Part shown: positions 1 through 64,000 of the stretch, piece after piece
How positions within the stretch are numbered: the stretch's first letter is position 1
Layout: each line of letters begins with the position of its first letter
Source of the DNA: Pedobacter riviphilus
Lineage (GTDB): Bacteria; Bacteroidota; Bacteroidia; Sphingobacteriales; Sphingobacteriaceae
Assembly: GCF_014692875.1 (NCBI RefSeq)
Contig: NZ_CP061171.1
Coordinates: 5,580,001 to 5,644,000 of the forward strand
Reading direction: 5' to 3'
Length of the DNA: 64,000 bases
The notes under the pieces: model-generated
Told to the model about the DNA's origin: nothing
Databases searched by the model: none
Seen by the model: the letters and a program-made list of their open reading frames with translations, nothing else
Position numbers and translations under genes: made by a program

Positions 1-1469
1 CTTACACTTACAATTTTACCAAAGCCTGTATAAGCGCCCGTTAAACTTAAATCTGCATTAAGATTTGGAACTTTATACAACTCCATTTTGCCGCTATCTG
101 TCGGACTACCCAGGCTATAGCTACATACTACCAACTTATTTGAAACACCAACTGTACTTTGTTTAAATACCTGTTGAAATTTTATCAAACTGATTTTATC
201 AGTTCCTTTATCTATCATAAGCTTACTTGTTTTATTGAACATATCATATTCATATATTTTGGAACCAACATTGTAAAAGATATATCCGAAATCAGGATTA
301 ATTGCAAATTGCTCTGCCTTATCAATATCAGTCGCCAACATTTCCTGATAATAATTTTGCTTATATCCATCACCTGGATTAATCCGTGCCAAATAATATT
401 TGGACGTTAGCTGGTTCTTTAAAATAGCAAAAGCTTCTCCTCCATTATAACTTGTATTATCCATAAAGACCAGGTCCATCCCAGTTTTGTTATAATCAAA
501 CAAAGGCTGGTCCGGCATTAGCGCACAAGACGATTCGCCATTAACATGCCTTACGAAACGTTGTTTTTCTTTATCAAATAAGATCGCACCAGCAGGATAA
601 TCTGAAGTTACAGTCGCTATAAAGGGCGAAGCAGGAAACACTTTATTTTCGCCTCTAACGATATTAATGGGCACACTATAATTCCTTGACCATGTATAAA
701 AATAATAATAGTAGTTGCCCTGCGTATTTACATAAGAAACTTCCTCATCTGCGGCCTTTATAAAATCCACATGCAAATCAGAGGGTACATTTGAAGCAAA
801 TTCATAGGCTATTGCTAAAGTGTTTTTCCATGAAAATGTTTCAGGATCAATCTTCGTGGTCAATTTATCTGTTGTGATATAAATACCGTAGGTTGAGGGA
901 TTCCAAGGGTAACAATATATATCTAAAGGTTTTCCTGTAAGGGTAAGATTTGAGCCAGTAGTTTTTAAAACATCTTTTATCACATTTAAATTTTGATTAA
1001 CCATATCCAATCTGGCAGTTCCGTTGATGTCATTTAAAACCATCCAGCCTTCATAAACCTCGCTGCTTACCTGTAAATCAAAGGATTTTGTAAAAGTGAT
1101 CCCTGTTTTTTTGTCTGTAACATTATAAAAAACCTGGTACTGGCCTGAAGCAATGGTAATTAACACATTCAGGTTCTTTGTTTTTGCCAGGTTTTTTCGC
1201 TGGTCTTTGGGAAGCACCGAATAATCCTTAGTTAAAGCATACCATTCATAAGTATATTGGGCGGTATCGTTTTCATCTTTGGTAAATTTCAGTACCGGAT
1301 TGATTACGAGCGGCTTTCCAATCTCCGCGGTATAACTTTTTTCAATCCCGCCAAAATTCACTTCGTTTATCGGCTGATAATCATAATTGCCCAAATCCTT
1401 TTTGCAGCCAGAAAAGCTGCCAATTAGTGTGAAAAGAACAATCGCTGTATAATATATATTTTTAAGCAT
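1..1469 (-). CDS. PKD-like family surface lipoprotein (partial, C-terminus outside window)
   Basis: The reading frame is open from an ATG at 1469 to the left edge, about 489 codons with no stop, so the C-terminus is missing. The N-terminus has a hydrophobic signal followed by a lipobox ending Ser-Gly-Cys-Lys-Lys, so it is probably an outer-membrane lipoprotein. The first ~200 residues look like immunoglobulin/PKD-like beta domains (Glu-Trp-Tyr at the end of one). The rest resembles a beta-propeller-like region with many Gly/Asn/Asp/Tyr. It is the last visible gene of the sigma/anti-sigma/SusC/SusD/DUF4843 operon, 19 bases after the DUF4843 gene. In Bacteroidota this gene order is recurrent, and the PKD-like lipoprotein is thought to be a surface accessory of the SusCD transporter. 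The ligand is unknown. Confidence 0.72.
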   Translation of the reverse strand, partial: MLKNIYYTAIVLFTLIGSFSGCKKDLGNYDYQPINEVNFGGIEKSYTAEIGKPLVINPVLKFTKDENDTAQYTYEWYALTKDYSVLPKDQRKNLAKTKNLNVLITIASGQYQVFYNVTDKKTGITFTKSFDLQVSSEVYEGWMVLNDINGTARLDMVNQNLNVIKDVLKTTGSNLTLTGKPLDIYCYPWNPSTYGIYITTDKLTTKIDPETFSWKNTLAIAYEFASNVPSDLHVDFIKAADEEVSYVNTQGNYYYYFYTWSRNYSVPINIVRGENKVFPASPFIATVTSDYPAGAILFDKEKQRFVRHVNGESSCALMPDQPLFDYNKTGMDLVFMDNTSYNGGEAFAILKNQLTSKYYLARINPGDGYKQNYYQEMLATDIDKAEQFAINPDFGYIFYNVGSKIYEYDMFNKTSKLMIDKGTDKISLIKFQQVFKQSTVGVSNKLVVCSYSLGSPTDSGKMELYKVPNLNADLSLTGAYTGFGKIVSV

Positions 1470-1488
1470 CTTTTGGTTTTTATAATTG

Positions 1489-2253
1489 TTAAAAGTTGTC
1501 TCCCATCCTCATAGGTGTTCCATCTTCATCGTAAACGGTTTGGCCCGCTGCCGCCAGATCATTTAAATAGCGCTGTACAAAAAGTGCGAAATAATTCTCC
1601 TTGTTTAAAAAAGCCTGTCCGCCATCATTAAACTGACTAACCGTGAGCCCCAAAACATTGGCCATTAAGACTATCTTTTTTTTACTGAATTTTCCAAAAA
1701 AGTAGTTGGACCATAGAGAAGGCATACCGAAAATATCGTCCACTTTTATTTTGTAACCAATATAACTACGCTTAGCCCCTGTAGTAGTATTTGTCACCAC
1801 TCCGGGCATCACTGTTTTGAAATTCTCGTTAGATACTAAATTGAGTTTTAATGTCAGGCGTTGATTAGCGATATCTATGGTTCTATGAAATTTTATTTTA
1901 ATGGTATCCTGCAATTGATTTGGTTTAATCTCAAATTTCGTATTGACAAAATCAAAATGAACACCTTCTTTTGCTGTAGAGGTAGGATCAATCTCCAGTT
2001 TGTATTCTCTACCTGAAGCTGATACTGCTCCAATAATCTGTACAGGGAGACGGAAGATGGAATCTTTAACACTTTCTTTAGCAAAAGCAAAGGAGATAAG
2101 TGTACTATCGCTTACCGCGGAGCCTGAAGACTGGATGGCAGGTAAAAAATAAATGCCAACATCGCCATTATAAAACGGGAGGTCCTTCTTGCAGGCATTC
2201 ATTACAACACTGGTAAGTAATATTAAGGAGAAAATATAAATTAATTTTTTCAT
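1489..2253 (-). CDS. DUF4843 domain-containing lipoprotein
   Basis: A 254-residue protein with a typical lipoprotein signal (Met-Lys-Lys, hydrophobic stretch, then Asn-Ala-Cys-Lys-Lys near residue 21). The body matches my recollection of DUF4843: an early Tyr-Asn-Gly-Asp segment, then a Calx-beta-like part (Glu-Gly-Val-His-Phe-Asp at about residue 100) and beta-rich segments. It lies 15 bases after the SusD gene and before the PKD-like lipoprotein, in one operon. Members are restricted to Bacteroidota and sit beside SusCD pairs; no biochemical role is established. It is probably an outer-leaflet accessory protein of the SusCD complex. Confidence 0.82.
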   Translation of the reverse strand: MKKLIYIFSLILLTSVVMNACKKDLPFYNGDVGIYFLPAIQSSGSAVSDSTLISFAFAKESVKDSIFRLPVQIIGAVSASGREYKLEIDPTSTAKEGVHFDFVNTKFEIKPNQLQDTIKIKFHRTIDIANQRLTLKLNLVSNENFKTVMPGVVTNTTTGAKRSYIGYKIKVDDIFGMPSLWSNYFFGKFSKKKIVLMANVLGLTVSQFNDGGQAFLNKENYFALFVQRYLNDLAAAGQTVYDEDGTPMRMGDNF

Positions 2254-2268
2254 ACTGATTAGTGTGGT

Positions 2269-3689
2269 TTAACGTGGTGAAGTTTCTGATAGTGGTAAAG
2301 GAAATACATATTTAGCGGCATTCAAATAGACGGGCTGATACGGATTCCCAAACGGAAAGATCATAGATACTTTTTTCCTTTTGTAATAAAACCAGAGCTG
2401 GCCTTCTCCAAAAAATTCTTTGGTATATTCATTTTGCAGTTCATTACTAAAAGAAGCCGTTTGAGGTACATCTAAAAGTCCACGGTTATTTCGCACTGTA
2501 TTTAAGTAGGAGAATGCAGTAGCATTGTCTGGTGCAGATTCTGCAGCAATATAATACACTTCACTTAACCTTAATAAAGGAACTAAAAATCTCGAAGGTG
2601 CCGACTTGTCTTCTACATCGGCATATTTATAAAATGTTTTATATGATTTTCCCGTTGGAGCAATTTTCCAATTAGGATTATACCGGTAATCGTTTTCATC
2701 TCCTTTGAATACATCGTTTAAGGCATCCGGCGAAGGAGCAAGAATAGACTTATCTGCTACATCAGCAGAAAAATAATTTTTTTGCACATCATATAAGCCC
2801 GGACTAAACAGGCTAAAAAGCAATTCCGAAGAAAATATCCGGTTTGGGTTCCTGCTTTCTGAGAGCACCTCGGTAGATTGGACCCAGGGAAACAATGACG
2901 TGTTTTCAATTACCGCCTTTGCTGCCAAAAATGCTGCTGCTTTATTCCCCTGTACAATAAGGCCCTTGCCTGAAGTCCTTTCACTGCAAAATAATTCATT
3001 CGTTGATTCCTGTTGTTCAGGTATGTTTGATTCTGACCACTTTGTACGCCATTCCGGATAGGATCGTTAGCAAGCAAGGACTCGGCACTATGAAGATCCG
3101 ATAAAATTTTACCCATCACCTGGTTAGCGGGAAGTATTGGACCGTAGCTTGTTCCGGCAACAGTACTGTAAGGAATAGCAGGTTTAGTAGAGTCGGCTGA
3201 ATTATATATCGGCCCATACATTCTCAGTAAGTCCAAGTGCATAAATGCCCTTAAGCCAATGGCCTCTCCTTTGAATAACGAATCTTCGCTGGCGGATAAA
3301 ACAGCGCCTTTATCTGCATCAAGGTGTTCGATAAATTTATTTACATTCGTGATATTCACATACATGCTTGTCCAGATTTGGTCTATCGTGGCTTTAACAT
3401 TTGCATTGTTATAATCATGGATGGAATAACTGTAAAGATCAGCGACCTGGCTATCAAAATTGTACCGCTGTGCAAAAACTTCCAGGATCGTACTGTTCAA
3501 ATTTGCACCATATAATTTTTGTGTTGACATATCCAGATAAACACCATTGATAGCTGTGGCAAAGCCATCTTTAGTCTTAAAGATCTGTTCGCCGGTAAAT
3601 CGGTCTTCAGGCTGCACATCCAGCCATTTTTTGCAGGATGAAAAAGCTACTAAAATGATCAACCCGATATATATAATTCTTGTATTCAT
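2269..3689 (-). pseudogene. SusD/RagB nutrient-binding outer membrane lipoprotein, single-base frameshift
   Basis: Two overlapping frames together form one SusD protein. The upstream part (start 3689) has a lipobox ending Ser-Ser-Cys-Lys-Lys, the Trp-Leu-Asp-Val-Gln-Pro motif and the TPR-like helices (Lys-Gly-Glu-Ala-Ile-Gly-Leu-Arg-Ala-Phe). The downstream part, ending at 2269, carries the usual SusD C-terminus (Leu-Arg-Leu-Ser-Glu-Val-Tyr-Tyr-Ile-Ala-Ala-Glu). The frame is lost at the C run at 2947-2950; adding one base gives 1422 bases, a 473-residue protein with Gly-Asn-Lys-Ala-Ala-Ala across the join. It would bind the ligand over the SusC barrel encoded 12 bases upstream. Either a base-call error or a very recent mutation; the rest of the gene shows no decay. 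Confidence 0.85.
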
Positions 3690-3701
3690 GATTTTACCTT
3701 A

Positions 3702-6700
3702 TTAAAATGAAGCATTTAGACTGAATGAAAACGATTTTGCATAAGGATAATCGATCCCACGTTCTCTTTTAACTGTAGAAAAATAAAACAGGTCGTTCAT
3801 GTAAGCATTCAAAATCAAAGAGGAAATGCCTACTTTTTTTAACCATGTTTTCTGGTCGAACCTGTATCCCATGTTGATTGATTCACCACTTAACGAATTC
3901 TCTTGCTGGATGAACCTGGAAGAAATTGGGGTTGTACTAGTCAAAGAAATCCCCTTAAAACGGGCATTGTCTCCTGGCTTTTGCCACCGGTCGTATAATG
4001 CCCTTTTGTCCTGGTTCTCTGAAAGGCCCTGAAAACTGATATTCTCCACTTTTGAATACAGCGCATTATTAAAAATATCTCTGCCTAAAACATACCGCAG
4101 ATAGATACCCAAACTGGCGCCCTTATAGTTAAAACTCGTGCTGATTACGCCCTCAATTAATGGAGTGCCTGATCCGGACTTTACAATATCGGCAGGATCA
4201 TAAGTAAAAGTATATTCTCCATTTTTCTTCAGGAAAACCTCCCTGCCGGTAGCGGGATCGATACCTTTTGAGGGCACCGCCCAAAGATCATCCGGACTGT
4301 AACCATCCTTATAACGAATAAGAGAGTTGCTGTTGAGCTGTGCTGTATTTAAAGAAGCTAGGGTGTTATTAAAGTTACCATATTTGCTCTTATAAATAGA
4401 GCCCGTGTAACCGATTGTCCAAATTATCCTTTCGTTTGGTTTGTATATAGGAGAGAAATTAACGACAGCCTCAAGCCCCTTTGTGTCTAAATAACCAACA
4501 TTTAACGGCAGTTTAGAGACACCGGTTGATGAAGGCAGATCTACCGCAACAACAAGTGGAGAAGTTTTTTTTCGATATGCATTAATCGTAAAATTGAGTT
4601 GGTTTCCCCACAATGCAATATCGGTTCCAATATTACTCTGTACTGTTTTTTGCGCTTCCAGGTTAGGGTTACCCAAAGTACTTAAGAGTACACCTTGGCC
4701 ATAAGGGTTGATTCCTGAAAAATAATTGTAGGTATCAATGGAAGAATAACTGGAGAAATTTTGATTTCCCGTTACACCTATATTGGCTCTTAATCTGATC
4801 AGGGTGATCCATTTAATATCTTTTATACCCTTTTCATTGTTTACATTCCAACCTAGTCCGCCAGAATAATAGGGTGTGTACGGATTACTTGAGCCAAACG
4901 CTGTACTTCCATCGTATCGAATAGATGCATCGGCGAAGTATCTTTTATCGTAAATATAATTTGCGGTAAAAAGCAATGCGTCTGACCTCGATTTACTTTT
5001 TACAGATGATGGTCTCGAATTTGGCTGATAAGAATAAGCAAAACTTGGATTGCCATTGCTGGCATTTGGAAACCCAACCGCTGTATAGCTACCATATTGA
5101 TTATTATCTTCTCTGATCTCTGCTCTCAGGTCAGTAGTTAAAGCATGCTTTTCTTTAAATACTTTCCCGTAAGATAACATCAAATATCCATTATAATTAA
5201 AATTATCTGACCTGTTGTTGGTATAACTTCCTTTTTCAAATGCATTTGTGCTATCAAAAATCGTATTTAGTGGAGAAATGAAAGTTTGACCAGTTGTAAT
5301 TCCCTTTTGGATTTGAAATGCAACCTGAGCCAATAAATTGTCCGTTAGGTTCACTTTTACCTGAAATGCATTTTGAATAGCAAAGTTTTTAGAACCGTCG
5401 TAACTATTTAAAGCGGCATTGTAAAGTGGGTTGGTTACATCGTAATTTTTATCAAGTTGTATAATATTATATGTTTGCTCCAAGAACCTTAGGTCTGTCC
5501 CAAGTTTGCGATAATATGGATTTGCTTTCACGTAGGTACTGAACGATCCATACGGAGACTCGGTCGTTTTATATCCATTTATTTCTGTGGTGTTGGAAAT
5601 GTTAAATTTTCCTTTTCGATAAGAGAGATCAATATTTGCGCCCCATTCATCCCGTCCGGAACCTTTCATGGTAGCCTTATTTGTTTTATAACTTGCGCCT
5701 ACTCCATACTTAATAGCCTCAGCTCCGCCAGATGCATATAGGAAATGTCTCTGAGAGAACCCAGTTTGTAATGGTTCGCTTAGCCAATAAGAATTTACGC
5801 CTCTTTTAACCTCTTTCAACCGATTTGCGTACATCGCATCGAGGTCTTGCTGAAGATAGGCATTAGGAAACGAAAGGGTATACCTGCCCGCTAATTTTTC
5901 AAATTGAAGCTTTTCCTCTGCATTCATCATGTTATACCCACTCAGGTCAGGCAGTTCTACGCTTAAATCTGTCGTATAATTTAGCTGAAGCTCTCCAGGT
6001 TTCGGTTTTTTTGTTTCAATAACTACTACACCGTTGGATGCCTTAGAGCCATAAAGTGCCGTTGATGCTGCATCTTTTAAAATGGTGACAGAAGCTATAC
6101 GGTTCATATCAATGCTGACTATCCTGGTTAACGAGGTCTCAAAGCCATCTAATATAAATAAGGGCTGATTGGGATCGGAGGCAAACTGATCTTGTAAGGT
6201 TGTTGATCCAATACTTGTTTTGCCACGGATTTCTATCTTCGGCAAAACATTTGGATTTGATCCCGCCAGGTTATTTTGTATCTGTATAAAAGAAGGATCC
6301 AGCGTTTTTAAACTTTGTATAATATTCTGGTTTCCAATAGACTTTAACTGCTCACCGGTGAACGTGGCTGTTGCCCCTGTGAAACCATTTTTGCTACGCT
6401 GTACAATACCGGTTGATATCTTCACCTCATCCAGGTCTTTAACGCTTTCTGTTAACTCAATCACAGATGAAAATGTTCCGCCAGGAATAATCTCCACATC
6501 AATCTCCTTATATTTGAAGCCAACGTGTTTAATCATAATTACATACTTTCCAGGAGGGATATCTGGAAAGATAAATACCCCATTTTTGTCGGTATAAGAG
6601 GTTTTAATCCTCTTTTCGGTGGTATATAAAACTACGGATGCACTAGCAACCACAACTCCTTTTTTGTCTTTTACAATTCCCCGTATGGTTGGTTCTTTAT

Positions 6701-6791
6701 TCTGAGCCTGCAGGTTTAAGCCCGTTAAAATAAAAAAGAACATCAAGAGAAATACATTTTTTAGTTTCTTCTTAGTAACGTATTTAATCAT
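3702..6791 (-). CDS. SusC/RagA-family TonB-linked outer membrane transporter
   Basis: A 1029-residue protein with a signal peptide ending Leu-Gln-Ala-Gln. After it come a carboxypeptidase-D regulatory-like domain (about residues 35-115, starting Ile-Arg-Gly-Ile-Val-Lys-Asp) and a TonB plug (about 120-260, with Phe-Ile-Leu-Asp-Gly-Phe-Glu and Ser-Thr-Ala-Leu-Tyr-Gly-Ser). The long beta-barrel ends in Phe-Ser-Leu-Asn-Ala-Ser-Phe. It forms the outer-membrane pore that works with the SusD lipoprotein downstream. Its start overlaps the FecR-type gene stop by 8 bases, so the two are translationally linked. It lacks the N-terminal STN signalling domain usually found in receptors that talk to FecR. 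The substrate cannot be told from the sequence. Confidence 0.93.
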   Translation of the reverse strand: MIKYVTKKKLKNVFLLMFFFILTGLNLQAQNKEPTIRGIVKDKKGVVVASASVVLYTTEKRIKTSYTDKNGVFIFPDIPPGKYVIMIKHVGFKYKEIDVEIIPGGTFSSVIELTESVKDLDEVKISTGIVQRSKNGFTGATATFTGEQLKSIGNQNIIQSLKTLDPSFIQIQNNLAGSNPNVLPKIEIRGKTSIGSTTLQDQFASDPNQPLFILDGFETSLTRIVSIDMNRIASVTILKDAASTALYGSKASNGVVVIETKKPKPGELQLNYTTDLSVELPDLSGYNMMNAEEKLQFEKLAGRYTLSFPNAYLQQDLDAMYANRLKEVKRGVNSYWLSEPLQTGFSQRHFLYASGGAEAIKYGVGASYKTNKATMKGSGRDEWGANIDLSYRKGKFNISNTTEINGYKTTESPYGSFSTYVKANPYYRKLGTDLRFLEQTYNIIQLDKNYDVTNPLYNAALNSYDGSKNFAIQNAFQVKVNLTDNLLAQVAFQIQKGITTGQTFISPLNTIFDSTNAFEKGSYTNNRSDNFNYNGYLMLSYGKVFKEKHALTTDLRAEIREDNNQYGSYTAVGFPNASNGNPSFAYSYQPNSRPSSVKSKSRSDALLFTANYIYDKRYFADASIRYDGSTAFGSSNPYTPYYSGGLGWNVNNEKGIKDIKWITLIRLRANIGVTGNQNFSSYSSIDTYNYFSGINPYGQGVLLSTLGNPNLEAQKTVQSNIGTDIALWGNQLNFTINAYRKKTSPLVVAVDLPSSTGVSKLPLNVGYLDTKGLEAVVNFSPIYKPNERIIWTIGYTGSIYKSKYGNFNNTLASLNTAQLNSNSLIRYKDGYSPDDLWAVPSKGIDPATGREVFLKKNGEYTFTYDPADIVKSGSGTPLIEGVISTSFNYKGASLGIYLRYVLGRDIFNNALYSKVENISFQGLSENQDKRALYDRWQKPGDNARFKGISLTSTTPISSRFIQQENSLSGESINMGYRFDQKTWLKKVGISSLILNAYMNDLFYFSTVKRERGIDYPYAKSFSFSLNASF

Positions 6792-7881
6792 TTAGTTTTA
6801 GTTTAATTGCTGGTTTTCTATTTATTAATTCATATTTAATTGTATAACCCATGGTTGTTTTAGAAACTGTGAGGTTGTTTAAAGCGCATATCATATTTAA
6901 AAATCCTGCAGGATCATCTCTTCCAAATTCATATTTTCCGCTAAACACTTTTTTCCTTATCGAATTTTTTTGATAGTCAATTTTGATGTTCAATTCTTTG
7001 GAAAGCACATTAAATACAGTTACTAAAGATTGGTTGTTAAAAACAATGGCATCGCTGGTTATGGTAGCTCCGTCGCCAGAAACTACCGGATCGGCGATTT
7101 TAATGGGGTCTTTCTGGACAAATTCACTCACTTTAGTCGCATAATTCTTTTTATTTAAAGAAAAACATTGCCCTGAAGTCAAATAAACAGTCGTTACTCT
7201 TGCTGCCAGCAGCTTATTATCTGGCTTAATAACAACCTTCCCTTCTATTAATTTTACCTTGATGAACCTGCTCCTATGATGTGCGGAAATCCTGAAAATT
7301 GTACCGAGTGCGGTAGTGGCTAAGTTGGAGGCATATACAGTAAAAGGCCTTTTTTTATCTTTATGTACCCTAAACAATGCCGCCCCTTTCAGAAAAATAT
7401 CTCTCTTGTTTCCTATAAAGGGTAAATAACTAATCTCACTATAGGGCTCAATTTCAACAATCGACCCATCAGGTAAATCATATTTTTCTGTTCTGCTACT
7501 TTTATTTTTCAGCACAATAGGAGTCTTTTGCATTTTTAAGCTAATGTTGCCAAAAGACTGGTTGCGTGTCTGTTGTGATGTGTATTGGTATAAAATGACC
7601 GTCGACACGATTAATAGAACAGCCGCCGCATAGGAGAAGACCCTGATACGGGTATCTCTTCTGTTCTGTCGGTCAAAAATGCGATCCAAAATCCTTTCCA
7701 TCATCTGCTCAGAAATTCTGTTGTCAATCTGTGGAGCGGATTCCATCTCCTCCTTTTCCACTTCATCCATGTAGGTGTTAAAGTTCACAGGAGCCTTTAA
7801 AAAACGGCTCACCGCGATTGCTTCTTCTTTACTGCATTTGCCGGCAAAAAATTTATCAATAAGGTTTTGATCAATTTGCAT
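6784..7881 (-). CDS. FecR-family anti-sigma factor with DUF4974 domain
   Basis: A 365-residue inner-membrane regulator. Residues 1-75 are the cytoplasmic sigma-binding part, residues 81-101 are one membrane segment, the periplasmic FecR domain spans about 125-225 (Asp-Leu-Pro-Asp-Gly-Ser, Lys-Gly-Ala-Ala-Leu-Phe), and a DUF4974 domain closes the protein (about 275-355). DUF4974 resembles the STN fold (Phe-Asn-Asn-Gln-Ser-Leu then Leu-Asn-Ile-Lys-Ile-Asp-Tyr). It should hold the ECF sigma factor encoded upstream inactive until the outer-membrane receptor is occupied. It lies 111 bases after the sigma gene and overlaps the SusC gene by 8 bases. Confidence 0.93.
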   Translation of the reverse strand: MQIDQNLIDKFFAGKCSKEEAIAVSRFLKAPVNFNTYMDEVEKEEMESAPQIDNRISEQMMERILDRIFDRQNRRDTRIRVFSYAAAVLLIVSTVILYQYTSQQTRNQSFGNISLKMQKTPIVLKNKSSRTEKYDLPDGSIVEIEPYSEISYLPFIGNKRDIFLKGAALFRVHKDKKRPFTVYASNLATTALGTIFRISAHHRSRFIKVKLIEGKVVIKPDNKLLAARVTTVYLTSGQCFSLNKKNYATKVSEFVQKDPIKIADPVVSGDGATITSDAIVFNNQSLVTVFNVLSKELNIKIDYQKNSIRKKVFSGKYEFGRDDPAGFLNMICALNNLTVSKTTMGYTIKYELINRKPAIKLKLND

Positions 7882-7992
7882 AATGGTATTACGTTTTTGA
7901 GCAGGGGTATCCCTAGCGCTTAAGAAAAAAAATTGAAGTAAAGTAATGGGTTAAACAACAAAGCATTTGTACCGCATTTTACTACGGTTAAA

Positions 7993-8532
7993 TTACTTTT
8001 GAAGGATATAGATGAGAGCAATCCAAAAAGAAGAAAGTACGGCCTTAATTTGTTTGATCGCTTTTGAAACGTGGTATTCAACAGTTTTTGGAGAAATGGA
8101 TAGTTTTTCGGCGATCTCTTTATGGGAGAAGCCATCGAACCTGCTGAGTTTAAAAACTTTTTTGCGCATAGGAGCCATTAATTCTAAAACATATTCAATA
8201 GCAGCTAGGGTATTTGTATATTCAGTAATGTTATCGGTTTGATCATTAACTTCTACCTTATTCAGGAGTTTTTGGTTAACTGCTTCCTTTCTGATCTGAT
8301 CTATTAAAATTGTATAGGCCATTCTGGATATAATAGTATAAGCCGGGACCTCTAACGGTATAGATTTTCTTTTATTCCATAGGCGAATAAAGGTAAGCTG
8401 TACCACCTCTTCAGCCATATACGCCGATCCTGACTTTTTGAGGATAAAGAAATAAAGCTTTTTGTTGTACAAAGCATACAGGTGTTGAAATGCCGTTATA
8501 TTTCCGGACTTAAGATCAGAAAGATGTTCCAT
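7993..8532 (-). CDS. ECF RNA polymerase sigma-70 factor (FecI-like, Bacteroidota type)
   Basis: A 179-residue ECF sigma factor. Region 2 lies at about residues 10-75 (Tyr-Asn-Lys-Lys-Leu-Tyr and Ala-Glu-Glu-Val-Val-Gln). Region 4 lies at about 112-170, with helix-turn-helix Gly-Phe-Ser-His-Lys-Glu-Ile-Ala-Glu-Lys-Leu and Lys-Thr-Val-Glu-Tyr-His. It heads a minus-strand operon with its FecR-type anti-sigma factor and should direct transcription of the SusCD genes behind it. It is divergent from the ArsR-type gene at 8857. The ATG at 8532 is the only sensible start. The sigma/anti-sigma/SusCD order is common in this phylum. Confidence 0.93.
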   Translation of the reverse strand: MEHLSDLKSGNITAFQHLYALYNKKLYFFILKKSGSAYMAEEVVQLTFIRLWNKRKSIPLEVPAYTIISRMAYTILIDQIRKEAVNQKLLNKVEVNDQTDNITEYTNTLAAIEYVLELMAPMRKKVFKLSRFDGFSHKEIAEKLSISPKTVEYHVSKAIKQIKAVLSSFWIALIYILQK

Positions 8533-8806
8533 TAAAATAATCCAATTTTGAATTTAAAACCAAGCCTTTTGAGGCTATGCAAAACAATTTCCCCCAGGTT
8601 TTTATATCCAGGTTTGATTTATTCGGCAAATGTATAAAAAAACTACTAAATCGGTAGATTTTATAGTTTTTATGTTGTGATGAATTGAATATTGCCTGGA
8701 TACTGCTTTGAGGGGGCTTTTATTAATATTAGGAGGGCTTTCTTATTGGTGACGCCAAGCGCTATGACGGTCTGTTGAATAAAAGTCGAAAAAAATCTCT
8801 CAAAAA
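8533..8806. other. Divergent intergenic region between sigma factor and ArsR regulator
   Basis: No gene is visible. On the minus strand a TACATTTG box (8634-8627) fits the Bacteroidota TAnnTTTG -7 consensus and would give the sigma-factor mRNA a leader of about 90 bases, but I see no convincing -33 box, so this promoter is tentative. An inverted repeat AAAAACTA (8638-8645) / TAGTTTTT (8664-8671) lies just upstream of that box and may be an operator. Confidence 0.35.
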
Positions 8807-8853
8807 TTTGCGTAGTTAAATGGCTACATTTATATTTGTAGTCAAATAGCTAC
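8807..8853 (+). promoter_or_regulatory. Promoter with two tandem operator-like repeats for the ArsR operon
   Basis: A TTTG box at 8807-8810 and a TATATTTG box at 8831-8838, 20 bases apart, match the Bacteroidota housekeeping promoter (TTTG / TAnnTTTG). Two 16-base copies of an imperfect inverted repeat lie on it: GTAGTTAAATGGCTAC (8812-8827) between the boxes, and GTAGTCAAATAGCTAC (8838-8853) over the start region. They are 26 bases apart, start to start. Their position fits autorepression by the ArsR-type protein that starts 4 bases downstream. Confidence 0.75.
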
Positions 8854-8856
8854 ATA

Positions 8857-9180
8857 ATGAATTTAAGAAGAGATGTATTTCAAGCCATTGCCGATCCCAC
8901 ACGCAGGGCAATATTACTGTTGGTAGCCACACAATCGATGACTGCGGGCGCTATAGCCGCCAATTTCGATACCGCCAGACCGACCGTTTCCAAACACCTG
9001 CAAATTCTTACCGAATGCGAACTTTTAGAGCAAAAACAGAATGGGAGGGAAGTACACTACCATACAAATGCCAAAAAGATGAAAGAAATAGCCGATTTTA
9101 TTGAGCCCTTCCGCAAAATGTGGGATGATAGGTTTAACAAACTGGAAGATATCATGAAAAATTATAAACCGACCAAATAG
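8857..9180 (+). CDS. ArsR/SmtB-type winged-helix transcriptional regulator
   Basis: A 107-residue regulator. The whole protein is one winged helix-turn-helix: [11 protein letters not shown] (residues 10-20), the recognition part Ala-Arg-Pro-Thr-Val-Ser-Lys-His-Leu (about 40-48), and a wing containing Gly-Arg-Glu-Val-His-Tyr. No Cys pair for metal binding is visible, so it belongs with the SdpR-like members that are paired with SRPBCC proteins rather than with metal sensors. It is first in a tightly spaced five-gene operon and probably represses it through the two repeats upstream. Confidence 0.92.
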
Positions 9181-9185
9181 AACCA

Positions 9186-9653
9186 ATGGAGCAGAAAACA
9201 AAAATAGCCGCCGAGAACGGTAAACAGGAAATCGTAATCACCAGGGAATTTGATCTTCCTGTTGAAATGCTTTTTAAGGCTTATGTAGAGCCCGAAATTG
9301 TTGCGCAATGGATGGGTACAAAAGTATTGAAACTCGAAAATAAAAAACATGGCAGTTATGTTTTCGAAACTTCAGATCATAAAGGGAATGTAGCCTTTGT
9401 AGCCAGTGGGGTAATCCACGAGTTGGTGCCCGAAGAGAAAATCACGCGTACATTCGAAATGGAAAATACACCTTTCGCCGCGCAGCTTGAGTTTTTAACA
9501 TTCGAAAAACTAAGCGCTGATAGGAGTAAGCTTACCATGCATGTGATATATAAATCGGTTGGTGTAAGAGATCAGATCCTGTCGCTCCCCTTTGCTCAGG
9601 GCATCAATATGGCACATAACCGTTTGCAGAATATTGTAGGTCAATTAAAATAA
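9186..9653 (+). CDS. SRPBCC (AHSA1-like) domain protein
   Basis: A 155-residue START-like protein of the AHSA1 type. The N-terminal signature is Ile-Val-Ile-Thr-Arg-Glu-Phe-Asp-Leu-Pro (about residues 16-25), then Lys-Ala-Tyr-Val-Glu-Pro-Glu, Val-Ala-Gln-Trp-Met-Gly and the C-terminal helix. Such proteins form a hydrophobic cavity, and in many bacteria they are encoded next to an ArsR regulator, as here (5 bases after the regulator). The ligand is unknown. The next gene (DoxX-like) begins 6 bases later, so all are one transcription unit. Confidence 0.9.
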   Translation: MEQKTKIAAENGKQEIVITREFDLPVEMLFKAYVEPEIVAQWMGTKVLKLENKKHGSYVFETSDHKGNVAFVASGVIHELVPEEKITRTFEMENTPFAAQLEFLTFEKLSADRSKLTMHVIYKSVGVRDQILSLPFAQGINMAHNRLQNIVGQLK

Positions 9654-9659
9654 CAGATC

Positions 9660-10040
9660 ATGACAAAGAGAAACAAAATTATCTATTGGATCGCCACAGT
9701 TTGGCTTTCCTTGGGCATGCTGTCTACGGGCATCGTGCAGTTATTAAAAATGAAAGATGAAGTAGTGCTTTTTACCCAGCTGGGCTATCCGCTCTATTTC
9801 CTCACTTTATTGGGCGTTTGGAAAATTTTGGGTGTAATTGCCGTGCTTATTCCTAAATTTACTTTACTAAAAGAATGGGCTTATGCAGGCTTTTTCTTTG
9901 CCATGTCTGGCGCTGTTTTTTCGCATATCGCAGTGGCTGATCATAGCTTTTCGGCATATTTTGGGCCGATGTTGCTATTGGTTTTAACGGTGTTTTCGTG
10001 GTATTTCAGGCCTGTAGAAAGAAAAATTGCTTTAAATTAG
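9660..10040 (+). CDS. DoxX-family small integral membrane protein
   Basis: A 126-residue protein with four predicted membrane segments (about residues 9-27, 43-63, 71-91 and 98-115) and little soluble sequence, as in DoxX-type proteins. The pattern Ser-Thr-Gly-Ile-Val-Gln-Leu-Leu in the first segment and Gly-Val-Trp-Lys-Ile-Leu-Gly in the second is typical of this subgroup, which often follows an ArsR-SRPBCC pair. Function is not known; roles in redox balance have been suggested for some relatives. It lies 6 bases after the SRPBCC gene. Confidence 0.85.
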   Translation: MTKRNKIIYWIATVWLSLGMLSTGIVQLLKMKDEVVLFTQLGYPLYFLTLLGVWKILGVIAVLIPKFTLLKEWAYAGFFFAMSGAVFSHIAVADHSFSAYFGPMLLLVLTVFSWYFRPVERKIALN

Positions 10041-10058
10041 GCATAAAAATAAGTTGAT

Positions 10059-10331
10059 ATGGAACAGCGCAAAAATAGCACTGAACCAGATAATACTGCC
10101 ATCAGGACCGCTTTGTGGAGGGCTTTACATATAAAATGGATGATAAGCCGCATATCCTCCATGATGAAATTGGTCTGCAACTGGTTGCATCCTGAAGAAG
10201 TGTTGGAGCTAGTCCTGTCAACAGGATTTAAAGAAGCTAAAACGATCTCCACAAAAGACATGGAACAATATTATTTCGCCAATGGACTTTTGCCAGCAAG
10301 TGGAGAGGTATTTTTATTGGCCACCACCTAA
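10059..10331 (+). pseudogene. Remnant of an LCM-family SAM-dependent methyltransferase (middle deleted)
   Basis: A 90-codon frame exists, but its content looks like two ends of a longer gene. The first ~27 codons (Asn-Thr-Ala-Ile-Arg-Thr-Ala-Leu-Trp-Arg-Ala-Leu-His) and, in a shifted frame, Met-Asp-Asp-Lys-Pro-His-Ile-Leu-His-Asp-Glu resemble the start of leucine-carboxyl-methyltransferase-like enzymes. The last ~45 codons (Glu-Glu-Val-Leu-Glu-Leu then Phe-Ala-Asn-Gly-Leu) resemble their C-terminus. About 200 residues, including the SAM-binding motifs, are absent; the join is near 10190. One A also seems to be missing in the run at 10134-10137. It is almost certainly inactive as a methyltransferase. 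Confidence 0.62.
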
Positions 10332-10343
10332 ACGAATAGAAAA

Positions 10344-10928
10344 ATGAATACGAACCCTAAAGTTGATTTTTATTTTAATAAAGCCAAAAAATGGCAGGAA
10401 GCAGTAATCTTATTAAGAACAATTGCCCTTGATTGTGGCCTAACTGAAGAGTTAAAATGGGGCTGCCCCTGTTACACTTTTGATGGAAACAACATCGTTT
10501 TAATTCACGATTTTAAAGAATATTGTGCCTTTTTGTTTTTTAAAGGTGCATTATTGAAAGATAATGAAGGTATATTGATCCAGCAAACAGAGAATGTGCA
10601 ATCGGCAAGGCAGATCCGTTTTACCACTGCATTGCAGATTATAGAAATGAAAGCAATTTTAAGAGCCTATATTTTTGAAGCCATTGAAGTAGAAAAAGCA
10701 GGTTTAAAAGTGGATTTGAAAAAAACTGCAGAATACACCATTCCGGCTGAGTTTCAAAGTAAATTGGATCACATTCCTGATTTAAAAACAGCTTTCGAAG
10801 CCTTAACCCCAGGACGACAAAGAGGATACCTCTTATATTTTTCGGCGGCCAAACAATCTAAAACAAGGGCGGCTAGGGTTGAAAAATTTATACCGCAGAT
10901 TTTGAATGGTAAAGGATTGGATGATTAG
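10344..10928 (+). CDS. YdeI/OmpD-associated family protein
   Basis: A 194-residue protein. The N-terminal ~115 residues form a DUF1801-like (YdhG) domain, with Glu-Leu-Lys-Trp-Gly-Cys-Pro-Cys-Tyr at about residues 37-45. The C-terminal part carries the OmdA signature (Leu-Thr-Pro-Gly-Arg-Gln-Arg-Gly-Tyr, then Ala-Ala-Lys-Gln-Ser-Lys-Thr-Arg and Arg-Val-Glu-Lys-Phe). Length and domain order are normal for the family. The biochemical function is unknown. It is the last gene of the ArsR operon, 12 bases after the methyltransferase remnant, and hairpins follow it. Confidence 0.9.
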   Translation: MNTNPKVDFYFNKAKKWQEAVILLRTIALDCGLTEELKWGCPCYTFDGNNIVLIHDFKEYCAFLFFKGALLKDNEGILIQQTENVQSARQIRFTTALQIIEMKAILRAYIFEAIEVEKAGLKVDLKKTAEYTIPAEFQSKLDHIPDLKTAFEALTPGRQRGYLLYFSAAKQSKTRAARVEKFIPQILNGKGLDD

Positions 10929-11066
10929 TTATTTGTGGCGTCAGATGTTTCCATCTGATACTGGCATAGTTATCCCGCAGCTTAACCGTTTTGCAATTCC
11001 AACCTCTAGTAAATTAACTACTCGCCTCAGGTAACATCTGAGGCACAATAAACCTCAAAACTAAAG

Positions 11067-11360
11067 TATTCATTTATTGAAATTGGAAAAGAACGTTTTG
11101 TTTTGAGAAATGAGCAGCTTGTAGTTCTTGGTGGTTTTTAGTTCTGCCATTCGCCGTAGCTCCAATAGAAAAAACGGAGGCTAATGCTACTGCCGGGCTT
11201 GGGGACAGCGGTTTTTGCGTCCTGCAACTTCAAAAATGAAATACAGCTGTAGCCAATTAGCCCCGGTTGAAGCATTACCCTGCAGCAACGAGGAACGAGG
11301 CAGCGAAGCGTATAAGCGGAAAACGGGAAGAAACTTATTGTTTTACACAGGCGTTGCGCT
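11067..11360. repeat. Non-coding direct repeat, copy 1
   Basis: The stretch starts ATTCATTTATTGAAATTGG and ends with the sequence AAACTTATT...CAGGCGTTGCGCT. Large parts recur almost unchanged at 11372-11550, where about 115 bases of the middle are missing. It holds no convincing reading frame. Confidence 0.7.
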
Positions 11361-11371
11361 TCAAATAGAAG

Positions 11372-11550
11372 TTATTCATTTATTGAAATTGGAAAAGAAC
11401 GTTTTGTTTTAGGAAATGAGCAGCTTGTGGTTCTTAGTCCCGCCATTCGCTGTAGTTCCAATAGAAAGAACCGGAGGCTGCTGCTAACGGGTTTAGGGAC
11501 GGCGGTTTTGCATTAGGGGGGAAACTTATTATTTGTACAGGCGTTGCGCT
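11372..11550. repeat. Non-coding direct repeat, copy 2 (internally shorter)
   Basis: The first ~140 bases repeat 11069-11215 with scattered substitutions, and the end (11522-11550) repeats 11331-11360. Only 11 bases separate it from copy 1, so this is a tandem duplication with an internal deletion. Confidence 0.7.
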
Positions 11551-11601
11551 CCATATATAAATTAGTATTTTTAAAATTAAGCCTGAGCACCTAAAATTGA
11601 A

Positions 11602-12168
11602 ATGATAATGAGCAAGAAAGAACTATCTGTAGAACAAACGCATGAATTGCTGAATACGCTGAAAACCCGTTTCGAGAAAAATATGGGCCGCCATAAAGGT
11701 ATCGAATGGACTAAAGTTGAAGAAAGGTTAATTGGCAGGCCTGGGAAACTCTGGATACTCGACGAAATGGAAGTAACCGGTGGCGAGCCCGATGTTGTTG
11801 ATTTTGATAAAGAAACAGGCGAATACATTTTTTATGATTGTTCTGCAGAAAGCCCTAAAGGCCGTAGGAGTATTTGTTATGATTTGGAAGCTCTTGAATC
11901 CAGAAAAGAACATCAGCCAGAAAATAATGCTATTGATATGGCTGCTGGGATGGGTGTAGAGCTCTTAACAGAAGAACAATATCGCTTTTTGCAACAACTT
12001 GGACAGTTTGATACCAAAACATCGAGCTGGATTGTTACCCCTCCCGAGATCAGAAAATTGGGCGGTGCCCTCTTTGGCGATCGTCGTTACAATCATGTGT
12101 TCGTGTATCACAATGGCGCACAATCTTATTATGCGGCAAGGGCTTTCCGTGGTTTATTAAGAGTATAG
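11602..12168 (+). CDS. DUF4256 domain-containing protein
   Basis: A 188-residue soluble protein that matches DUF4256 over its full length. Key stretches are Glu-Leu-Leu-Asn-Thr-Leu near the N-terminus, Met-Glu-Val-Thr-Gly-Gly-Glu-Pro-Asp-Val at about residues 56-65, Cys-Ser-Ala-Glu-Ser-Pro, Arg-Arg-Ser-Ile-Cys-Tyr-Asp, and a C-terminus rich in Tyr and Arg. There are two possible starts, ATG at 11602 and ATG at 11608; the second gives the more usual Met-Ser-Lys-Lys-Glu beginning. No function is established for the family. It appears to be transcribed alone and converges with the acetyltransferase gene. Confidence 0.9.
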   Translation: MIMSKKELSVEQTHELLNTLKTRFEKNMGRHKGIEWTKVEERLIGRPGKLWILDEMEVTGGEPDVVDFDKETGEYIFYDCSAESPKGRRSICYDLEALESRKEHQPENNAIDMAAGMGVELLTEEQYRFLQQLGQFDTKTSSWIVTPPEIRKLGGALFGDRRYNHVFVYHNGAQSYYAARAFRGLLRV

Positions 12169-12175
12169 CTAATGG

Positions 12176-12676
12176 TTACAACAACTTTTGATAGCAAAAG
12201 AAACGTAGTCCAGGGCGCTTGGCCAGGCCAATTTCGCCGCTAAAGGTATAACCCAGTTTATGGAAAAGGGCTTGTGTGGCTTTATTTTCGCTATTGGTAT
12301 CTACCCTTAAAATGCTAATGCCGGCTGTTTTGGCTACTACCTCTGCCTGTTGTATTAAAGCCTTGGCAATGCCCTTGCCCTGCTGATCGGGATCTACAGC
12401 CAAACGGTGCGTAACAATGGCTTTTTCGGTAATGTCCCAACCAGCATCGGCATACTCAGGATCCTGATCTGTAGTAATTGCAGAAACACCAACAATTTCA
12501 TTTTCCAGCTCTGCTACCCATAACTGATCGATTTTAATGTCGTTGGCAAATACTTCGGGGTTCGGATAATCGTCTCCCCACTGAAAATTTCCTGCAGCAC
12601 GCATTAAGGGTACAACTTTGCGTACCAATTGCATAATTAATGGTATATCTTCTGTAACGGCTAATCTTATTATCAT
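12176..12676 (-). CDS. GNAT-family N-acetyltransferase
   Basis: A 166-residue GNAT enzyme. The acetyl-CoA-binding signature Val-Asp-Pro-Asp-Gln-Gln-Gly-Lys-Gly-Ile-Ala (motif A) lies at about residues 95-105, followed by Leu-Arg-Val-Asp-Thr-Asn-Ser-Glu-Asn and the C-terminal Phe-His-Lys-Leu-Gly-Tyr. I chose ATG 12676 (Met-Ile-Ile-Arg-Leu-Ala-Val), where the beta-1 strand starts; an upstream ATG at 12703 would add nine residues without homology. The substrate is unknown. It converges with the DUF4256 gene, 7 bases away. Confidence 0.9.
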   Translation of the reverse strand: MIIRLAVTEDIPLIMQLVRKVVPLMRAAGNFQWGDDYPNPEVFANDIKIDQLWVAELENEIVGVSAITTDQDPEYADAGWDITEKAIVTHRLAVDPDQQGKGIAKALIQQAEVVAKTAGISILRVDTNSENKATQALFHKLGYTFSGEIGLAKRPGLRFFCYQKLL

Positions 12677-13122
12677 GAAGGCAAAAATAAGTTTTTTGGT
12701 CAACTGTTTAAATTGCTTAATCGGTTAATTATAGCCAAGCGCCAAACTGAGGTAACCGTTGGTTCATTTGCCTCTTGGTGATTAATCATTTGTTAACAAC
12801 TGCAGGTTTGAGAAGTAATTAGCCAGTTAATCGCCGTTAAACGCCAAGTACTTAGCCCTAACTACTTAATCTTCTTTGTGATCCAGACTAAACACCCCAG
12901 ACTCCCTGATGAGCAAATCTTCACACAATCTTCATCTTTATGACTGATATTTGAGCATATTGCTCTTCATCATATTCCGGCTTCTAAAAGGCTGTTAAGG
13001 AATTGTTTTCCTATTGTTTAATTCCAATTTTCATATTGTTAACTCAAGGTTAAACTTAATTTAATGTTAATATTGAATTAACATTAAGACTGTTGTTTTG
13101 TGCCAAAATAAAATAACAGAAA
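12677..13122. other. Intergenic region upstream of the Oar-like receptor
   Basis: I see no gene here. It must hold the promoters of the minus-strand acetyltransferase and of the receptor at 13123. The only clear structure is the inverted repeat at 13061-13087, listed separately. I found no unambiguous TAnnTTTG box. Confidence 0.5.
13061..13087. promoter_or_regulatory. Perfect 11-base inverted repeat upstream of the Oar-like receptor
   Basis: TTAATGTTAAT (13061-13071) and ATTAACATTAA (13077-13087) are exact reverse complements with the spacer ATTGA. It ends 35 bases before the receptor ATG. With no T-run behind it, an operator is more likely than a terminator. No adjacent regulator gene points to the protein that would bind. 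Confidence 0.5.
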
Positions 13123-16100
13123 ATGAAATCACGTATACTATCCCTAGTAGGTATTCTTGTGCTCCTGGTCACATTAGCTCAGGCGCAGGTTACAACATCT
13201 AGTATTAATGGAAAGATTAAGGATAACAAAGGTATCATCCCAGGGGCAACCGTTGTTATGGTGCACGTTCCAACGGGTACGGTATCTAAAGGTTCGTCAA
13301 ACGAATCTGGGCTTTTCCGTATTGGCAACTTAAACCCGGGCGGGCCATACAAAATTACGGTAACCTTTGTGGGTTATAGCCCAGTAGTAAAAGAAAACAT
13401 TTATTTAACCCTGGGTAACGATGTAAAACTCGATATCGATCTTCAGGAGCAAGGCAACCAATTGGCCGAAGTAAGTGTTAAAGGTCAAAAAGGCGGAACA
13501 AAATCTGGTGCCGGTACAAGCATTGGCGAAGGTCAGATTAAAACTTTGCCTACCATGAACCGAAGCTTGCAGGATGTAACAAGGGTTACTCCTCAAGGCA
13601 GTAAAGATAATACCTTTGGTGGAACCAATTTTAGGTACAACAACGTAACTATCGATGGTGCAATTAATAACGATGCCATTGGTTTCAGTCCTTCGTTAGG
13701 TGGTCAGAGTGGAAGCTCGGGTATGCCAGGAAGCAGTACACGTACCAATCCGGTTTCGCTAGATGCGATCCAGGATGTTACCGTTTTACTTTCTCCTTAC
13801 GATGTTAAAGTAGGTAACTTTTTAGGTGGTAGTATTAACGCGGTTACTCGTGGTGGTACCAACGAGGTAGTGGGGTCGGTTTACGGTTATGGCCGTAACG
13901 CTTCGTTAATCGGTAGAAATAAAATAGGCGATAACAGCAAAGAGCCTTCTGCTTTTCACGATTACCAAACTGGTTTCCGCGTTGGTTTCCCGATTATTAA
14001 AGATAAATTGTTCTTTTTTACCAATGAGGAGATTACCCGTCGCCAGGATCCGGTAATTTTAGGTGCAGGATCGTCTGACATGAAATTGCTTACTGCAAGT
14101 GATGCCCAACAGATTTCTGATCGTATGGCAAGCGCTTACGGTGTAGATGCAGGCTCGTTCGGTAATTATAACATTTATTCACAATCTAATAAATTCTTTA
14201 ACCGTTTAGATTGGAATATTAGTGAAAATACCCAGTTAACCATCAGAAATAACACCATTATTTCGAAAGCAACAAACTTAGAGAGAGATCAGCTTAACTT
14301 TAGGTTTGGCGGTATCGATTTCAGACAGAACAATAACCAAACCTCAACTGTTGCTGATCTGAAAACCCGTTTCGGTAACTTTGCTACCAACAATTTAATT
14401 GTGGGTTATTCTACAGTGCACGATTACCGTGATCCACTTTCTAATCCGGCTGTACCGCAAATCGAAATTGCTGCGAACGGAGGAACATTGTTTTTAGGTA
14501 CCGACCGCGAGGCGAGTATTTTCAATATGAAACAGAATACGTTCGAATTTACCGATAACTATACTTATAACTCAGGTATACATACCTTTACTGTTGGTAC
14601 GCACAACGAATTTTACAACATCAATTACGGTTTTGTAAACGCATGGAACGGTCGTGTGGCTTATAGCAGTATTGCCGACTTCCTGGCGAACAAACCAAAC
14701 AGGGTACGTACAAGTTATAACTACGACGATAATAGTCGCGATAATATTATTGCAAACCCAACTGCACAGTTTAATGTGAACATGTACAGTGTTTATGGTC
14801 AGGATGAAATCCGCATCGGCGATCGTTTTAAATTAACACCGGGTTTACGTTTCGATATGGCAAATTTACCTAATATGCCATCGTTGAGCTCAAAAACGAC
14901 CAACTCTCCGGTTGATGCCAATTACGGTACAACTTATACTTATACACAGCCATCATCAATTACAGGAAAATTCCTGAACAAAATCCAGATTTCTCCACGT
15001 ATTGGTTTTAATTTCGATGTATTGGGTAATCAAAGTTTGGTTATGCGTGGTGGTACTGGTTTATTTACCAGCCGTGTGCCTTTTGCATGGATCGGTTATG
15101 CCTATTATAATAATGGTGTAAATTACGGCGCTTTTGATAAGTCGTATGTTTATGCAAATGCAGACCCTACCAAAATAGTAATGCCTGCACCTGGTTCTGA
15201 TCCAATTAAAGATGCTTTAACGGGTAATGGCGAAGCAGGTTATGTAACCAACCAAGGTGTTAATGTTAAAGATGCAAGTGGAGCTACACAGGTAGATCTG
15301 GTTGATAATAACTTTAAAATGCCAAAAGCATGGAGAAGCAACTTAGCCTTCGATTATAAAACAGACGACCAATGGAAATTTACAGTGGAGGGAATTTTTA
15401 GCCAGGTGATTAAAGATGTACAGTTTCAGCAGATCAACTATGTAGATAATCCAAAATATATGGTTTATGATACGCAGAAACAACAGCCGATCTACTCTGG
15501 TGCGAAAATAAACCCACTATATACCAACGCATATTTATTATCGAACACTGATAAAGGTTATAAATACAGCTTAACTGCTCAGGTAAGTAAATCACTTCCT
15601 TTCGGTTTAGATATGATGGTGGCTTATACCTACGGAAGATCGAAAGATATTGCCAACGGTATCCGTAACTCTATGGAATCTAACTGGCAGTTAAACCAAG
15701 CACTTAGCCCTAACAACCCAGGTTTGGCCTATTCAAACTTCGATATCCGCAACAGGATTATCTCAACCATCAATTACAGATGGGATTGGCTTAAAAACGG
15801 TAAATATGTATCTAACTTCTCGTTATTCTTCAGCGGTCAGTCGGGTTCTCCATATTCTTTAGGTTTAGTAAACACCAGGATCAACGGAACCGGACAGACA
15901 GTAAGTTTAATGTATGTACCAGCCGTGGGCGAAACACAGAAATTTTTTGCCAATACACCTGATGGAATTGCACAGGCAGCAGCGTTTGATAGCTACATTA
16001 ACGGTGATAAATACCTAAGCAGCCGTCGTGGTGATTTTACCGAGCGTAACGGTGCGCGTACCCCTTGGAATGTTCAGGCTGATTTCCGTTTCTCTCAGGA

Positions 16101-16374
16101 TATTCAAGTGGCAAAAGGGAAACACCCACATATAGTTACAATAACTTATGATATTATTAACTTAACCAATTTGGTAAATAAGAATTGGGGAATCCAGTAT
16201 TTCTCTCCTAATACTTATAACTCTATGGCTAGTATGGGTATCAAAGTTGCAACTGCGGGAACACCAACCGCTTACCCGGTTTATACCTTTGCACAAAAAG
16301 ATGTAACCTCTTATTCAAGAGACTTCTTTGCATCACGTTACCAGATGCAATTGGGATTGAGATATAGTTTCTAA
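13123..16374 (+). CDS. Oar-like TonB-dependent outer membrane receptor with carboxypeptidase regulatory-like domain
   Basis: A 1083-residue outer-membrane protein with a signal peptide ending Ala-Gln-Ala-Gln. It continues with a carboxypeptidase regulatory-like domain (about residues 27-110; Ser-Ile-Asn-Gly-Lys-Ile-Lys-Asp), a plug region with Arg-Tyr-Asn-Asn-Val-Thr-Ile-Asp-Gly-Ala, and a long barrel ending Gln-Leu-Gly-Leu-Arg-Tyr-Ser-Phe. The segment Leu-Ser-Pro-Tyr-Asp-Val-Lys-Val-Gly-Asn-Phe is typical of the Oar family, named after a Myxococcus development protein and common in Bacteroidota. It is transcribed alone, has no SusD partner, and is followed by a strong terminator. The substrate is unknown. 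Confidence 0.9.
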   Translation: MKSRILSLVGILVLLVTLAQAQVTTSSINGKIKDNKGIIPGATVVMVHVPTGTVSKGSSNESGLFRIGNLNPGGPYKITVTFVGYSPVVKENIYLTLGNDVKLDIDLQEQGNQLAEVSVKGQKGGTKSGAGTSIGEGQIKTLPTMNRSLQDVTRVTPQGSKDNTFGGTNFRYNNVTIDGAINNDAIGFSPSLGGQSGSSGMPGSSTRTNPVSLDAIQDVTVLLSPYDVKVGNFLGGSINAVTRGGTNEVVGSVYGYGRNASLIGRNKIGDNSKEPSAFHDYQTGFRVGFPIIKDKLFFFTNEEITRRQDPVILGAGSSDMKLLTASDAQQISDRMASAYGVDAGSFGNYNIYSQSNKFFNRLDWNISENTQLTIRNNTIISKATNLERDQLNFRFGGIDFRQNNNQTSTVADLKTRFGNFATNNLIVGYSTVHDYRDPLSNPAVPQIEIAANGGTLFLGTDREASIFNMKQNTFEFTDNYTYNSGIHTFTVGTHNEFYNINYGFVNAWNGRVAYSSIADFLANKPNRVRTSYNYDDNSRDNIIANPTAQFNVNMYSVYGQDEIRIGDRFKLTPGLRFDMANLPNMPSLSSKTTNSPVDANYGTTYTYTQPSSITGKFLNKIQISPRIGFNFDVLGNQSLVMRGGTGLFTSRVPFAWIGYAYYNNGVNYGAFDKSYVYANADPTKIVMPAPGSDPIKDALTGNGEAGYVTNQGVNVKDASGATQVDLVDNNFKMPKAWRSNLAFDYKTDDQWKFTVEGIFSQVIKDVQFQQINYVDNPKYMVYDTQKQQPIYSGAKINPLYTNAYLLSNTDKGYKYSLTAQVSKSLPFGLDMMVAYTYGRSKDIANGIRNSMESNWQLNQALSPNNPGLAYSNFDIRNRIISTINYRWDWLKNGKYVSNFSLFFSGQSGSPYSLGLVNTRINGTGQTVSLMYVPAVGETQKFFANTPDGIAQAAAFDSYINGDKYLSSRRGDFTERNGARTPWNVQADFRFSQDIQVAKGKHPHIVTITYDIINLTNLVNKNWGIQYFSPNTYNSMASMGIKVATAGTPTAYPVYTFAQKDVTSYSRDFFASRYQMQLGLRYSF

Positions 16375-16395
16375 TTTTTATTAACATCAATATAC

Positions 16396-16433
16396 AACGG
16401 TCTGACCTTTAATAAGGTCAGACCGTTTTTTGT
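16396..16433 (+). terminator. Rho-independent terminator of the Oar-like receptor gene
   Basis: AACGGTCTGACCTT (16396-16409) and its exact reverse complement (16414-16427) form a 14-base stem with a TAAT loop, followed by a T-rich run. It lies 21 bases after the receptor stop codon. Confidence 0.93.
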
Positions 16434-17059
16434 TTGGCGGTGATTTCCATCGTAATCATCCTATTTATGCAAAAGCCGTAAACCATAAACCTTATTGTAG
16501 TGAAAAGCCCGTAAGCGAGGCACGAGTGCGGACTTGTAATGGAAAGAAGGACTGCAGTTACCGATGAAATACCAACTTTCATTTTCAAATGATCGGAGCA
16601 TATTGATTTTAAGCAAAGATCTCTCCGCTGTGCAATAATCGATACGATCATTCTTTTCAATTTGCCATTATAAGGGATATTTTATTGTATGAAAATCAAT
16701 ATGAGTGATGTCGGTAGGGCCCGAAAAACTTATTAGGCCGGTTTTAGGTAGAAGGGAGATCCGTGCTATGGCCTAGCTATACGGAAATGCACAATATCTT
16801 AAGTCGTTCATTTGTAAGTGATTTCAAAATGGCGTTAGTGGTAGCGGCGTGTAATGCCGTCGAGAACCCAAAGGCTCACCGAAGCTAAATCTGTCTGAAT
16901 AAATCTCTCCGCTTCGTGGTGCTCAGTTCGGGATAACGACTATTCGAAAACGCAGAAAATCTTTCTGATATATCCAATTAAACCTTTCCTATGCTCTCCC
17001 CGTCAAAATAAAACACACAGCATAAAGCTTGATTTATTTTTCATTTAAAAAGTTAGGTT
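16434..17059. other. Intergenic region of about 630 bases without a convincing gene
   Basis: No reading frame here has a plausible product. The composition changes several times, and the stretches around 16500-16560 and 16840-16940 look like dispersed intergenic repeat debris. I cannot identify any mobile element or RNA. The promoter of the small lipoprotein gene at 17060 should be at the right end. Confidence 0.45.
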
Positions 17060-17218
17060 ATGAAAAAAATTGTAAATGCATTGCTCTTATTGGTTATGGC
17101 GGTTAATTTTAGTGCATGCGTGGTAAGCGCACGTGCACCAAGGGCACATTGGGTGCGCGGGCATTATACTATTGGCCCTTATGGCGGTCGGTATTGGGTG
17201 CCTGGCCATTATCGTTAA
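17060..17218 (+). CDS. Small lipoprotein with Trp/Gly-His-Tyr repeats (52 residues)
   Basis: A 53-codon gene. It has a Met-Lys-Lys start, a hydrophobic signal and a lipobox-like Phe-Ser-Ala-Cys, giving a mature peptide of about 33 residues. That peptide holds two copies of a pattern: Trp-Val-Arg-Gly-His-Tyr and Trp-Val-Pro-Gly-His-Tyr, each preceded by an aromatic or His-rich stretch. This resembles the Trp-x-x-Gly-His/Trp-Tyr repeat proteins of the bacterial envelope, whose function is not established. A perfect terminator hairpin follows 6 bases after the stop, which supports a real short transcription unit. Confidence 0.75.
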   Translation: MKKIVNALLLLVMAVNFSACVVSARAPRAHWVRGHYTIGPYGGRYWVPGHYR

Positions 17219-17224
17219 AATCCT

Positions 17225-17255
17225 ATCGGTCGGTGTCTCACCGACCGATTTTATA
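17225..17255 (+). terminator. Rho-independent terminator of the small lipoprotein gene
   Basis: ATCGGTCGGTG (17225-17235) pairs perfectly with CACCGACCGAT (17239-17249) around a TCT loop, and a short T-rich run follows. It lies 6 bases after the stop of the 52-residue lipoprotein gene. Confidence 0.88.
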
Positions 17256-17479
17256 AAGTTATTTTTTGCATAAACCTTCTTAAATCTGCGGGGAAATTCT
17301 GCACTTTGGTTCCTTAGCCATTGCACTGATTATCGCAGAATTTACATCTCCCCGTTCTCTGTGCCTTACCTCTGTTTTCTCTGTGGTAAAAAGAATGTTT
17401 AAGCTGTAACTTATGCGATTGTTGATTTAGATTGTAGGAATAAAATAATACATTAGCATTATTAATACGATTTTAGCAT

Positions 17480-18049
17480 ATGCAAGATGAAATTCTTTTA
17501 CAGATAAGCGGAAAAATTAAGGAAAGACGTAAAGAACTTGGCATTACCGTTCAGGAGCTTGCAGATAAAGCAGAAGTAAGCAAAGGCCTTATTTCTCAGA
17601 TCGAAAACAGCAGAACTATCCCATCATTGATGGTATTGATGGATATTATTAAAAGCCTGCAGATAGATCTGAACAGCTTTTTTAAAGACATCAATTTTCA
17701 TAAGAAAGATGCCCCCGTTCTGGTGAAACGAAAAGATCAATACCAGAAGTTCGAAAAGGAACAGGCAATAGGGTTTAACTACTCGCGTATTTTAACCAAG
17801 AATATTAAATTTTCTACTGCCGATTTTGTGCTGCTCGAGTTGGAGGTAAATGCGCATCGCCCAATGGTGAAAACGGAAGCCTTCGAATTTAAGTACATGA
17901 TAGAAGGTAAAGTAGAATACCAGTTTTCGAAAAAGAAAATTATACTCGAAAAGGGAGACTCCATGCTTTTTGATGGAAGGCTTTCACATACGCCGGTTAA
18001 CGTTGGTGATGGCAAAGCGCTAATGCTGGTTATTTATTTTTTTGAGTAA
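17480..18049 (+). CDS. XRE-family transcriptional regulator with C-terminal cupin domain
   Basis: A 189-residue regulator. Residues ~8-65 are a helix-turn-helix (Thr-Val-Gln-Glu-Leu-Ala-Asp-Lys-Ala, Lys-Gly-Leu-Ile-Ser-Gln-Ile-Glu-Asn). Residues ~110-187 form a single cupin barrel (Lys-Tyr-Met-Ile-Glu-Gly-Lys-Val-Glu-Tyr, Gly-Asp-Ser-Met-Leu-Phe-Asp, His-Thr-Pro-Val-Asn). XRE-cupin proteins usually sense a small molecule and control neighbouring uptake or catabolic genes. It precedes the phosphatase, DUF5690, FAD oxidoreductase, SusC and SusD genes on the same strand, and near-palindromes upstream of two of them could be its sites. Confidence 0.92.
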   Translation: MQDEILLQISGKIKERRKELGITVQELADKAEVSKGLISQIENSRTIPSLMVLMDIIKSLQIDLNSFFKDINFHKKDAPVLVKRKDQYQKFEKEQAIGFNYSRILTKNIKFSTADFVLLELEVNAHRPMVKTEAFEFKYMIEGKVEYQFSKKKIILEKGDSMLFDGRLSHTPVNVGDGKALMLVIYFFE

Positions 18050-18057
18050 TATTGTTA

Positions 18058-18073
18058 TAAACAAAGTTTATTA
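18058..18073. promoter_or_regulatory. Candidate operator TAAACAAAGTTTATTA upstream of the phosphatase-family gene
   Basis: A near-palindrome (TAAAC, three bases, GTTTA). Fourteen of its 16 bases match TAAACAATGTTTACTA at 19226-19241, upstream of the DUF5690 gene. It begins 9 bases after the stop of the XRE-cupin regulator gene. Binding by that regulator is inferred from position only. Confidence 0.45.
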
Positions 18074-18271
18074 ATACTTAACAATTATCTACCTTCATCT
18101 TTATAAACCAATCTTAGGTTTGGTAATAGAAAAACATGAATATGAAACCATCATGATTTTTCAAGCCAAAAGGGATGAATAAACGGGTCAAGCCTTCTTG
18201 AGCACCGTAAAAACATCTACATGGGTGAAAAAACTGATTGTTTCATCACAATTGAACTAAATTATAAATTG

Positions 18272-19162
18272 ATGAAAAAATTTTTGAAAAGTACTTTAGT
18301 ACTACTTTGTTTATGTGTATTTGCGCAGGCACAATCTAAAAAAATTAAACACGTTGTCTTAATTGGTTGCGATGGTTTTGGTGGCTACGCTTTGCCAGAG
18401 GCGAATATGCCTAATCTTAAAGCATTAATGGCCAATGGCTCATGGACTACCCAGGCACGCTGTGTATTGCCGTCTTCAAGTGCGGTAAACTGGGCCTCTT
18501 TACTAATGGGGGCGGGGCCAACCGAACATGGTTATACCGAATGGGATAGTAAGGTGCCCGAAATTCCGTCTATTACCAAAACATCTTATGGTTTGTTCCC
18601 GGGAATATTTAGTGTAATCAGAGATCAAAAAAAACAAGCTAAAACAGCTATTGTGTATAGTTGGAGCGGAATTGGTTATTTGTTTGAAAAAGAAGCTGTA
18701 AATATTATCGTTAGTGGAAATGATAAAGATGATTTTTGTGCCGATACTACTGCTGCGATTATCAAAAAAGAGAAACCTTATTTTACCTTCCTGCATTTAG
18801 ACGAACCTGATGGTACAGGGCATTCAATCGGTCACCGTACACCGGCTTACTATAAACAACTTGAGCTGGTAGACCAGCGGATTGGTAAAATTGTAAAAGC
18901 AGTTAAAGATGCAGGTATTGCTGATGAAACCGTTATCCTGGTTACTGCCGATCATGGCGGAAAAGGTAAAGGTCATGGCGGTAAATCGCTCGATGAGGTG
19001 CAGATCCCATGGATTATCTCGGGACCTGGCGTTCGTAAAAACCATGAATTAAAAGATGCGATTATTACTTACGATACAGCCGCAACACTGGCCTGGTTAA
19101 TGGGTTTACAGCAACCGCAAAGTTGGAGAGGCAGGCCAGTGTTAGAGGCTTTTACGAAATAA
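18272..19162 (+). CDS. Secreted alkaline-phosphatase-superfamily hydrolase (phosphodiesterase/nucleotide pyrophosphatase-like)
   Basis: A 296-residue protein with a signal peptide ending Ala-Gln-Ala-Gln, which is why I chose ATG 18272 over an upstream in-frame ATG at 18221. The metal and nucleophile sites of the superfamily are present: Asp34 in Gly-Cys-Asp-Gly-Phe, a Ser-Ser-Ser run at 68-70 as nucleophile, Asp180-Gly-Thr-Gly-His184 with His188, Asp227-His228-Gly-Gly, and His235. It should hydrolyse a phosphate or phosphonate ester outside the inner membrane. It is shorter than classical alkaline phosphatase and closer to type I phosphodiesterases. It belongs to the regulator-transporter-oxidase-SusCD locus. 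Confidence 0.85.
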   Translation: MKKFLKSTLVLLCLCVFAQAQSKKIKHVVLIGCDGFGGYALPEANMPNLKALMANGSWTTQARCVLPSSSAVNWASLLMGAGPTEHGYTEWDSKVPEIPSITKTSYGLFPGIFSVIRDQKKQAKTAIVYSWSGIGYLFEKEAVNIIVSGNDKDDFCADTTAAIIKKEKPYFTFLHLDEPDGTGHSIGHRTPAYYKQLELVDQRIGKIVKAVKDAGIADETVILVTADHGGKGKGHGGKSLDEVQIPWIISGPGVRKNHELKDAIITYDTAATLAWLMGLQQPQSWRGRPVLEAFTK

Positions 19163-19211
19163 TATGCCAAACCCTAAACGGTAAAAATTTAACAATTTGA
19201 TAATTTTGAAT

Positions 19212-19241
19212 TTGTTTACTAATAATAAACAATGTTTACTA
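19212..19241. promoter_or_regulatory. Candidate operator cluster upstream of the DUF5690 gene
   Basis: TGTTTACTA occurs twice, at 19213-19221 and 19233-19241, 20 bases apart (about two helical turns). The first copy's TTGTTTA (19212-19218) also pairs with TAAACAA (19226-19232). The near-palindrome TAAACAATGTTTACTA (19226-19241) recurs upstream of the phosphatase-family gene. Confidence 0.5.
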
Positions 19242-19319
19242 TTGTGTTTTTAAATGAAATACATATGTTAATCAAATTAGTGGTGTTCGGTATGATAAAC
19301 AACATAAGCAGATATTAGG

Positions 19320-20638
19320 ATGGGTTTGCTTCATCTTGCCCGTAAAAAAGCACTTAATTGGCCTTATTGGTTAATTACAGTGCTTGGTGGTATAGCAGCA
19401 TTTGGTTGTTATACCAGTATGTATGCCTTTCGTAAAGCTTTTGCTTCTGCTACTTTTGAGCACCAGGAATTTTTGCATATCGATTATAAAGTTTGGTTGG
19501 TTATTGCACAAATGCTAGGTTATACCTTAAGTAAGTTTTACGGCATCCGTTTCATTTCCGAATCGGGGAAAAGTAACCGGGCAAGGAGTATCATTTTTCT
19601 GATCCTATTTTCCTGGCTTGCCCTGCTCGGATTTGCCTTGGTGCCTGCTCCATACAATATTGTGTTTCTTTTCCTTAATGGTTTCCCTTTGGGCATGATA
19701 TGGGGTTTGGTATTCAGCTATCTGGAAGGAAGAAAAACAACCGAATTTATGGGGGCGTTAATGTCGATCAGTTTAATATTTGCCTCAGGTTTTGTTAAAA
19801 CGGTAGCGCGTACACTAATGTCGTTTGCTTCAGTAAGCGATTATTGGATGCCTTTTCTTACCGGACTGGTTTTCCTGCTTCCATTGTTCCTTTTTGTTTT
19901 TTGCCTGGAGGTTATTCCACCACCTTCAAAAGAAGATCAGGAGCTACGTACCAAACGGGTACCGATGGATGCGAAACAGCGCAGAAAATTTATCACTACG
20001 TTTTTGCCGGGTATTATTTTAACCATTATCATTTACGTACTGCTTACCTGTATCCGCGATATGCGCGATAATTTCGAAGTAGAAATCTGGAACGGCTTAG
20101 GTATTCATAATAACCATATCTACACGCAGATTGATACCCTGATTTCGGTTGTGGTATTGGTGATGATGGGGCTTTTAATCCTGATCAAAGATAACCTTAA
20201 AGCCTTCACTGTGATCCATATCATGATTATTTCAGGCTGTTTGCTAATTGGCGTAAGTACATTCTTTTTCGATAGGGGGTACATTGGGCCGGTAAGCTGG
20301 ATGGCTATACTCGGGATGGGGCTATATATGGCCTACATTCCGTATAATGCTATTTTTTTTGAACGGATGATTGCCAATTTTCATTACAAAGGCAACATCG
20401 GTTTATTATGTACGTGGCCGATTCTATTGGTTATGTAGGTAGTTTTTCGGTATTGATGATGCACGAATTTGGCGAAACGAATATTAGCTGGATGCATTTC
20501 TTTAAACAGTGTTTGTTTGCTGTGCCACTCATTGGAGGGGCTTGCAGTGTACTCTCGCTGATTTATTTCAGGAGGAAAACTTTGGTTACAAATAAAAAGA
20601 TGCAGACAACGGGAAAAATGGTTTTAACAGGGAAATAA
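19320..20638 (+). pseudogene. DUF5690-family multispanning membrane protein (MFS-like), single-base frameshift
   Basis: Two frames together form one membrane protein of 439 residues. The upstream part (to 20438) has about ten hydrophobic segments, with Ala-Phe-Gly-Cys-Tyr-Thr-Ser-Met-Tyr-Ala-Phe-Arg-Lys early on. The downstream part, to 20638, holds Tyr-Val-Ala-Asp-Ser-Ile-Gly-Tyr and the last segments. One T is missing in the run at 20402-20404; restoring it gives 440 codons and Asn-Ile-Gly-Phe-Ile-Met-Tyr across the join. DUF5690 proteins look like major-facilitator transporters. In this locus it is the natural inner-membrane permease for the ligand taken up by SusCD. Probably an assembly error rather than a dead gene. 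Confidence 0.82.
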
Positions 20639-20704
20639 AATGTGACTTCGGTTAATAATATACCTTTAAAAGATCTCCTGTAAATATTTTACTTTATAGT
20701 AGTC

Positions 20705-20760
20705 ACCCTGAATTTATTTCAGGGTCTATTTAGTAGAAAGATGCTGAAACAAGTTCAGCA
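20705..20760. repeat. REP-like pair of hairpins between DUF5690 and FAD oxidoreductase genes
   Basis: ACCCTGAA (20705-20712) pairs with TTCAGGGT (20718-20725), and TGCTGAA (20742-20748) pairs with TTCAGCA (20754-20760). The two hairpins share the CTGAA/TTCAG core, as in dispersed BIME-type elements of this phylum. It could also attenuate read-through from the upstream gene. Confidence 0.6.
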
Positions 20761-20857
20761 AAGATGATCTCATTATGTAATGGGGTTAAAAAATGACCAT
20801 TATAATAAATCTTAACGATGTAAATAATTTTAAAAGCATCTTAAAAATAAACAAACA

Positions 20858-22018
20858 ATGAATAAACATTTCGATCTTATTGTAATTGGTGGAGGTATTT
20901 TAGGAACATTCCATGCTTACCATGCTTTACTTTCGGGCAAATCTGTTTTACAGCTCGAAAAAGACAATTTTCCGGTAGGCGCTACCGTGCGTAATTTTGG
21001 CCAGGTGGTGCCATCGGGTATGGAAGCCGAATGGTTCGAATACGGTGTTGCTGGTTTAGAGATTTATAAATCCATCCAGCAAGAATTTGATATCTCCGTG
21101 CAGCAAAATGGCAGTGTTTATATCGCATCAGATAATGATGAGCAGACCCTGATCCATGAACTGAAAGCGCATTACGATACCATCGGTTACGAAACCGAAT
21201 TGCTCAGTCAGCAAGCAGTTTTAAAGAAATATCCTGCTATTAAATCTTCTTATGCCAAAGAAGCTATCTTTTTTCCGAAGGAAATTAGTGTAGCACCAGA
21301 TCAAATGATCCATCGCCTGCACGAATATATGCAGACTAAATTTGAACGGTACACACTTAAATACAATAGTCCGGTTACGGCCTGCGAAAGCAAAGGAACT
21401 GGTGTAGCGATTGGTTTAAGAAACAATAGCGAACTTTTTACAGCAGAGAAAGCCATTATCTGTAACGGTTACGAATTTAAATTGCTTTATCCTGAACTGT
21501 TTAGTGAAAGTGGTATTGTGGTAAGTAAGCTACAGATGATGCGTAGTATTCCTATGCCAGAGGTTACTTTAGCCGGTAATATTTTAACCGGACTAACCAC
21601 CAGGCGTTACGAGAGTTTTGAGCACTATTGCCCTTCTTTCAAAAGCATTACAACTCCCGAACATTACGATGAATTGAAAAAATGGGGTATCCATATCCTG
21701 TTTAAAAAGGCTGCAGATAATACAATCATTATTGGCGATTCGCACGTATATGCCGACGTAAACCATTTCGATGAGCTTGGTTTCGATTTAAGCCATCATA
21801 TTAATGAGCTCATGCTCGAAGAAGCGGCCCGGATTGTTAATTTTGATGTGCGCAAACTGCAAAATACCTGGGCCGGATTTTATCCGCAGCACGCAACAAA
21901 ACACATTGTAACTTACGATCTCGACGATCGAATCCATATCCGTACAGCTATTGGCGGTAAAGGAATGACCGCCAGTGCAGGTTATGCTGCAGAAAGTATT
22001 AAGAAAATATTTAGTTAA
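20858..22018 (+). CDS. TIGR03364-type FAD-dependent oxidoreductase (aminophosphonate-linked)
   Basis: A 386-residue DAO-type flavoenzyme. The dinucleotide-binding Gly-Gly-Gly-Ile-Leu-Gly is at residues 11-16. The family mark Gly-Ala-Thr-Val-Arg-Asn-Phe-Gly-Gln-Val follows at 41-50, and the C-terminus has Gly-Gly-Lys-Gly-Met-Thr. I recognise this as the TIGR03364 clade, which is described as being encoded beside phosphonatase-like hydrolases and proposed to oxidise an aminophosphonate. That assignment is from memory of the family. The expected product is a phosphono-aldehyde, but no phosphonatase gene is visible in the window. It lies between the DUF5690 and SusC genes on the same strand. Confidence 0.85.
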   Translation: MNKHFDLIVIGGGILGTFHAYHALLSGKSVLQLEKDNFPVGATVRNFGQVVPSGMEAEWFEYGVAGLEIYKSIQQEFDISVQQNGSVYIASDNDEQTLIHELKAHYDTIGYETELLSQQAVLKKYPAIKSSYAKEAIFFPKEISVAPDQMIHRLHEYMQTKFERYTLKYNSPVTACESKGTGVAIGLRNNSELFTAEKAIICNGYEFKLLYPELFSESGIVVSKLQMMRSIPMPEVTLAGNILTGLTTRRYESFEHYCPSFKSITTPEHYDELKKWGIHILFKKAADNTIIIGDSHVYADVNHFDELGFDLSHHINELMLEEAARIVNFDVRKLQNTWAGFYPQHATKHIVTYDLDDRIHIRTAIGGKGMTASAGYAAESIKKIFS

Positions 22019-22053
22019 CAAATACTAAACAAAAATAGGGGTTTTTGTTAACT
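22013..22053. promoter_or_regulatory. Inverted repeat AGTTAACAAA / TTTGTTAACT upstream of SusC
   Basis: A perfect 10-base inverted repeat (22013-22022 and 22044-22053) with 21 bases between the arms. The left arm contains the stop codon of the FAD oxidoreductase gene and the right arm ends 68 bases before the SusC ATG. No T-run follows, so an operator or a weak attenuator is more likely than a terminator. Confidence 0.45.
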
Positions 22054-22121
22054 AAAAGTTGGCATTAGGCTAACATGTATATCTTATCATTGCATCTATA
22101 AAACTAAAAAATTATAGATAA

Positions 22122-25100
22122 ATGAAACATCTCTACAAGATGAAGATGTGCATGGTAGCTTTACTGCTGTTGTGCCTCACGCCTTATTTTACTTGGGCAC
22201 AAACAAAAATTGCTGGTCTGGTTAAAGACGATGCGCAACAGCCGATCCCTAGTGTTAGCGTACTGGTAAAAGGGACTAAAAAAGCTACTTCTACCGATCA
22301 GTCGGGGCGCTTTACCCTCGATGCCAAAGCAGGCGAAACACTTGTTTTTAGTTCGATCGGATTTTTGCCGCAAGAAGTTCAGGTTACGGGCGCAAACCTA
22401 ACTGTAACATTAAAAACAGATTCGAAAAATTTAAACGAGGTAGTGGTTACCGCCCTCGGTATCCGTAAAGAGAAACGAAACCTGGGATATGCCATTCAGG
22501 AAGTAAAAGGTGCCGATCTGGTAAAAGCCAGAGAAGCTAATCCGGTAAACGGATTGGTAGGAAAGGTTGCTGGTTTAACTGTTGGTGTATCTTCAGAGCT
22601 TTTGGGCCGCTCGTCGCTTTACCTTCGTGGCAATGATGTTAATTTGGTAGTGGTAGATGGGGTGCCGATCAATTCGGATACCTGGAACATCAATCCCGAT
22701 GATATCGATACTTATACTGTGCTTAAAGGCCCTGCAGCTGCTGCGCTTTATGGCTACCAGGCTTATAATGGTGCATTATTAATTACCACTAAAAGAGGTA
22801 AGCTAAGCGATAAGGGTTTTACAGTAGAGTTAAATTCGAGCACCCAATTTAACAAAGGATTTATCGCTTTGCCGAAAAGCCAGGATGAGTATGGGCCAGG
22901 CGAGCACAGTGCTTATGCTTTTGGCGATGGAAAAGGCGGTGGTTTAAATGATGGTGATTACGATATCTGGGGGCCAAAATTCGATGGTCAGTTGATTCCT
23001 CAATATGACAGCCCGATTGTAAACGGTGTGCGCCAGGGTACGCCATGGGTAGCACGTGGAAAAGATAACTTAAAGCGTTTTATCCAAACGGGGCTGCTTT
23101 CTGCCAACAACATTGCCTTATCTTCTGCAACAGATAAGTATAATTTAAGGGTTTCTATTTCCAATAATTATCAAAAAGGAATTATACCGAACACACAATT
23201 AAATATCAACAACTTTAATGTGAGCGGTTCGTATAATATCAGTCCGAAGCTAAGAGCAGAAGCCTATATCAATTACAGCCGTCAGTTTTCTGATAATATC
23301 CCTGATGTAAACTATGGCCCTAACAGTATAATTTATAACATGACCCTTTGGGGTGGTGCCGATTGGAACATCGACGATATGAAAAATTACTGGCAGCCAG
23401 GCAAAGAAGGGATCCAGTCTATCTATGCCGAATACCAACGTTACCATAATCCTTATTTTATGTCGTACGAATGGTTACGCGGACATAAAAAGAACGATAT
23501 TAACGGTTATGCGTCATTAAACTATAATGTAACCAAAGGATTGGATGTGCTGTTAAAAACGCAGATTTCGACTTACGACCAGTTAAGGACAGAGAAAATG
23601 CCATTTTCTGCTCACCCTTACGGACGTGAAGAAGGTTTGGGTGATTATAGGGAAGACCGCCGTAGCATGTTCGAAAACAATACCCAGTTGATATTAAAAT
23701 TTAACAAAAACGTTGGTGATTTATTCGAAATCAGCGCTTTTGGTGGCGGTAATGCCCGTAACTTCAGTTACAATTCGAGTTTTACCACTACAGACTATTT
23801 AAACGTTCCGAACGTATATAACTTCTCGAACTCTAAAAACCCGGTAAAAGCCTTCAATTTTAACTCTAAAATGTTGGTGTTAAGTGCTTTTTACTCGGTT
23901 GATTTAAGCTTTAAAAAGTATCTGAATATCAATACCACAGGTCGTGTGGATAAAAACTCTGCACTTCCGCCGCGTAATAATTCAGCATTTTATCCTTCAG
24001 TTTCATTAAGTTCGGTAGTTTCTGATTATGTAAAAATGCCTGCTTTTATCTCTTTTGCAAAAGTAAGGGCATCGTATGCCAATGTTAAAGACCCTGGTTT
24101 GGGTACACAGGACTTTATCGGTGCAACGCCATTACAAAGTTATCCGGTTGGTTATGGCGCTGAATATACTTCGTCATATGGTGGCCCTGGCTATGGTCTT
24201 TCTTCGCCATACAGCATCAGGCCAACCTACAATAACCAAACAGGTGCCTATTATACCAATAACCTGATCGACCTGAATGCGGTAAAAGCTCAAAGCCGGA
24301 CCAATTACGAAGGCGGTATAGATCTTAAATTCCTTAAAAACAGGTTAGGTTTCGAAGCTACTTATTTCAGGTATGTTGATGGGCCGAAAATTATCAGACA
24401 AAATATCTCAGCAGCTACAGGCTACCAAACCAATACCATCAACGGCCGTAAAACGCAAAACAGTGGTGTGGAGTTAAGTTTATCAGGCACGCCAATTTTG
24501 ACTGATAAATTTGGTTGGGATGTTATGATCAACTGGTCTACCTACAAACAGATTTACAAAGAACTTGCCCAGGCGAAACCTCAGTTGATCAGTTCTTTAA
24601 AACCGGCGATCGTATAGACAATATCTACGGTTCTGTTTTAGCCAAAACACCAAGCGGACAGGTGATTCATACTTCAAGCGGAACGCCGATTTCGTTACCA
24701 GTTAGCCAGCTGTTAGGTCATGCCGATCCAAACTGGGTGTGGAGCATCGGTAACAAATTCAGGTATGAGAATTTCTCTTTCAGTTTCCAGTTAGATGGTA
24801 AAGTGGGTGGAGTAATGCAAGATTATGTGCGGTTAAAATCGTTCCAGGGCGGTCGCCAGATCGAAACTATCCAGGGTAAAATGGGCGAAGCCAGATACCA
24901 GGATTACCTGCGTGTAAACGATCCTACATATAAAGGTACATGGGTAGGCGATGGTGTAGTTATTGCCAATGGGGGTAAACTTAACTTCGATCCGGTTACT
25001 GGTGTAATTACCAATTACGGCGACCTAACTTTTGCGCCAAATACCACTCCTCAGCTTTTGCAGGATTATCTGGGTGTTTTTTATGGTGCCAAAGAAAACA

Positions 25101-25348
25101 CCATGATGAGCCGTACCTACGCCAAATTACGCGAAGTAACTTTTGGCTACCAGTTACCTAAAAAATTATTGGAGCGCACGTTTATCAAATCTGCCAATAT
25201 TTCGGTAGTTGGACGTAACCTGTTGTACTTTATCAATTCTACCTATAACGATGTTGATGTAGATCAGTATTCGGGTAGAGAAGGGACTTCTACGTTGCAA
25301 ACACCAACTACCAGAAGTGTAGGCTTTAACCTTAATGTTACTTTTTAA
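22122..25348 (+). pseudogene. SusC/RagA-family TonB-linked outer membrane transporter, single-base frameshift
   Basis: Two overlapping frames (to 24617, and to 25348) together give a SusC of about 1075 residues. It has a signal peptide ending Trp-Ala-Gln, a carboxypeptidase-like domain (about 28-105), a plug with Val-Val-Val-Asp-Gly-Val-Pro and Ala-Ala-Leu-Tyr-Gly-Tyr, and a barrel ending Gly-Phe-Asn-Leu-Asn-Val-Thr-Phe. One C is missing in the run at 24568-24570; restoring it makes the total 3228 bases and reads Leu-Ala-Pro-Gly-Glu-Thr across the join. It would import the ligand captured by the SusD lipoprotein encoded 10 bases downstream. No other damage is visible. Confidence 0.87.
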
Positions 25349-25358
25349 TCGCTAGAAC

Positions 25359-26926
25359 ATGAAATCAATATATAAAATACTGTTCCTCTTCATCATTGTT
25401 GCTGTTTGTGGCGGATGTAAGAAAGAATTTGAAGAAAATTTTAAAAATCCAAACCAGGCCGAAACCGTTCCGCCGAACTTATTATTGAACGGTATTTTGT
25501 TCGATATGTATGAAGCACCTTTTTCGGGCTCAGAAAGATGGAATCAGTACACTGCTGCCAACTATTTCTACTATGCAACCAATAATTACGATTGGACAGG
25601 CGCTTCTTTAGATTATACTACCCTAAAAAATATAGTAAAGATGGAAGAAGAAGCCAACCGTTTAGGTGGTGCAGTAGCTAAACCTTACCTGGCTTTGGCT
25701 AAATTCTTTAAAGCGTATTTCTTTGTGAAAATGAGTTTGAAAGTGGGCGATTTACCGATGACGGAAGCCTTAAAAGGTTTTGCCAACCTTACTCCAAAGT
25801 ACGATACCCAAAAAGATATCTTTAAACAATCGTTAACGTGGTTAGAAGAATCGAACAACGATTTATCGGCTTTAATTATTGCGGGCAATAAAGAATTAAA
25901 AGGCGATATCTATCTTAAAAATGACCTGGTTGCCTGGCAAAAGGTTGTAAATACCTTTAAATTAAGGACTTTGATCAATTTGAGTACAAAAGCGGATGAT
26001 GCAGACTTACAGGTAAAACAACAATTTGCTGCGGTATTGGGCAACCCGACCAAATATCCGGTTATGGAAAGTATGGCCGATAACCTACAGTTTGTATACA
26101 ACGAAAGTTTTAATAAATACCCGAACAATAAAGATAATTTTGGTAACGATGCTTTGCGTTATAACATGGCGGGTACTTATTTAAATACCCTTTCGAGTTA
26201 TAAAGATCCTAGGGCTTATATGGTTGCTGAGCCGGCAAGAGGAGTAGCGGAGGCCAACGGTTATGCCATTACCGATTACCGGAATTTTGTGGGAGCAAGT
26301 ACGGGTGAAGATCAGGGTGTGATGTTGGATAAGGTACAAAAAGGTTTGTATTCGCTTATTGGCCGTTATAGGTATTATAGTGGTTATACTGCCGAAAACA
26401 CCTTCATTATTTCTTATCCCGAGCTCTGTTTTATCAAAGCGGAGGGTATTAACCGTGGCTGGGCTACAGGCGATGCCGAAAGCTGGTATAAAAAGGGTAT
26501 CCAAGCCTCTATCGGTTTTTATGGTATCAAGGATGGCGTTAATGTGGTTACCTTTCTTAAAAAAGATGGTAAACTTGGCGAATTCGAAACTTACAATGTA
26601 AACTTCACTTTCGAGACAGATTATTACGCACAGCCTGTAATAAAATATGCTGGCAATACAGCTGAAGGCTTAAAGCAGATCCTTACCCAAAAATACCTGG
26701 CCTATTTCCGTAACTCTGGTTTTGAAGCTTATTACCAGTATCGCAGAACGGGTATCCCGAATTCCAGGTGGGTCCAGGTATAGGTAATAGCCAAAGGATT
26801 CCGAAACGTTTTCAGTACCCTACTATTGAAAGGACAACTAACGGCGAAAACCTAAAACAGGCCTTACTCCGTCAATATAACGGAACTGATGATATTAATC
26901 TGGAACCGTGGATCGTTAAACCTTAA
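25359..26926 (+). pseudogene. SusD-like (SusD_2 type) outer membrane lipoprotein, frameshift near C-terminus
   Basis: The main frame (to 26783) has a lipobox Cys-Gly-Gly-Cys-Lys-Lys, Asn-Pro-Asn-Gln-Ala-Glu early on, and the TPR-like helices of the SusD-like 2 group (Ala-Lys-Phe-Phe-Lys-Ala-Tyr-Phe). It ends too soon. The neighbouring frame continues the expected C-terminus, Arg-Ile-Pro-Lys-Arg-Phe-Gln-Tyr-Pro, to a stop at 26924-26926. One A or T is missing in CCGAATTCC near 26760; with it the gene has 523 codons. This lipoprotein would cap the SusC barrel of the same operon. A strong terminator follows. Confidence 0.85.
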
Positions 26927-26964
26927 TTGAATTGTTAACAATTTGATATTCAGTTTGAAGTATG

Positions 26965-27005
26965 GAAAACAATCCTCCGCTATAAAGGGAGGATTGTTTT
27001 CTTAA
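26965..27005 (+). terminator. Rho-independent terminator of the SusCD genes
   Basis: GAAAACAATCCTCC (26965-26978) and its exact reverse complement (26988-27001) form a 14-base stem with a nine-base loop. The T-run is part of the stem's descending arm. It lies 38 bases after the corrected SusD stop, which supports 26926 as the real gene end. Confidence 0.88.
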
Positions 27006-27126
27006 ATAATAATTGAATTAATTTTTGCATAAATAGTTTAAAAGCACTAATATTGCACTCCCAAAACGAACAAGGGTATTTAACTGCAAAGCGTAAATAA
27101 ACCTCGTTTTAGGAAATAACCAGCAC

Positions 27127-27200
27127 TCCTTCTTAGCTCAGCTGGTTAGAGCATCTGACTGTTAATCAGAGGGTCGCTGGTTCGAGCCCAGCAGAGGGAG
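27127..27200 (+). tRNA. tRNA-Asn (anticodon GTT)
   Basis: A complete cloverleaf. The acceptor arms TCCTTCT (27127-27133) and AGAGGGA (27193-27199) pair with one G-U. The D-arm contains AGCTCAGCTGGTTAGAGC, the anticodon stem TCTGA/TCAGA encloses the loop CTGTTAA with anticodon GTT, and the T-arm has GGTTCGAGCCC. The discriminator is G at 27200, and CCA is encoded at 27201-27203. Confidence 0.97.
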
Positions 27201-27202
27201 CC

Positions 27203-27233
27203 AAAACCCGCAACGAAAGTTGTGGGTTTTTTG
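27203..27233 (+). terminator. Rho-independent terminator after tRNA-Asn
   Basis: AAAACCCGCAAC (27203-27214) pairs with GTTGTGGGTTTT (27219-27230), with one G-U, around a GAAA loop, followed by T residues. It directly follows the encoded CCA end. Confidence 0.9.
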
Positions 27234-27339
27234 CATTTAGGGCTGGGCGAGAAGTTTATCCTGAATTACGGTATATCGCAGATATAACTATAAAAAATCT
27301 AGTACACGTAGCCATTTTGCCGAAAAGCCCACCTTAGCT

Positions 27340-28314
27340 TCAACGTTTCACCTGACTAGGGGTAATGGAGAACTTTTTCTTAAATGCATTACTAAAGTGC
27401 TGCAATGAACAGTAACCCAATTCAAATGCTATTTCTGTAGCTTGTTTTTTGCCTTCGCGCAGATCGTTTTTTGCCAACTCCAAACGTAAATCAGATAAAT
27501 AAGAAAAAGCTGTTTGGTTAAACATTTCTTTAAAACCCCGCTTCAGTTTGTATTCATTTATCCCTGCTATTTTTGCCAGTTCTACCAGCGAAGGTGGCGA
27601 CTCCATATTTTTAACTAAATAATCGCGGGCAAATACAATTCGTTCTTTGTCGTAATCATGTTTGATGTATTCAGATTTTGAATTTTGAAGGTTATCAAAT
27701 GATTCCGCCTGCAAAACAAGTAGTTCAATCGTTTTAGAAAGAAGAAATAATCGCTTTAATCCACCCCAATAATCACAATTCAAAATCGAATGAATACAGG
27801 TCTGTAAAGGCAAATCGATATTTAAATTAGTACTTAGAAAAGCTACAGGTGTTCCCGAAACTATTTTGTCTGCAAACTGCTTAAGCGATTCATTTCCATC
27901 TTTTGATATGGACAAAAAAGCATCCTTTTCAAATTGAATCATAAATGATTTCATCCGCAGTTCATCAAACTTCATTTTGCCTTCGGCTTTGGTGCCATAG
28001 AATAAATTGTGCTGGTTCCCATTCAACTCAAAAGAATTGCTCATCCCATCCTGTTTTATCGAAGTTCTTCCCTGCAGATTAAAGTGCATGGTTACCAGCT
28101 CCGTATCTCCTTTCCAATCCAGTTCGGTTGGTTTATCAAGATCGGTTTCGGAGTAAAGAATCTTGATGCCATCAAAAAGCCATTGTTTAGCTCTTAATTG
28201 TCCAAAAGGGATGTCTATTTTAAAGGTATCTTCTTTAAAAGCCTGATTATTGATATTACTTTCATCAAAGGTCATTTTAAATGCCTTGTTATCATTTCTT
28301 AACTCAAATCCCAT
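27340..28314 (-). CDS. AraC-family transcriptional regulator
   Basis: A 324-residue regulator. The C-terminal ~95 residues hold the two AraC helix-turn-helix motifs: Ser-Leu-Val-Glu-Leu-Ala-Lys-Ile-Ala-Gly with Lys-Arg-Gly-Phe-Lys, then Ile-Ala-Phe-Glu-Leu-Gly-Tyr and Phe-Ser-Asn-Ala-Phe-Lys-Lys. The long N-terminal part has no clear cupin signature and is probably the effector domain. The gene is divergent from the FAD monooxygenase gene, with 181 bases between the start codons, so that enzyme is a likely target. Confidence 0.92.
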   Translation of the reverse strand: MGFELRNDNKAFKMTFDESNINNQAFKEDTFKIDIPFGQLRAKQWLFDGIKILYSETDLDKPTELDWKGDTELVTMHFNLQGRTSIKQDGMSNSFELNGNQHNLFYGTKAEGKMKFDELRMKSFMIQFEKDAFLSISKDGNESLKQFADKIVSGTPVAFLSTNLNIDLPLQTCIHSILNCDYWGGLKRLFLLSKTIELLVLQAESFDNLQNSKSEYIKHDYDKERIVFARDYLVKNMESPPSLVELAKIAGINEYKLKRGFKEMFNQTAFSYLSDLRLELAKNDLREGKKQATEIAFELGYCSLQHFSNAFKKKFSITPSQVKR

Positions 28315-28495
28315 GCTCCCTAATTTACTAGTTTAACTCCTTTATTTGCAAGCTCATTTTTTGATAGTCAGATAATTTTGAAAAAAATCCAATAAAAAGC
28401 GGCCCGTTGGCATAAGCTGAAGTATCTAAGAGTGGCGATATTTTTTGTGCTAAACCTTTTACTGATACGGGGATTAAAAATAAAAAAGCAAAACA

Positions 28496-29680
28496 ATGAA
28501 TAAAAAAGCAATCATCATAGGAGCCGGTGTTGCAGGCCCAATACTGGCTTTACAACTAAAGAAAATAGGTTTTGAGTCTGAAATATTTGAATCGAGATCA
28601 GAACACAATACAAAAGAGGGCGCCTTTTTGGGGCTCACGCCTAATGGCCTGAATGTATTGAAAGAATTTATTGATTTGGAAGCGCTCAAAGAAGATTACA
28701 CTCCAGGCTCAATGAAATTTTTCAATTCCAAAGGAAAACAAATAGCTGAACTGGGTACGGCTTACCAGAAACAGCAATATGGTGTTGAAACAATTCAGCT
28801 AAAACGCGCAAACCTTAACAAATACGCGCGAAAGGCAGCAATTGATGCCGGCATAACCATAAAGTACAACAAAAAATTTATTAGCTATGATGAAACAGAT
28901 GGACAGGTAACAGCCCGTTTTGTAGATGGGACAACAGCAACGGGCGACATAATAATTGGCTGCGACGGAATGTTTTCTGAGGTCAGAAACCAATTGTTCC
29001 CTGAAGCTTCCGTAGTGGAGTACACAAAGTTGATCTCTACAGGCGGGTATGCAAAGATTCCCGAGCTTTCAAAACCGCTGGATTCTATACGGATGACCTT
29101 TGGCGAAAGGGGATTTTTTGCTTATTCAGTTTCTGATAAGGGTGAAGTCTGGTGGTTCAATAATTATTTTAGAGCAGCGCAACCAAAGCCGCAGGAAATA
29201 GAGAAAACATTAAAAACTGAAATTCAAGACCATTTAATTGAGGTTCATAAGGACGACGATCCTTTATTCTCCAAAATAATCAAAAACAGTCATGAAATTA
29301 TTGCTTATCCTATTTATGATGTACCTAAGCTTTCGCATTGGTACAAAGGCAGAATTTGTCTAATTGGAGATGCTGCACATGGCATTTCTCCACATATTGG
29401 ACAAGGGGCTTCACTGGCATTAGAAGATACTGGTGTAATTGCTGACCTTTTAAAATCATGTAATGACTATGGAACTGCATTTCAGATGTTTCAATCGGAA
29501 CGCCAGCCGAGAGTAGAAAAAGTAATAAAAAGCGCAAGAAAAGTAGGCGATACCAAAACAAAAACGAATCCGATAGCAGCATGGTTCCGCGATCGCTTAA
29601 TTGGCTTCTTTATTGGCAAGCAAATTCAACAACTTGACTGGATTTATGGTTGGAGCCGCTCAGATAAGAGTAATAGTTAA
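28496..29680 (+). CDS. FAD-dependent monooxygenase (PHBH/TetX-like)
   Basis: A 394-residue group A flavin monooxygenase. It has the FAD-binding Gly-Ala-Gly-Val-Ala-Gly at residues 9-14, an Asp-Gly region near Ile-Ile-Gly-Cys-Asp-Gly-Met (about 155-162), and the Gly-Asp-Ala-Ala-His motif around residue 290 followed by Gly-Gln-Gly-Ala-Ser. It should hydroxylate a small aromatic or polycyclic substrate with NAD(P)H and oxygen. Tetracycline-modifying enzymes belong to the same broad family, but nothing here shows that activity. It is paired with a divergent AraC-family gene. Confidence 0.9.
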   Translation: MNKKAIIIGAGVAGPILALQLKKIGFESEIFESRSEHNTKEGAFLGLTPNGLNVLKEFIDLEALKEDYTPGSMKFFNSKGKQIAELGTAYQKQQYGVETIQLKRANLNKYARKAAIDAGITIKYNKKFISYDETDGQVTARFVDGTTATGDIIIGCDGMFSEVRNQLFPEASVVEYTKLISTGGYAKIPELSKPLDSIRMTFGERGFFAYSVSDKGEVWWFNNYFRAAQPKPQEIEKTLKTEIQDHLIEVHKDDDPLFSKIIKNSHEIIAYPIYDVPKLSHWYKGRICLIGDAAHGISPHIGQGASLALEDTGVIADLLKSCNDYGTAFQMFQSERQPRVEKVIKSARKVGDTKTKTNPIAAWFRDRLIGFFIGKQIQQLDWIYGWSRSDKSNS

Positions 29681-29761
29681 TGTAATAGGACAACAATAGA
29701 TCGTCGAAACTTAAGAGGCTAAATGCGACTAAAGATTTTAGTTAAAACAAGGTTCGCTGGT

Positions 29762-30481
29762 TTAACTGTGGTTTTTCTCCTCTTGTAAAGCAATCCGTTC
29801 TCTAAAGGCCTTATATCGCGATCGGCCAATGGGTAAAATTTCTCCGTTTTTAAGCTTTAATGCATATTTGGTGCCCGAAGAAATTAAGATCTGCTCTGTT
29901 TGTTTAATTTGAACCAGGTATGATTTATGGATCCGTTCGAAACCAGCAGGCAAAATCTGCTCCAGCGCATCAAGCCCCTTATCGTGCAACGTACTGCTGC
30001 CATCCAGCAGATGCAGTTCGCTGTATATGCCTGCACCTTTAATATAGTTGAGCTGGCTAAGCTCGATGAGGTGGACGCTGCCGTTTTTTCGTACGGTGAG
30101 ATAGCGCAGGTTGCTGCTAAGTTCTTTTTTTGTGGCTGTTGCCCTACTAAGCGCTAGTGTAAGCCGTTCCTGATCGAAAGGCTTTGGAACAAAATCGAGT
30201 ACGCCTAACTCAAAAGCACGCAGTGCATTTTCGGTATTAGCCGAAACCACTATGGTTTGAAAAGTGCGCGAGGTTAAAGATTGCAGTACCTCAAAACCAT
30301 CTTTCCCGTTCAGGTTAAGATCGAGCAATAAAATATCAATACTGTTCTTTTCCAGAAAATCTATTCCCTTTTTAAGCGAATCGCAGATCTGGATTACAGC
30401 ATTACCTTCGAAATGAGCGGCTGTCATGCGCTCAACCCTTTTTGCTATCCGTGCTTCATCTTCTATTATCAGTATCGTCAT
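29762..30481 (-). CDS. LytTR-family response regulator
   Basis: A 239-residue response regulator. The receiver domain (1-120) has the acidic pair Glu7-Asp8, the phosphoryl acceptor Asp54 in Leu-Leu-Asp-Leu-Asn, and Lys-Pro-Phe after beta-5. The LytTR DNA-binding domain occupies about 135-235 (Leu-Asn-Tyr-Ile-Lys-Gly-Ala-Gly-Ile-Tyr, Phe-Glu-Arg-Ile-His-Lys-Ser-Tyr-Leu). Its ATG overlaps the histidine-kinase stop by 4 bases, so the two are co-translated. The likely target is nearby, perhaps the divergent TonB receptor at 32261, but that is only a positional guess. Confidence 0.93.
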   Translation of the reverse strand: MTILIIEDEARIAKRVERMTAAHFEGNAVIQICDSLKKGIDFLEKNSIDILLLDLNLNGKDGFEVLQSLTSRTFQTIVVSANTENALRAFELGVLDFVPKPFDQERLTLALSRATATKKELSSNLRYLTVRKNGSVHLIELSQLNYIKGAGIYSELHLLDGSSTLHDKGLDALEQILPAGFERIHKSYLVQIKQTEQILISSGTKYALKLKNGEILPIGRSRYKAFRERIALQEEKNHS

Positions 30482-32151
30482 TTTAATTTGTTGCTTATTT
30501 TAATGATACTCGTCCAACCCTGTGGCGAAGCGGCGGATGAAAATTGCCAGTAGCCCGGGTAACTTTCTTCGAGCCTGGCTTTAATGTACCTAAAACCGTT
30601 TCCTCCGCTGCGGTCTGCTTGTAGTTCCCTGTTTTTGCCAAAGGTTTCGAAAGTGTACTGGCAAAAATCATCGTTTTGAGTAAAAGAAAGTTTGAACCTG
30701 ATGGTGCCGTTGTCTTGTGGTGTATTGTGTGTAATACCGTTTTCGAGCAGGGTATGGAAAATGGCCGGAGGTATGGTTGCCGAGGTCATAATTCCGCTGT
30801 CTTCCCATTCATAATTGATTTCTTTTCTAAAACCCATCACTTTCAGGTGCATCTGGCATAAAGCAATTTCCTGTCTGATTGGGATTAAACTCTGTTCAGA
30901 TATGGCATTCATGATATCAAACTCGTTGGCCAGTGCCTGAATAAATTCGGTTCCTTTTTTAGGCGATTCTTCTACCCAGTCGATGAGCGAGGTTAGGGTG
31001 TTTTTGATGAAATGTGGCTGGATATTTTTCTTTAAAAGTTCGAGTTGTAATCTCGACGAAAGCAGCAGCGAATGAGAATGTTCCTGTTCTATCTTTTTCA
31101 TCTGGATGGTGTGCAGATAGAGCATGGCCAGCACAATAAAAGTATAAAAGATAAATATGCCAAAATCGTAAAGCAGATAATAATTCATGCCGGCACTGGC
31201 TAAAATGCCTGCCATTAACAGCCAGCTGCCTTTTTGTTTCCGGTAAACAGCATCAAATGCAATAAGCAACATGGTAAACCACATGGTTCTGCTATAATAA
31301 ATGGCCGATAGATCGTAGTGGCCATAATTGCGGATGTAAATAAATAGCAGCACACCAAAAAGCAAGCAAAGGAGCAGGTATTTTCTTTTAATGCCAAACT
31401 GGATACAGAAGTAGAGGGGCACCAGGAGCGAAATGGAAAAAGTTAGCCACCCGATTACTTCCATCCGAATAAAGAATTTTGGATAGGGGATTTCAATATA
31501 AAATTTAAGGTACTCGGTAATTAGGAGCGAAAAGAAGAGCAGGCAAATTACAGAAAAGATGAGCACCGGATATTGTTTTTTATGGCTGTTGAAATACAGA
31601 AAAATATAATACAGCGAGGCTACCAGAAAAGCGCCTGCCATGATAAACATAAGTGAAGAAATAAGCAGCGGCCTGCGGATGAGGTTAACGTAGGTATCGA
31701 GCTTTACGCCCACGCTACGTTGCACCCCGGGGTAACTAAACTGTGTGCTGCGCAAGGCTACGGTATGCTTGCCCGGTTTGGAAAGCGAATCTGGAACAGG
31801 AAGAATTATAGTTTCGTTACCCGGAATTTCATCAACAACGGGCGAGCCCGGTTTTCCATTGATCCCTATTTTAACCCCATCCCAATAAATTTCGTAAGCC
31901 CCAAAAGCAATTACCTGCAGGCCCAATGCACCTCCGCTGTTGGCAATCAGTTCGGTTTTTTCCCTGATCCAGAAAACCTGCCGGCCGGTGGAGCCACGCT
32001 CTTGTCGCCAGCCGGTTTCGTTTAAGTTTTTGGCAGCCCAGGTCACATTATCGCCTGTTTTAAATATAGGATCGTATTCTTCGTACAATACCTGCCGTTT
32101 GCACGAGCAAAATAAAACTGTGGAAAGTATAAACAGGAGAATACGTTTCAT
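30478..32151 (-). CDS. LytS-type sensor histidine kinase with seven-transmembrane sensor region
   Basis: A 557-residue sensor. It has an N-terminal signal that reads like a lipobox (Phe-Cys-Ser-Cys, residues 14-17), a periplasmic beta-rich domain (about 20-160), seven membrane segments (about 165-350) and a short coiled coil. The His_kinase domain has Gln-Pro-His-Phe at about residue 385, and the ATPase has Leu-Leu-Glu-Asn and Gly-Gly-Asn-Gly-Phe. The usual Leu-Phe-Asn after the phospho-His is Ile-Lys-Asn here. This layout resembles 7TMR-DISM sensors for carbohydrate or small-molecule signals. It overlaps its response regulator by 4 bases. Confidence 0.9.
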   Translation of the reverse strand: MKRILLFILSTVLFCSCKRQVLYEEYDPIFKTGDNVTWAAKNLNETGWRQERGSTGRQVFWIREKTELIANSGGALGLQVIAFGAYEIYWDGVKIGINGKPGSPVVDEIPGNETIILPVPDSLSKPGKHTVALRSTQFSYPGVQRSVGVKLDTYVNLIRRPLLISSLMFIMAGAFLVASLYYIFLYFNSHKKQYPVLIFSVICLLFFSLLITEYLKFYIEIPYPKFFIRMEVIGWLTFSISLLVPLYFCIQFGIKRKYLLLCLLFGVLLFIYIRNYGHYDLSAIYYSRTMWFTMLLIAFDAVYRKQKGSWLLMAGILASAGMNYYLLYDFGIFIFYTFIVLAMLYLHTIQMKKIEQEHSHSLLLSSRLQLELLKKNIQPHFIKNTLTSLIDWVEESPKKGTEFIQALANEFDIMNAISEQSLIPIRQEIALCQMHLKVMGFRKEINYEWEDSGIMTSATIPPAIFHTLLENGITHNTPQDNGTIRFKLSFTQNDDFCQYTFETFGKNRELQADRSGGNGFRYIKARLEESYPGYWQFSSAASPQGWTSIIKISNKLK

Positions 32152-32260
32152 AATTCAAATGTAAGGTAAAGATAAATTGACTTGATGCATTTCAAAAGGA
32201 TATAGAGCTGTTTGCATGTTTTTTTATTTAGCTATCAGCAGGGAGGATTAATCTTGCAGT

Positions 32261-34636
32261 ATGAAACATATCGCTATCACCTTTACCCTCTTTATTTGTT
32301 TTTGGTTAAACAGTACCGCACAATTAAAAGAGCGTTCGTTTTCCGGTCACGTTAAAGAGAAAACAACCAACGCTGCAATACCTTTTGCAAGTGTTACCAT
32401 TTTAAATGAAGCCGGTAAAGTACTGGTATCGGGCATGGCCGATGATAAAGGAAAGTTTACTTTGGGCACCACACAACAAGGCAAACTTAGCATCGAATTT
32501 AGTTTTATGGCCTACCACAAAGTAAGCGTAACAATTGAGGCTGATAAGAATAAAGCTGATTTGGGAACTGTTTTAATGGAGCCTGATACAAGGGTGTTAA
32601 ACGAAGTATCGGTTACGGCCGAAAAAGCAGCCGTAAGTTTAAAGTTAGATAAAAAGGTTTTTGAGGTTGGAAAAGATATTCTTTCGCAATCGGGTTCGGT
32701 AACCGAATTACTGGCGGGGGTACCCTCGGTAAGTGTTGCGCCAGGTGGCGGCATAAGCCTTCGGGGAAACAGTAGTGTATTGGTGCTGATTAACGGCAGG
32801 CGGTCTGGTTTAACTGCCGGAACAGCGCTTGAACAATTGCCCGCCGACCAGGTAGAAAGGGTAGAGGTGATTGCCAATCCTTCTGCACAATATGATGCTT
32901 CGGGCTCGGCAGGGATTATTAATATTGTGCTAAAAAGAAATAAAAAAAGTGGTTTTAACGGGCAGCTTAGGCTGGTGGGCGGTATTCCGAACGACAGCCG
33001 GATTTCGCCGAGTTTAAATTATAAATCGAATAAATTAAATCTCTTTTCAACCGTTGGGCTAAGGTTTTCTGATTATGTTGGTTTATACAAAACCAACCAA
33101 AAGGTAAATCAGAATGGTTTTAACAGTATGCTTAACCAAAGGCAGGATGAAAACCGCCATGACGATGGAAGGCTGGTTTATTTCGGTGCCGATTATCAGC
33201 CGGATAGTTTAAATACCATTACCATTGCCTACCTGCGCAATGCCACAAAAGACCACGACAAAACAACATTGGCTTATAATTATTTCAGTTCGGTTCCAGA
33301 TAGTGCGCTTGTGCGCTCGGGCGAATCGTGGGAAAACAGGAATTACAATCAAATTGAATTTAATTACACGCGGCTCTTTAAAAAGCCTGGGAAAAAGTTA
33401 ACGGTAGATATGCAGTACGATTTCTGGAACAGTGCTAAAAACTGGAATCTTGCTACGAGCAAAATATCGCCATCGGTTGAGCAACGGCCCGAAATTAGCA
33501 CAAGTAATAATGGTTCGAGCAGAGATTTTGCTGCGCAAAGCGATATGGTTACCCCCCTAAATAACAAAGCTACCTTAACCTATGGCATTAAAGCCGAAAA
33601 CCGAAGGGTAAACAGCGATTTCCTTGCGGAAGGAAGAACCGGGGACGGCTGGACGGTAATTGATAACATTGACAATGGTGTGGGTTACAATGAGTTTATT
33701 GGAAGTGCTTATTTACAATTCAACAGTAAAATCAGCCATTTTTCTTATCAACTGGGGCTACGTAGCGAATATACCGAAGTACGTATAGACGATCGGAGAG
33801 ATGTATATGATAGTAAAAAGGATTATTTAAAACTGTTTCCAACCCTGCATTTGGGTTACGAAATGAGCAAGAGCACTTCGCTGCAGTTCAGCTACAGCAG
33901 ACGCATTAACAGACCGGCTTTAAACAACCTTTATCCTTTTAATGAAATAACCGATTACAATTCGAGATATGCGGGCAATCCTGGTCTTAATCCATCCTAT
34001 GCCAATGTATTCGAACTGGGTTTGCTAAAACGCATGGGTACGCTTATTATCAATCCATCGCTGTACTACCAGCACAATACCGGGGTAATGATCGATTACA
34101 ATTACCGTGAAAACGGGCTTTTTATTTCCATGCCTATCAACATTAAACAAGAAGAACGCTCAGGGGCAGAACTTTCGGTGCTCTATAATCCTTATAAATG
34201 GTTACAAATGAATATGGAATTGAATGTTTACCACTTCAGTCAGGCTGGGGTGTACGCCAGTCAGGATTTCGCTTTTTCGGGTAATACTTATACATCCAGA
34301 TTAGGTACTCAGGTAAAATTGCCCAATAAATTTAGTGTGCAGGCCCGTTATAATTTTACCGGTGCAGTTAATAATGCACAGAGCAGCATGAAAGCAATCC
34401 ATTCGATCGATGCGGGGGTTGGTCAGAACTTTTTAAAAGATAAGGCTAGCCTGTTGTTCGATGTGAGCAATTTGTTTAACCTGCGCAAATTTTCTACAAC
34501 TACAACGGGGCAGGGTTTTAGCATTACGCAGGTAAATAGTCCCAATGCGGCCAGGTATCGACTCACTTTTGTTTACAGGCTTAATTTAAGCGATGGTCAG
34601 GGAGTTAGGCAGGCCAAGAGCGGAAATAGAAGTTAG
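32261..34636 (+). CDS. TonB-dependent receptor, outer membrane beta-barrel (OMP_b-brl_3 type)
   Basis: A 791-residue receptor with a signal peptide ending Ser-Thr-Ala-Gln. The N-terminal carboxypeptidase-like domain covers about 28-110 (Phe-Ser-Gly-His-Val-Lys-Glu). The plug is at about 115-230 (Ile-Ser-Leu-Arg-Gly-Asn-Ser-Ser-Val-Leu-Val-Leu-Ile-Asn-Gly), and the barrel follows. This subgroup has no SusD partner and is usually encoded alone, as here. It is divergent from the sensor kinase at 32151 with 109 bases between them, which makes control by that two-component system possible. The ligand is unknown. Confidence 0.9.
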   Translation: MKHIAITFTLFICFWLNSTAQLKERSFSGHVKEKTTNAAIPFASVTILNEAGKVLVSGMADDKGKFTLGTTQQGKLSIEFSFMAYHKVSVTIEADKNKADLGTVLMEPDTRVLNEVSVTAEKAAVSLKLDKKVFEVGKDILSQSGSVTELLAGVPSVSVAPGGGISLRGNSSVLVLINGRRSGLTAGTALEQLPADQVERVEVIANPSAQYDASGSAGIINIVLKRNKKSGFNGQLRLVGGIPNDSRISPSLNYKSNKLNLFSTVGLRFSDYVGLYKTNQKVNQNGFNSMLNQRQDENRHDDGRLVYFGADYQPDSLNTITIAYLRNATKDHDKTTLAYNYFSSVPDSALVRSGESWENRNYNQIEFNYTRLFKKPGKKLTVDMQYDFWNSAKNWNLATSKISPSVEQRPEISTSNNGSSRDFAAQSDMVTPLNNKATLTYGIKAENRRVNSDFLAEGRTGDGWTVIDNIDNGVGYNEFIGSAYLQFNSKISHFSYQLGLRSEYTEVRIDDRRDVYDSKKDYLKLFPTLHLGYEMSKSTSLQFSYSRRINRPALNNLYPFNEITDYNSRYAGNPGLNPSYANVFELGLLKRMGTLIINPSLYYQHNTGVMIDYNYRENGLFISMPINIKQEERSGAELSVLYNPYKWLQMNMELNVYHFSQAGVYASQDFAFSGNTYTSRLGTQVKLPNKFSVQARYNFTGAVNNAQSSMKAIHSIDAGVGQNFLKDKASLLFDVSNLFNLRKFSTTTTGQGFSITQVNSPNAARYRLTFVYRLNLSDGQGVRQAKSGNRS

Positions 34637-34818
34637 GGGAACGTATTTTTACCATCTAACATATACAAGGTTAAGAATGACCAAGTCGGTTAGGTGTACA
34701 GGTAATTTCTTTAACAATTAAAACATATAGGCCCACTTTGGGAAAATTGTTCTTATATACAACTTATATGTCTGCAATGTTTTTTTGTTTTAGGACATCG
34801 CAATCGATAATCCCAAAC

Positions 34819-34856
34819 AAAAAGGCAAGTGCGAAAAATCCGTCACTTGCCTTTTT
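34819..34856. terminator. Bidirectional terminator between TonB receptor and VOC gene
   Basis: AAAAAGGCAAGTG (34819-34831) and CACTTGCCTTTTT (34844-34856) are exact reverse complements with a 12-base loop. A-run on one side and T-run on the other let it stop both convergent genes. Confidence 0.92.
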
Positions 34857-34876
34857 TACCTAAGGTTATATATAAA

Positions 34877-35290
34877 TTAACCCTGGTGCTCAGGCGCTCC
34901 ATTAGGGTCCATCCAAACATATTCCCAATGGTGGCCATCAAGATCGTCGAAACTATGTTGGTACATAAAGCCGTAATCGGTAGCCGGATTAGGTACTGTG
35001 GCACCAGCAGCTACCGCTTTATCTACCATTTCGTTAACGGCATCCTTACTGTCAGCTGATAAGGCAATGGAAGTTTCTATTGCTTTGTGGGCATCGATGA
35101 TTTCTTTTTGGGTAAAAGTTTGGAAAAAGGTTCTGGTAAGCAGCATAACGTAAATAGTATCGCTGATGATCATGCAGGTTGCTTTCTCATCGGTAAATTG
35201 TGGGTTAAAAGTATAACCAAGTTTGGTGAAAAATTCTACTGATTTGTTAAGGTCGCTAACAGCCAGGTTCACAAAAATTTGAGTTGCCAT
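34877..35290 (-). CDS. VOC-family (glyoxalase/dioxygenase-like) protein
   Basis: A 137-residue protein with the two beta-alpha-beta-beta-beta modules of the vicinal oxygen chelate fold. Module 1 starts Val-Asn-Leu-Ala-Val-Ser-Asp-Leu and contains Phe-Phe-Thr-Lys-Leu-Gly-Tyr. Module 2 contains Phe-Asp-Asp-Leu-Asp-Gly-His-His-Trp-Glu near residues 113-122, where the metal-binding His and Glu are expected. The specific reaction cannot be read from the sequence. It is transcribed alone toward the shared terminator. Confidence 0.9.
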   Translation of the reverse strand: MATQIFVNLAVSDLNKSVEFFTKLGYTFNPQFTDEKATCMIISDTIYVMLLTRTFFQTFTQKEIIDAHKAIETSIALSADSKDAVNEMVDKAVAAGATVPNPATDYGFMYQHSFDDLDGHHWEYVWMDPNGAPEHQG

Positions 35291-35475
35291 ATTGTTTTCT
35301 AATTTAGTTTATTCAAAGGTATAATAAAGCCAGGTAGGTATTAATGTGCAAAAACGACAAGTTAAGGGGTTAATCGCGACTTATGCGAAATTTAATGAAA
35401 TTGGAATGCCCGCTTAAGACAGTCACTCAAAAATTTGCATAAGGTTTTAAAATGATTTGTAATTCTTTTTATCTT

Positions 35476-35483
35476 TAGTTTTG
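35476..35483 (+). promoter_or_regulatory. Candidate -7 box TAGTTTTG for the retropepsin-like gene
   Basis: It matches TAnnTTTG. A TTTG at 35456-35459 lies 16 bases upstream, slightly closer than usual for a -33 box. The box is 68 bases before the ATG at 35552. Confidence 0.4.
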
Positions 35484-35551
35484 GTTTCCGATGGCGGCCA
35501 TTAAATACCAACTCCTTACAAGCCCTAAACCTTTAAAACCATTAATTGCTC

Positions 35552-36706
35552 ATGAAACGAATATTGCCTATTTTAACAGTCTTGCTACCACTTTCTGCTT
35601 TAGCTCAACAGAAATTACCAGTTGTAAAAGCAAGTATTGGCCAGGCAAAAATTTACGAAGAGAATAACGCTGTATCGAGCTGGTATATCAATCCAAAAAT
35701 AAAACTGGACGTTTTTACCACTGGTAAGTTCACAAAACCGAAAAGCATAAAATTCAAAACTGATATTGATTCGATCGTTTTTAACATCAGCCCCGGGCAG
35801 AAAAAGGAGTTTATTGTTTTGTTAAACGGAAAAGACTCGTGCCTCACCCAAATTACCGCTCCTGTACTAAAAAACTTCAGTAAGGTATCGCCCGAAATTC
35901 ACGACTCAATACCTTTTTTTGTAAATAAATACAACACGAATTTTTTGCCGGTTGTTTTTAACGGTACTGATTCCCTGTTAATGAATTTTGATTCGGGAGC
36001 AAATGATATAGATCTTACCACCGCTGCATTGGCGAAAAAAGTGAAGTCGAAACCCAAGCTTTATAACACAGATTATGATATTAAAATTGGAAACCATATT
36101 TATAAAAGCAAAATTTATGATATCGAATTAGCTGGGAATGAAGTTGATGGTCTGGTGGGATGGGATATATTCGACGGAATGATTGTAGCGTTAGATTATG
36201 ATCAGAATAAAATGATGGTACATTCTACCATGCCAAAGCAGATTTTACAGGATAAACAATACACCAAGTTTAAGATCACTTATATTAAAAACAAACCTTT
36301 TATAGAAAGTGAAATTTCGCAAAGCGGAACCAAAAATAAAAGCCTGTTTTTCTTCGATTTGGGTTACCAGCGCACGGCTATGCTTGATAACGATTTGCTG
36401 AGGGAAATGAAGTTTCCAACCGAGAAGATGGAAATTATAAAAAAGGTAATTATGCACGGAATAAAAGGTAATGAGATACCGGTAACCACGGTAAAACTTC
36501 AAAGTTTGAAGATTGGTAATTTTGAATTGAAAAATGTGCCAGCTCAGGTGATGGAGCAAAACAAACCCATGCCTGGTGTTAATGTTCATTACCTTGGAAC
36601 GGATATTCTGAAAAGATTCAATACAGTTTTTGATTTTCAAAATAATGTGATCTATTTAAAGCCAAATCATCTTTATGATGTTGCTTATGCAGACCAAAAA
36701 ACTTAA
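35552..36706 (+). CDS. Secreted retropepsin-like aspartic protease family protein
   Basis: A 384-residue protein with a signal peptide (Leu-Ser-Ala-Leu-Ala-Gln at residues 14-19). I took ATG 35552; a TTG two codons earlier is possible but unnecessary. It carries two aspartyl-protease half-site motifs: Phe-Asp-Ser-Gly-Ala (Asp147) and Phe-Asp-Leu-Gly-Tyr (Asp269), each followed by a hydrophobic strand, and a later Tyr-Leu-Gly-Thr-Asp-Ile-Leu. The Asp-Ser/Leu-Gly variants differ from the classical Asp-Thr-Gly, so activity is uncertain. Many Bacteroidota have related periplasmic proteins of unknown role. It is transcribed alone. Confidence 0.8.
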   Translation: MKRILPILTVLLPLSALAQQKLPVVKASIGQAKIYEENNAVSSWYINPKIKLDVFTTGKFTKPKSIKFKTDIDSIVFNISPGQKKEFIVLLNGKDSCLTQITAPVLKNFSKVSPEIHDSIPFFVNKYNTNFLPVVFNGTDSLLMNFDSGANDIDLTTAALAKKVKSKPKLYNTDYDIKIGNHIYKSKIYDIELAGNEVDGLVGWDIFDGMIVALDYDQNKMMVHSTMPKQILQDKQYTKFKITYIKNKPFIESEISQSGTKNKSLFFFDLGYQRTAMLDNDLLREMKFPTEKMEIIKKVIMHGIKGNEIPVTTVKLQSLKIGNFELKNVPAQVMEQNKPMPGVNVHYLGTDILKRFNTVFDFQNNVIYLKPNHLYDVAYADQKT

Positions 36707-36832
36707 TAATAATTTTAATCGCAAAGATGACGAAGTGAGGGCGCAAAGAACACAGCCTTAGGTCATTTCGACTGAGGTGCACCGATTGGAGATCTTTTAA
36801 AATGTGACTTTTCAGTCTTTTTGTATTACCTA

Positions 36833-37447
36833 TTAATCAATAAATTGAATCTGTTGTACTAAATAAGCCTTCCCAAACTTCTGCGGATCGTGTACCACAG
36901 TAGCTTTAATGGCCTTCCACTTTGGCCGTTGCCCTTTTTGCCAGTTTGCACGGATTTCCTGTGCATTTAGCCAGATTTCTTCAAGCTCGTTCTGAACGGT
37001 ACTATTTGCATAAGTGAGCTGTAACTTATCTGGAATCATATAATAATCGGCTCCTGTTTTGCTTAACCTAATATTCGGTCCGCCAACAGCGTAATTGGTA
37101 ATGAGCTGCACGGTGAAAGATTCATTTCCTTTATACTGTTCTTTGCTAATTATCTTTTCGAAAATAAAGTAATATTCAGGTCCGTCTTGAAGTGGCTCTT
37201 TATCGCGGTTGAACCTGGCTTTAACTCGGTAAGTATAACCGGGTTCCCTTTGATCAAAACCCCAAAGCGAAGCACCCGCGTCTACATTGCCGGGCAACTT
37301 TAAAAGCACATCATTATCTGCAGCATAACGAGGGCTTACCAGCAATTCAACTTCCTGCCCATTTTTTAAGTTCAGCGGACCATATCTTTCCGATTTTTTA
37401 CAAGAAACAAGTGCAAAGGCTACAAAAAGAAAAAGTATGTTTTTCAT
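36833..37447 (-). CDS. Hypothetical lipoprotein
   Basis: I do not recognise this 204-residue protein with confidence. It has a Met-Lys-Asn start, a hydrophobic stretch and a lipobox ending Leu-Val-Ser-Cys-Lys-Lys (residues 12-17), so it should be an envelope lipoprotein. The segment Leu-Trp-Gly-Phe-Asp-Gln-Arg-Glu-Pro-Gly-Tyr-Thr-Tyr-Arg-Val (about 62-76) faintly recalls DUF4377 proteins. The rest is beta-rich with an amphipathic helix near the C-terminus. It is transcribed alone and converges with the retropepsin-like gene. Confidence 0.7.
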   Translation of the reverse strand: MKNILFLFVAFALVSCKKSERYGPLNLKNGQEVELLVSPRYAADNDVLLKLPGNVDAGASLWGFDQREPGYTYRVKARFNRDKEPLQDGPEYYFIFEKIISKEQYKGNESFTVQLITNYAVGGPNIRLSKTGADYYMIPDKLQLTYANSTVQNELEEIWLNAQEIRANWQKGQRPKWKAIKATVVHDPQKFGKAYLVQQIQFID

Positions 37448-37656
37448 AGGTGAGTGGTTTTTAGATTAATAGTTCTGATATAAAACGTAATAATACCGAT
37501 AAGCGCTACACATATTGATAATCTTTCAGGGTATTGTGGAGCATTAAAACTGATAATTTAGCTAAACCTTAAAATGTGCTAATAGTCCCGTGTTTTGTAT
37601 AAATGGGTCTTAATACTCTACAATACCTTTGTTATCAATATTTAACAAAGAAAAAA

Positions 37657-38475
37657 ATGTCGAAAATAATTTTAATTACCGGTGCTTCACGTGGCTTTGG
37701 TAAAATCTGGGCAAAGGCCCTTTTAGAGCGTGGCGATAAAGTAGCTGCAACCGCAAGAAATATAGCGGATTTAAATGATTTGGTAGAAGCTTATGGCGAT
37801 GCCGTGTTTCCGCTTCAATTGGATGTAAACGATAGGGATGCCTGTTTTGCAGTAGTTGAAAAAGTTAAGGAGCACTTTGGCCGTATAGATGTATTGATCA
37901 ATAATGCGGGATTTGGTTTATTTGGTGCCATAGAAGAAACAACCGAACAACAGGCCCGAGCACAAATGGAAACCAATTTTTTTGGACTGCTGTGGGTAAC
38001 ACAAGCAGTTGTTCCGGTAATGCGCGAACAAAAAGCTGGGCACATTATCCAGGTTTCTAGCTTCCTGGGCTTGGTGAGTTTGCCCATACTAGGTTTGTAT
38101 AATGCCTCTAAATATGCGGTTAACGGCCTAAGTGAAACCTTGGCTACAGAAGTAAAAGGTTTTGGCATTAATGTAAGTTTAATCGAACCAAATGGTTTTT
38201 CTACCGATTGGTCGGGTGCTTCAGCTTTCCAAACAGAGCCGCTAGAGGCATATGCTCCAGTTAAAAAGGCGTTTTTTGATGCTTCAACACCCGATAGCTG
38301 GGGTAAACCAGAAGCAACGGTACCCGCTGTATTGGCATTGATCGACAGTCCTAACCCCCCTTTACACTTCTTGTTGGGTAAAGTGGCTCTCCCAGGTGTT
38401 AAACAGGTTTATGCAGAACGTTTGGCTGAATTTGATGAATGGGCTGAAGTAGCGGCCAATGCACACGGTCATTAA
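37657..38475 (+). CDS. Short-chain dehydrogenase/reductase (classical SDR)
   Basis: A 272-residue classical SDR. It shows the cofactor motif Thr-Gly-Ala-Ser-Arg-Gly-Phe-Gly at residues 8-15, Asn-Asn-Ala-Gly at 82-85, catalytic Ser134/Ser135, and Tyr148-x-x-x-Lys152 in Tyr-Asn-Ala-Ser-Lys. Ala-Arg-Asn after beta-2 suggests NADP(H). I chose ATG 37657 (Met-Ser-Lys-Ile-Ile-Leu-Ile-Thr-Gly); an upstream in-frame ATG at 37603 adds residues with no homology. The substrate is unknown. An AraC-family gene follows 75 bases downstream on the same strand, so they may be co-regulated. Confidence 0.93.
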   Translation: MSKIILITGASRGFGKIWAKALLERGDKVAATARNIADLNDLVEAYGDAVFPLQLDVNDRDACFAVVEKVKEHFGRIDVLINNAGFGLFGAIEETTEQQARAQMETNFFGLLWVTQAVVPVMREQKAGHIIQVSSFLGLVSLPILGLYNASKYAVNGLSETLATEVKGFGINVSLIEPNGFSTDWSGASAFQTEPLEAYAPVKKAFFDASTPDSWGKPEATVPAVLALIDSPNPPLHFLLGKVALPGVKQVYAERLAEFDEWAEVAANAHGH

Positions 38476-38496
38476 TAAATCATTTAAAACCTTTAA

Positions 38497-38531
38497 CTAC
38501 AAGCTGTACAGAGTAATTGTGTAGCTTGTAG
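38497..38531. promoter_or_regulatory. Inverted repeat CTACAAGCT / AGCTTGTAG between SDR and AraC genes
   Basis: Perfect 9-base arms (38497-38505 and 38523-38531) with 17 bases between. No T-run follows, so it may be an operator for the AraC-family gene 20 bases downstream or a weak attenuator. Confidence 0.4.
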
Positions 38532-38550
38532 CTAATTACCATTCAAAGGG

Positions 38551-39441
38551 ATGAAACACTATAAAAATTTGGCCGAATTACATAGAGAAAATGCATTTCC
38601 GCCGCCCGAGAATCCATTGTTTAGCATTTACAAATGCGACCACATGTGTAGCATGGGCGACCGGGAGTTTACAAGCGATTTCTATATGATCGGTTTTAAA
38701 AAGATTATTGCAGGACAAATCCTTTATGGACGTACAAAATATGACCACGAGAGCGGTTCGATGATGTTCTTTAAACCCCATCAGGTAATCGAAATGAAAA
38801 ACCTGGAGATGGATGAAGACGGTTTTTTGATTTTTATTCACGAAGATTTTTTGAATGGACACATGTTGCATGATACCATCAAAAAATACCACTACTTCGA
38901 TTACGAAACCAACGAAGCACTGCATCTCTCGCCTAGTGAAGAAAGCACAGTATGGGAGCTGTATCATAAAATTGAAACCGAATACCACAATAACCAGGAT
39001 GAATATAGCCGCGAATTGATTTTGGCCAATGTAGATACTTTGCTTAAATACAGTCAACGTTTTTACAAAAGGCAATTTCTTAACCGCACAGAAATTTCGG
39101 GCAAAACAGTAACCAGGTTTAATGAAGAAATAAATAAATACGTTGCTAATGGATTATTGGCTACTAAAGGTTTGCCATCAGTGCATGATATGGCAGCGCG
39201 TTTAAACATTTCGGCAGGTTACTTAACAGACGTTTTAAAACAGGAAAGCGGAAAAACGGCTTTAGAACATATCCATATTTACCTGATAAGTGAAGCAAAA
39301 AACCGTTTGATCGGTGAAAATAGGTCGGTTTCGGAGATTGCTTATGCATTGGGGTTTGAGAACCTTTCTTATTTCTCGCGTTTATTTAAAAAAGAGGTTG
39401 GTATTAGCCCAAATACATTTAAAAAGCAGTTGCTGAATTGA
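38551..39441 (+). CDS. AraC-family transcriptional regulator
   Basis: A 296-residue regulator. The N-terminal ~170 residues form an AraC-type sensing domain. The C-terminal ~100 residues hold two helix-turn-helix motifs: Val-His-Asp-Met-Ala-Ala-Arg-Leu-Asn-Ile-Ser with Leu-Thr-Asp-Val-Leu-Lys, then Ile-Ala-Tyr-Ala-Leu-Gly-Phe and Phe-Ser-Arg-Leu-Phe-Lys-Lys. It lies 75 bases after the SDR gene. AraC-SDR pairs of this kind are common in Pedobacter-like genomes, and the SDR is the likely target. Confidence 0.93.
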   Translation: MKHYKNLAELHRENAFPPPENPLFSIYKCDHMCSMGDREFTSDFYMIGFKKIIAGQILYGRTKYDHESGSMMFFKPHQVIEMKNLEMDEDGFLIFIHEDFLNGHMLHDTIKKYHYFDYETNEALHLSPSEESTVWELYHKIETEYHNNQDEYSRELILANVDTLLKYSQRFYKRQFLNRTEISGKTVTRFNEEINKYVANGLLATKGLPSVHDMAARLNISAGYLTDVLKQESGKTALEHIHIYLISEAKNRLIGENRSVSEIAYALGFENLSYFSRLFKKEVGISPNTFKKQLLN

Positions 39442-39480
39442 TGTTTTCGTGCTATTGTTGGTCAGGATTTACACTCGCCT

Positions 39481-39630
39481 TTTTAACTATTTATTTGTCC
39501 CCCAGATATAGAAGATGAGCGCAGATTCCATTATTCATCTCTTACACTCCCCCCTGACCACCAAGCGTACAAAGACATATTTTTTGTACAATAAAGCCCA
39601 ACCCCCAGACTTCCGGCTGCTGATTAAAAC
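39481..39630. repeat. Dispersed non-coding repeat, copy A
   Basis: The stretch with CCCAGATATAGAAGATGAG, then AAGCGTACAAAGACATATTT, and a CAGACTTCCGG tail recurs in diverged form at 43300-43445. Similarity is about two thirds, with small gaps. The two copies bracket the kinase / regulator / peptidase module. Confidence 0.6.
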
Positions 39631-39692
39631 ACACTCATCCCCCAAAAACCTACGTTCCTGTACTTTATCTTTTTTCTTAAAATTAGTTTTCG

Positions 39693-40778
39693 TTGCTTTG
39701 TTTAGCGCAGAAAATTTTGGAAAAGAAATCCTATATATCGCTTTATTGGAAATGCCAGCTAATCGGTTGGTCGGTAGCTGCTTTGTACTGGACATTTCAA
39801 GGTTGGACCGCTGCTGGTCATTTTAGATTCGATCTGGCTGTTGTTCAGTTTGTTTCGGATGTGGCGATGTATATTCTGATTACACATTTGTACCGTAATT
39901 TTGCAAATAAAAACAATTGGCAAGATCTGGCGCTTGAGAAGCTGATCTGGCGAATGTTGATTGTTATTCCGGTGATGGGTATTTTTTATACCTTGGTTAC
40001 CATTAGTAAGTTGTATCTGGTGAGGCAGCTGTTTCTAAGCCATCCATCACAGTCATATACCAGTTTTTTTACTGTAAATACGGCGGGTATTTTTATTGCC
40101 GGTATCCGTTTAATGGCCATATGGCTTTTAGCCTATCATCTTTATCACTACGCGAAAAGAGAAGTCAGGTTATCGGTAGAAAATGCCAGGTTGGAGCTTA
40201 GTTTTAAACAATCGCAACTAGACAACCTTTCCGCTCAGTTAAACCCTCATTTTTTATTCAATGCGCTCAATAATATAAAGTCCTTAGTGTATACCCGCCC
40301 CGATGCTGCAGCTAGGGCGATCGACCTGCTAAGTGAACTGTTGCGTAGTGGGCTATATAAAGGTAGTACCATGCTCATTAGGTTAAATGAAGAAGTAGAC
40401 CTGGCGAGAGATTACCTGGAGCTGGAAGGTTTGAGAATGGAAGAAAGATTACAGTATGAGTTAGACATCGATATTTCGCTCTCTGGAGTGATGGTGCCAC
40501 GTCTGTGCATTCAAACATTGGTAGAAAATGCGGTAAAACATGGCGTTGCATTAGAGAAACAAGGTGGAAAGATTAATGTAATCATTAACGAGCAGGATGG
40601 ATTGGTTAGTATCCGTGTTTTAAACCCTGGTAAATTGGAGCAGGATAAAAGGGCTGCAGGAATTGGGCTTAAAAACCTAAAAGAACGACTCGATCTCAGT
40701 TACCAGCACCGTGCATCTTTCAGCCTTTATCAAATGGATCAGCAGGTTTGTGCTGAAATTAAAATCCCGATCAGATGA
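39693..40778 (+). CDS. LytS-type sensor histidine kinase
   Basis: A kinase of about 355 residues with four membrane segments (about 20-160), a short coiled coil, and a His_kinase domain. The phospho-acceptor box is Leu-Asn-Pro-His-Phe-Leu-Phe-Asn-Ala-Leu at about residue 185. The ATPase domain has Leu-Val-Glu-Asn-Ala-Val-Lys-His-Gly and Gly-Ile-Gly-Leu-Lys-Asn-Leu. No ATG precedes the conserved part. The frame opens at 39687 and offers TTG at 39693 or TTG at 39717; the second leaves Met-Glu-Lys-Lys-Ser-Tyr and is the more natural start. The stop overlaps the response-regulator ATG by 4 bases. Confidence 0.88.
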   Translation: MLCLAQKILEKKSYISLYWKCQLIGWSVAALYWTFQGWTAAGHFRFDLAVVQFVSDVAMYILITHLYRNFANKNNWQDLALEKLIWRMLIVIPVMGIFYTLVTISKLYLVRQLFLSHPSQSYTSFFTVNTAGIFIAGIRLMAIWLLAYHLYHYAKREVRLSVENARLELSFKQSQLDNLSAQLNPHFLFNALNNIKSLVYTRPDAAARAIDLLSELLRSGLYKGSTMLIRLNEEVDLARDYLELEGLRMEERLQYELDIDISLSGVMVPRLCIQTLVENAVKHGVALEKQGGKINVIINEQDGLVSIRVLNPGKLEQDKRAAGIGLKNLKERLDLSYQHRASFSLYQMDQQVCAEIKIPIR

Positions 40779-41467
40779 ATAATGTTAGGACACTAATCAT
40801 CGACGATGAACGAGGAGCAAGGCAGGAACTGATCAGAATGCTAAAAAGCTATCCTCAGGTTACGGTATTAGGTGAGGCTGCCAATGCGGATGAAGCCGAG
40901 AAGCTAATCGGACTTTTAAAGCCCGACCTGATTTTTTTGGATATACAGATGCCTGGCCGTTCGGGTTTCGATCTGCTGGAAAATTTGATACACGTACCAG
41001 AGGTGATTTTTGTAACTGCTTTCGACAGTTATGCAGTACAGGCTTTTGAAGTAAGCGCCATGGATTACCTGATGAAACCTGTACGGGAAGAACGCTTTAA
41101 AAGTGCAATTGATAAAGCTATAGAAAAGATTGGCACGAATGATTGCGCAGCTATTTTTGTAAAGGACAGGGGCAAACATCACCTCATAAAATGGAAAGAT
41201 GTGCATTTGATCGAGTCGGTAGAGAATTACGCGCGACTCTTTTTTGGCGGTGAACAGGTATTGCTTAAAACTTCGTTAAATAGACTGGAAGAAAACCCCA
41301 ATTGCCAAAGGTTTTTTAGGGCTAGCAGAAGTATATTATTTAATATCGATTATATCAATTTGGTGAAAAAAGATGATAATGGCACTTTCGTAGAACTTAA
41401 AACAGGAGAATCGATCAGGATCTCAGAACGCCAGGCTATTAAATTCCGGAGCCTGATTAAGCTATAA
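40775..41467 (+). CDS. LytTR-family response regulator
   Basis: A 230-residue response regulator. The receiver domain has Asp10-Asp11, acceptor Asp56 in Phe-Leu-Asp-Ile-Gln-Met-Pro, and Lys-Pro near 103. The LytTR domain spans about 130-228 (His-Leu-Ile-Glu-Ser-Val-Glu-Asn-Tyr, Phe-Phe-Arg-Ala-Ser-Arg-Ser-Ile-Leu-Phe-Asn). It overlaps the kinase gene by 4 bases, and the peptidase gene follows 18 bases later. This arrangement suggests the system regulates its own operon including the peptidase. Confidence 0.93.
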   Translation: MNNVRTLIIDDERGARQELIRMLKSYPQVTVLGEAANADEAEKLIGLLKPDLIFLDIQMPGRSGFDLLENLIHVPEVIFVTAFDSYAVQAFEVSAMDYLMKPVREERFKSAIDKAIEKIGTNDCAAIFVKDRGKHHLIKWKDVHLIESVENYARLFFGGEQVLLKTSLNRLEENPNCQRFFRASRSILFNIDYINLVKKDDNGTFVELKTGESIRISERQAIKFRSLIKL

Positions 41468-41485
41468 ACATTAAATTTTTTAATT

Positions 41486-43240
41486 ATGAAAATGAACTTG
41501 GTAAAACTGGGTGTGGCTGCGCTATGCCTTGTAATGGGACTGGAAACTTTTGCACAGCAAAAACTAACCTTGCCCGATAACAGTAATTATATCATCAACG
41601 ATAGTGTGATGATTAAAACAAAATACGGCATTACTTTATCTGCAGTAGTGGTAAGGAAAAAAGGTATGCCGCAGAAATTGCCTGCCGCACTCTTTTATTT
41701 TATCTACTCCAACACCAATAGAAGTTTGATGGAAGCCAAATATGCCGCCGATCATGGTTATGTTGGCATTGTTGCCGATGCAAGGGGAAAACGGCTTAGT
41801 CCTGATGCGCCAGGGCCTTACGAACATGAAACCAAAGATGTAAATGCAGTTATCGATTGGATTATCGAACAATCATGGAGCGATGGCAGGGTAGGGATGT
41901 ATGGTGGAAGTTATTCGGGTTTTGCACAATGGGCAGCGGCTAAATACCTGCATCCAGCGCTAAAAACCATTGTGCCCTATGTTGCAGCTATTCCGGGACT
42001 TGGTTTGCCCATGGAAAATAATGTTTTTTTAACCGCCAATTACCAATGGGCCTTTTATATTACCAATAATAAATATACTGATGATGCCATAAATAACGAC
42101 AATGCGCGCTGGCGTAACATGAGGTTTAATTGGTGGAAAAGTGGGGCTGCTTATAACAAGATCGATAGCATTGATGGCACACCAAACCCATGGCTACAGA
42201 AATGGCTTAGCCACCCCGATTACGATGCCTATTGGCAGTCGATGGTGCCTTACGGTAGCGATTTTAAACACATCAATATTCCAGTGCTCAGTATCACCGG
42301 CTATTACGACGATGGGCAGGTTTCGGCATTAGAATACCTGCGCGAACATTATAAGTATAATCCATCAGCCGAACATTATTTAATTATAGGCCCCTATGAT
42401 CATTTTGGGTCGCAGATAGGTGGAGTAGCCAAGCTGAGGAGTTATGAGGTAGATTCAATAGCACTGATCAATACCCGCGAAATCACTTTCGAATGGTTCG
42501 ATTATATTTTTAAAGGCGGAAAGAAACCTGGACTGTTAAAAGATAGAATCAATTTTGAGGTAATGGGCGCAAATAATTGGAAACATGCTCCTTCACTGGC
42601 AAAGATGGAGGACTATCGTATCCGGTTTTATCTGGATAGTACAGCGAACGGAACGATGCTGTCGGAGCAAAAGCCAGCTAAAGAGGTTTTTATGAATCAA
42701 CAAGTTGATCTGGCAGATAGAATTAAGTTCTACAATGATTATTATCCCGATCCCATTATAAAAAAAGAAATCGAAAGATCCAACGGACTGTTTTTTATCA
42801 CGAAGCCATTTGATAAAGCTGTTTCGGTGTCAGGAGCCCTAGAAGGACAGCTTAAGGCCATCATCAACAAAAAGGACATGGATATAGGCCTGGTGTTGTA
42901 CGAAGTTACACCCTCAGGCGAATATTTTCAGCTCTCTTATTATTTAGGAAGAGCCAGTTATGCATACGATATGAGCAGAAGGAGCTTGCTTAAACCTGGG
43001 AAATTAGAAACGATACCTTTTTATAGATCGAGAGTATTCAGCAAGCAGTTGCAAAAAGGGAGCAGATTACTTTTAGTACTCAATATTGATAAAAATCCTT
43101 TTGCACAGATTAATTATGGAACTGGTAAGGATGTAAGTAAAGAAACCATAAAAGATGCAGGCGTTCCGCTCAAAATTAAATGGTCTACACAGAGTTTTAT
43201 AGAACTTGGTTTTTCGGTAGATGTTAAAGATTTGTTTTAA
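41486..43240 (+). CDS. Secreted CocE/NonD-family (S15-like) hydrolase
   Basis: A 584-residue secreted hydrolase with a signal peptide ending Thr-Phe-Ala-Gln. The alpha/beta-hydrolase core has the Gly-x-Ser-Tyr-x-Gly nucleophile motif (Gly-Gly-Ser-Tyr-Ser-Gly, Ser142), the acid near Gly-Tyr-Tyr-Asp-Asp-Gly (Asp275/Asp276), and His306 in Gly-Pro-Tyr-Asp-His. A jelly-roll C-terminal domain follows (about 370-580). Family members are X-Pro dipeptidyl peptidases, cocaine esterase or glutaryl-acylases, so acyl or prolyl-peptide hydrolysis is expected. It is co-directional with a kinase and response regulator immediately upstream. Confidence 0.9.
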   Translation: MKMNLVKLGVAALCLVMGLETFAQQKLTLPDNSNYIINDSVMIKTKYGITLSAVVVRKKGMPQKLPAALFYFIYSNTNRSLMEAKYAADHGYVGIVADARGKRLSPDAPGPYEHETKDVNAVIDWIIEQSWSDGRVGMYGGSYSGFAQWAAAKYLHPALKTIVPYVAAIPGLGLPMENNVFLTANYQWAFYITNNKYTDDAINNDNARWRNMRFNWWKSGAAYNKIDSIDGTPNPWLQKWLSHPDYDAYWQSMVPYGSDFKHINIPVLSITGYYDDGQVSALEYLREHYKYNPSAEHYLIIGPYDHFGSQIGGVAKLRSYEVDSIALINTREITFEWFDYIFKGGKKPGLLKDRINFEVMGANNWKHAPSLAKMEDYRIRFYLDSTANGTMLSEQKPAKEVFMNQQVDLADRIKFYNDYYPDPIIKKEIERSNGLFFITKPFDKAVSVSGALEGQLKAIINKKDMDIGLVLYEVTPSGEYFQLSYYLGRASYAYDMSRRSLLKPGKLETIPFYRSRVFSKQLQKGSRLLLVLNIDKNPFAQINYGTGKDVSKETIKDAGVPLKIKWSTQSFIELGFSVDVKDLF

Positions 43241-43251
43241 ATAATGCGACG

Positions 43252-43304
43252 GGTCTGGATTTGCAGTCCAGACCTAAACGCTAAGGATTTGCAATCCGTT
43301 TTTA
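43252..43304 (+). terminator. Probable terminator region after the S15-like gene
   Basis: GGTCTGGA (43252-43259) pairs with TCCAGACC (43267-43274), and a second hairpin GGATT (43285-43289) / AATCC (43293-43297) is followed by GTTTTT. The first hairpin starts 12 bases after the stop. Both have the flavour of dispersed repeats, so the terminator role is likely but not certain. Confidence 0.6.
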
Positions 43305-43445
43305 ATTATTTATCACCCAGATCTAGAAGATGAATGCAGAATCAATTCCATCATCGAACATTATTAAATCACTAATGCTCGAAGCGAACAAAGGCATGTT
43401 TTCTTTTACAGCACATACTTCGGACTTCTGACTTGCGACTTCGCA
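43300..43445. repeat. Dispersed non-coding repeat, copy B
   Basis: Same-orientation relative of 39481-39630: CACCCAGATCTAGAAGATGA, then GAAGCGAACAAAGGCATG, then a CGGACTTCTGAC tail. It overlaps the end of the terminator region behind the peptidase gene. The pair flanks 3.7 kb containing three genes. Confidence 0.6.
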
Positions 43446-43465
43446 CTACTCCATCTTACATCACT

Positions 43466-44254
43466 TCAGACTATTCGCATCAGTTTACTCACATGGCTTT
43501 CGTCAACCAGGCCAAATTCTGCAGCAATTTGTTTCAATCCAAATCTTCTGCTATCTATTCGCTGTTGAATTAAATTTTTACGGTAATCATGGATGTATTG
43601 GCGTAAGGTTATACCTGTATTTCTTTTAAAGTAAGGGCCTATATAATCTTCTGAAAGATTAAAATGTGCTGCCATTACATTCGCTTTTAAATTTTTAGGC
43701 TGGTAAATATATTTGTGCAGGTAACAGAAGATGGCTTGAATGTCTTTTGAGCGCTGTGCATTACTTTTTATTTCGGGCATATTGCGCTGCATGATAGCAG
43801 CAAGCACTAAGACCTGTGTCCAGATTAAAGCTTCATTTTGCATCATGTTTATATTAAGTGATAGGATGAGCGCAATGATGTTTTCTACAATCAACAGGTC
43901 GTCGGCAGTAAAATTAAAACTTAGAAAATGTGTTTCACGGCTTTTGATCAGGTATTCCAGGCATTGTAAGTTTGCGGGGTTAATCCCCTTTTGATGGATG
44001 TATATATCGGTAAACTTGATGTAAATGAAATGTGTTTTTTCATCAATTTCGAAATGGTGCTCATCTTCCGGGCCAATTAAGAATAGATTTCCTTTTTCGT
44101 AAACAACTGGGATTTCGTTAATGATATGCTGGCCAGATCCATTTTTAATGTAAATCAGTTCGTAATGATTGTGCCGATGCACAGGATGCTGCCATTTGCT
44201 TACTTCAAATTCTGAAATAACAATAGGCTGAAATTGGACATATCGCTTCATCAT
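43466..44254 (-). CDS. AraC-family transcriptional regulator with cupin sensor
   Basis: A regulator of about 262 residues. The N-terminus is a cupin (Val-His-Arg-His-Asn-His-Tyr-Glu, Glu-Lys-Gly-Asn-Leu-Phe-Leu-Ile, Glu-Asp-Glu-His-His-Phe). The C-terminal AraC domain has Met-Ala-Ala-His-Phe-Asn-Leu-Ser-Glu-Asp-Tyr-Ile and Ile-Ala-Ala-Glu-Phe-Gly-Leu-Val-Asp-Glu-Ser-His. The protein stops soon after the second helix-turn-helix (Lys-Leu-Met-Arg-Ile-Val), a little shorter than typical. I chose ATG 44254; 44251 and 44275 are alternatives. It is divergent from the SDR pseudogene 93 bases away, its likely former target. Confidence 0.88.
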   Translation of the reverse strand: MMKRYVQFQPIVISEFEVSKWQHPVHRHNHYELIYIKNGSGQHIINEIPVVYEKGNLFLIGPEDEHHFEIDEKTHFIYIKFTDIYIHQKGINPANLQCLEYLIKSRETHFLSFNFTADDLLIVENIIALILSLNINMMQNEALIWTQVLVLAAIMQRNMPEIKSNAQRSKDIQAIFCYLHKYIYQPKNLKANVMAAHFNLSEDYIGPYFKRNTGITLRQYIHDYRKNLIQQRIDSRRFGLKQIAAEFGLVDESHVSKLMRIV

Positions 44255-44347
44255 AGATTTATACAAATCTATCATACTATTTTACAAAAACATATCTCTG
44301 GTTTGTCAAGATCTTTACTGCACATAAATCAATTTAAATTAAAAGAC

Positions 44348-45405
44348 ATGAATAAAAATAAAACAGCATTGGTTGTGGGGGCAAATGGTGTAATTGGCGG
44401 TAATTTAATCAGCCATTTAGAAAGCCTTGGCGATTGGGATATTATCGGTTTATCGCGTCGGGGTGGGACAGATACAGATAAAACCAGGTACATTTCTGTA
44501 GATCTGCTCGATTTACAGGACAGTAAGAAACAATTGAGCTCCTTAACCAGCATAACACATATTTTTTATGCCGCGTATCAAGATAAATCTACATGGGCAG
44601 AGCTGGTAGCACCTAACCTGGCGATGCTTGTAAATGTGGTTAATACTATTGAAAGTATTGCGAAAGACTTACAGCACATCAGTTTAATGCAAGGCTATAA
44701 AGTATACGGGGCGCATTACGGTCCTTTTAAAACACCCGCAAAAGAAACCGATGGCGGACATATGCCTCCGGAGTTTAATATAGACCAGCAACAGTTTCTT
44801 GAGGCACAACAAAAGGGTAAAAAATGGAATTGGTCTGCGCTCCGTCCATCAGTAGTTGCAGGTACCGCATTGGGCAATCCAATGAATTTGCTTTCCGTAA
44901 TCGCGGTTTATGCATCTATATCCAAAGAATTGGGTTTACCTTTACGCTTTCCAGGTAAATTAGGTGCTTACGATAAACTTTTAGATATTACAGACGCCAG
45001 ATTATTGGCTAAGGCAACGGTATGGGCGGCTACAAACCCTGCATGTGCCAATCAGGCTTTTAATATTACCAATGGTGATCTGATTCGCTGGAACGACCTT
45101 TGGCCTAAAATTGCAGCTTATTTTAAGATGGATACTGCCCTCCGCTTCAAATGCCTTTGCAAACCATTATGGCTGATAAATCGGCTTTGTGGACACAGCT
45201 GCAAGAAAAACATAACCTGGTTAAACACAGTTATGAAGAAGTGTCAGCATGGGCATTTGGTGACTTTGTTTTTTCATGAGACTACGATTTCTTCTCAGAT
45301 GGTACCAAAGCCAGGCGGTTGGGTTTTCACGAATATATCGATACCGAAAAAATGTTTTTCGATCTGTTTGACGAACTTAAACGCAAAAAAGTTATCCCGA
45401 ACTAG
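44348..45405 (+). pseudogene. PRISE-like SDR family oxidoreductase, frameshift plus nonsense codon
   Basis: The N-terminal 260 codons encode an extended SDR: Gly-Ala-Asn-Gly-Val-Ile-Gly-Gly at residues 11-18 and Gln-Gly-Tyr-Lys-Val-Tyr-Gly around 118-124, like progesterone-5-beta-reductase/iridoid-synthase-like enzymes. At the C run 45138-45140 one base is missing and the frame is lost. The expected C-terminus continues one frame over (Tyr-Glu-Glu-Val-Ser-Ala-Trp-Ala-Phe-Gly-Asp-Phe). It then meets a TGA at 45277-45279, where relatives have Trp, before Asp-Tyr-Asp and the usual end at 45405. Two independent lesions make this the best true pseudogene here. The old frame otherwise runs to 45505. 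Confidence 0.78.
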
Positions 45406-45488
45406 TTTTCTGGCCTTACAGATTTGTTATCTGTTGATAGAAATTATTAGTCAGCTGATGCTGACCTTATTCAGCGCTATTTTTATTA

Positions 45489-45504
45489 TAGAACTAATGT
45501 TCTA
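45489..45504. promoter_or_regulatory. Palindrome TAGAAC-TAAT-GTTCTA upstream of the SulP gene
   Basis: Perfect 6-base arms around TAAT, ending 38 bases before the SulP ATG. The position fits an operator; no T-run follows, and the binding protein is unknown. Confidence 0.4.
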
Positions 45505-45542
45505 ATAAAGTTGGATATTTGCAGCTACAAATAATTTAACTG

Positions 45543-47078
45543 ATGAAGCCCTACCTGCAACTTTTCGATTTTTCTAAGAAGATAAATTATAAAACTGAAA
45601 TTCTTGCAGGTTTAACAGTGGCCATGACCATGATCCCCGAATCGTTATCGTTTGCCATTCTTGCGGGTTTCCCTCCTTTAACAGGTTTATACGCTGCTTT
45701 TATTATGGGTTTGGTTACTGCCGTTTTAGGCGGCAGGCCAGGTTTGGTTTCTGGTGGTGCAGGTGCAACGGTAATTACGCTCATTGCTTTAATGAAAAGC
45801 CAGGGTATAGAATATGTTTTTGCAGCAGTAGCATTAGCGGGCGCAATCCAGATTATGGTTGGGTTGTTTAAACTGGGGAAATTTGTAAGGCTGGTTCCGC
45901 AGCCGGTAATGTTTGGCTTCGTTAACGGTTTGGCGGTTATTATTTTTATGTCGCAGCTAGAACAGTTCAAAACTCTTGTTAACGGTAAGATCGTGTGGTT
46001 AAGTGGCACTCCTTTATATATTATGCTGGCTTTGGTATTGCTCACGGTGGCAATAGTGATTATTCTGCCTAAAATAACCAAGGCCATTCCATCCTCACTG
46101 GTGGCTATTATTGTGGTTTTTCTTATTGTTTTAGGTTTTGGAATTGATACCAAACTGGTTAAAGATATTGCTTCAGTAAATGGTGGTTTTCCGCCATTTC
46201 ATATTCCGAAAGTGCCGCTGAATCTGGATATGCTGAAGATCATTTTTCCCTATTCACTCATTATGGCAGGTGTGGGCTTAACAGAAGGCCTGCTTACCCT
46301 GAATCTGGTTGATGAAATTACAGAAACCAAAGGTGATAGGAACAGGGAAAGTATTGCACAGGGAATTGCCAATATTACAAACGGCTTTTTTACAGGTATG
46401 GGCGGTTGCCCAATGATTGCCCAAACGCTGGTTAACCTCTCAGCAGGTGCCAGGGCACGGTTGTCGGGTATTATTGCGGCTTTAACTATATTGGTAATTA
46501 TTTTGGTGGGCGCTCCGGTAATAGATCGGGTGCCCATGGCTGCCTTGGTTGGTGTAATGATGATGGTAGCCATTGGTACTTTTGAGTGGATGAGCTTTAA
46601 AGTAATTAATAAAATGCCTGTACAGGATATTATCATTGGTATCCTGGTGGCTGTAATTACAATTTGGTTGCATAATCTGGCACTTGCCGTATTAATAGGC
46701 GTAATTATTTCGGCACTTGTTTTTGCTTGGGAAAGTTCTAAGCGAATACGTGCCAGTAAATATACCGATGCCAGTGGTGTAAAGACCTATGAAATATTCG
46801 GCCCCTTGTTTTTTGGATCGATTGCTAATTTTAATGAGCTGTTTGATGTGGCCCATGATCCCCAGCACATCATAATTGATTTTAAGCATAGCCGTGTTTT
46901 TGATATGTCGGGTATTGATGCGCTGAATAAACTAACCGAACGCTACCGTTCGGTTGATAAAGAGCTCCAATTAAAGCACCTGAGTAACGACTGTAAACGC
47001 TTGTTGAAAAATGCTGATCAGATTATAGCGGTGAACATTATAGAAGACCCTACCTATCGGGTAGCTACCGAAAGATAA
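45543..47078 (+). CDS. SulP-family inorganic anion transporter with STAS domain
   Basis: A 511-residue transporter. About 10-12 membrane segments fill residues 15-395. SulP marks are Met-Ile-Pro-Glu-Ser-Leu-Ser-Phe-Ala near residue 31, Pro-Pro-Leu-Thr-Gly-Leu-Tyr-Ala-Ala, and Asn-Gly-Leu-Ala-Val-Ile. A cytoplasmic STAS domain fills about 410-505 (Asp-Met-Ser-Gly-Ile-Asp-Ala-Leu). The family moves sulfate, bicarbonate or other anions with sodium or protons; the ion cannot be assigned here. It is transcribed alone, downstream of the decayed SDR gene. Confidence 0.93.
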   Translation: MKPYLQLFDFSKKINYKTEILAGLTVAMTMIPESLSFAILAGFPPLTGLYAAFIMGLVTAVLGGRPGLVSGGAGATVITLIALMKSQGIEYVFAAVALAGAIQIMVGLFKLGKFVRLVPQPVMFGFVNGLAVIIFMSQLEQFKTLVNGKIVWLSGTPLYIMLALVLLTVAIVIILPKITKAIPSSLVAIIVVFLIVLGFGIDTKLVKDIASVNGGFPPFHIPKVPLNLDMLKIIFPYSLIMAGVGLTEGLLTLNLVDEITETKGDRNRESIAQGIANITNGFFTGMGGCPMIAQTLVNLSAGARARLSGIIAALTILVIILVGAPVIDRVPMAALVGVMMMVAIGTFEWMSFKVINKMPVQDIIIGILVAVITIWLHNLALAVLIGVIISALVFAWESSKRIRASKYTDASGVKTYEIFGPLFFGSIANFNELFDVAHDPQHIIIDFKHSRVFDMSGIDALNKLTERYRSVDKELQLKHLSNDCKRLLKNADQIIAVNIIEDPTYRVATER

Positions 47079-47223
47079 ATAATTTAACCTTTCGTTTAAG
47101 GTATAAAGCACCATTATAGCTAAGCTGGTTTTTGCGGGCTATAATAGGCTAACGGCGATGCTTTTGCCCAAACTTTTGTTAGGCATTTAATTTAATTGTT
47201 TTCTTCATATTTCATGTTTTTAC

Positions 47224-47239
47224 TAAAACGTTTAAGTAT
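47224..47239. promoter_or_regulatory. LacI-type operator-like site, distal copy
   Basis: TAAAACGTTTAAGTAT, identical at 15 of 16 positions to the promoter-proximal site at 47445-47460. The AAACGTTT core with a central CG is typical of LacI-family operators. Confidence 0.55.
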
Positions 47240-47444
47240 TTTAAAGAAATAGCAACAAAAAATTGTTCGAATTATTGTAATTGCGGGTTGAAAATATCCT
47301 TATTTACTGTTTTATAGGATGTTACTTTCTTAAATTATTTTGATAATATTTATTTTTTTACCTGTCTGGTTGACAATTATTTTGATAGAATTAAATATTA
47401 TTGCCCTGTTTTATAAAAATTTCATAAAAATGACAATTCGTTAT

Positions 47445-47472
47445 TAAAACGTTTTAGTATATTATATATTTG
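47445..47472 (+). promoter_or_regulatory. LacI-type palindrome and -7 box upstream of SusC
   Basis: TAAAACGTTTTA (47445-47456) is a perfect 12-base palindrome. It is followed at 47465-47472 by TATATTTG, a full match to TAnnTTTG. The palindrome covers the region where the -33 contacts should be, so a bound repressor would block the promoter. Confidence 0.6.
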
Positions 47473-47494
47473 AGTTAACCAAATCCTAAATTTT

Positions 47495-47572
47495 ATGAGA
47501 ATCCTTAACTATTACTACCGAAGTACCTGTCTTTTTAACCTGGGACATATCTTGCCGTTTCCGAAAAAATAA
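47495..47572 (+). CDS. Possible 25-residue leader peptide upstream of SusC
   Basis: An ATG-started frame of 26 codons including the stop. It lies 22 bases after the candidate -7 box and ends 43 bases before the SusC ATG. The peptide has three consecutive Tyr and several Leu, and no signal or known domain. It may be a leader that couples translation to expression of the operon, or chance. I did not find a strong ribosome-binding site. Confidence 0.3.
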   Translation: MRILNYYYRSTCLFNLGHILPFPKK

Positions 47573-47615
47573 GTTTTAGCAAATCATTTTTTTACCAATT
47601 AAAGATCCATTAACT

Positions 47616-50600
47616 ATGCGATACTTATGGGCGTGCCTTGGCTTTTTTGCAGCGTTTACATTAAACGTTTTACCAGTTTTTTCGGCAGGTAAAAAGCTTC
47701 ATAAAGGCCTAACAACCAATCTTCTTGTTCTACAGGATACGACTAAAATTAAGTTAGTTTCCTTAAAAGATTCATTGAGAAAAGACAGCTTAAACCAGAT
47801 TAAGCAAAAAACACTTTACAATAAGTTATCTGGTGGTGTACAGAAAAACACCAGAGATTTATCTCTTTTCCCCGCCATTTCCTTACAGCAAAATTTAAAG
47901 GGCAATTATGCAGGCCTGTACGTTCAGGAGCCATCAGGCGAACCTGGTACCATACAGAATATGTTTTTAAGGGGAGCCCCCATGCCGCTCTTATCTAAAA
48001 AGGATGTATATGCCTCACAGCCATTGGTGGTGCTGGATGGGATCCCGCTCATTGGCGAGCATCCATTCGCTTTTGATATCCAGCAGTACGATTTCAACAG
48101 GATTGGTCCGGCTACTAATTTGCTCAGTACCATCGATATTAACAATATCGCATCGGTAGAGGTATTAAGCGATTTAGCCAGTACCGCTATTTATGGCCCG
48201 CGGGGTGTAAATGGGGTAATCCTGCTTAAATCTAAAACGCCTGATGGCATTGCGCGTAGCATTAGCTTTAACTCGTACATCGGTATGGTGCAAAAGCCAA
48301 CCGTTAATACCATTAATGGTAAGTACGAAAATGCATTCAGACAACGCTTTTACGACATCTATACCACAAATGGCAGGTACTCTGACGACGAGGCTTACCC
48401 GGTTTATCTGAGCGATTCATTAAACAATGTATATAGTGGTAAATCAGACTGGACCGATTTATACTATAAAAATGCACTGGTTTATGGCATCAATTTAGGC
48501 TTAACAGGAGGTTCGGATAGGGCAAGTTTCAGGTTCTCGCTGGGTAATACCAAAAGCGAGGGGGTAGCCGATGGAACTGGTTTAGACCGTTACAGTGCTA
48601 TGTTTAATATTAATATGAAACCTGTTAAATGGTTATTGTTTTCTGCAATGATTAACGGTAACCGTTTAAACCGTAACCGCAACAGAAGTTTAAGAGACCG
48701 TTTTGCACAGATTAATTATTTCCCGGATTTAAGTGCACCACTGTCTCCCAATAAAGATTATTATGCCAGTTACCTGAACGAGTACACTAAAGGTTTCGAC
48801 GATAATAAAACCAATAGCATACAGGGTTTTGCCAAGCTGGTAGGGACTTTGGGTAAATTTAAAATAAGCTCTTCGTTCAACGTAGATTATAATGAAGGTT
48901 ACCGGGATATTTTTTATGCCCGTACATTATTGCAGGGAAATAGCTACGCTTCCAACTACTACGGATTTAACCAACGCTTAATGATGGACAATAAGGTTAC
49001 TTATGATCTGAACCTTAAAAACGTGCATGATTTCCATTTTGAGCTGGGCCAATCGATGATGTGGGATATTTATAAGTACAACTATGCTTATGCTTATAAA
49101 GGTGCCAACGATTATATCAAAATTAACTTATTGGATTCTAAACCTAAAAATGATGATGGTTCAGATAACGGAGCTTATTTAACACCGGTTGCCTTCCCAA
49201 GAGAACTTACTTACCGCTTTTTAGATAAAACAGTGGATAACCTGCTGTCATTTTATGGTAAGGTAAATTATTCGTACAACAATAAATATTTCGTTTCGGG
49301 CACCCTGCGCTTAGATGGTTCGTCTAATGCGCAGCCAACCAAACGCTGGTTTTATTCTCCGGTAATTTCTGCAGCATGGAATGTTAAAAACGAATTGCTG
49401 AAGGATAGCAGGTTGGTTGATGATTTAGTTTTAAGAGCGAGCGTTGGCCGTTTAGGCAGGACATTTATCTACGATAACTACGCACAGGGACCACAATATA
49501 CCGCATCAGTTGGTTATACCGGAAACTTAACGGTACCGGGCTACAATGCTATTGGTGTGCTTACCAGGCCTTACTCTTTTGGTTGGGTAGGATATAACGT
49601 GCCATGGTCGTACTCTGATCAGTTAAACATTGGTGTAGATGTGGCGATGCTTAAAAACCGCCTGCATGTATCGGCTGATTTTTATACCAAGGCCGAGAAA
49701 AACCAGTTGCTGGGCATCCCATCATATGCTGAATATGGTTACAAACAATCGATAGAAAGCGGCCTGAACATGAGCAATACCGGGGTTGATTTAACCATTA
49801 ACGCATTGGTAATTGCACAAAACAAATTCTCGTGGAATTCGGCCCTTAACCTGAACCACAACAGCAATAAGTTAACGGCATTGCCAAGAGGCTTAAACGA
49901 AATTATTATCGGTAACCGGTTCTTAAAAGTAGGTCAGCCGGTAGATCAGTATTGGTTATTGGAAAACGAAGGTATTTACACCGCAAATAACCAGGTACCG
50001 GTAGTAAACGGACAGCCATTAAAATACAATGGTACTCCATTAAAAGCTGGCGATCCACGCTGGAAAGATCAGAATGGCGATAACATTATCGACGAAAGAG
50101 ATAAAGTATTGAAAGGCCATTCGTTACCGGTTTTATCGGGTGGTTTCGATAACGCTTTTACCTACGGGAACTGGAGCTTAGGTACCAACCTGTATTTCAA
50201 TCTGGGCCGCAAACTGATTAACCAGGATATGGCCAATCGCTTTGATTTTGTAAACCGCGAGGGCAATACGGATATGACATCGGTAAAAGAAATTACTTTC
50301 TGGGAAAAAAGGGGCGATTACAGCAAATATCCGCTGTATAACCCATGGAGTACTGTAATCCCTTACCGTACCGATCAGGATTTGTTTTTAGAAAATGCTT
50401 CATTCCTAAAACTGAGATCTGTTTCACTTGGATACGATTTGGGAACCGTATTGAAAAAGAAGAACATCAAAATCAACAAGTTTTTTGTATACGGATCGGT
50501 TAATAATGTATTTGTAATTACCCCTTATACCGGGCAAGATCCTGAGCTGGTAAGTTACGATGGTATTGATACCGGTTATGGTCAGCCTATACCAAGAACG

Positions 50601-50630
50601 TATACCCTGGGTGTTAAAATGGAATTATAA
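47616..50630 (+). CDS. SusC/RagA-family TonB-linked outer membrane transporter without carboxypeptidase-like domain
   Basis: A 1004-residue SusC. The signal peptide is followed by a Lys/Asp/Ser-rich stretch of ~55 residues where most SusC proteins have a carboxypeptidase-like domain. The plug then begins directly (about residue 70, Leu-Phe-Pro-Ala-Ile-Ser-Leu-Gln-Gln-Asn-Leu). It has Val-Val-Leu-Asp-Gly-Ile-Pro and Ser-Thr-Ala-Ile-Tyr-Gly-Pro-Arg-Gly, then the barrel to Gly-Val-Lys-Met-Glu-Leu. It heads a long operon; the SusD gene follows at once. It lies behind LacI-type palindromes rather than a sigma/anti-sigma pair. The substrate is unknown. Confidence 0.9.
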   Translation: MRYLWACLGFFAAFTLNVLPVFSAGKKLHKGLTTNLLVLQDTTKIKLVSLKDSLRKDSLNQIKQKTLYNKLSGGVQKNTRDLSLFPAISLQQNLKGNYAGLYVQEPSGEPGTIQNMFLRGAPMPLLSKKDVYASQPLVVLDGIPLIGEHPFAFDIQQYDFNRIGPATNLLSTIDINNIASVEVLSDLASTAIYGPRGVNGVILLKSKTPDGIARSISFNSYIGMVQKPTVNTINGKYENAFRQRFYDIYTTNGRYSDDEAYPVYLSDSLNNVYSGKSDWTDLYYKNALVYGINLGLTGGSDRASFRFSLGNTKSEGVADGTGLDRYSAMFNINMKPVKWLLFSAMINGNRLNRNRNRSLRDRFAQINYFPDLSAPLSPNKDYYASYLNEYTKGFDDNKTNSIQGFAKLVGTLGKFKISSSFNVDYNEGYRDIFYARTLLQGNSYASNYYGFNQRLMMDNKVTYDLNLKNVHDFHFELGQSMMWDIYKYNYAYAYKGANDYIKINLLDSKPKNDDGSDNGAYLTPVAFPRELTYRFLDKTVDNLLSFYGKVNYSYNNKYFVSGTLRLDGSSNAQPTKRWFYSPVISAAWNVKNELLKDSRLVDDLVLRASVGRLGRTFIYDNYAQGPQYTASVGYTGNLTVPGYNAIGVLTRPYSFGWVGYNVPWSYSDQLNIGVDVAMLKNRLHVSADFYTKAEKNQLLGIPSYAEYGYKQSIESGLNMSNTGVDLTINALVIAQNKFSWNSALNLNHNSNKLTALPRGLNEIIIGNRFLKVGQPVDQYWLLENEGIYTANNQVPVVNGQPLKYNGTPLKAGDPRWKDQNGDNIIDERDKVLKGHSLPVLSGGFDNAFTYGNWSLGTNLYFNLGRKLINQDMANRFDFVNREGNTDMTSVKEITFWEKRGDYSKYPLYNPWSTVIPYRTDQDLFLENASFLKLRSVSLGYDLGTVLKKKNIKINKFFVYGSVNNVFVITPYTGQDPELVSYDGIDTGYGQPIPRTYTLGVKMEL

Positions 50631-50631
50631 T

Positions 50632-52179
50632 ATGGAAAGCAATACGAACAAAACATCAACAATGATGAAGAAGATATTATACACATTTCTGTTGGCTATA
50701 GTGGTTTTATCAGGTTGTAATAAAGCCCTTGAAACCGATTCGACCCGCGTTGTGGGCGAGAAAAACATGTGGAACACAGTTGAAGATGCAAGAGCAGGTA
50801 TTATGGGCGTTTATGCACTTACCCGTGCTGCACTATCTGATAACAATGGACACTGGATTTATGGTGATGTAAGAACAGGCGAATTTACAAGTCCTAAAAG
50901 ACAAGACCTTAAAGCCATCATCAGTAATAATTTAAATGCATCATACCCTGTGGTAGAATCACTTTCTGATTGGACCCGGTTTTATGCCATTGTTAACGGA
51001 GCAAATGTTTTTCTGGAAAATGTTGCCCATGTTAGGGCTACCGATAAACGTTACTCGGATAACAATATGACAGTAGATATGGCACAAGCCCGGTTTTTAA
51101 GGGCTTTTGCTTATTTTTACATGGTACGTATCTGGGGCGATATACCTTTCATTATCTCCTCAAACGAAGGGGTATTTGAAAATAAGCCGCGTGAGAGTCA
51201 GGCTAAGATTTTAGCATGGGTAGAAAGCGAAATGTTAAGGGCCGCTGCCGATCTGCCATACATTTACAGTGGAGGAGATATTCAGCAACCCAGCAATTAC
51301 TACAACGAAGACAGGACCCGTTGGGGTGGTGCACTAGCCACAAAAGTTACGGCCTATGCCGTTTTAGCACATGTTGCCGCCTGGACAGCCGATTATTCGA
51401 GCGTGGCCAAATATGCCAAATTTGTAGAAGACAATTATGGCAGAAGCGGTGGCGGTTTTACTTCAGTAACCGATTTAAGCAACTCGAACGGATTTTTCTA
51501 TAATAAAAACTTCAGGCAGATGTTTGGCTTTAACTCCGATTATGGCCACATTGATGGTTCATCAACCGGTCATATTGAAGAACTGACACTGGCTGAGCCA
51601 ATCATTACCAAAGCGATACCAGATATTTATTTGCCTAAAGATTCCATTTTAAAATACTTCAACCTGCCGAAAGATGAAAGATTTGCTGTTGATACTTTAG
51701 GGCAGTCAAAATTCGACAGGTATTTCACCAACTTAAATGGTAAGTACCCCATCTTCAGTAAAATAAAGGTAATTCAGGGTGGGGGTACCGATCCGAACTT
51801 CAGGTACTTTACCAGCGCTTTAATTTTTACCCGCTTAGAAGATATTGTGCTTTTGCGTGCCGAAGCTTTGTCGGTATTAGGCGATCAGGAAGGGGCTAAA
51901 AACGAATTGCTCCAGGTAATAACCAGAAGGGTAACCTCAGGAACAGAGGTTGTGATAGACCTAACCAAGGTTGATATTCTCAAAATGATTTTTGAAGAAA
52001 GGCACCGCGAGTTAATGGGCGAAGGACAGCGCTGGTACGATATGATCCGCTACAATAAAATCAGACAGAACGATGCCAAATTTATGACCCTGATTAATTC
52101 GGGTGGCATTTACTGGCCAATTTCGCGTAAGCTTTTATTGCAAAATAATTTATTAACACAGAATACTTACTGGCGCTAA
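50632..52179 (+). CDS. SusD/RagB-family nutrient-binding outer membrane lipoprotein
   Basis: A SusD protein of about 515 residues. The lipobox is Val-Leu-Ser-Gly-Cys-Asn-Lys. N-terminal TPR-like helices (Ala-Gln-Ala-Arg-Phe-Leu-Arg-Ala-Phe-Ala-Tyr) and the C-terminal SusD region (Glu-Glu-Arg-His-Arg-Glu-Leu-Met-Gly-Glu-Gly-Gln-Arg-Trp) are present. ATG 50632 follows the SusC stop by one base, while ATG 50662 or 50665 would give a more typical signal peptide start. It should bind the ligand at the cell surface and hand it to the SusC pore. Confidence 0.92.
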   Translation: MESNTNKTSTMMKKILYTFLLAIVVLSGCNKALETDSTRVVGEKNMWNTVEDARAGIMGVYALTRAALSDNNGHWIYGDVRTGEFTSPKRQDLKAIISNNLNASYPVVESLSDWTRFYAIVNGANVFLENVAHVRATDKRYSDNNMTVDMAQARFLRAFAYFYMVRIWGDIPFIISSNEGVFENKPRESQAKILAWVESEMLRAAADLPYIYSGGDIQQPSNYYNEDRTRWGGALATKVTAYAVLAHVAAWTADYSSVAKYAKFVEDNYGRSGGGFTSVTDLSNSNGFFYNKNFRQMFGFNSDYGHIDGSSTGHIEELTLAEPIITKAIPDIYLPKDSILKYFNLPKDERFAVDTLGQSKFDRYFTNLNGKYPIFSKIKVIQGGGTDPNFRYFTSALIFTRLEDIVLLRAEALSVLGDQEGAKNELLQVITRRVTSGTEVVIDLTKVDILKMIFEERHRELMGEGQRWYDMIRYNKIRQNDAKFMTLINSGGIYWPISRKLLLQNNLLTQNTYWR

Positions 52180-52276
52180 CAATAAGGATATGAAACCATC
52201 ATCAGCTTTCAAATTGCGCAACGAAATGCTTAAGCGCTTGATGGCTTCATTACCATTAAAATACAATCATAATCAG

Positions 52277-53386
52277 ATGAAAAAATTTGTAAAATATGCG
52301 GGAGCCATAACCATGCTTTTATTGCTCGCCCTGGTGTATTCGGCCTGTAAAAAGAACGGCGGCTATTACGATGCTACCGATGAGACCGCGCCGTTTTCGG
52401 GAAATATATACGAATATTTAAAAAGCAAGCCTGGTGTTTACGATTCGCTCATTGTAGCGGTTGACAGGATGGGGCTGAAAAAAACACTTACGGATAGTAA
52501 TGTGACTTTGTTTGCTGTTACCAATCCTAGTTTTCAACTGGCTTTGCGCAACTTAAATACCTTAAGAAAACAATCAGATAAAGATCCTTTGTTCCTATCG
52601 AATATTGATGGTGTACAATTGGATACCATGATTTCTTACTACATCATCAGGGGTGTAAAACCAACCGATTCTTTAAAACTACAGGATGGTTTGAACTTAA
52701 CCAGTGTAAAGGTTGCTTACCCCATGCATGCCAAATCGGTAAAAGGATCGGCATCGGGGCAGGTAGGTGCCGGACCTGAAGTAATCGAATTCAGCAATAC
52801 CAAAAAAAGCAAGTTTATCAGAAACTGGTCTACCAGTACAACGGCTTCCAATAATATCCGCACCAAAAACGGAATTGTACATGTAATCAGCCCCGATCAC
52901 CTTTTTGGTTTCGATGGCTTTGTTACCCGTTTAACCTTTGTGCCGCCACCACCAAACTTAATGGCTACCGTGGGTGGTACTTTCTCTACCAACCGCGAAA
53001 ATGGTGGTGGGCCAACCAGTGGCGAGAACTCCAAAAAAGTAATCGATGGGGATGACCACACCAAGTTCTTATGCGATTTGCAGGGCTTCTTAACCATGCA
53101 GTTTAAGCTTAAAACGCCAGAAGTATCGTCGGTTTATACGCTAACATCGGCTAATGATGGAGTAGAAAGAGATCCGAAAGCCTGGACTTACGAGGGCTCT
53201 CAGGATGGTGTAACCTGGACCGAACTGCACCGTGTTACCAACTTCTTCTTCGAAGAAAGGTACCAGCAAAAAGTATTCAGGTGTACCAATACCGTGGCCT
53301 ACCAATATTACCGCGTAAATATTACCGAGTTAAGAAGTGGTGGTGTATTCCAGCTGGCCGAATGGACAATTAATAAAACGAAATAG
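52277..53386 (+). CDS. Lipoprotein with fasciclin domain and F5/8-type (discoidin-like) C-terminal domain
   Basis: A protein of about 369 residues. I chose ATG 52277 (Met-Lys-Lys-Phe-Val-Lys), where the signal starts; in-frame ATGs from 52190 add non-signal sequence. The lipobox ends Tyr-Ser-Ala-Cys-Lys-Lys. Residues ~35-210 look like a FAS1 (fasciclin) domain (Leu-Thr-Asp-Ser-Asn-Val-Thr-Leu-Phe-Ala-Val-Thr). Residues ~230-369 resemble a carbohydrate-binding F5/8-type C domain (Val-Ile-Asp-Gly-Asp-Asp, Tyr-Arg-Val-Asn-Ile-Thr). A role in binding or surface adhesion is likely, but the ligand is unknown. Confidence 0.78.
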   Translation: MKKFVKYAGAITMLLLLALVYSACKKNGGYYDATDETAPFSGNIYEYLKSKPGVYDSLIVAVDRMGLKKTLTDSNVTLFAVTNPSFQLALRNLNTLRKQSDKDPLFLSNIDGVQLDTMISYYIIRGVKPTDSLKLQDGLNLTSVKVAYPMHAKSVKGSASGQVGAGPEVIEFSNTKKSKFIRNWSTSTTASNNIRTKNGIVHVISPDHLFGFDGFVTRLTFVPPPPNLMATVGGTFSTNRENGGGPTSGENSKKVIDGDDHTKFLCDLQGFLTMQFKLKTPEVSSVYTLTSANDGVERDPKAWTYEGSQDGVTWTELHRVTNFFFEERYQQKVFRCTNTVAYQYYRVNITELRSGGVFQLAEWTINKTK

Positions 53387-53422
53387 ATGATGGAGTACGG
53401 AAAAAATAAATTAGAAAAACTT

Positions 53423-54511
53423 ATGAAGTCAATCCTAAAAAAGGAACATCTTTTTGTAGCGTTTGCGCTGGTTGTTTTGAGCGGATGTAAAAAACTGTAC
53501 AATTTGCCTGACGAAAAAGATTACTTAAGTAATAATGTAAATTTTAGCAATAAAATTCTCGAGCCAATTATTGGTCGTAATAATTTAATTGGCGGCTTTA
53601 ATGGCGATAATTCAACAGCCCCAATCACTTTCGAAATTGTTAATGCAAGATTTGGAGATGGCCGGCCGGTGAGCGATATTTTTCAAAGGGTACCTACTTA
53701 CGTTTGGACTGCCCCTTATACGGGTTTAGAAAAAAGCCTGGCCGAAATCGAAGCCAAAAGAAAACTGGAGGAGCATTCGCTATTGGAAATCCGTTCTTCA
53801 GGGCAGTTTATTTTATGGGCATCGGCAACCAATCAACTCATCAGCCCAAGGCCAACAGATAGTACCAATTTTTCGCAGGATACCCGTTTTTTCGATGTAA
53901 AAGTTAAAAATACAGGTGGAGAGCGATTAATTAGAGACTTCCAGATCAGGCCATTCAGAGAACGCCCTTACGAGCCATCTAACGATTTTAATGCTTACAC
54001 GGGCTTGCCTGCCCCTGATCCTAAATTTCCGCTTGATAAAAAACTAAGAGATTATATCCGCCCTTATTTAAACAACGTAATCGGAGCTAACAGCAATAAA
54101 AACCTGGTCAGCAATAACGATCAGAAAGATGTGGTGGTTTACATCCGCCCGTTTACAGGTGGCAACGGACACTCTTTACGAATAAAAGTTTTAGATAAAG
54201 ATTCGGTAGAAATTAATCCGGTAAAATTCAACGAAACCGTGTGGGATAAAATGATACATGGTTTTAACATGCAGAAAACCGATAAATACGTACAGTACGA
54301 TGTGGCTTATCCAATTCCGCTGGTAGAAATACCAACCTCGTACGCTACGGGCGGTTCGAGGGCAAAGGCCGAGCTGAGTTACTCGAGAGGTTCATTCGGT
54401 GGTGGACGTATCATTGCCAACTTCGGTATCGATTTCGCCATTTATAAGGCAGGCGACTGGGAAATTGTATTTCATTTTAAAACAGATAACCCAAAATTTG
54501 TCAGCGAGTAG
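53423..54511 (+). CDS. DUF5007-like lipoprotein
   Basis: A 362-residue lipoprotein with a lipobox Leu-Ser-Gly-Cys-Lys-Lys (about residues 19-24). I took ATG 53423 because it opens the signal peptide; ATGs at 53387 and 53390 directly after the upstream stop are possible. The body (Asn-Leu-Pro-Asp-Glu-Lys-Asp-Tyr-Leu, Phe-Glu-Ile-Val-Asn-Ala-Arg-Phe-Gly-Asp-Gly-Arg-Pro) matches what I recall of DUF5007, a Bacteroidota family of unknown function found with SusCD and fasciclin genes. It closes the first SusCD set; the second SusC begins 21 bases later. Confidence 0.7.
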   Translation: MKSILKKEHLFVAFALVVLSGCKKLYNLPDEKDYLSNNVNFSNKILEPIIGRNNLIGGFNGDNSTAPITFEIVNARFGDGRPVSDIFQRVPTYVWTAPYTGLEKSLAEIEAKRKLEEHSLLEIRSSGQFILWASATNQLISPRPTDSTNFSQDTRFFDVKVKNTGGERLIRDFQIRPFRERPYEPSNDFNAYTGLPAPDPKFPLDKKLRDYIRPYLNNVIGANSNKNLVSNNDQKDVVVYIRPFTGGNGHSLRIKVLDKDSVEINPVKFNETVWDKMIHGFNMQKTDKYVQYDVAYPIPLVEIPTSYATGGSRAKAELSYSRGSFGGGRIIANFGIDFAIYKAGDWEIVFHFKTDNPKFVSE

Positions 54512-54532
54512 GCAATATTTTAAGCTAATATT

Positions 54533-57500
54533 ATGAGAAGAAATATACTTTTTTATGCATTGCTTATAGTATGCATAATGTTAGGCACAAGTGCTTATTC
54601 GCAAGAAAAATTCATTATTGTGAATGGTACAGTTTTAGATAAAGAAACCAAGCAAGGGGTACCTGGGGTTTCGGTAATTTTAGAAGCCACCAATAAAGGT
54701 TTAACCCAAACCAATGGCAAAGGCCAGTTTAGCGTAAATGTACCGGTTGGCGGAACGCTTATATTTAAATTTTTAGGTTTTAATACCCAGAAAACCAAAA
54801 TTACAGGGGCCACTAATATTACGGTAACCATTAGCGAAGACCGCAAAGCGCTTGATGAGGTAATTATTGTAGCTTACCAAAAGAGAAGTAAAGAAACCAC
54901 TACTGGTTCGGCTACTTTAATACAGGCCAAAGAAGTTCAGGATATTCCGGTATCAAACGTAGAGCAGCTTTTGCAGGGTAAAGTTCCTGGATTAAACATT
55001 CAGAACAATACCGGTGCACCTGGTTTCAGGGGTTCGGTACAGGTGCGTGGTCTTTCGAGCTTAAGTATTTCTGGTAGCGGTAACGAATCTTTCCTGCAAC
55101 CTACATCACCATTGTATATTATTGATGGTGTGCCTTTAGATGCCGATAAAGCTGCCGAATTTGGTTTTCAAAGCCAGGGCCCAGGGGTTAGTCCGCTTTC
55201 ATTAATCCCCCAAGAAGATATCGAGAATATCCAGATCCTGAAAGATGCCCAGGCTACTTCCATGTATGGTTCACGAGGTGCTTACGGGGTAATTATCATC
55301 ACCACCAAAAGAGGTAATTCTAAGGTGCCACGTATCAGATATGTAACCAATGCCTTTGTTAATGCGCCACCTAAATTGCGTGAAACTTTAGGTGGAAATT
55401 CTGAACGCTCATTAAAAATTCAGCAAATTATCCTCAATGCACAAAATGTAAACGATATCCGTAACATTTCTAACACACCGTTTTTAGCCGATAGTTTAAA
55501 TGCCTACTGGAACAACTCTACCGATTGGCAGAACGTATTTTATCAAACTACCTACAATCAGAGTCATAATTTGGCCTTAGATGGTGGCGACCCTAAATTT
55601 AACTATAAAGCCAACGTAGGTTATTATACCGAAAAAGGGGTAATTAAAAATACAGGTTACGACCGCTACAACCTGAACATGAATATGGAATTTAAACCAA
55701 ACGATAAATTCAGGTTCTTTGGTTTCATTAACGGTTCGGTAGGTAAGCAGAATAAAGGTGATGGCGTTGGTTTGTTGCAATCGGGTGTTGCTGCTAATGG
55801 GCAGGCTTCTACCTTACTGCCTCCACCTTCTTTCTACCAGGCTTCCGGAGGTGTATTATCGGCTTTACAAACTTTAAACGATAACAACTCGCGGAACTTA
55901 CGTACCAACGTAGAGGCACGTTATGAATTTATACCGGGTTTGGCGGCTTCTTCTACTTTAAGTTACGATTATACTTCCGATACCGAATCAACATTTACGC
56001 CGGCTGCCGCCAATGGTCAGTATGCCAAGCTATACGATTACGTGGGTAGAAACTTTCAGTTGTACAATCGTAATGGTATTACTTATGCCAAAACCTTTGG
56101 CGAAAAACACAACATTTTCGTAAATACCTTTAACGAGATTTATAAGCAAGGTGCACAGGCCGGTATTACCCGTCAGGAAAGACTACCGAACGACCAGTTA
56201 CAAGGTCCTGTAGGTTACGATGATTATAATTCGAGAGGGGGCGGTGTACTGAGCAATTACAGAAATGCAACCATTGCATCATTTGCCGGATCACTTTCTT
56301 ACGATTACGATAAAAAATATGTGGCCGAATTTTCATATCGTTTAGATGGTACCTCATCAAGTGGATTGGAGAATCCATACTCTAAAAACCCATCTATAGG
56401 TTTAAGGTGGAACTTTAACAAAGAAAACTGGTTAGCCGATTTAAAATGGCTATCGTATGGTAGTTTGAGGTTAACCTGGGGGCAAAACATTGTACCTACT
56501 GGAAACCTGCAAAGTATTTATGGTATTTATAATCTTAATGGCAACTTTAACAACAACCCTACTATTGGTATCAATTACGATCTTGTTCCTAATCCGAACC
56601 TTAAACCAACCACCACTACCCAATATAACCTGGGTTTCGATTTAGGTTTGTTTAACGACAGGCTATCGTTAAACTTCGATACCTATTACAAAAAGGTAGA
56701 TAACCTGTTGTTTGATAGATTTTTATCAAACACTACAGGGTTTAATAAGCTGGCCAGTAACGATTTGGGTATTGCCAACTATGGCAGCGAGCTAATGGTA
56801 ACATTCAGGCCGGTAACAAGCAAAAACCTGGATATTTCGGTATCGGTAAATGGTGCGTTAAACCGCGATGTACTGTTAAAACTTCCGGCCGAATACAACG
56901 GTCAGTACATCAGGTTCGATGGTTCGGGTTATTTACAGCACAACGTTTTCCGTGTAGGCAGAAATACGCTCTCAAACTATTTAAGAATTAACCAGGGCGT
57001 TTACAAAACCGATGCTGATGTACCTGTAGATCCGGTTACCGGAAAAAGGTACCAGAGCAATGGCCAGTTTTTCTTAGGTGGCGATCCGATTATTAAAGAT
57101 GTTAACGGCGATTATATTTTAGATAACCGCGATTATGAAATTACCGGCAATTCGCAGCCTCTGGTTACAGGAGGTTTATCTACCAACATCAGGTATAAAA
57201 ACTGGGGTTTAAATGTGTATGCAACCTATACTGCAGACCGGACGATCTTAAACAATGCCCTGGCCGATAGGATTGCCATTATGCGTAACCCTTTCTCGCT
57301 AACCTCGGTAGTACCTTTAAACGATCTGAATATCTGGAGAGCACCTGGCGATGTAGCTAAATACCCTTACCCTTATGATTATGCCCGTTTCGATCAGATT
57401 CAGCCTCTGCGTGCCGACCAAACCCTTTGGCAGGAAAGCGGAAGCTATTTAAAAGTGAGTAACGTAACACTTTCTTATATGTTCAATAAAAAATGGATCA

Positions 57501-57682
57501 GCAGATTTGGCCTGAATCAGTTGCGTATTTATGCTTCTACCAACAACCTGATTACCTTTTCGAAATATAGTGGCCCTAACCCAGAAAACGTAACCACATT
57601 AGGTCGCGATATTTCAAACGGTTACCCGGTTCCGCGTACCTATAACCTTGGTTTAAACTTAGAACTTAATACAGGCAACTAA
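54533..57682 (+). CDS. SusC/RagA-family TonB-linked outer membrane transporter (second set)
   Basis: A 1049-residue SusC with a signal peptide ending Ala-Tyr-Ser-Gln and a carboxypeptidase-like domain (about 28-105; Val-Asn-Gly-Thr-Val-Leu-Asp). The plug carries Leu-Tyr-Ile-Ile-Asp-Gly-Val-Pro and Ala-Thr-Ser-Met-Tyr-Gly-Ser-Arg-Gly, and the barrel ends Gly-Leu-Asn-Leu-Glu-Leu. Unlike the SusC at 47616, it keeps the carboxypeptidase-like domain. It lies in the same operon after the DUF5007 gene, and its own SusD follows 11 bases later. The pair probably has a different ligand from the first set. Confidence 0.93.
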   Translation: MRRNILFYALLIVCIMLGTSAYSQEKFIIVNGTVLDKETKQGVPGVSVILEATNKGLTQTNGKGQFSVNVPVGGTLIFKFLGFNTQKTKITGATNITVTISEDRKALDEVIIVAYQKRSKETTTGSATLIQAKEVQDIPVSNVEQLLQGKVPGLNIQNNTGAPGFRGSVQVRGLSSLSISGSGNESFLQPTSPLYIIDGVPLDADKAAEFGFQSQGPGVSPLSLIPQEDIENIQILKDAQATSMYGSRGAYGVIIITTKRGNSKVPRIRYVTNAFVNAPPKLRETLGGNSERSLKIQQIILNAQNVNDIRNISNTPFLADSLNAYWNNSTDWQNVFYQTTYNQSHNLALDGGDPKFNYKANVGYYTEKGVIKNTGYDRYNLNMNMEFKPNDKFRFFGFINGSVGKQNKGDGVGLLQSGVAANGQASTLLPPPSFYQASGGVLSALQTLNDNNSRNLRTNVEARYEFIPGLAASSTLSYDYTSDTESTFTPAAANGQYAKLYDYVGRNFQLYNRNGITYAKTFGEKHNIFVNTFNEIYKQGAQAGITRQERLPNDQLQGPVGYDDYNSRGGGVLSNYRNATIASFAGSLSYDYDKKYVAEFSYRLDGTSSSGLENPYSKNPSIGLRWNFNKENWLADLKWLSYGSLRLTWGQNIVPTGNLQSIYGIYNLNGNFNNNPTIGINYDLVPNPNLKPTTTTQYNLGFDLGLFNDRLSLNFDTYYKKVDNLLFDRFLSNTTGFNKLASNDLGIANYGSELMVTFRPVTSKNLDISVSVNGALNRDVLLKLPAEYNGQYIRFDGSGYLQHNVFRVGRNTLSNYLRINQGVYKTDADVPVDPVTGKRYQSNGQFFLGGDPIIKDVNGDYILDNRDYEITGNSQPLVTGGLSTNIRYKNWGLNVYATYTADRTILNNALADRIAIMRNPFSLTSVVPLNDLNIWRAPGDVAKYPYPYDYARFDQIQPLRADQTLWQESGSYLKVSNVTLSYMFNKKWISRFGLNQLRIYASTNNLITFSKYSGPNPENVTTLGRDISNGYPVPRTYNLGLNLELNTGN

Positions 57683-57693
57683 TCAATATTATT

Positions 57694-59217
57694 ATGAAAA
57701 AAGTTATCATTTATACTATAATTATGGCGGCAACTTTCTGTTTGCCTTCCTGTAAAAAGTTTTTAGATGTACAGCCACTCGATAAACTAACCGGAAACAA
57801 TTTCTTCCAGTCAAAAGAAGACGTGGTGGCCAACATTTATAATTTATCCCGCATTGTTTTTAGCAAGTACAACGAAACCCACTTTATTGGTGCCACTGGT
57901 GAGTACCGTTCAGGCGAAGTACTTTATGAGAGTCAATCGGATTTAGCGCCCGCCCGTGAGTTTGTAGAGATTTTAGGTAAAAACAACCTCTTATTTTTAA
58001 TTTCTGGCGGCAGGCCATGGGATTTCTACAATTTTAGCCGCATTACCGACTGGACAGCTTATTACCAGGCCATTCAGGGGGCCAATATTTTAATTGCGAA
58101 ACTGGATGAAGGCATTCCAGGTGTATCAGAAAGTGAGAAAAATTCGTTCAAGGCCGAAGCAGCATTTATCCGCTCGCTGAGCTATTTCACCATGGTACGT
58201 TTATACGGCAATGTGGTGTATTATACCGATGCATTTCACTCTGCAGCGCAACCAAGAGAGAACTTTGTTTCAGTATTGAATAAATGTATCGCTGATTTAA
58301 AAACTTATAAAAACAGTATCGCCTGGACTTACACCGACCCATCATTAAAAGGAGTACGTGCAAGCAGGGGCAGTATTGTGGCGCTGATGATGGAAATGAA
58401 CATGTGGAATGCAGGTTTCGATCCTAACAATGCCCAGAAATACTATCAGGAAACAGCCGATTTAGGTAAAGAGCTCATTGCAAGTAATGCGTACCGTTTA
58501 TTGCCAATTAACGAGTGGGCAACCGTAGTAAAAGGACGTTCGGATGAAAGTTTATTTGAGTTTTACCGCAGTATTAACTATGGCGATGCAAACGCAAATA
58601 TTGCTCCAATTGCGGATATGTTTCTTCACTATCCGTATAAAAGACCAGAATATACCCACCGTGTAAGTTTTGCTTATTACCGTGGAGAATACATGCAAAA
58701 ACTTTTTCAGGATGGTAGCGACAAGCGGATTACCAGCTGGTTTAATGAAGATATTTTCGCCGACAACGGAAAGTTCATGATGCTGAAGTTTGCACAGAAC
58801 TCCTTCTCTACCGGCGAGGAAGATGCCAACCCCGATAACACCTTCATGGTTTTCAGGTATGGTGGCGAAATATTACTGGCTGCCGAAGCACTGGCCAACC
58901 TGGGCGAAGATGCAGAATCGATCAAACTGCTAAATATGGTTAGAGATCGTGCACAAGCCTCTAAATATACTGGCGGAGGCGGTTCGGCCCTTAAAGATTT
59001 TATCTTTTACGAAAGATCGAGAGAGCTGATTGGCGAAGGTCACCATTATTTCGACTTGGTACGTACCAAAAGAATTTTAAGTAACCAATGGTCGTACAAT
59101 GTACTAACGGCAGATAAATTTAGCCGTGGTGCATGGACCTGGCCAATAAACTCAAGTGCACTAAACAACAACCCGTATATGGTACTAAACGAGTACTGGG
59201 TTAACGGCGGTAATTAA
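57694..59217 (+). CDS. SusD/RagB-family nutrient-binding outer membrane lipoprotein (second set)
   Basis: A 507-residue SusD with a lipobox ending Leu-Pro-Ser-Cys-Lys-Lys, then Phe-Leu-Asp-Val-Gln-Pro-Leu-Asp-Lys-Leu near the mature N-terminus. TPR-like helices (Ala-Glu-Ala-Ala-Phe-Ile-Arg-Ser-Leu) are followed by the C-terminal SusD core (Glu-Arg-Ser-Arg-Glu-Leu-Ile-Gly-Glu-Gly-His-His-Tyr-Phe-Asp). It is intact. It binds the ligand for the SusC directly upstream. Confidence 0.93.
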   Translation: MKKVIIYTIIMAATFCLPSCKKFLDVQPLDKLTGNNFFQSKEDVVANIYNLSRIVFSKYNETHFIGATGEYRSGEVLYESQSDLAPAREFVEILGKNNLLFLISGGRPWDFYNFSRITDWTAYYQAIQGANILIAKLDEGIPGVSESEKNSFKAEAAFIRSLSYFTMVRLYGNVVYYTDAFHSAAQPRENFVSVLNKCIADLKTYKNSIAWTYTDPSLKGVRASRGSIVALMMEMNMWNAGFDPNNAQKYYQETADLGKELIASNAYRLLPINEWATVVKGRSDESLFEFYRSINYGDANANIAPIADMFLHYPYKRPEYTHRVSFAYYRGEYMQKLFQDGSDKRITSWFNEDIFADNGKFMMLKFAQNSFSTGEEDANPDNTFMVFRYGGEILLAAEALANLGEDAESIKLLNMVRDRAQASKYTGGGGSALKDFIFYERSRELIGEGHHYFDLVRTKRILSNQWSYNVLTADKFSRGAWTWPINSSALNNNPYMVLNEYWVNGGN

Positions 59218-59244
59218 TTTGATTAAAAAAATTAAGAAGAAGAT

Positions 59245-59993
59245 ATGAAAAAGCTAATGATGATATGTGCAGCACTTTTACTCTTGTTAAACGCTTGTAA
59301 ACGTGACGAATATTATATTGATGGGGTAGGGCCAATCCCGATTATCAGGGCAGTATGCTGCAGTACCTGAAAGATAAAAAAGTTCCGTTCGATACCGTAG
59401 CGCAAGTTGTTAAGCTGGCCGGTATGGAAGAGCAGTTCAGCAAAGAAAACTTTACTTTTTTTGCTTTCGACGATGATGTGATTAAAAGGACCATTGGCGA
59501 TATCCATACCAACGACAGGAATAAAAACCCAAGATTACTTTCTTTAAACCAGATGCTTTACGAAGCTGGAAAGGATACCGTGAAAACGCTTGATCAGATT
59601 AACCCGCTAATTTGGCGCAAATACCTGCAACGCTACATGTTTAAAGGAGTAAATGCATTAAAAGATTATCCGCAGATTGACATGGATTTAAAAAGCATTT
59701 ATCCAGGTGCCCTTCATTACGATTATAACAACGATGTTTCGAACATAGGGGTGGTGTATAACAGTGCCAATGGGATTAAGTACATCGGCTACAGGCAATT
59801 GGTGTTTTCATATATACCTGATATTTCAAAGCCGAACGACAATTGGTACATCAGTTATGTAGCATCATCAGATATCAAGCCTACCAATGGTATGGTGCAC
59901 ACCTTGCGTTACCAGGGTGCATACCTCGGATTTAGCCTCTATGAGTTTTTTAACGATGTGTACAATACCGGTTTAACACCAAGTAACAAATAA
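59245..59993 (+). pseudogene. Fasciclin-domain lipoprotein, single-base frameshift near N-terminus
   Basis: The ATG at 59245 gives a signal and lipobox (Leu-Asn-Ala-Cys-Lys-Arg). At the G run 59323-59326 one base is missing; the gene then continues one frame over (Asn-Pro-Asp-Tyr-Gln-Gly-Ser-Met-Leu-Gln-Tyr) to the stop at 59993. Restoring it gives 250 codons. Read this way, the protein carries one FAS1-like domain (Phe-Thr-Phe-Phe-Ala-Phe-Asp-Asp-Asp-Val), matching the fasciclin protein of the first SusCD set but without its discoidin-like domain. It probably acts as a surface adhesion or ligand-binding lipoprotein. Confidence 0.78.
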
Positions 59994-60026
59994 TTAGCCT
60001 GTTATCATTTTAAAAAAAACAAAAAC

Positions 60027-61646
60027 ATGAAAAAAATAAAATACATGCTAATCGTATTTTTTCTTTGCGGCCTGGTTATTCAGGGATGTAAAAAAGAAGA
60101 AGAATTGGGTAGCGATCCCTATGCAGATGGAAAGGCTGCTTTGGGTATTGGTATAAGCCAGACTTTACCGTCTGTACCTGCAGAAGGCATTGTAGGCACA
60201 ACGGTTACCCTTAAAGCTACCGGACTTTTAGCCTATAAAGATCAGTTAACCTTTATGTTTAACGGCGAAAAAGCACAGGTGTTAAGTGTAACCGCAAGCG
60301 AAATTACCGTTAAGGTACCCGATGCCGGCAGTACGGGGATTACTTCAATTGCCATTGGCGATCAGTTAATCCTTGGTCCGCAGTTTACGGTAACAGGTAT
60401 TATCAAAAATGATATTACCTGGAAAGCAACAGCAGGTGCAAACGGTTACGTAAGCCAGTTTTACGAAATGCAGGATGGTCGTGCGTTGGTAATTGGTGCT
60501 TTTAATAACTACGATAATAAAGGGATTATTACCAACATTAATCGTATCGCCAGAACATCGTTGGATGGCGATTACGACCGTACCTTCAGAACGGGCAGAG
60601 GCGCTAATGGTTCATTATCGCGGGTAATCGAAATCGGTGGAAGGTTTATCATAGCCGGCGGTTTTAGCGGTTACAATCAGCGTACCGAAAACATCAGTAA
60701 CATTACCAGTTTATACCCTAACGGTGCGATAGATACCATTAAAATACAAACCAAAAAGAAACCAACATTAACTGATACCGTTACCCAAAAATGGTTTCCG
60801 AAATTTAATGGCGGTACCAACGAATTTATCAGCCGCATTTATCCGCATCAGGGAAAAATATTGGCAACAGGTAATTTCAGGTACTATGTAAAACGTACTT
60901 ACGATAAAGATAATTATGATTTTACACGCGATACGGTTATTCTGGATAGTACCGAAATCCGCCAGATTTTAAGATTCAATTTAGATGGTTCGCTGGATAA
61001 AACCTATCGTTTTAATACCGCAACCAATAAAGGTAATGTAAGTGCAAATGGCCCTATTGATACCTATATGCATACCGATGCAGCCAACTTCGAAAAACTA
61101 ATGGTTTTTGGAAACTTCAGTACTTTCGATGGGCAACCCGCTGTAAAGATATTAAGACTGGCAGTCAACGGAACGGTTGATCAGAGCTTTAATCCAGGTA
61201 GTGGGGTAGATAATGGAATAACATCGCTTACCTATAATGCCACCACCAGAAAATACTTCATTACTGGGGCATTTACAAAATACAATGGCAAACCTGTAAA
61301 CGGAATGGCACTCATTAATGAAGATGGTAGTCTGGATGAGTCTTTCAATGCCAGATTCTTTGAAGGTGGCTATCCTTACTTTGCCCGCCAGATTTCGAAC
61401 GGGTTGATTGTAGTAAGCGGCGATTTTAAAAAGTACAACAATGTAACGAGAAATGGTTTTATGGTGCTTACGCCAACAGGACTGCTTGCGCCTGGATATA
61501 ATACCACCGGACCATTTTCTGGTGGCCTTTCTGATGTGATTGAAACCAAATCTGCCGATGGTAAAAAAGCATTATTGCTGATTGGTGGCTTTTATCGTTT
61601 CGATAATCAGCCCTATAACAACATGGTAAGAGTAACTATTGAATAA
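60027..61646 (+). CDS. DUF5008-like lipoprotein with IPT/TIG-like and propeller-like regions
   Basis: A 539-residue lipoprotein with a lipobox Ile-Gln-Gly-Cys-Lys-Lys. Residues ~45-120 resemble an IPT/TIG immunoglobulin-like domain (Gly-Thr-Thr-Val-Thr-Leu-Lys-Ala-Thr). The rest contains repeats of a pattern with Ala/Ile-Leu-Arg, Leu-Asp-Gly/Asn-Gly and Phe-Asn-Gly, like the delta-60 repeats of beta-propeller proteins (Arg-Phe-Asn-Leu-Asp-Gly-Ser-Leu-Asp at about 310). I recall this architecture as DUF5008. It may be a surface binding protein of the second SusCD set. Confidence 0.72.
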   Translation: MKKIKYMLIVFFLCGLVIQGCKKEEELGSDPYADGKAALGIGISQTLPSVPAEGIVGTTVTLKATGLLAYKDQLTFMFNGEKAQVLSVTASEITVKVPDAGSTGITSIAIGDQLILGPQFTVTGIIKNDITWKATAGANGYVSQFYEMQDGRALVIGAFNNYDNKGIITNINRIARTSLDGDYDRTFRTGRGANGSLSRVIEIGGRFIIAGGFSGYNQRTENISNITSLYPNGAIDTIKIQTKKKPTLTDTVTQKWFPKFNGGTNEFISRIYPHQGKILATGNFRYYVKRTYDKDNYDFTRDTVILDSTEIRQILRFNLDGSLDKTYRFNTATNKGNVSANGPIDTYMHTDAANFEKLMVFGNFSTFDGQPAVKILRLAVNGTVDQSFNPGSGVDNGITSLTYNATTRKYFITGAFTKYNGKPVNGMALINEDGSLDESFNARFFEGGYPYFARQISNGLIVVSGDFKKYNNVTRNGFMVLTPTGLLAPGYNTTGPFSGGLSDVIETKSADGKKALLLIGGFYRFDNQPYNNMVRVTIE

Positions 61647-61668
61647 GCGTAGTTAAACATAAATTAAG

Positions 61669-63372
61669 ATGAGCACAATAAAAAAATATAAATTATTGAT
61701 TGGTGTAATGGCCGCAATAATTGCAACCGCGATATTTTCTTGTAACAAAGATTTCGATAGGACGCTTACCGCTAAAGATGGTACTGATACCACAAAGGTA
61801 AGGTATGGCAGCCGCAAGGTTTTGTACCTGATTGTTGATGGCGCAAGAGGACAATCTGTAGCTGCGGCCAATATTCCCAATATTACCGCTTTACTGCCAA
61901 CTTCTATTTACAGCTGGGTGGCTTTAAATGAACCGGAGGCTACGCAGAATGCGAGTAATTGGGCAAATATGTTAACCGGGGTAAAGAAAAGTAAAAGTTT
62001 GGTAAATGATGACGCGCTGACCAATAATAACCTGCAGAATTATCCGATTATTTTTAAACGGATTAAAGAAAGCAGGCTACAAACTAAAATTGCAGCTTAT
62101 ACCTCTTCAGCAGTATTTAAGAGCTTAACTACTGGGGCCGATATCAGCGATCTGCTAGCTGGCGATGACCAGGTAAAAGCTGCGGTAATTAACCAGCTCA
62201 ATACCGATACTGCTTCGGTAGTGGTAGGGCATTTTACAGATGTAGATAAATCCGGTATTGCTTCTGGTTATGACAATTCATTTCCTGCCTACAAAGCAGC
62301 TATAGAGAAATTTGATACCCAAGTAGGGGAGATCATTTCTGCTTTAAAAAAGCGTAAAAACTATGCAAACGAAGATTGGTTGGTGGTAATTGCTTCAAGC
62401 GATGGAGGTGCATTTACACTTCCTCCAAATGCTGACGATCAAACCATTTTTAGTAAAACAGCCAACAATGCTTTTGTGATTTATTACAGTGCAAGCTATA
62501 AGAAAAGAATCCTTGTGAAGCCATTTACCGGCAACAGGTACTTGGGTAAAACGGTTAAACTGGTTGGGCAGGATATTAGGGCGGAAATTGCAGGAACCGA
62601 TGCCAATGTTTATAATATCGATGATACCACCAAAATGACCATTGAGCTTAAGGTGAAGAAAAACAAAGATCAGTTTTTCTGGCCAAGCATTTTGGGTAAG
62701 CGTAACGAATGGTCGAGTGGGCACCCAAGTGTGGGGTGGGTAATCTATCTCGAAGACCGTTACTGGTATTTTGAGTGGAGAGGTACAAAAGATGGCGATT
62801 ATAGGCAATGCAGAGGCGGCGACCTCATTCAGGGGCGTTGGGAAAACCTTTCGGTTAAATTAGAGCAACGTGGCAATCAAAGATTTATCCGTACCTACAC
62901 CAATGGTACTTTTAACAACGAGTTGGAAATAACCGCTTCAGGCTCACTGGCCAATACTAATGCACTTAAACTGGGTTATCTAAATGGACAGGGGCACGGA
63001 GAACCTGATGTATATGTTAGTGATATCCGTTTCTTTAAGTTAAGTGTGCCAGATGGGGTAATTCAGCAGTATGCTTGCGAAACCGCTATCGATCAAAGTC
63101 ACCCATCTTATAACTATTTAGTTGGCTACTGGCCAGCTACCGATGGAAATGGCGATAAAATGATTGATCTTTCATCTCAGGCACGCGATTTCAAACTGCA
63201 GGGAGCATATGTTTGGGAAAACTTCAACGATCTGATCTGTCCGCCTTCTGCCAGTACTTTGGCGGTGCTGGTTCCCCAAACATCCGATATACCCGTTCAG
63301 GTAATTAACTGGTTAAAAATAGCCAACAAGCAAACCTGGGCGCTTGACGGAAGAGTTTGGTTAGATCAATAA
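61669..63372 (+). CDS. Lipoprotein with degenerate alkaline-phosphatase-like domain, LamG-like domain and DUF4983
   Basis: A 567-residue protein with a lipobox Ile-Phe-Ser-Cys-Asn-Lys. Residues ~50-260 follow the alkaline-phosphatase superfamily (Leu-Ile-Val-Asp-Gly-Ala-Arg-Gly with Asp57; Asn-Ala-Ser-Asn-Trp at 94-98). The usual metal-binding Asp-His-Gly-Gly is Ser-Asp-Gly-Gly (244-247), and the Gly-His of the Asp-x-x-Gly-His motif is Gly-Ile at 196-197, so catalysis is doubtful. A LamG-like domain (about 300-460) and a C-terminal DUF4983 region follow. It is probably a surface carbohydrate-binding protein. Confidence 0.75.
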   Translation: MSTIKKYKLLIGVMAAIIATAIFSCNKDFDRTLTAKDGTDTTKVRYGSRKVLYLIVDGARGQSVAAANIPNITALLPTSIYSWVALNEPEATQNASNWANMLTGVKKSKSLVNDDALTNNNLQNYPIIFKRIKESRLQTKIAAYTSSAVFKSLTTGADISDLLAGDDQVKAAVINQLNTDTASVVVGHFTDVDKSGIASGYDNSFPAYKAAIEKFDTQVGEIISALKKRKNYANEDWLVVIASSDGGAFTLPPNADDQTIFSKTANNAFVIYYSASYKKRILVKPFTGNRYLGKTVKLVGQDIRAEIAGTDANVYNIDDTTKMTIELKVKKNKDQFFWPSILGKRNEWSSGHPSVGWVIYLEDRYWYFEWRGTKDGDYRQCRGGDLIQGRWENLSVKLEQRGNQRFIRTYTNGTFNNELEITASGSLANTNALKLGYLNGQGHGEPDVYVSDIRFFKLSVPDGVIQQYACETAIDQSHPSYNYLVGYWPATDGNGDKMIDLSSQARDFKLQGAYVWENFNDLICPPSASTLAVLVPQTSDIPVQVINWLKIANKQTWALDGRVWLDQ

Positions 63373-63402
63373 AATTTTGCTGATCATTTAAAAATATCAA
63401 AA

Positions 63403-64000
63403 ATGAAAAAAATTATATACGCCCTGTTAATAGGTTTAACCATCATTGTTGGTGCCTATTCATGTAAAGAATCGCAGATAGAAGATTTGAAACTGCCCGA
63501 TCCGGCCGGTAAAAGCATTACAGGTGAAGGGATTGTGGTAGGCAACGTAACGATGGATAACCAGTTTGTAAAAGTGCCTTTCAAAATCTCCCTTTCGGGT
63601 ATTGCTGAAGAAGCTTTTCAAGTAGGTTTAACCTTAAATAATGATACTGTTACCCAGTTAATCAATAACGGAGGCTTAACCAATGCGGTACTCATGCCAT
63701 CGGCAGCAGTAGAATACCCCAATGTAATTAATGTAACTTACGGTACCGATAATGCCGAGGGTGTAGCCATTGTGCGCAGATCTGTACTGGAACGCTACCT
63801 GGGTAAGAAAGTGGTTTTTGCCTTAAAGCTATCGGCACCGGGCAAAGGTAACAAAATTGCCAGCGGTAAATCTACAATTCTGGTTATCATTAATACCTCC
63901 GATTTATTAAAACAAAGTGATGTGCATTATCTTACTTTTCAAGGCGGTGGTACTTATACCGTTACGCAGGGACCAAATTATCAGGTTGGGCCTGCAGGGG
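63403..64000 (+). CDS. DUF1735-type lipoprotein (partial, C-terminus outside window)
   Basis: The frame opens at ATG 63403 and is still open at the right edge (199 codons). It has a signal with lipobox Ala-Tyr-Ser-Cys-Lys-Glu. The first ~170 residues have the shape of DUF1735 (BT_3987 N-terminal-like): Val-Lys-Val-Pro-Phe-Lys-Ile-Ser-Leu-Ser-Gly, Phe-Gln-Val-Gly-Leu, then Gly-Lys-Lys-Val-Val-Phe-Ala-Leu. In many SusCD loci this domain is followed by a LamG or discoidin domain, which would lie outside the window. It is the last gene visible of the locus starting at 47616. Confidence 0.7.
   Translation, partial: MKKIIYALLIGLTIIVGAYSCKESQIEDLKLPDPAGKSITGEGIVVGNVTMDNQFVKVPFKISLSGIAEEAFQVGLTLNNDTVTQLINNGGLTNAVLMPSAAVEYPNVINVTYGTDNAEGVAIVRRSVLERYLGKKVVFALKLSAPGKGNKIASGKSTILVIINTSDLLKQSDVHYLTFQGGGTYTVTQGPNYQVGPAG

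Follow-up and report, generated by a model that had tools for sequence, protein, structure and literature searches.

A Sus-type locus of Pedobacter riviphilus with a probable role in aminophosphonate utilisation and DUF5690 as its candidate permease

Six genes of Pedobacter riviphilus place a SusC/SusD pair beside an FAD-dependent oxidoreductase and a secreted phosphatase-like enzyme, and raise the question of whether a Sus-type outer-membrane system feeds aminophosphonate oxidation. The set lies on the + strand at positions 17480..26926 of the window, the whole 64,000-nt stretch of DNA that we analysed, where the first-pass annotation had located it. Matches to HTH_3/Cupin_2, PF01663, PF18943, TIGR03364, TIGR04056 and PF12771 bear out the gene identities given there. 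The evidence comprises these identities, gene co-occurrence, neighbourhoods, conserved palindromes and predicted folds. We consider it very probable that the set is a Sus-type aminophosphonate utilisation locus, running from SusCD import through to a phosphonatase and controlled by the XRE-cupin protein. The proposal that a Sus-type locus feeds aminophosphonate oxidation is favoured by genes for phosphonatase, PhnA, phosphonoacetaldehyde dehydrogenase and Phn-HD in homologous loci, as well as by gene co-occurrence and a shared palindrome.

From the sequences we infer the following ligand, transport steps, reactions and regulator-operator pairing. The SusC channel with its SusD lid would import a phosphonate-bearing ligand across the outer membrane in a TonB-dependent manner; candidate ligands are AEP and N-methyl-AEP, either free or as esters, with phosphonolipids or phosphonoglycans as possible sources. 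The secreted NPP-type enzyme would cleave phosphonate esters in the periplasm, and the DUF5690 protein, which resembles organophosphate antiporters, would take the free aminophosphonate through the inner membrane. Its conversion to phosphonoacetaldehyde would fall to the TIGR03364 oxidase, and a TIGR03351 phosphonatase, encoded at 1.79 Mb on the same chromosome, would split the C-P bond of the aldehyde to yield acetaldehyde and phosphate. The XRE-cupin protein would control the gene set via a TAAAC-N3-GTTTA operator. If true, this scheme would carry SusCD systems beyond glycans to C-P compounds whose intracellular pathway is defined, and would open phosphonate uptake by Bacteroidota, gut Bacteroides included, to direct testing.

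The FAD-dependent oxidoreductase, of the PbfD type (20858..22018, + strand), scores 335.1 bits against TIGR03364, above the curated cut-off of 285.1. In a tree with a single kind of outgroup, 32 TIGR03364-type rows, the window protein included, are split from three other DAO-family rows with 100/100 support, so the membership in this clade assumed by the first-pass annotation holds. The window protein falls into one supported group with members from Acinetobacter, Gloeocapsa, Novosphingobium and Asticcacaulis, whose genes have neighbours annotated as PhnX, PhnW or AEP transporters; in Novosphingobium and Asticcacaulis an annotated PhnX gene follows the TIGR03364 gene. Searched against the PDB, the FAD protein gave two weak DAO-family matches and nothing else.

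TIGR03364 is also the family annotation of A. baumannii PbfD1, and the passages of PMC10590968 on these oxidases report that PbfD1 and PbfD2 oxidise M1AEP and AEP and that TIGR03364-type genes adjoin phosphonatases. The window protein, a predicted oxidase, differs in belonging to a Bacteroidota subgroup. Moreover, the Acinetobacter PbfD cluster contains an ABC importer and PhnW, whereas the window contains DUF5690 and no PhnW over cut-off. An AEP-degradation cluster surrounds the oxidase gene in sister operons and relatives; the window lacks the C-P hydrolase gene, which is unlinked.

The first-pass annotation stated that no phosphonatase is present in the window, which is right, and that the pathway is therefore incomplete, which is not. 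The genome encodes an unlinked TIGR03351 protein over cut-off (228.9 bits, cut-off 218.9), a type-b HAD at genome positions 1789552-1790238. Its DxAGT nucleophile Asp and a cap-domain Lys are kept in all ten aligned proteins, five annotated PhnX among them; we take this Lys to be the Schiff-base Lys of phosphonatases. Searches of the genome found no PhnJ, no Phn-HD, and no PhnW or PhnA over cut-off, so the FAD oxidase and the unlinked HAD form the only route among the families searched.

Related loci carry further genes of phosphonate breakdown within the cluster. Two sister operons (L088 and L092) have the order XRE-AP-phosphonatase-DUF5690-FAD-SusC-SusD, and an in-operon HAD stands beside the AP gene in these two and in L066, L070 and L087. 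The HADs of the sister loci L088, L045 and L048 score 198, 180 and 197 bits, below the TIGR03351 cut-off. PhnA and phosphonoacetaldehyde dehydrogenase are encoded in ten loci of the L055/L065 type, both over cut-off in L065 (491.9 and 660.3 bits). Loci of the L042-L053 type contain a relative of the Phn-HD oxygenase, which in L044 scores 207.1 bits, below the cut-off of 214.6.

Across the genus, TIGR03364 is found in 61 of 145 genomes, and a TIGR03351-type HAD accompanies it in 55 of these 61. In the remaining six, the FAD gene has a gene for phosphonoacetaldehyde dehydrogenase as its neighbour; one of them, G055, was grouped with the PhnA/PhnY clusters, and its dehydrogenase was confirmed upstream in a stretch that does not extend to PhnA. 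The 84 genomes counted as without TIGR03364, which include four with partial or split FAD genes (G085, G098, G107 and G122), contain a TIGR03351-type HAD in seven cases: five without a TIGR03364 gene carry a type-b HAD, which speaks against the reading, and in the other two the FAD gene is partial or split. Type-a and type-b HADs were separated at a score gap between 126 and 61 bits, and for type a the operon position was verified for part of the genes counted. A type-b HAD is present in all 25 window-type genomes that have neither a type-a HAD nor a PhnA/PhnY cluster. Three of the counted HADs have an internal stop (type b in G041, which is one of these 25, and type a in G015 and G017).

The secreted alkaline-phosphatase-superfamily (AP) gene occupies 18221..19162 (+ strand; PF01663, 103.3 bits), and its true start is probably 18272, where the orthologue in the sister genome G081 begins. 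The full active site claimed for this enzyme agrees with the invariance of the expected residues, which we take to be the metal ligands, in an alignment of 39 homologues with identities of 63% or more. The predicted fold is closest to ENPP/NPP phosphodiesterases; by its PF01663 match, fold and metal ligands the protein is classed as an NPP-type phosphodiesterase. We rejected a PhnA-like, C-P cleaving enzyme, because TIGR02335 matches at only E 6.7e-4 and 18.9 bits and the AP gene stands beside an in-operon HAD in the five loci named above.

The SusC/RagA TonB-dependent channel (22122..25348, + strand) and the SusD-like_2 surface lipoprotein (25359..26926, + strand; PF12771, 192.5 bits) are adjacent with a 10-nt gap, both frames being broken in this assembly. 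TIGR04056 matches the first SusC frame with 401 bits and the second with 79.6 bits, while SusC orthologues are 1075 aa long in a single open frame. Among 80 named Bacteroidota loci, 45 have SusC within 6 kb, 28 have SusD and 17 an AP-type gene; neither SusCD nor AP is therefore obligatory. A phosphonate-directed SusCD system had been called new, which is not wholly the case: PMC8115612, in its passages on PusCD, already describes PusCD complexes co-localised with phosphonate-degrading enzymes. That paper is also the nearest among the matches listed in a search of the open-licence literature, whose titles and abstract openings contained no SusCD system with a phosphonate substrate. The PUS of Flavobacterium resembles the present locus in having a SusCD-type outer-membrane pair in an organic-phosphorus gene cluster. 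However, it is defined by induction under phosphate depletion, while the XRE-cupin gene and the conserved palindrome suggest another control here, and the PusCD passages name no phosphonate substrate, TIGR03364 or DUF5690 (PMC8115612).

The DUF5690 gene (19320..20638, + strand) matches PF18943 with 489.3 bits, and its product is a predicted inner-membrane aminophosphonate permease. The predicted fold of a protein 97% identical to it (P0001) is an MFS carrier, and Foldseek ranks 1-6 by E-value are all G6PT/SLC37A4, with TM scores of 0.61-0.64; other MFS carriers are close behind and some score higher (SPNS2 0.67-0.69, DgoT 0.66). Three basic residues, R38, K72 and R246, are invariant in 36 of 36 DUF5690 proteins. 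A weak profile match to a GlpT-type protein (E 0.015, probability 2.9%) aligns R38 and K72 with the RK and SKF motifs of that protein. We take R246 to match the phosphate-binding residue of GlpT, and assume the roles of Arg and Lys in helices 1, 2 and 7 as in GlpT. BLAST against two GlpT-type carriers gives 2e-4 or weaker, MFS_1 matches three of six full-length DUF5690 proteins, each under its cut-off, no NCBIfam model matches the window protein at E 0.01, and the DUF5690 profile finds nothing among PDB sequences at E 1. As no curated OPA or MFS model is over cut-off, we call DUF5690 OPA-like and not an OPA member.

The published 2-aminoethylphosphonate permease AepP is likewise an MFS carrier related to GlpT and co-localised with PhnWX or PhnWAY; by its description in the passages of PMC8316502, on which our comparison is based, AepP is 27.75% identical to GlpT at 9e-37, whereas DUF5690 has at most the weak GlpT-type BLAST matches above and is a Pfam family of its own.

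In a phylum sample of 296 genomes, DUF5690 is present in 29, about a tenth, and TIGR03364 in 23; the co-occurrence that the first-pass annotation had proposed to check is seen in 21 genomes with both. Phosphonate genes adjoin DUF5690 in 20 of 28 phylum-sample loci, a count that omits the window and L127, whose DUF5690 is under cut-off; the other eight have no phosphonate marker nearby and speak against the reading. PhnW and PbfA were searched in all 29 DUF5690 loci, and a PbfA-like aminotransferase in L123 (166 bits vs 366-929) was not counted. In the 80 named loci, DUF5690 lies within 6 kb in 76 and a C-P cleavage gene in 74. DUF5690 also stands beside phosphonate genes in Novosphingobium, and gut Bacteroides and Parabacteroides have the gene order DUF5690-phnX-phnW.

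We think it likely that DUF5690 is an unrecognised aminophosphonate importer family that serves phosphonate loci across the phylum, and that a Sphingobacteriaceae XRE-cupin TAAAC-N3-GTTTA regulon links scattered genes. In this reading the proteins would be inner-membrane OPA-like MFS carriers that take the place of ABC-type AEP importers, and the loci would range from those with dedicated SusCD pairs in soil Pedobacter to a minimal DUF5690-phnX-phnW operon in gut Bacteroides. The open-licence literature searched contained no publication on DUF5690 and no account of its role, of the shared palindrome or of the breadth of these loci. If correct, this gives a function to a family of unknown function.

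Three other explanations have to be weighed. The catabolic part could be a phosphonate pathway, with SusCD and the secreted enzyme merely co-regulated and serving another organophosphorus ligand such as phospholipid head groups or nucleotides. The ENPP/NPP-like AP fold points that way, as do several core loci that lack SusCD, the distant Pedobacter group that mostly lacks the AP gene, and the proposal, in the PusCD passages of PMC8115612, that Flavobacterium PusCD are general phosphodiester scavengers. However, SusCD accompanies the phosphonate genes repeatedly, both in two Pedobacter groups that share ~30% identity in their FAD proteins and in loci of Hymenobacter, Roseivirga and Chitinophagaceae, and the N3 palindrome lies upstream of SusC in the distant Pedobacter group; we regard a separate ligand as possible but rather unlikely. 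Less probable still is that the route serves a different aminophosphonate, such as 1-hydroxy-2-aminoethylphosphonate or a longer analogue, in which case neither the aldehyde nor the HAD substrate would be phosphonoacetaldehyde. PMC10590968 quotes a database description of TIGR03364 that proposes a substrate slightly different from AEP, PbfA and Phn-HD genes are present in related loci, and the three sister HADs tested are under the TIGR03351 cut-off. But phosphonoacetaldehyde dehydrogenase and PhnA, both over cut-off, take the place of the HAD in sister clusters, which points to phosphonoacetaldehyde, and Novosphingobium and Asticcacaulis have the annotated PhnX gene mentioned above.

The broken frames raise a further doubt, namely that the window copy is decaying and that this strain has a cluster of pseudogenes in place of a working operon. 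Breaks interrupt the frames of DUF5690 (~20408), SusC (~24567) and SusD (~26757); the locus end at 26926 is the SusD end past its break, while the G081 orthologue runs on in the shifted frame to 26923. Relative to G081, four of 30 compared genes are broken, three of the six in the locus vs one of the 24 others (at ~45136). Yet each of the four breaks comes down to one base missing from a short homopolymer, identity to G081 is ~95-98% for the proteins against 87-90% for the DNA, another gene elsewhere in the assembly seems split (L035 2407-4237), and the single-contig genome has a completeness of 97.73%, most listed relatives reaching at least 99. This pattern fits uncorrected long-read errors. 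The three locus breaks are probably assembly errors, and we set the pseudogene-only reading aside as the least probable of the three, leaving the aminophosphonate utilisation locus as the preferred reading.

The XRE-cupin regulator gene (17480..18049, + strand; HTH_3 48.3 bits, Cupin_2 39.1 bits) adjoins the same gene set in relatives, and we infer that its product binds TAAAC-N3-GTTTA. A candidate operator, TAAACAAAGTTTA (18058..18070), lies upstream of the AP gene and is kept in 18 of 18 operons chosen as the closest ones; in other loci with an operon AP gene, the N3 site is upstream of AP in L066 and L070 and absent in L060, L063, L065 and L075. A second candidate operator, TAAACAATGTTTA (19226..19238), lies upstream of DUF5690, and in the three sister operons where the phosphonatase gene is retained its counterpart precedes that gene instead. 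Perfect N3 sites in 60 Pedobacter-type loci number 77 near operon genes, coming from related genomes and not independent, vs two in other non-coding DNA; against the scheme, 15 of the 60 loci have no N3 site near operon genes, ten of them of the PhnA/PhnY type. Upstream of SusC, a conserved inverted repeat, AAACAAAAA-N-TTTTTGTT (22027..22049), is present in 15 of 15 orthologous gaps and in none of the other upstream sets with a spacer limit widened after viewing the alignment (narrower version, 0 of 15).

The N3/N4 motif alone occurs at 75 places in the genome vs 34 for the reversed control, and the bare palindrome was dropped as an unspecific genome-wide marker; the stricter TAAACAWWGTTTA occurs at five places vs three for its own reversed control. 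As a candidate operator, the palindrome would be a handle for finding further regulon members. It is found upstream of the type-b HAD in 20 of 21 cases, the 20 regions coming mostly from the top of a 37-genome list and 18 of them belonging to genomes whose TIGR03364 gene is intact or split. In the lineage of the window, the unlinked HAD has a related palindrome with an N4 instead of an N3 spacer.

The six genes of the locus (17480..26926), which lies inside one 5.8 Mb contig whose closest named homologues belong to Pedobacter, most likely join a Sus-type system with a PbfD-type pathway. Gene calls and family matches agree on the arrangement of the first-pass annotation, namely XRE-cupin regulator, secreted alkaline-phosphatase-superfamily enzyme (AP), DUF5690, TIGR03364 FAD oxidoreductase, SusC, and SusD, all on one strand. 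An Asn tRNA (27127-27203) follows, and further on an AraC-type regulator (27340-28314) is divergent from a FAD_binding_3 monooxygenase (28496-29680), whose best NCBIfam matches, all below cut-off, include HpxO and, lower, tetracycline destructase. The frames of DUF5690, SusC, and SusD are broken, each being one base short in a short homopolymer compared with the sister genome G081, to which the locus proteins are ~95–98% identical except in the 60 C-terminal residues of SusD (87%). Among 24 other genes compared with G081, one is broken likewise, at ~45136. We take the frame breaks to be probable assembly errors. The break at 45136, the fourth of this one-base homopolymer kind, affects a gene of 392 aa (44228-45402) that lies beyond the locus and is intact in G081. 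Elsewhere in the genome (~1.78 Mb; stretch L035, 2407-4237), a beta-galactosidase-like gene, named by eye, is apparently split across two frames, which also hints at assembly errors.

At 335.1 bits, the FAD protein exceeds the TIGR03364 cut-off (285.1). In a tree of 35 rows, the 32 TIGR03364-type rows form a fully supported group apart from three other DAO-family rows, and the window protein, inside that group, falls among Pedobacter and other Bacteroidota rows. Two Acinetobacter rows neighbour the Bacteroidota FAD rows with weak support (90/57). According to PMC10590968, A. baumannii PbfD1 is annotated as TIGR03364, PbfD1 and PbfD2 convert N-methyl-2-aminoethylphosphonate and 2-aminoethylphosphonate (AEP) to phosphonoacetaldehyde, and neither oxidises sarcosine, taurine, or beta-alanine. 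The window protein is linked to PbfD1 through their common assignment to TIGR03364.

The pathway had been regarded as incomplete for want of a phosphonatase. The window indeed contains none, but a genome search found a TIGR03351 protein above cut-off (228.9 bits) at 1789564-1790226, unlinked to the locus. Further genome searches found no PhnJ or Phn-HD, and neither PhnW nor PhnA above cut-off. In sister operons L088 and L092, a phosphonatase-like hydrolase (HAD) is part of the operon, in the order XRE, AP, HAD, DUF5690, FAD, SusC, SusD; L087 keeps this order without SusCD. HADs of this kind are TIGR03351-like; those of L088 (198 bits) and L045 (180 bits) stay below the cut-off of 218.9. The DxAGT motif, which holds the nucleophile of phosphonatases, and their cap Lys are conserved in all 10 aligned HAD/PhnX proteins, including the window genome's own.

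Across 145 genus genomes, TIGR03364 is above cut-off in 61. A HAD of type a (34–42% identical to the window genome's HAD) or type b (47–100%) occurs in 55 of these 61 and in 7 of the 84 others (Fisher's exact p 4e-25, relatedness ignored); in the remaining 6, a phosphonoacetaldehyde dehydrogenase adjoins the FAD gene. Specifically, 25 of the 43 genomes of the window's FAD group lack both type a and a PhnA/PhnY cluster, and all 25 carry type b (the G041 copy with an internal stop), as do just 2 of the other 18. In genome G098, the sole TIGR03364 gene is partial with one internal stop and the type-b HAD is a 36-residue fragment, as if the two had been lost together.

Ten loci (L055, L056, L058-L063, L065, L068) combine PhnA, phosphonoacetaldehyde dehydrogenase, the FAD gene, and DUF5690 (in L065, 491.9 bits for PhnA and 660.3 bits for the dehydrogenase, both above cut-off), and 8 of them have SusC and SusD within the stretch. 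Because the dehydrogenase can replace HAD, phosphonoacetaldehyde is suggested to be the common intermediate. Loci of the L042-L053 type contain XRE, HAD, DUF5690, and FAD together with SusC or SusC/D and a relative of Phn-HD oxygenase (L044: 207.1 bits, under the cut-off of 214.6), except L048, which has neither SusC nor Phn-HD. In L055, L056, L058, L059, and L068, a second DAO-family oxidase (L055 copy: 412 aa, 52 bits to TIGR03364, below cut-off) is located between the FAD gene and DUF5690.

DUF5690 and TIGR03364 co-occur in a sample of Bacteroidota. Among 296 genomes taken from across the phylum, DUF5690 is above cut-off in 29 and TIGR03364 reaches E 1e-30 or better in 23 (22 above cut-off); both occur in 21, with ~2.3 expected (Fisher 1e-23, relatedness ignored). 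A phosphonate gene (HAD, TIGR03364, Phn-HD, PhnA, PhnY, PhnW, or PbfA) lies within ~8 kb of 20 of 28 DUF5690 loci, the window not counted, and of none of the other 8. In 80 named Bacteroidota loci collected by their TIGR03364 genes, which are best matches to one FAD subgroup rather than a random sample, DUF5690 lies within 6 kb in 76, a C-P cleavage gene in 74, SusC in 45, and SusD in 28. Outside this set, Novosphingobium has DUF5690, TIGR03364, and phosphonoacetaldehyde hydrolase; in Gloeocapsa and Acinetobacter, TIGR03364 is accompanied by annotated ABC importers for AEP, and the stretch lacks DUF5690; and Asticcacaulis combines TIGR03364 with phnX, its stretch containing neither DUF5690 nor an annotated AEP ABC importer. 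A compact DUF5690, phnX, phnW set in gut records of Parabacteroides distasonis (L214) and Bacteroides finegoldii (L215) suggests AEP use by gut Bacteroidales.

The structure predicted for a 97% identical DUF5690 homologue (pLDDT 86.3) consists of bundled long helices. Ranked by E-value, its best six PDB matches are G6PT/SLC37A4 (TM 0.61–0.64), with other MFS carriers close behind, some at higher TM-scores. All 36 diverse DUF5690 rows, some of them from loci without phosphonate neighbours, share R38, K72, and R246. A weak profile match to a GlpT-type carrier (E 0.015, probability 2.9%) places R38 and K72 on its RK and SKF motifs, and BLAST against two GlpT-type carriers gives 2e-4 at best. P. 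putida BIRD-1 requires AepP, a GlpT-related MFS carrier, to grow on AEP as nitrogen source (PMC8316502). Neighbours, model, residues, and the AepP precedent together lead us to predict aminophosphonate permease activity for DUF5690, as a protein similar to organophosphate antiporters (OPA) rather than a demonstrated OPA member. DUF5690 does not occur by name in the 5.39 million papers searched, and the literature searches returned no permease prediction for it.

In the proposed pathway, SusCD would import a phosphonate ligand, the NPP-type AP would release an aminophosphonate, DUF5690 would bring it into the cell, the FAD oxidase would convert it to phosphonoacetaldehyde, and the unlinked HAD would release phosphate. 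A phosphonate-directed SusCD had been called new. Because PMC8115612 places a phosphate-responsive PusCD near phosphonate-degrading enzymes, the general idea is already in print; the breadth of the SusCD-DUF5690-phosphonate arrangement was not found in the literature searched.

Each of the 18 closest operons has the palindrome TAAAC-N3-GTTTA upstream of AP. The palindrome precedes DUF5690 in 14 of 17, the three HAD-keeping operons having it before HAD instead. In 60 genus loci, the 300 nt upstream of operon-type genes ("near"; 27,546 non-coding bases) contain 77 perfect N3 sites, compared with 2 in the remaining 140,069 non-coding bases. Any other spacer length from 0 to 8 yields at most 1 site near and at most 3 elsewhere, and halves in reversed order give none. 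Near sites occur in 45 of these loci; the 15 without include all ten PhnA/PhnY loci. The 80 named loci have 56 sites near and 0 elsewhere, spread over 30 loci (25 Mucilaginibacter or Pedobacter, 4 unclassified Bacteroidetes MAGs, 1 Chitinophaga), and the phylum set has 5 near sites, which lie in 3 of its 29 loci, and 0 elsewhere. A perfect palindrome also precedes the type-b HAD in 20 of 21 genomes, with spacer 4 in 15, including the window's genome, and spacer 3 in 5. Where TIGR03364 is not above cut-off, G026 has no palindrome upstream of this gene and G099 has two. The bare motif is unspecific (in the window's genome, spacers 3 and 4 together give 75 places, versus 34 for the reversed control); the stricter TAAACAWWGTTTA occurs at 5 places, 2 within this operon. 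A palindrome common to operon and scattered phosphonatase was not found in the literature searched. We infer that the XRE-cupin protein binds these candidate sites. A separate inverted repeat lies upstream of SusC in 15 of 15 cases. One N3 and one N4 palindrome, ~135 bp apart (469620 and 469755 in the genome; L216, 1501-1513), precede an ECF sigma factor gene, after which comes a FecR-like gene (names by eye); this may be a further Sus-type unit under the influence of the same regulator.

What the first reader, a model, noticed from the sequence alone, without database searches (positions are those of the whole stretch)
17480..26926. Possible Sus-type uptake and breakdown locus for organophosphonates
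Six genes on one strand join a XRE-cupin regulator, a secreted alkaline-phosphatase-superfamily enzyme with a full active site, a DUF5690 permease-like protein, a TIGR03364-type FAD oxidoreductase, and a SusC/SusD_2 pair. The FAD clade is known to be encoded next to phosphonatase-like hydrolases. That would mean an outer-membrane SusCD system feeding an aminophosphonate oxidation step, with ester cleavage in the periplasm. SusCD systems are mainly known for glycans and peptides, so a phosphonate- or phosphonolipid-directed one would be new. No phosphonatase is present in the window, so the pathway is incomplete here.
Basis: partly seen in the sequence, partly recalled or inferred. Interest (0 to 1): 0.8.

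Follow-up and report, generated by a model that had tools for sequence, protein, structure and literature searches.

The report
Pedobacter locus for eating aminophosphonates
A soil bacterium of the genus Pedobacter carries a gene set that probably pulls phosphorus-containing organic molecules with a carbon-phosphorus bond through its outer and inner membranes and breaks them down, using an outer-membrane importer type best known for sugars and a membrane protein family that had no assigned job.

Summary
The six genes are real and correctly named: XRE-cupin, secreted NPP-type hydrolase, DUF5690, TIGR03364 FAD oxidoreductase (335 bits, cut-off 285), SusC, SusD_2. The missing phosphonatase is elsewhere in the same genome (229 bits, cut-off 219). 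Among 151 family genomes, 40 of 40 with the FAD enzyme also have a TIGR03351-like phosphonatase; 2 of the other 111 do. DUF5690 occurs in 39 of those 40. In a relative DUF5690 sits in an XRE-PhnA-PhnY-DUF5690-PhnW operon, another aminoethylphosphonate pathway. The predicted structure of a DUF5690 orthologue is a major-facilitator permease, best matched by the glucose-6-phosphate:phosphate antiporter. The SusD belongs to a clade whose 29 strongest hits all lie in FAD-positive genomes, 24 within 12 kb of the FAD gene. I read this as an aminophosphonate uptake and oxidation module, a phosphonate version of the Flavobacterium Pus systems. Not shown: substrate, any activity, what SusCD imports. DUF5690, SusC and SusD carry one-base deletions here but are intact in congeners; artefact or very recent loss. 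One printed sentence already places phosphonate enzymes near PusCD, so this is a new variant, not a new kind.

The parts
17480..18049 (+). XRE-family regulator with C-terminal cupin domain
   Evidence: HTH_3 1.1e-12 and Cupin_2 6e-10; an XRE of this type stands in 59 of 80 named DUF5690 loci
18272..19162 (+). secreted NPP-type alkaline-phosphatase-superfamily hydrolase (ORF opens at 18221; start 18272 preferred)
19320..20638 (+). DUF5690, predicted inner-membrane MFS permease; frame broken near 20400 (first ORF ends 20438)
20858..22018 (+). TIGR03364 FAD-dependent oxidoreductase, PbfD-like, no signal peptide read
   Evidence: 335.1 bits, cut-off 285.1; in a Bacteroidota subclade of TIGR03364 (SH-aLRT 99)
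22122..25348 (+). SusC-type TonB-dependent transporter; frame broken near 24560
   Evidence: TIGR04056 401 bits for the first part, C-terminal part in another frame
25359..26926 (+). SusD_2 lipoprotein; frame broken near 26755
   Evidence: PF12771 192.5 bits; member of a SusD clade tied to FAD-positive genomes

Best explanation
The locus is an aminophosphonate utilisation module. SusCD brings a phosphonate compound (free, or as an ester such as a phosphonolipid head group or phosphonate-bearing oligomer) across the outer membrane; the secreted NPP-type hydrolase frees the aminophosphonate from its ester; DUF5690, an MFS permease that resembles organophosphate:phosphate antiporters, takes it across the inner membrane; the FAD enzyme oxidises 2-aminoethylphosphonate or its N-methyl form to phosphonoacetaldehyde; a TIGR03351 phosphonatase encoded elsewhere in the genome splits the C-P bond; the XRE-cupin protein senses the substrate. 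Shown here: gene identities, co-occurrence, synteny, conserved catalytic residues of the phosphonatase, folds predicted for DUF5690 and the hydrolase. Inferred: every substrate, every direction of transport, the order of steps and the regulation.
For: FAD and phosphonatase: 40 of 40 FAD genomes against 2 of 111 others in 151 family genomes. Phylum, 395 genomes: FAD 33, DUF5690 42, both 30 (3.5 expected); FAD within 1 kb of DUF5690 in 21 of 33 and within 3 kb of the phosphonatase in 23 of 33. Own phosphonatase 229.3 bits over cut-off, best solved relatives are PhnX; the Asp and the Lys aligned with PhnX Lys53 are present in 22 of 22 (roles recalled). DUF5690 in an XRE-PhnA-PhnY-DUF5690-PhnW operon (L163; the three enzymes over cut-off); PhnW directly after DUF5690 in G163; phosphonatase directly before DUF5690 in G019, which has no FAD enzyme over the cut-off. 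Two FAD loci without DUF5690 (L173, L174) hold an OPA-like MFS instead, and the proven 2AEP permease AepP is of that family (PMC8316502, passages). Phn-HD and PbfA recur at these loci; FAD next to annotated phnX on Rhizobium and Asticcacaulis plasmids. SusD clade: 29 of 29 hits of 470 bits or more in FAD genomes. PbfD enzymes of this family oxidise N-methyl-AEP to phosphonoacetaldehyde (PMC10590968, abstract and sections 8, 17, 19). Purifying selection on all six genes (dN/dS 0.01-0.14 against six congeners).
Against: No substrate or activity was tested. The window FAD is about 27-32% identical to the larger Bacteroidota group, and the characterised PbfD1/PbfD2 sequences could not be put in the tree. 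20 of 59 DUF5690-bearing family genomes lack the FAD enzyme, and several divergent DUF5690 have no neighbour that matches my query set, so the family is not phosphonate-only. Profile comparison of DUF5690 with five OPA-like permeases found nothing (hhalign probability 0.6%). 26 of 80 named DUF5690 loci show no SusD of these types and 32 of 80 neither an NPP-type hydrolase nor a PC-type phospholipase (some loci are cut by contig ends). 12 of 40 FAD genomes lack a SusD hit of 470 bits. In this assembly DUF5690, SusC and SusD are frameshifted.
Confidence: 0.78

Rival explanations
1. Only the inner part (FAD, DUF5690, phosphonatase) is for aminophosphonates; SusCD and the NPP hydrolase serve another substrate, such as a glycan or an ordinary phosphodiester, and sit next to it by operon reshuffling.
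For: No SusD of these types in 26 of 80 named DUF5690 loci and no clade SusD in 12 of 40 FAD genomes; NPP-type enzymes cleave ordinary phosphodiesters (structural relatives); free AEP is small enough for a porin (recalled).
Against: SusD hits of 470 bits or more: 29 of 29 in FAD genomes, none in the 111 genomes without the FAD enzyme (at most 9 candidates were scored per genome). The clade recurs in a Chitinophagaceae genome, in another family of the class (L171) and on a Hymenobacter plasmid.
Confidence: 0.25
2. A general organophosphorus scavenging (Pus) locus: SusCD plus NPP take up phosphodiesters at large, and the FAD enzyme handles a non-phosphonate amine released from them, such as sarcosine or N-methylethanolamine.
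For: The FAD enzyme belongs to the DAO superfamily; a PC-type phospholipase C is directly next to the FAD gene in 26 of the 30 named loci that have it; Pus loci of Flavobacterium are proposed to take phosphodiesters (PMC8115612, section 19 and passages).
Against: The phosphonatase co-occurs with the FAD enzyme in 40 of 40 genomes, and Phn-HD, PbfA, PhnA, PhnY, PhnW and an HpnZ-like gene recur at these loci; that these act on phosphonates is from their family names and recall.
Confidence: 0.1
3. In this strain the module is being lost: the uptake genes DUF5690, SusC and SusD are true pseudogenes.
For: Three one-base deletions in 7 kb, while 15 other compared window genes are intact and 52 of the 53 scored SusC of the genome have no stop inside, so a uniform error rate does not explain them.
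Against: dN/dS stays low on both sides of each break, within the range among intact congeners; the breaks fall in or near short runs of one base (the SusD break cannot be placed exactly), where long-read errors are common (recalled); the scored SusC are the best-scoring ones, which favours intact genes, and the window's own SusC is not among them.
Confidence: 0.3

Closest known systems
PbfD (TIGR03364) plus PhnX pathway of Proteobacteria (Zangelmi 2023, PMC10590968)
   Same: Same FAD family over cut-off; same pairing with a phosphonatase; on the Rhizobium and Asticcacaulis plasmids the FAD gene adjoins annotated phnX
   Different: Bacteroidota-specific subclade (SH-aLRT 99); phosphonatase is TIGR03351-type and unlinked in this genome; SusCD, DUF5690 and an XRE-cupin regulator instead of an ABC transporter. 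The words Bacteroidetes and Bacteroidota do not occur in that paper's main text
Phosphate utilisation systems (PusCD) of Flavobacterium (Lidbury 2021, PMC8115612)
   Same: SusCD-like pair with secreted phosphohydrolase and an inner-membrane transporter; [quoted passage not shown]
   Different: Neither TIGR03364 nor DUF5690 is named in the passages I read; low-phosphate induction is untested here; Sphingobacteriaceae, not Flavobacterium
AepP 2-aminoethylphosphonate permease (Murphy 2021, PMC8316502)
   Same: MFS permease next to AEP catabolic genes; GlpT-related organophosphate:phosphate antiporter family, the family of DUF5690's best structural match (family of G6PT recalled)
   Different: DUF5690 is a separate sequence family; hhalign finds no link to OPA-like profiles

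Membership tests
TIGR03364 FAD-dependent oxidoreductase | score over the curated cut-off | tested here: met
   335.1 against 285.1 bits
TIGR03364 FAD-dependent oxidoreductase | syntenic or genomic association with a phosphonatase-like enzyme | tested here: met
   40 of 40 FAD genomes of the family carry one; linked in many relatives, unlinked in the window genome
PbfD N-methyl-AEP oxidase | groups with characterised PbfD1/PbfD2 in a tree | tested here: inconclusive
   the tree holds TIGR03364 proteins of Proteobacteria and a cyanobacterium but not the characterised accessions
PbfD N-methyl-AEP oxidase | oxidises M1AEP to phosphonoacetaldehyde | not testable with these tools
   enzyme assay needed
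TIGR03351 phosphonatase (unlinked copy G000:C1:1789564-1790226) | score over the curated cut-off; Asp nucleophile and PhnX-type Lys | tested here: met
   229.3 against 218.9 bits; Asp and Lys in 22 of 22, aligned to PhnX. 30 of 42 hits in the family survey fall below the cut-off
SusCD pair | TIGR04056 SusC and SusD lipoprotein encoded together | tested here: met
   lipobox Cys read in the sequence and C20 invariant in 17 aligned SusD
Pus system | induction by phosphate depletion | not testable with these tools
   expression data needed
Major facilitator superfamily (DUF5690) | MFS fold | tested here: met
Organophosphate:phosphate antiporter family (DUF5690) | sequence or structural membership specific to OPA | tested here: inconclusive
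NPP (ENPP) family | PF01663 with full metal site and Ser/Thr nucleophile | tested here: met

The most novel reading that the evidence does not exclude
Bacteroidota have a dedicated outer-membrane-to-cytosol system for phosphonate-bearing lipids or glycans: a specific SusCD lineage imports or captures the ester, a secreted diesterase (NPP type in Pedobacter, PC-type phospholipase C mostly in Mucilaginibacter) frees the head group, and DUF5690 includes a new family of aminophosphonate permeases.
Probability: 0.35. Interest if true: 0.8.

Novelty: new variant of a known kind. Interest (0 to 1): 0.6.

Why it matters
It gives a family of unknown function (DUF5690) a testable job, extends oxidative aminophosphonate breakdown to Bacteroidota, and adds a P- or N-acquisition role to SusCD importers that are mostly assigned to glycans. 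A 2015 genome paper concluded that six Pedobacter genomes encoded no organophosphonate degradation pathway besides phosphonoacetate hydrolase in P. glucosidilyticus (PMC4642753, passages); here the FAD enzyme and a phosphonatase are present in 6 of 20 genomes of the window's genus. If the esterase slot is for phosphonolipids, it would open the study of how soil bacteria recycle them.

Tried and rejected
hhalign of DUF5690 against five OPA-like permeases: no support. Sequence search of PDB with the DUF5690 profile: no hit up to E 0.1. PDB search with the FAD enzyme: two weak matches, sarcosine and glycine oxidase. Promoter scan at the level of shuffles (32 found, 32.2 expected), so no promoter or operator is claimed. 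The idea that the assembly is error-ridden throughout was dropped: 15 other window genes are intact against G145 and 52 of 53 scored SusC have no stop inside. The idea of a long-decayed locus was dropped: dN/dS is low on both sides of each break. The idea that DUF5690 is purely a phosphonate family was dropped (20 FAD-free family genomes carry it; divergent copies stand in other contexts). Literature: DUF5690 in 0 papers; TIGR03364 in 2. No paper describing this module was among those listed for: AEP with PbfD terms (20 of 45 listed), SusC/SusD with phosphonate (20 of 422), Pus terms (4 of 4), Pedobacter with phosphonate (1 of 1), phosphonoacetaldehyde with Bacteroidetes (15 of 48), aminoethylphosphonate with TonB-dependent (10 of 10), phosphonolipid with phospholipase C (15 of 47). 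Only open-licence PMC papers are held, and in five papers I read passages or sections, none whole (PMC10590968, PMC8115612, PMC4642753, PMC8316502, PMC11892949).
Full report
What is there. Six + strand genes at 17480-26926 are, by Pfam and NCBIfam, an XRE-cupin regulator, a PF01663 secreted hydrolase, DUF5690, a TIGR03364 FAD oxidoreductase over its cut-off, SusC and SusD_2. The window is G000:C1:5580001-5644000 of a 5.83 Mb one-contig genome. Its DUF5690 relatives of about 90% identity and more that bear a name are Pedobacter, so I call the organism a Pedobacter; the genome itself is unnamed. I equate G145, G150 and G088 with P. jeongneungensis, P. borealis and P. zeae because the contig lengths agree.

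State of the copy. DUF5690, SusC and SusD each break by what aligns as a one-base deletion relative to six Pedobacter congeners (the SusD break lies in divergent sequence and cannot be placed exactly). Against G145, 15 other window genes, among them the regulator, hydrolase and FAD genes, are intact. Of the 53 SusC of the genome that were scored, 52 have no stop inside and one has; 120 lower-ranked candidates were not scored and the window's own SusC is not among the 53, so this favours intact genes. dN/dS between window and congeners is 0.01-0.14 in all segments, on both sides of the breaks; among the congeners it runs from 0 to 0.26, with some values not computable. So the breaks are either very recent or errors confined to this stretch. 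They do not bear on what the operon does: the order XRE, hydrolase, (phosphonatase), DUF5690, FAD, SusC, SusD on one strand stands intact in 12 of the 80 named loci, all in the group L072-L085.

The missing enzyme. The genome's one TIGR03351 match over the cut-off is at C1:1789564-1790226, 3.8 Mb away. It scores 229.3 bits (cut-off 218.9), its best solved relatives are phosphonoacetaldehyde hydrolases, and the Asp and the Lys aligned with PhnX Lys53 are present in 22 of 22 aligned copies (the catalytic roles are recalled; one deposited PhnX has that Lys changed). In G088 (L050) the copy lies inside the locus between hydrolase and DUF5690. In G145 the unlinked copy forms a group with an HpnZ-like alcohol dehydrogenase and an OPA-like permease.

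Co-occurrence, same family. In 151 genomes (the same draw for three searches) the FAD enzyme is over the cut-off in 40, the phosphonatase at E<=1e-35 in 42, DUF5690 at E<=1e-60 in 59. FAD and phosphonatase: 40 of 40 against 2 of 111 (G019, G120). FAD and DUF5690: 39 of 40 against 20 of 111. In the window's genus, 20 genomes: FAD 6, phosphonatase those 6 plus G120. In G019 the phosphonatase match ends 138 bases before the DUF5690 match, without a FAD enzyme over the cut-off in that genome. The p-values ignore shared ancestry and are not relied on; the on-off pattern inside one genus is the better argument. 30 of the 42 phosphonatase hits lie below the curated cut-off, which I read as family divergence.

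Co-occurrence, phylum. In 395 genomes: DUF5690 42 (over cut-off; a 43rd genome, G415, below it, and two short second pieces were dropped), FAD at E<=1e-60 33 (32 over cut-off), phosphonatase at E<=1e-35 29 (10 over cut-off); DUF5690 and FAD 30 (3.5 expected), DUF5690 and phosphonatase 28, FAD and phosphonatase 27. Of 33 FAD genes 21 lie within 1 kb of DUF5690 and 25 within 10 kb; 23 lie within 3 kb of the phosphonatase. FAD genomes without DUF5690: G359, G402, G495. DUF5690 genomes without FAD: 12.

Neighbours. Of 29 FAD loci (28 fetched plus the window) 28 hold DUF5690 and 21 a phosphonatase-type HAD. Of 80 named DUF5690 loci (the best 80 of 334, hence biased to close kin) 76 hold the FAD gene, 55 the HAD, 59 the XRE, 54 SusD, 45 Phn-HD, 30 a PC-type phospholipase C, 18 an NPP-type hydrolase, 1 PbfA (by BLAST to one or two representatives each, contig ends not corrected for). 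One representative of each was scored by NCBIfam: TIGR03396 835.8 bits, TIGR03276 219.7, PbfA 634.3, all over cut-off; HpnZ 279.1, below its 328.1. The phospholipase is directly next to the FAD gene in 26 of its 30 loci and never shares a locus with an NPP-type hydrolase (0 of 80; about 7 expected from 18 and 30; some of the 18 may be distant matches, and kinship is not corrected for). I read both as fillers of one secreted-diesterase slot; this is inference.

Independent links for DUF5690. Locus L163 (another family of the class) reads XRE, PhnA, PhnY, DUF5690, PhnW, with the three enzymes over their cut-offs. In G163 (L164) DUF5690 at C67:4972-6114 (hidden in my ORF list, which held a longer antisense ORF there) is followed by PhnW at 6201 (452.1 bits, cut-off 400.8), a HAD and a PbfA-like gene. 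L168 has PhnW with one gene between. L173 and L174, FAD loci without DUF5690, hold PbfA-like, PhnA-type, PhnY-type and OPA-like MFS genes (for L173: PhnA 514.5 over cut-off, PhnY 634.0 against 635.65, PbfA 696.8 over cut-off; the MFS matches TIGR00881 at 247.5, below its 407.75). The third such genome, G359, was not fetched. The proven 2AEP permease AepP is a GlpT-related MFS (PMC8316502, passages). Against: the divergent DUF5690 copies in L158-L162, L165, L169 and L170 have no neighbour that matches my 18 query proteins, L166 has only a distant class III aminotransferase match and L167 a DAO-family oxidase whose best match is below its cut-off, so the family is wider than this role. Their other neighbours were not scanned.

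FAD tree. 55 rows, SH-aLRT only: the window protein lies in a 13-row Sphingobacteriaceae clade (99) nested with rows from two other genomes of the class and a Hymenobacter plasmid; the other groups are further Bacteroidota with a cyanobacterial plasmid, and two Proteobacteria plasmids. The outgroups sit on very long branches and the root is unsure. On the plasmids the FAD gene adjoins phnX (Rhizobium, Asticcacaulis) or stands near a HAD gene (Gloeocapsa, Hymenobacter). The Hymenobacter plasmid repeats SusC, SusD, two AP-superfamily genes, a TIGR03351-like HAD (165 bits, below cut-off), XRE and FAD without DUF5690 in the stretch.

SusD. In a 40-row tree 25 locus SusDs form one clade (SH-aLRT 100) that excludes 11 own-genome SusD_2 paralogues; four locus SusDs fall outside it (L059, L063, L064, L067). 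The locus rows had mostly been picked by BLAST likeness to two SusDs, so the tree alone is biased. A profile of 17 of them (part of which come from the genomes searched) run over the 151 family genomes gives 29 hits of 470 bits or more (a line drawn after seeing the list; at most 9 candidates per genome were scored): 29 of 29 in FAD genomes, 28 genomes in all; 24 within 12 kb of the FAD gene, three on other contigs (G014, G075, G129), one 1.8 Mb away (G058), one second copy (G145). The best hit in a FAD-free genome is 418.3 bits (G147). 12 of the 40 FAD genomes have no such SusD. This is the main support for a dedicated SusCD, and shows that it is not needed everywhere.

Mechanism. Shown: gene content, linkage, conserved residues, predicted folds, selection. 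Inferred: SusCD import, ester cleavage by the hydrolase, DUF5690 import, oxidation of AEP or M1AEP to phosphonoacetaldehyde (by family, PMC10590968, abstract and sections 8, 17, 19), C-P cleavage by the unlinked phosphonatase, sensing by the XRE-cupin protein. I leave one in four odds that SusCD serves something else.

Known or new. PbfD work covers mainly Proteobacteria with some PVC (section 19); Bacteroidetes and Bacteroidota are absent from that main text. PusCD work states that Pus clusters include phosphonate-degrading enzymes (PMC8115612, section 19). DUF5690 is in no paper of the library. So: a new variant of known kinds, with one new functional assignment to test.

Noticed in passing
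window 27127-27203: tRNA-Asn(gtt) downstream of the operon, the only tRNA found in the window.
   Followed up: no
window 28496-29680: FAD_binding_3 monooxygenase with a sub-threshold match to tetracycline destructase (88.8 of 550 bits), next to a divergent AraC-type regulator (27340-28314).
   Followed up: no
window 13123-16374: TonB-dependent outer-membrane protein with OMP_b-brl_4 barrel, with an orthologue upstream of the same operon in G145 (95% identical); relation to the locus unknown.
   Followed up: partly
window 17060-17218: Very short secreted or lipoprotein-like ORF with a repeated aromatic-glycine tail between the TonB receptor and the XRE gene (read from the sequence).
   Followed up: no
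P0038: A 652-aa eukprot protein fuses a HAD hydrolase with DUF5690; perhaps bacterial contamination with a merged gene call, but it matches the HAD-DUF5690 gene order.
   Followed up: no
control genomes: Caulobacter vibrioides is the one control genome of 14 with a DUF5690 over the cut-off, so the family is not limited to Bacteroidota.
   Followed up: no
G145:C6:172438-174033: Second copy of the phosphonate-type SusD in P. jeongneungensis, on another contig than the FAD gene (529.8 bits).
   Followed up: no
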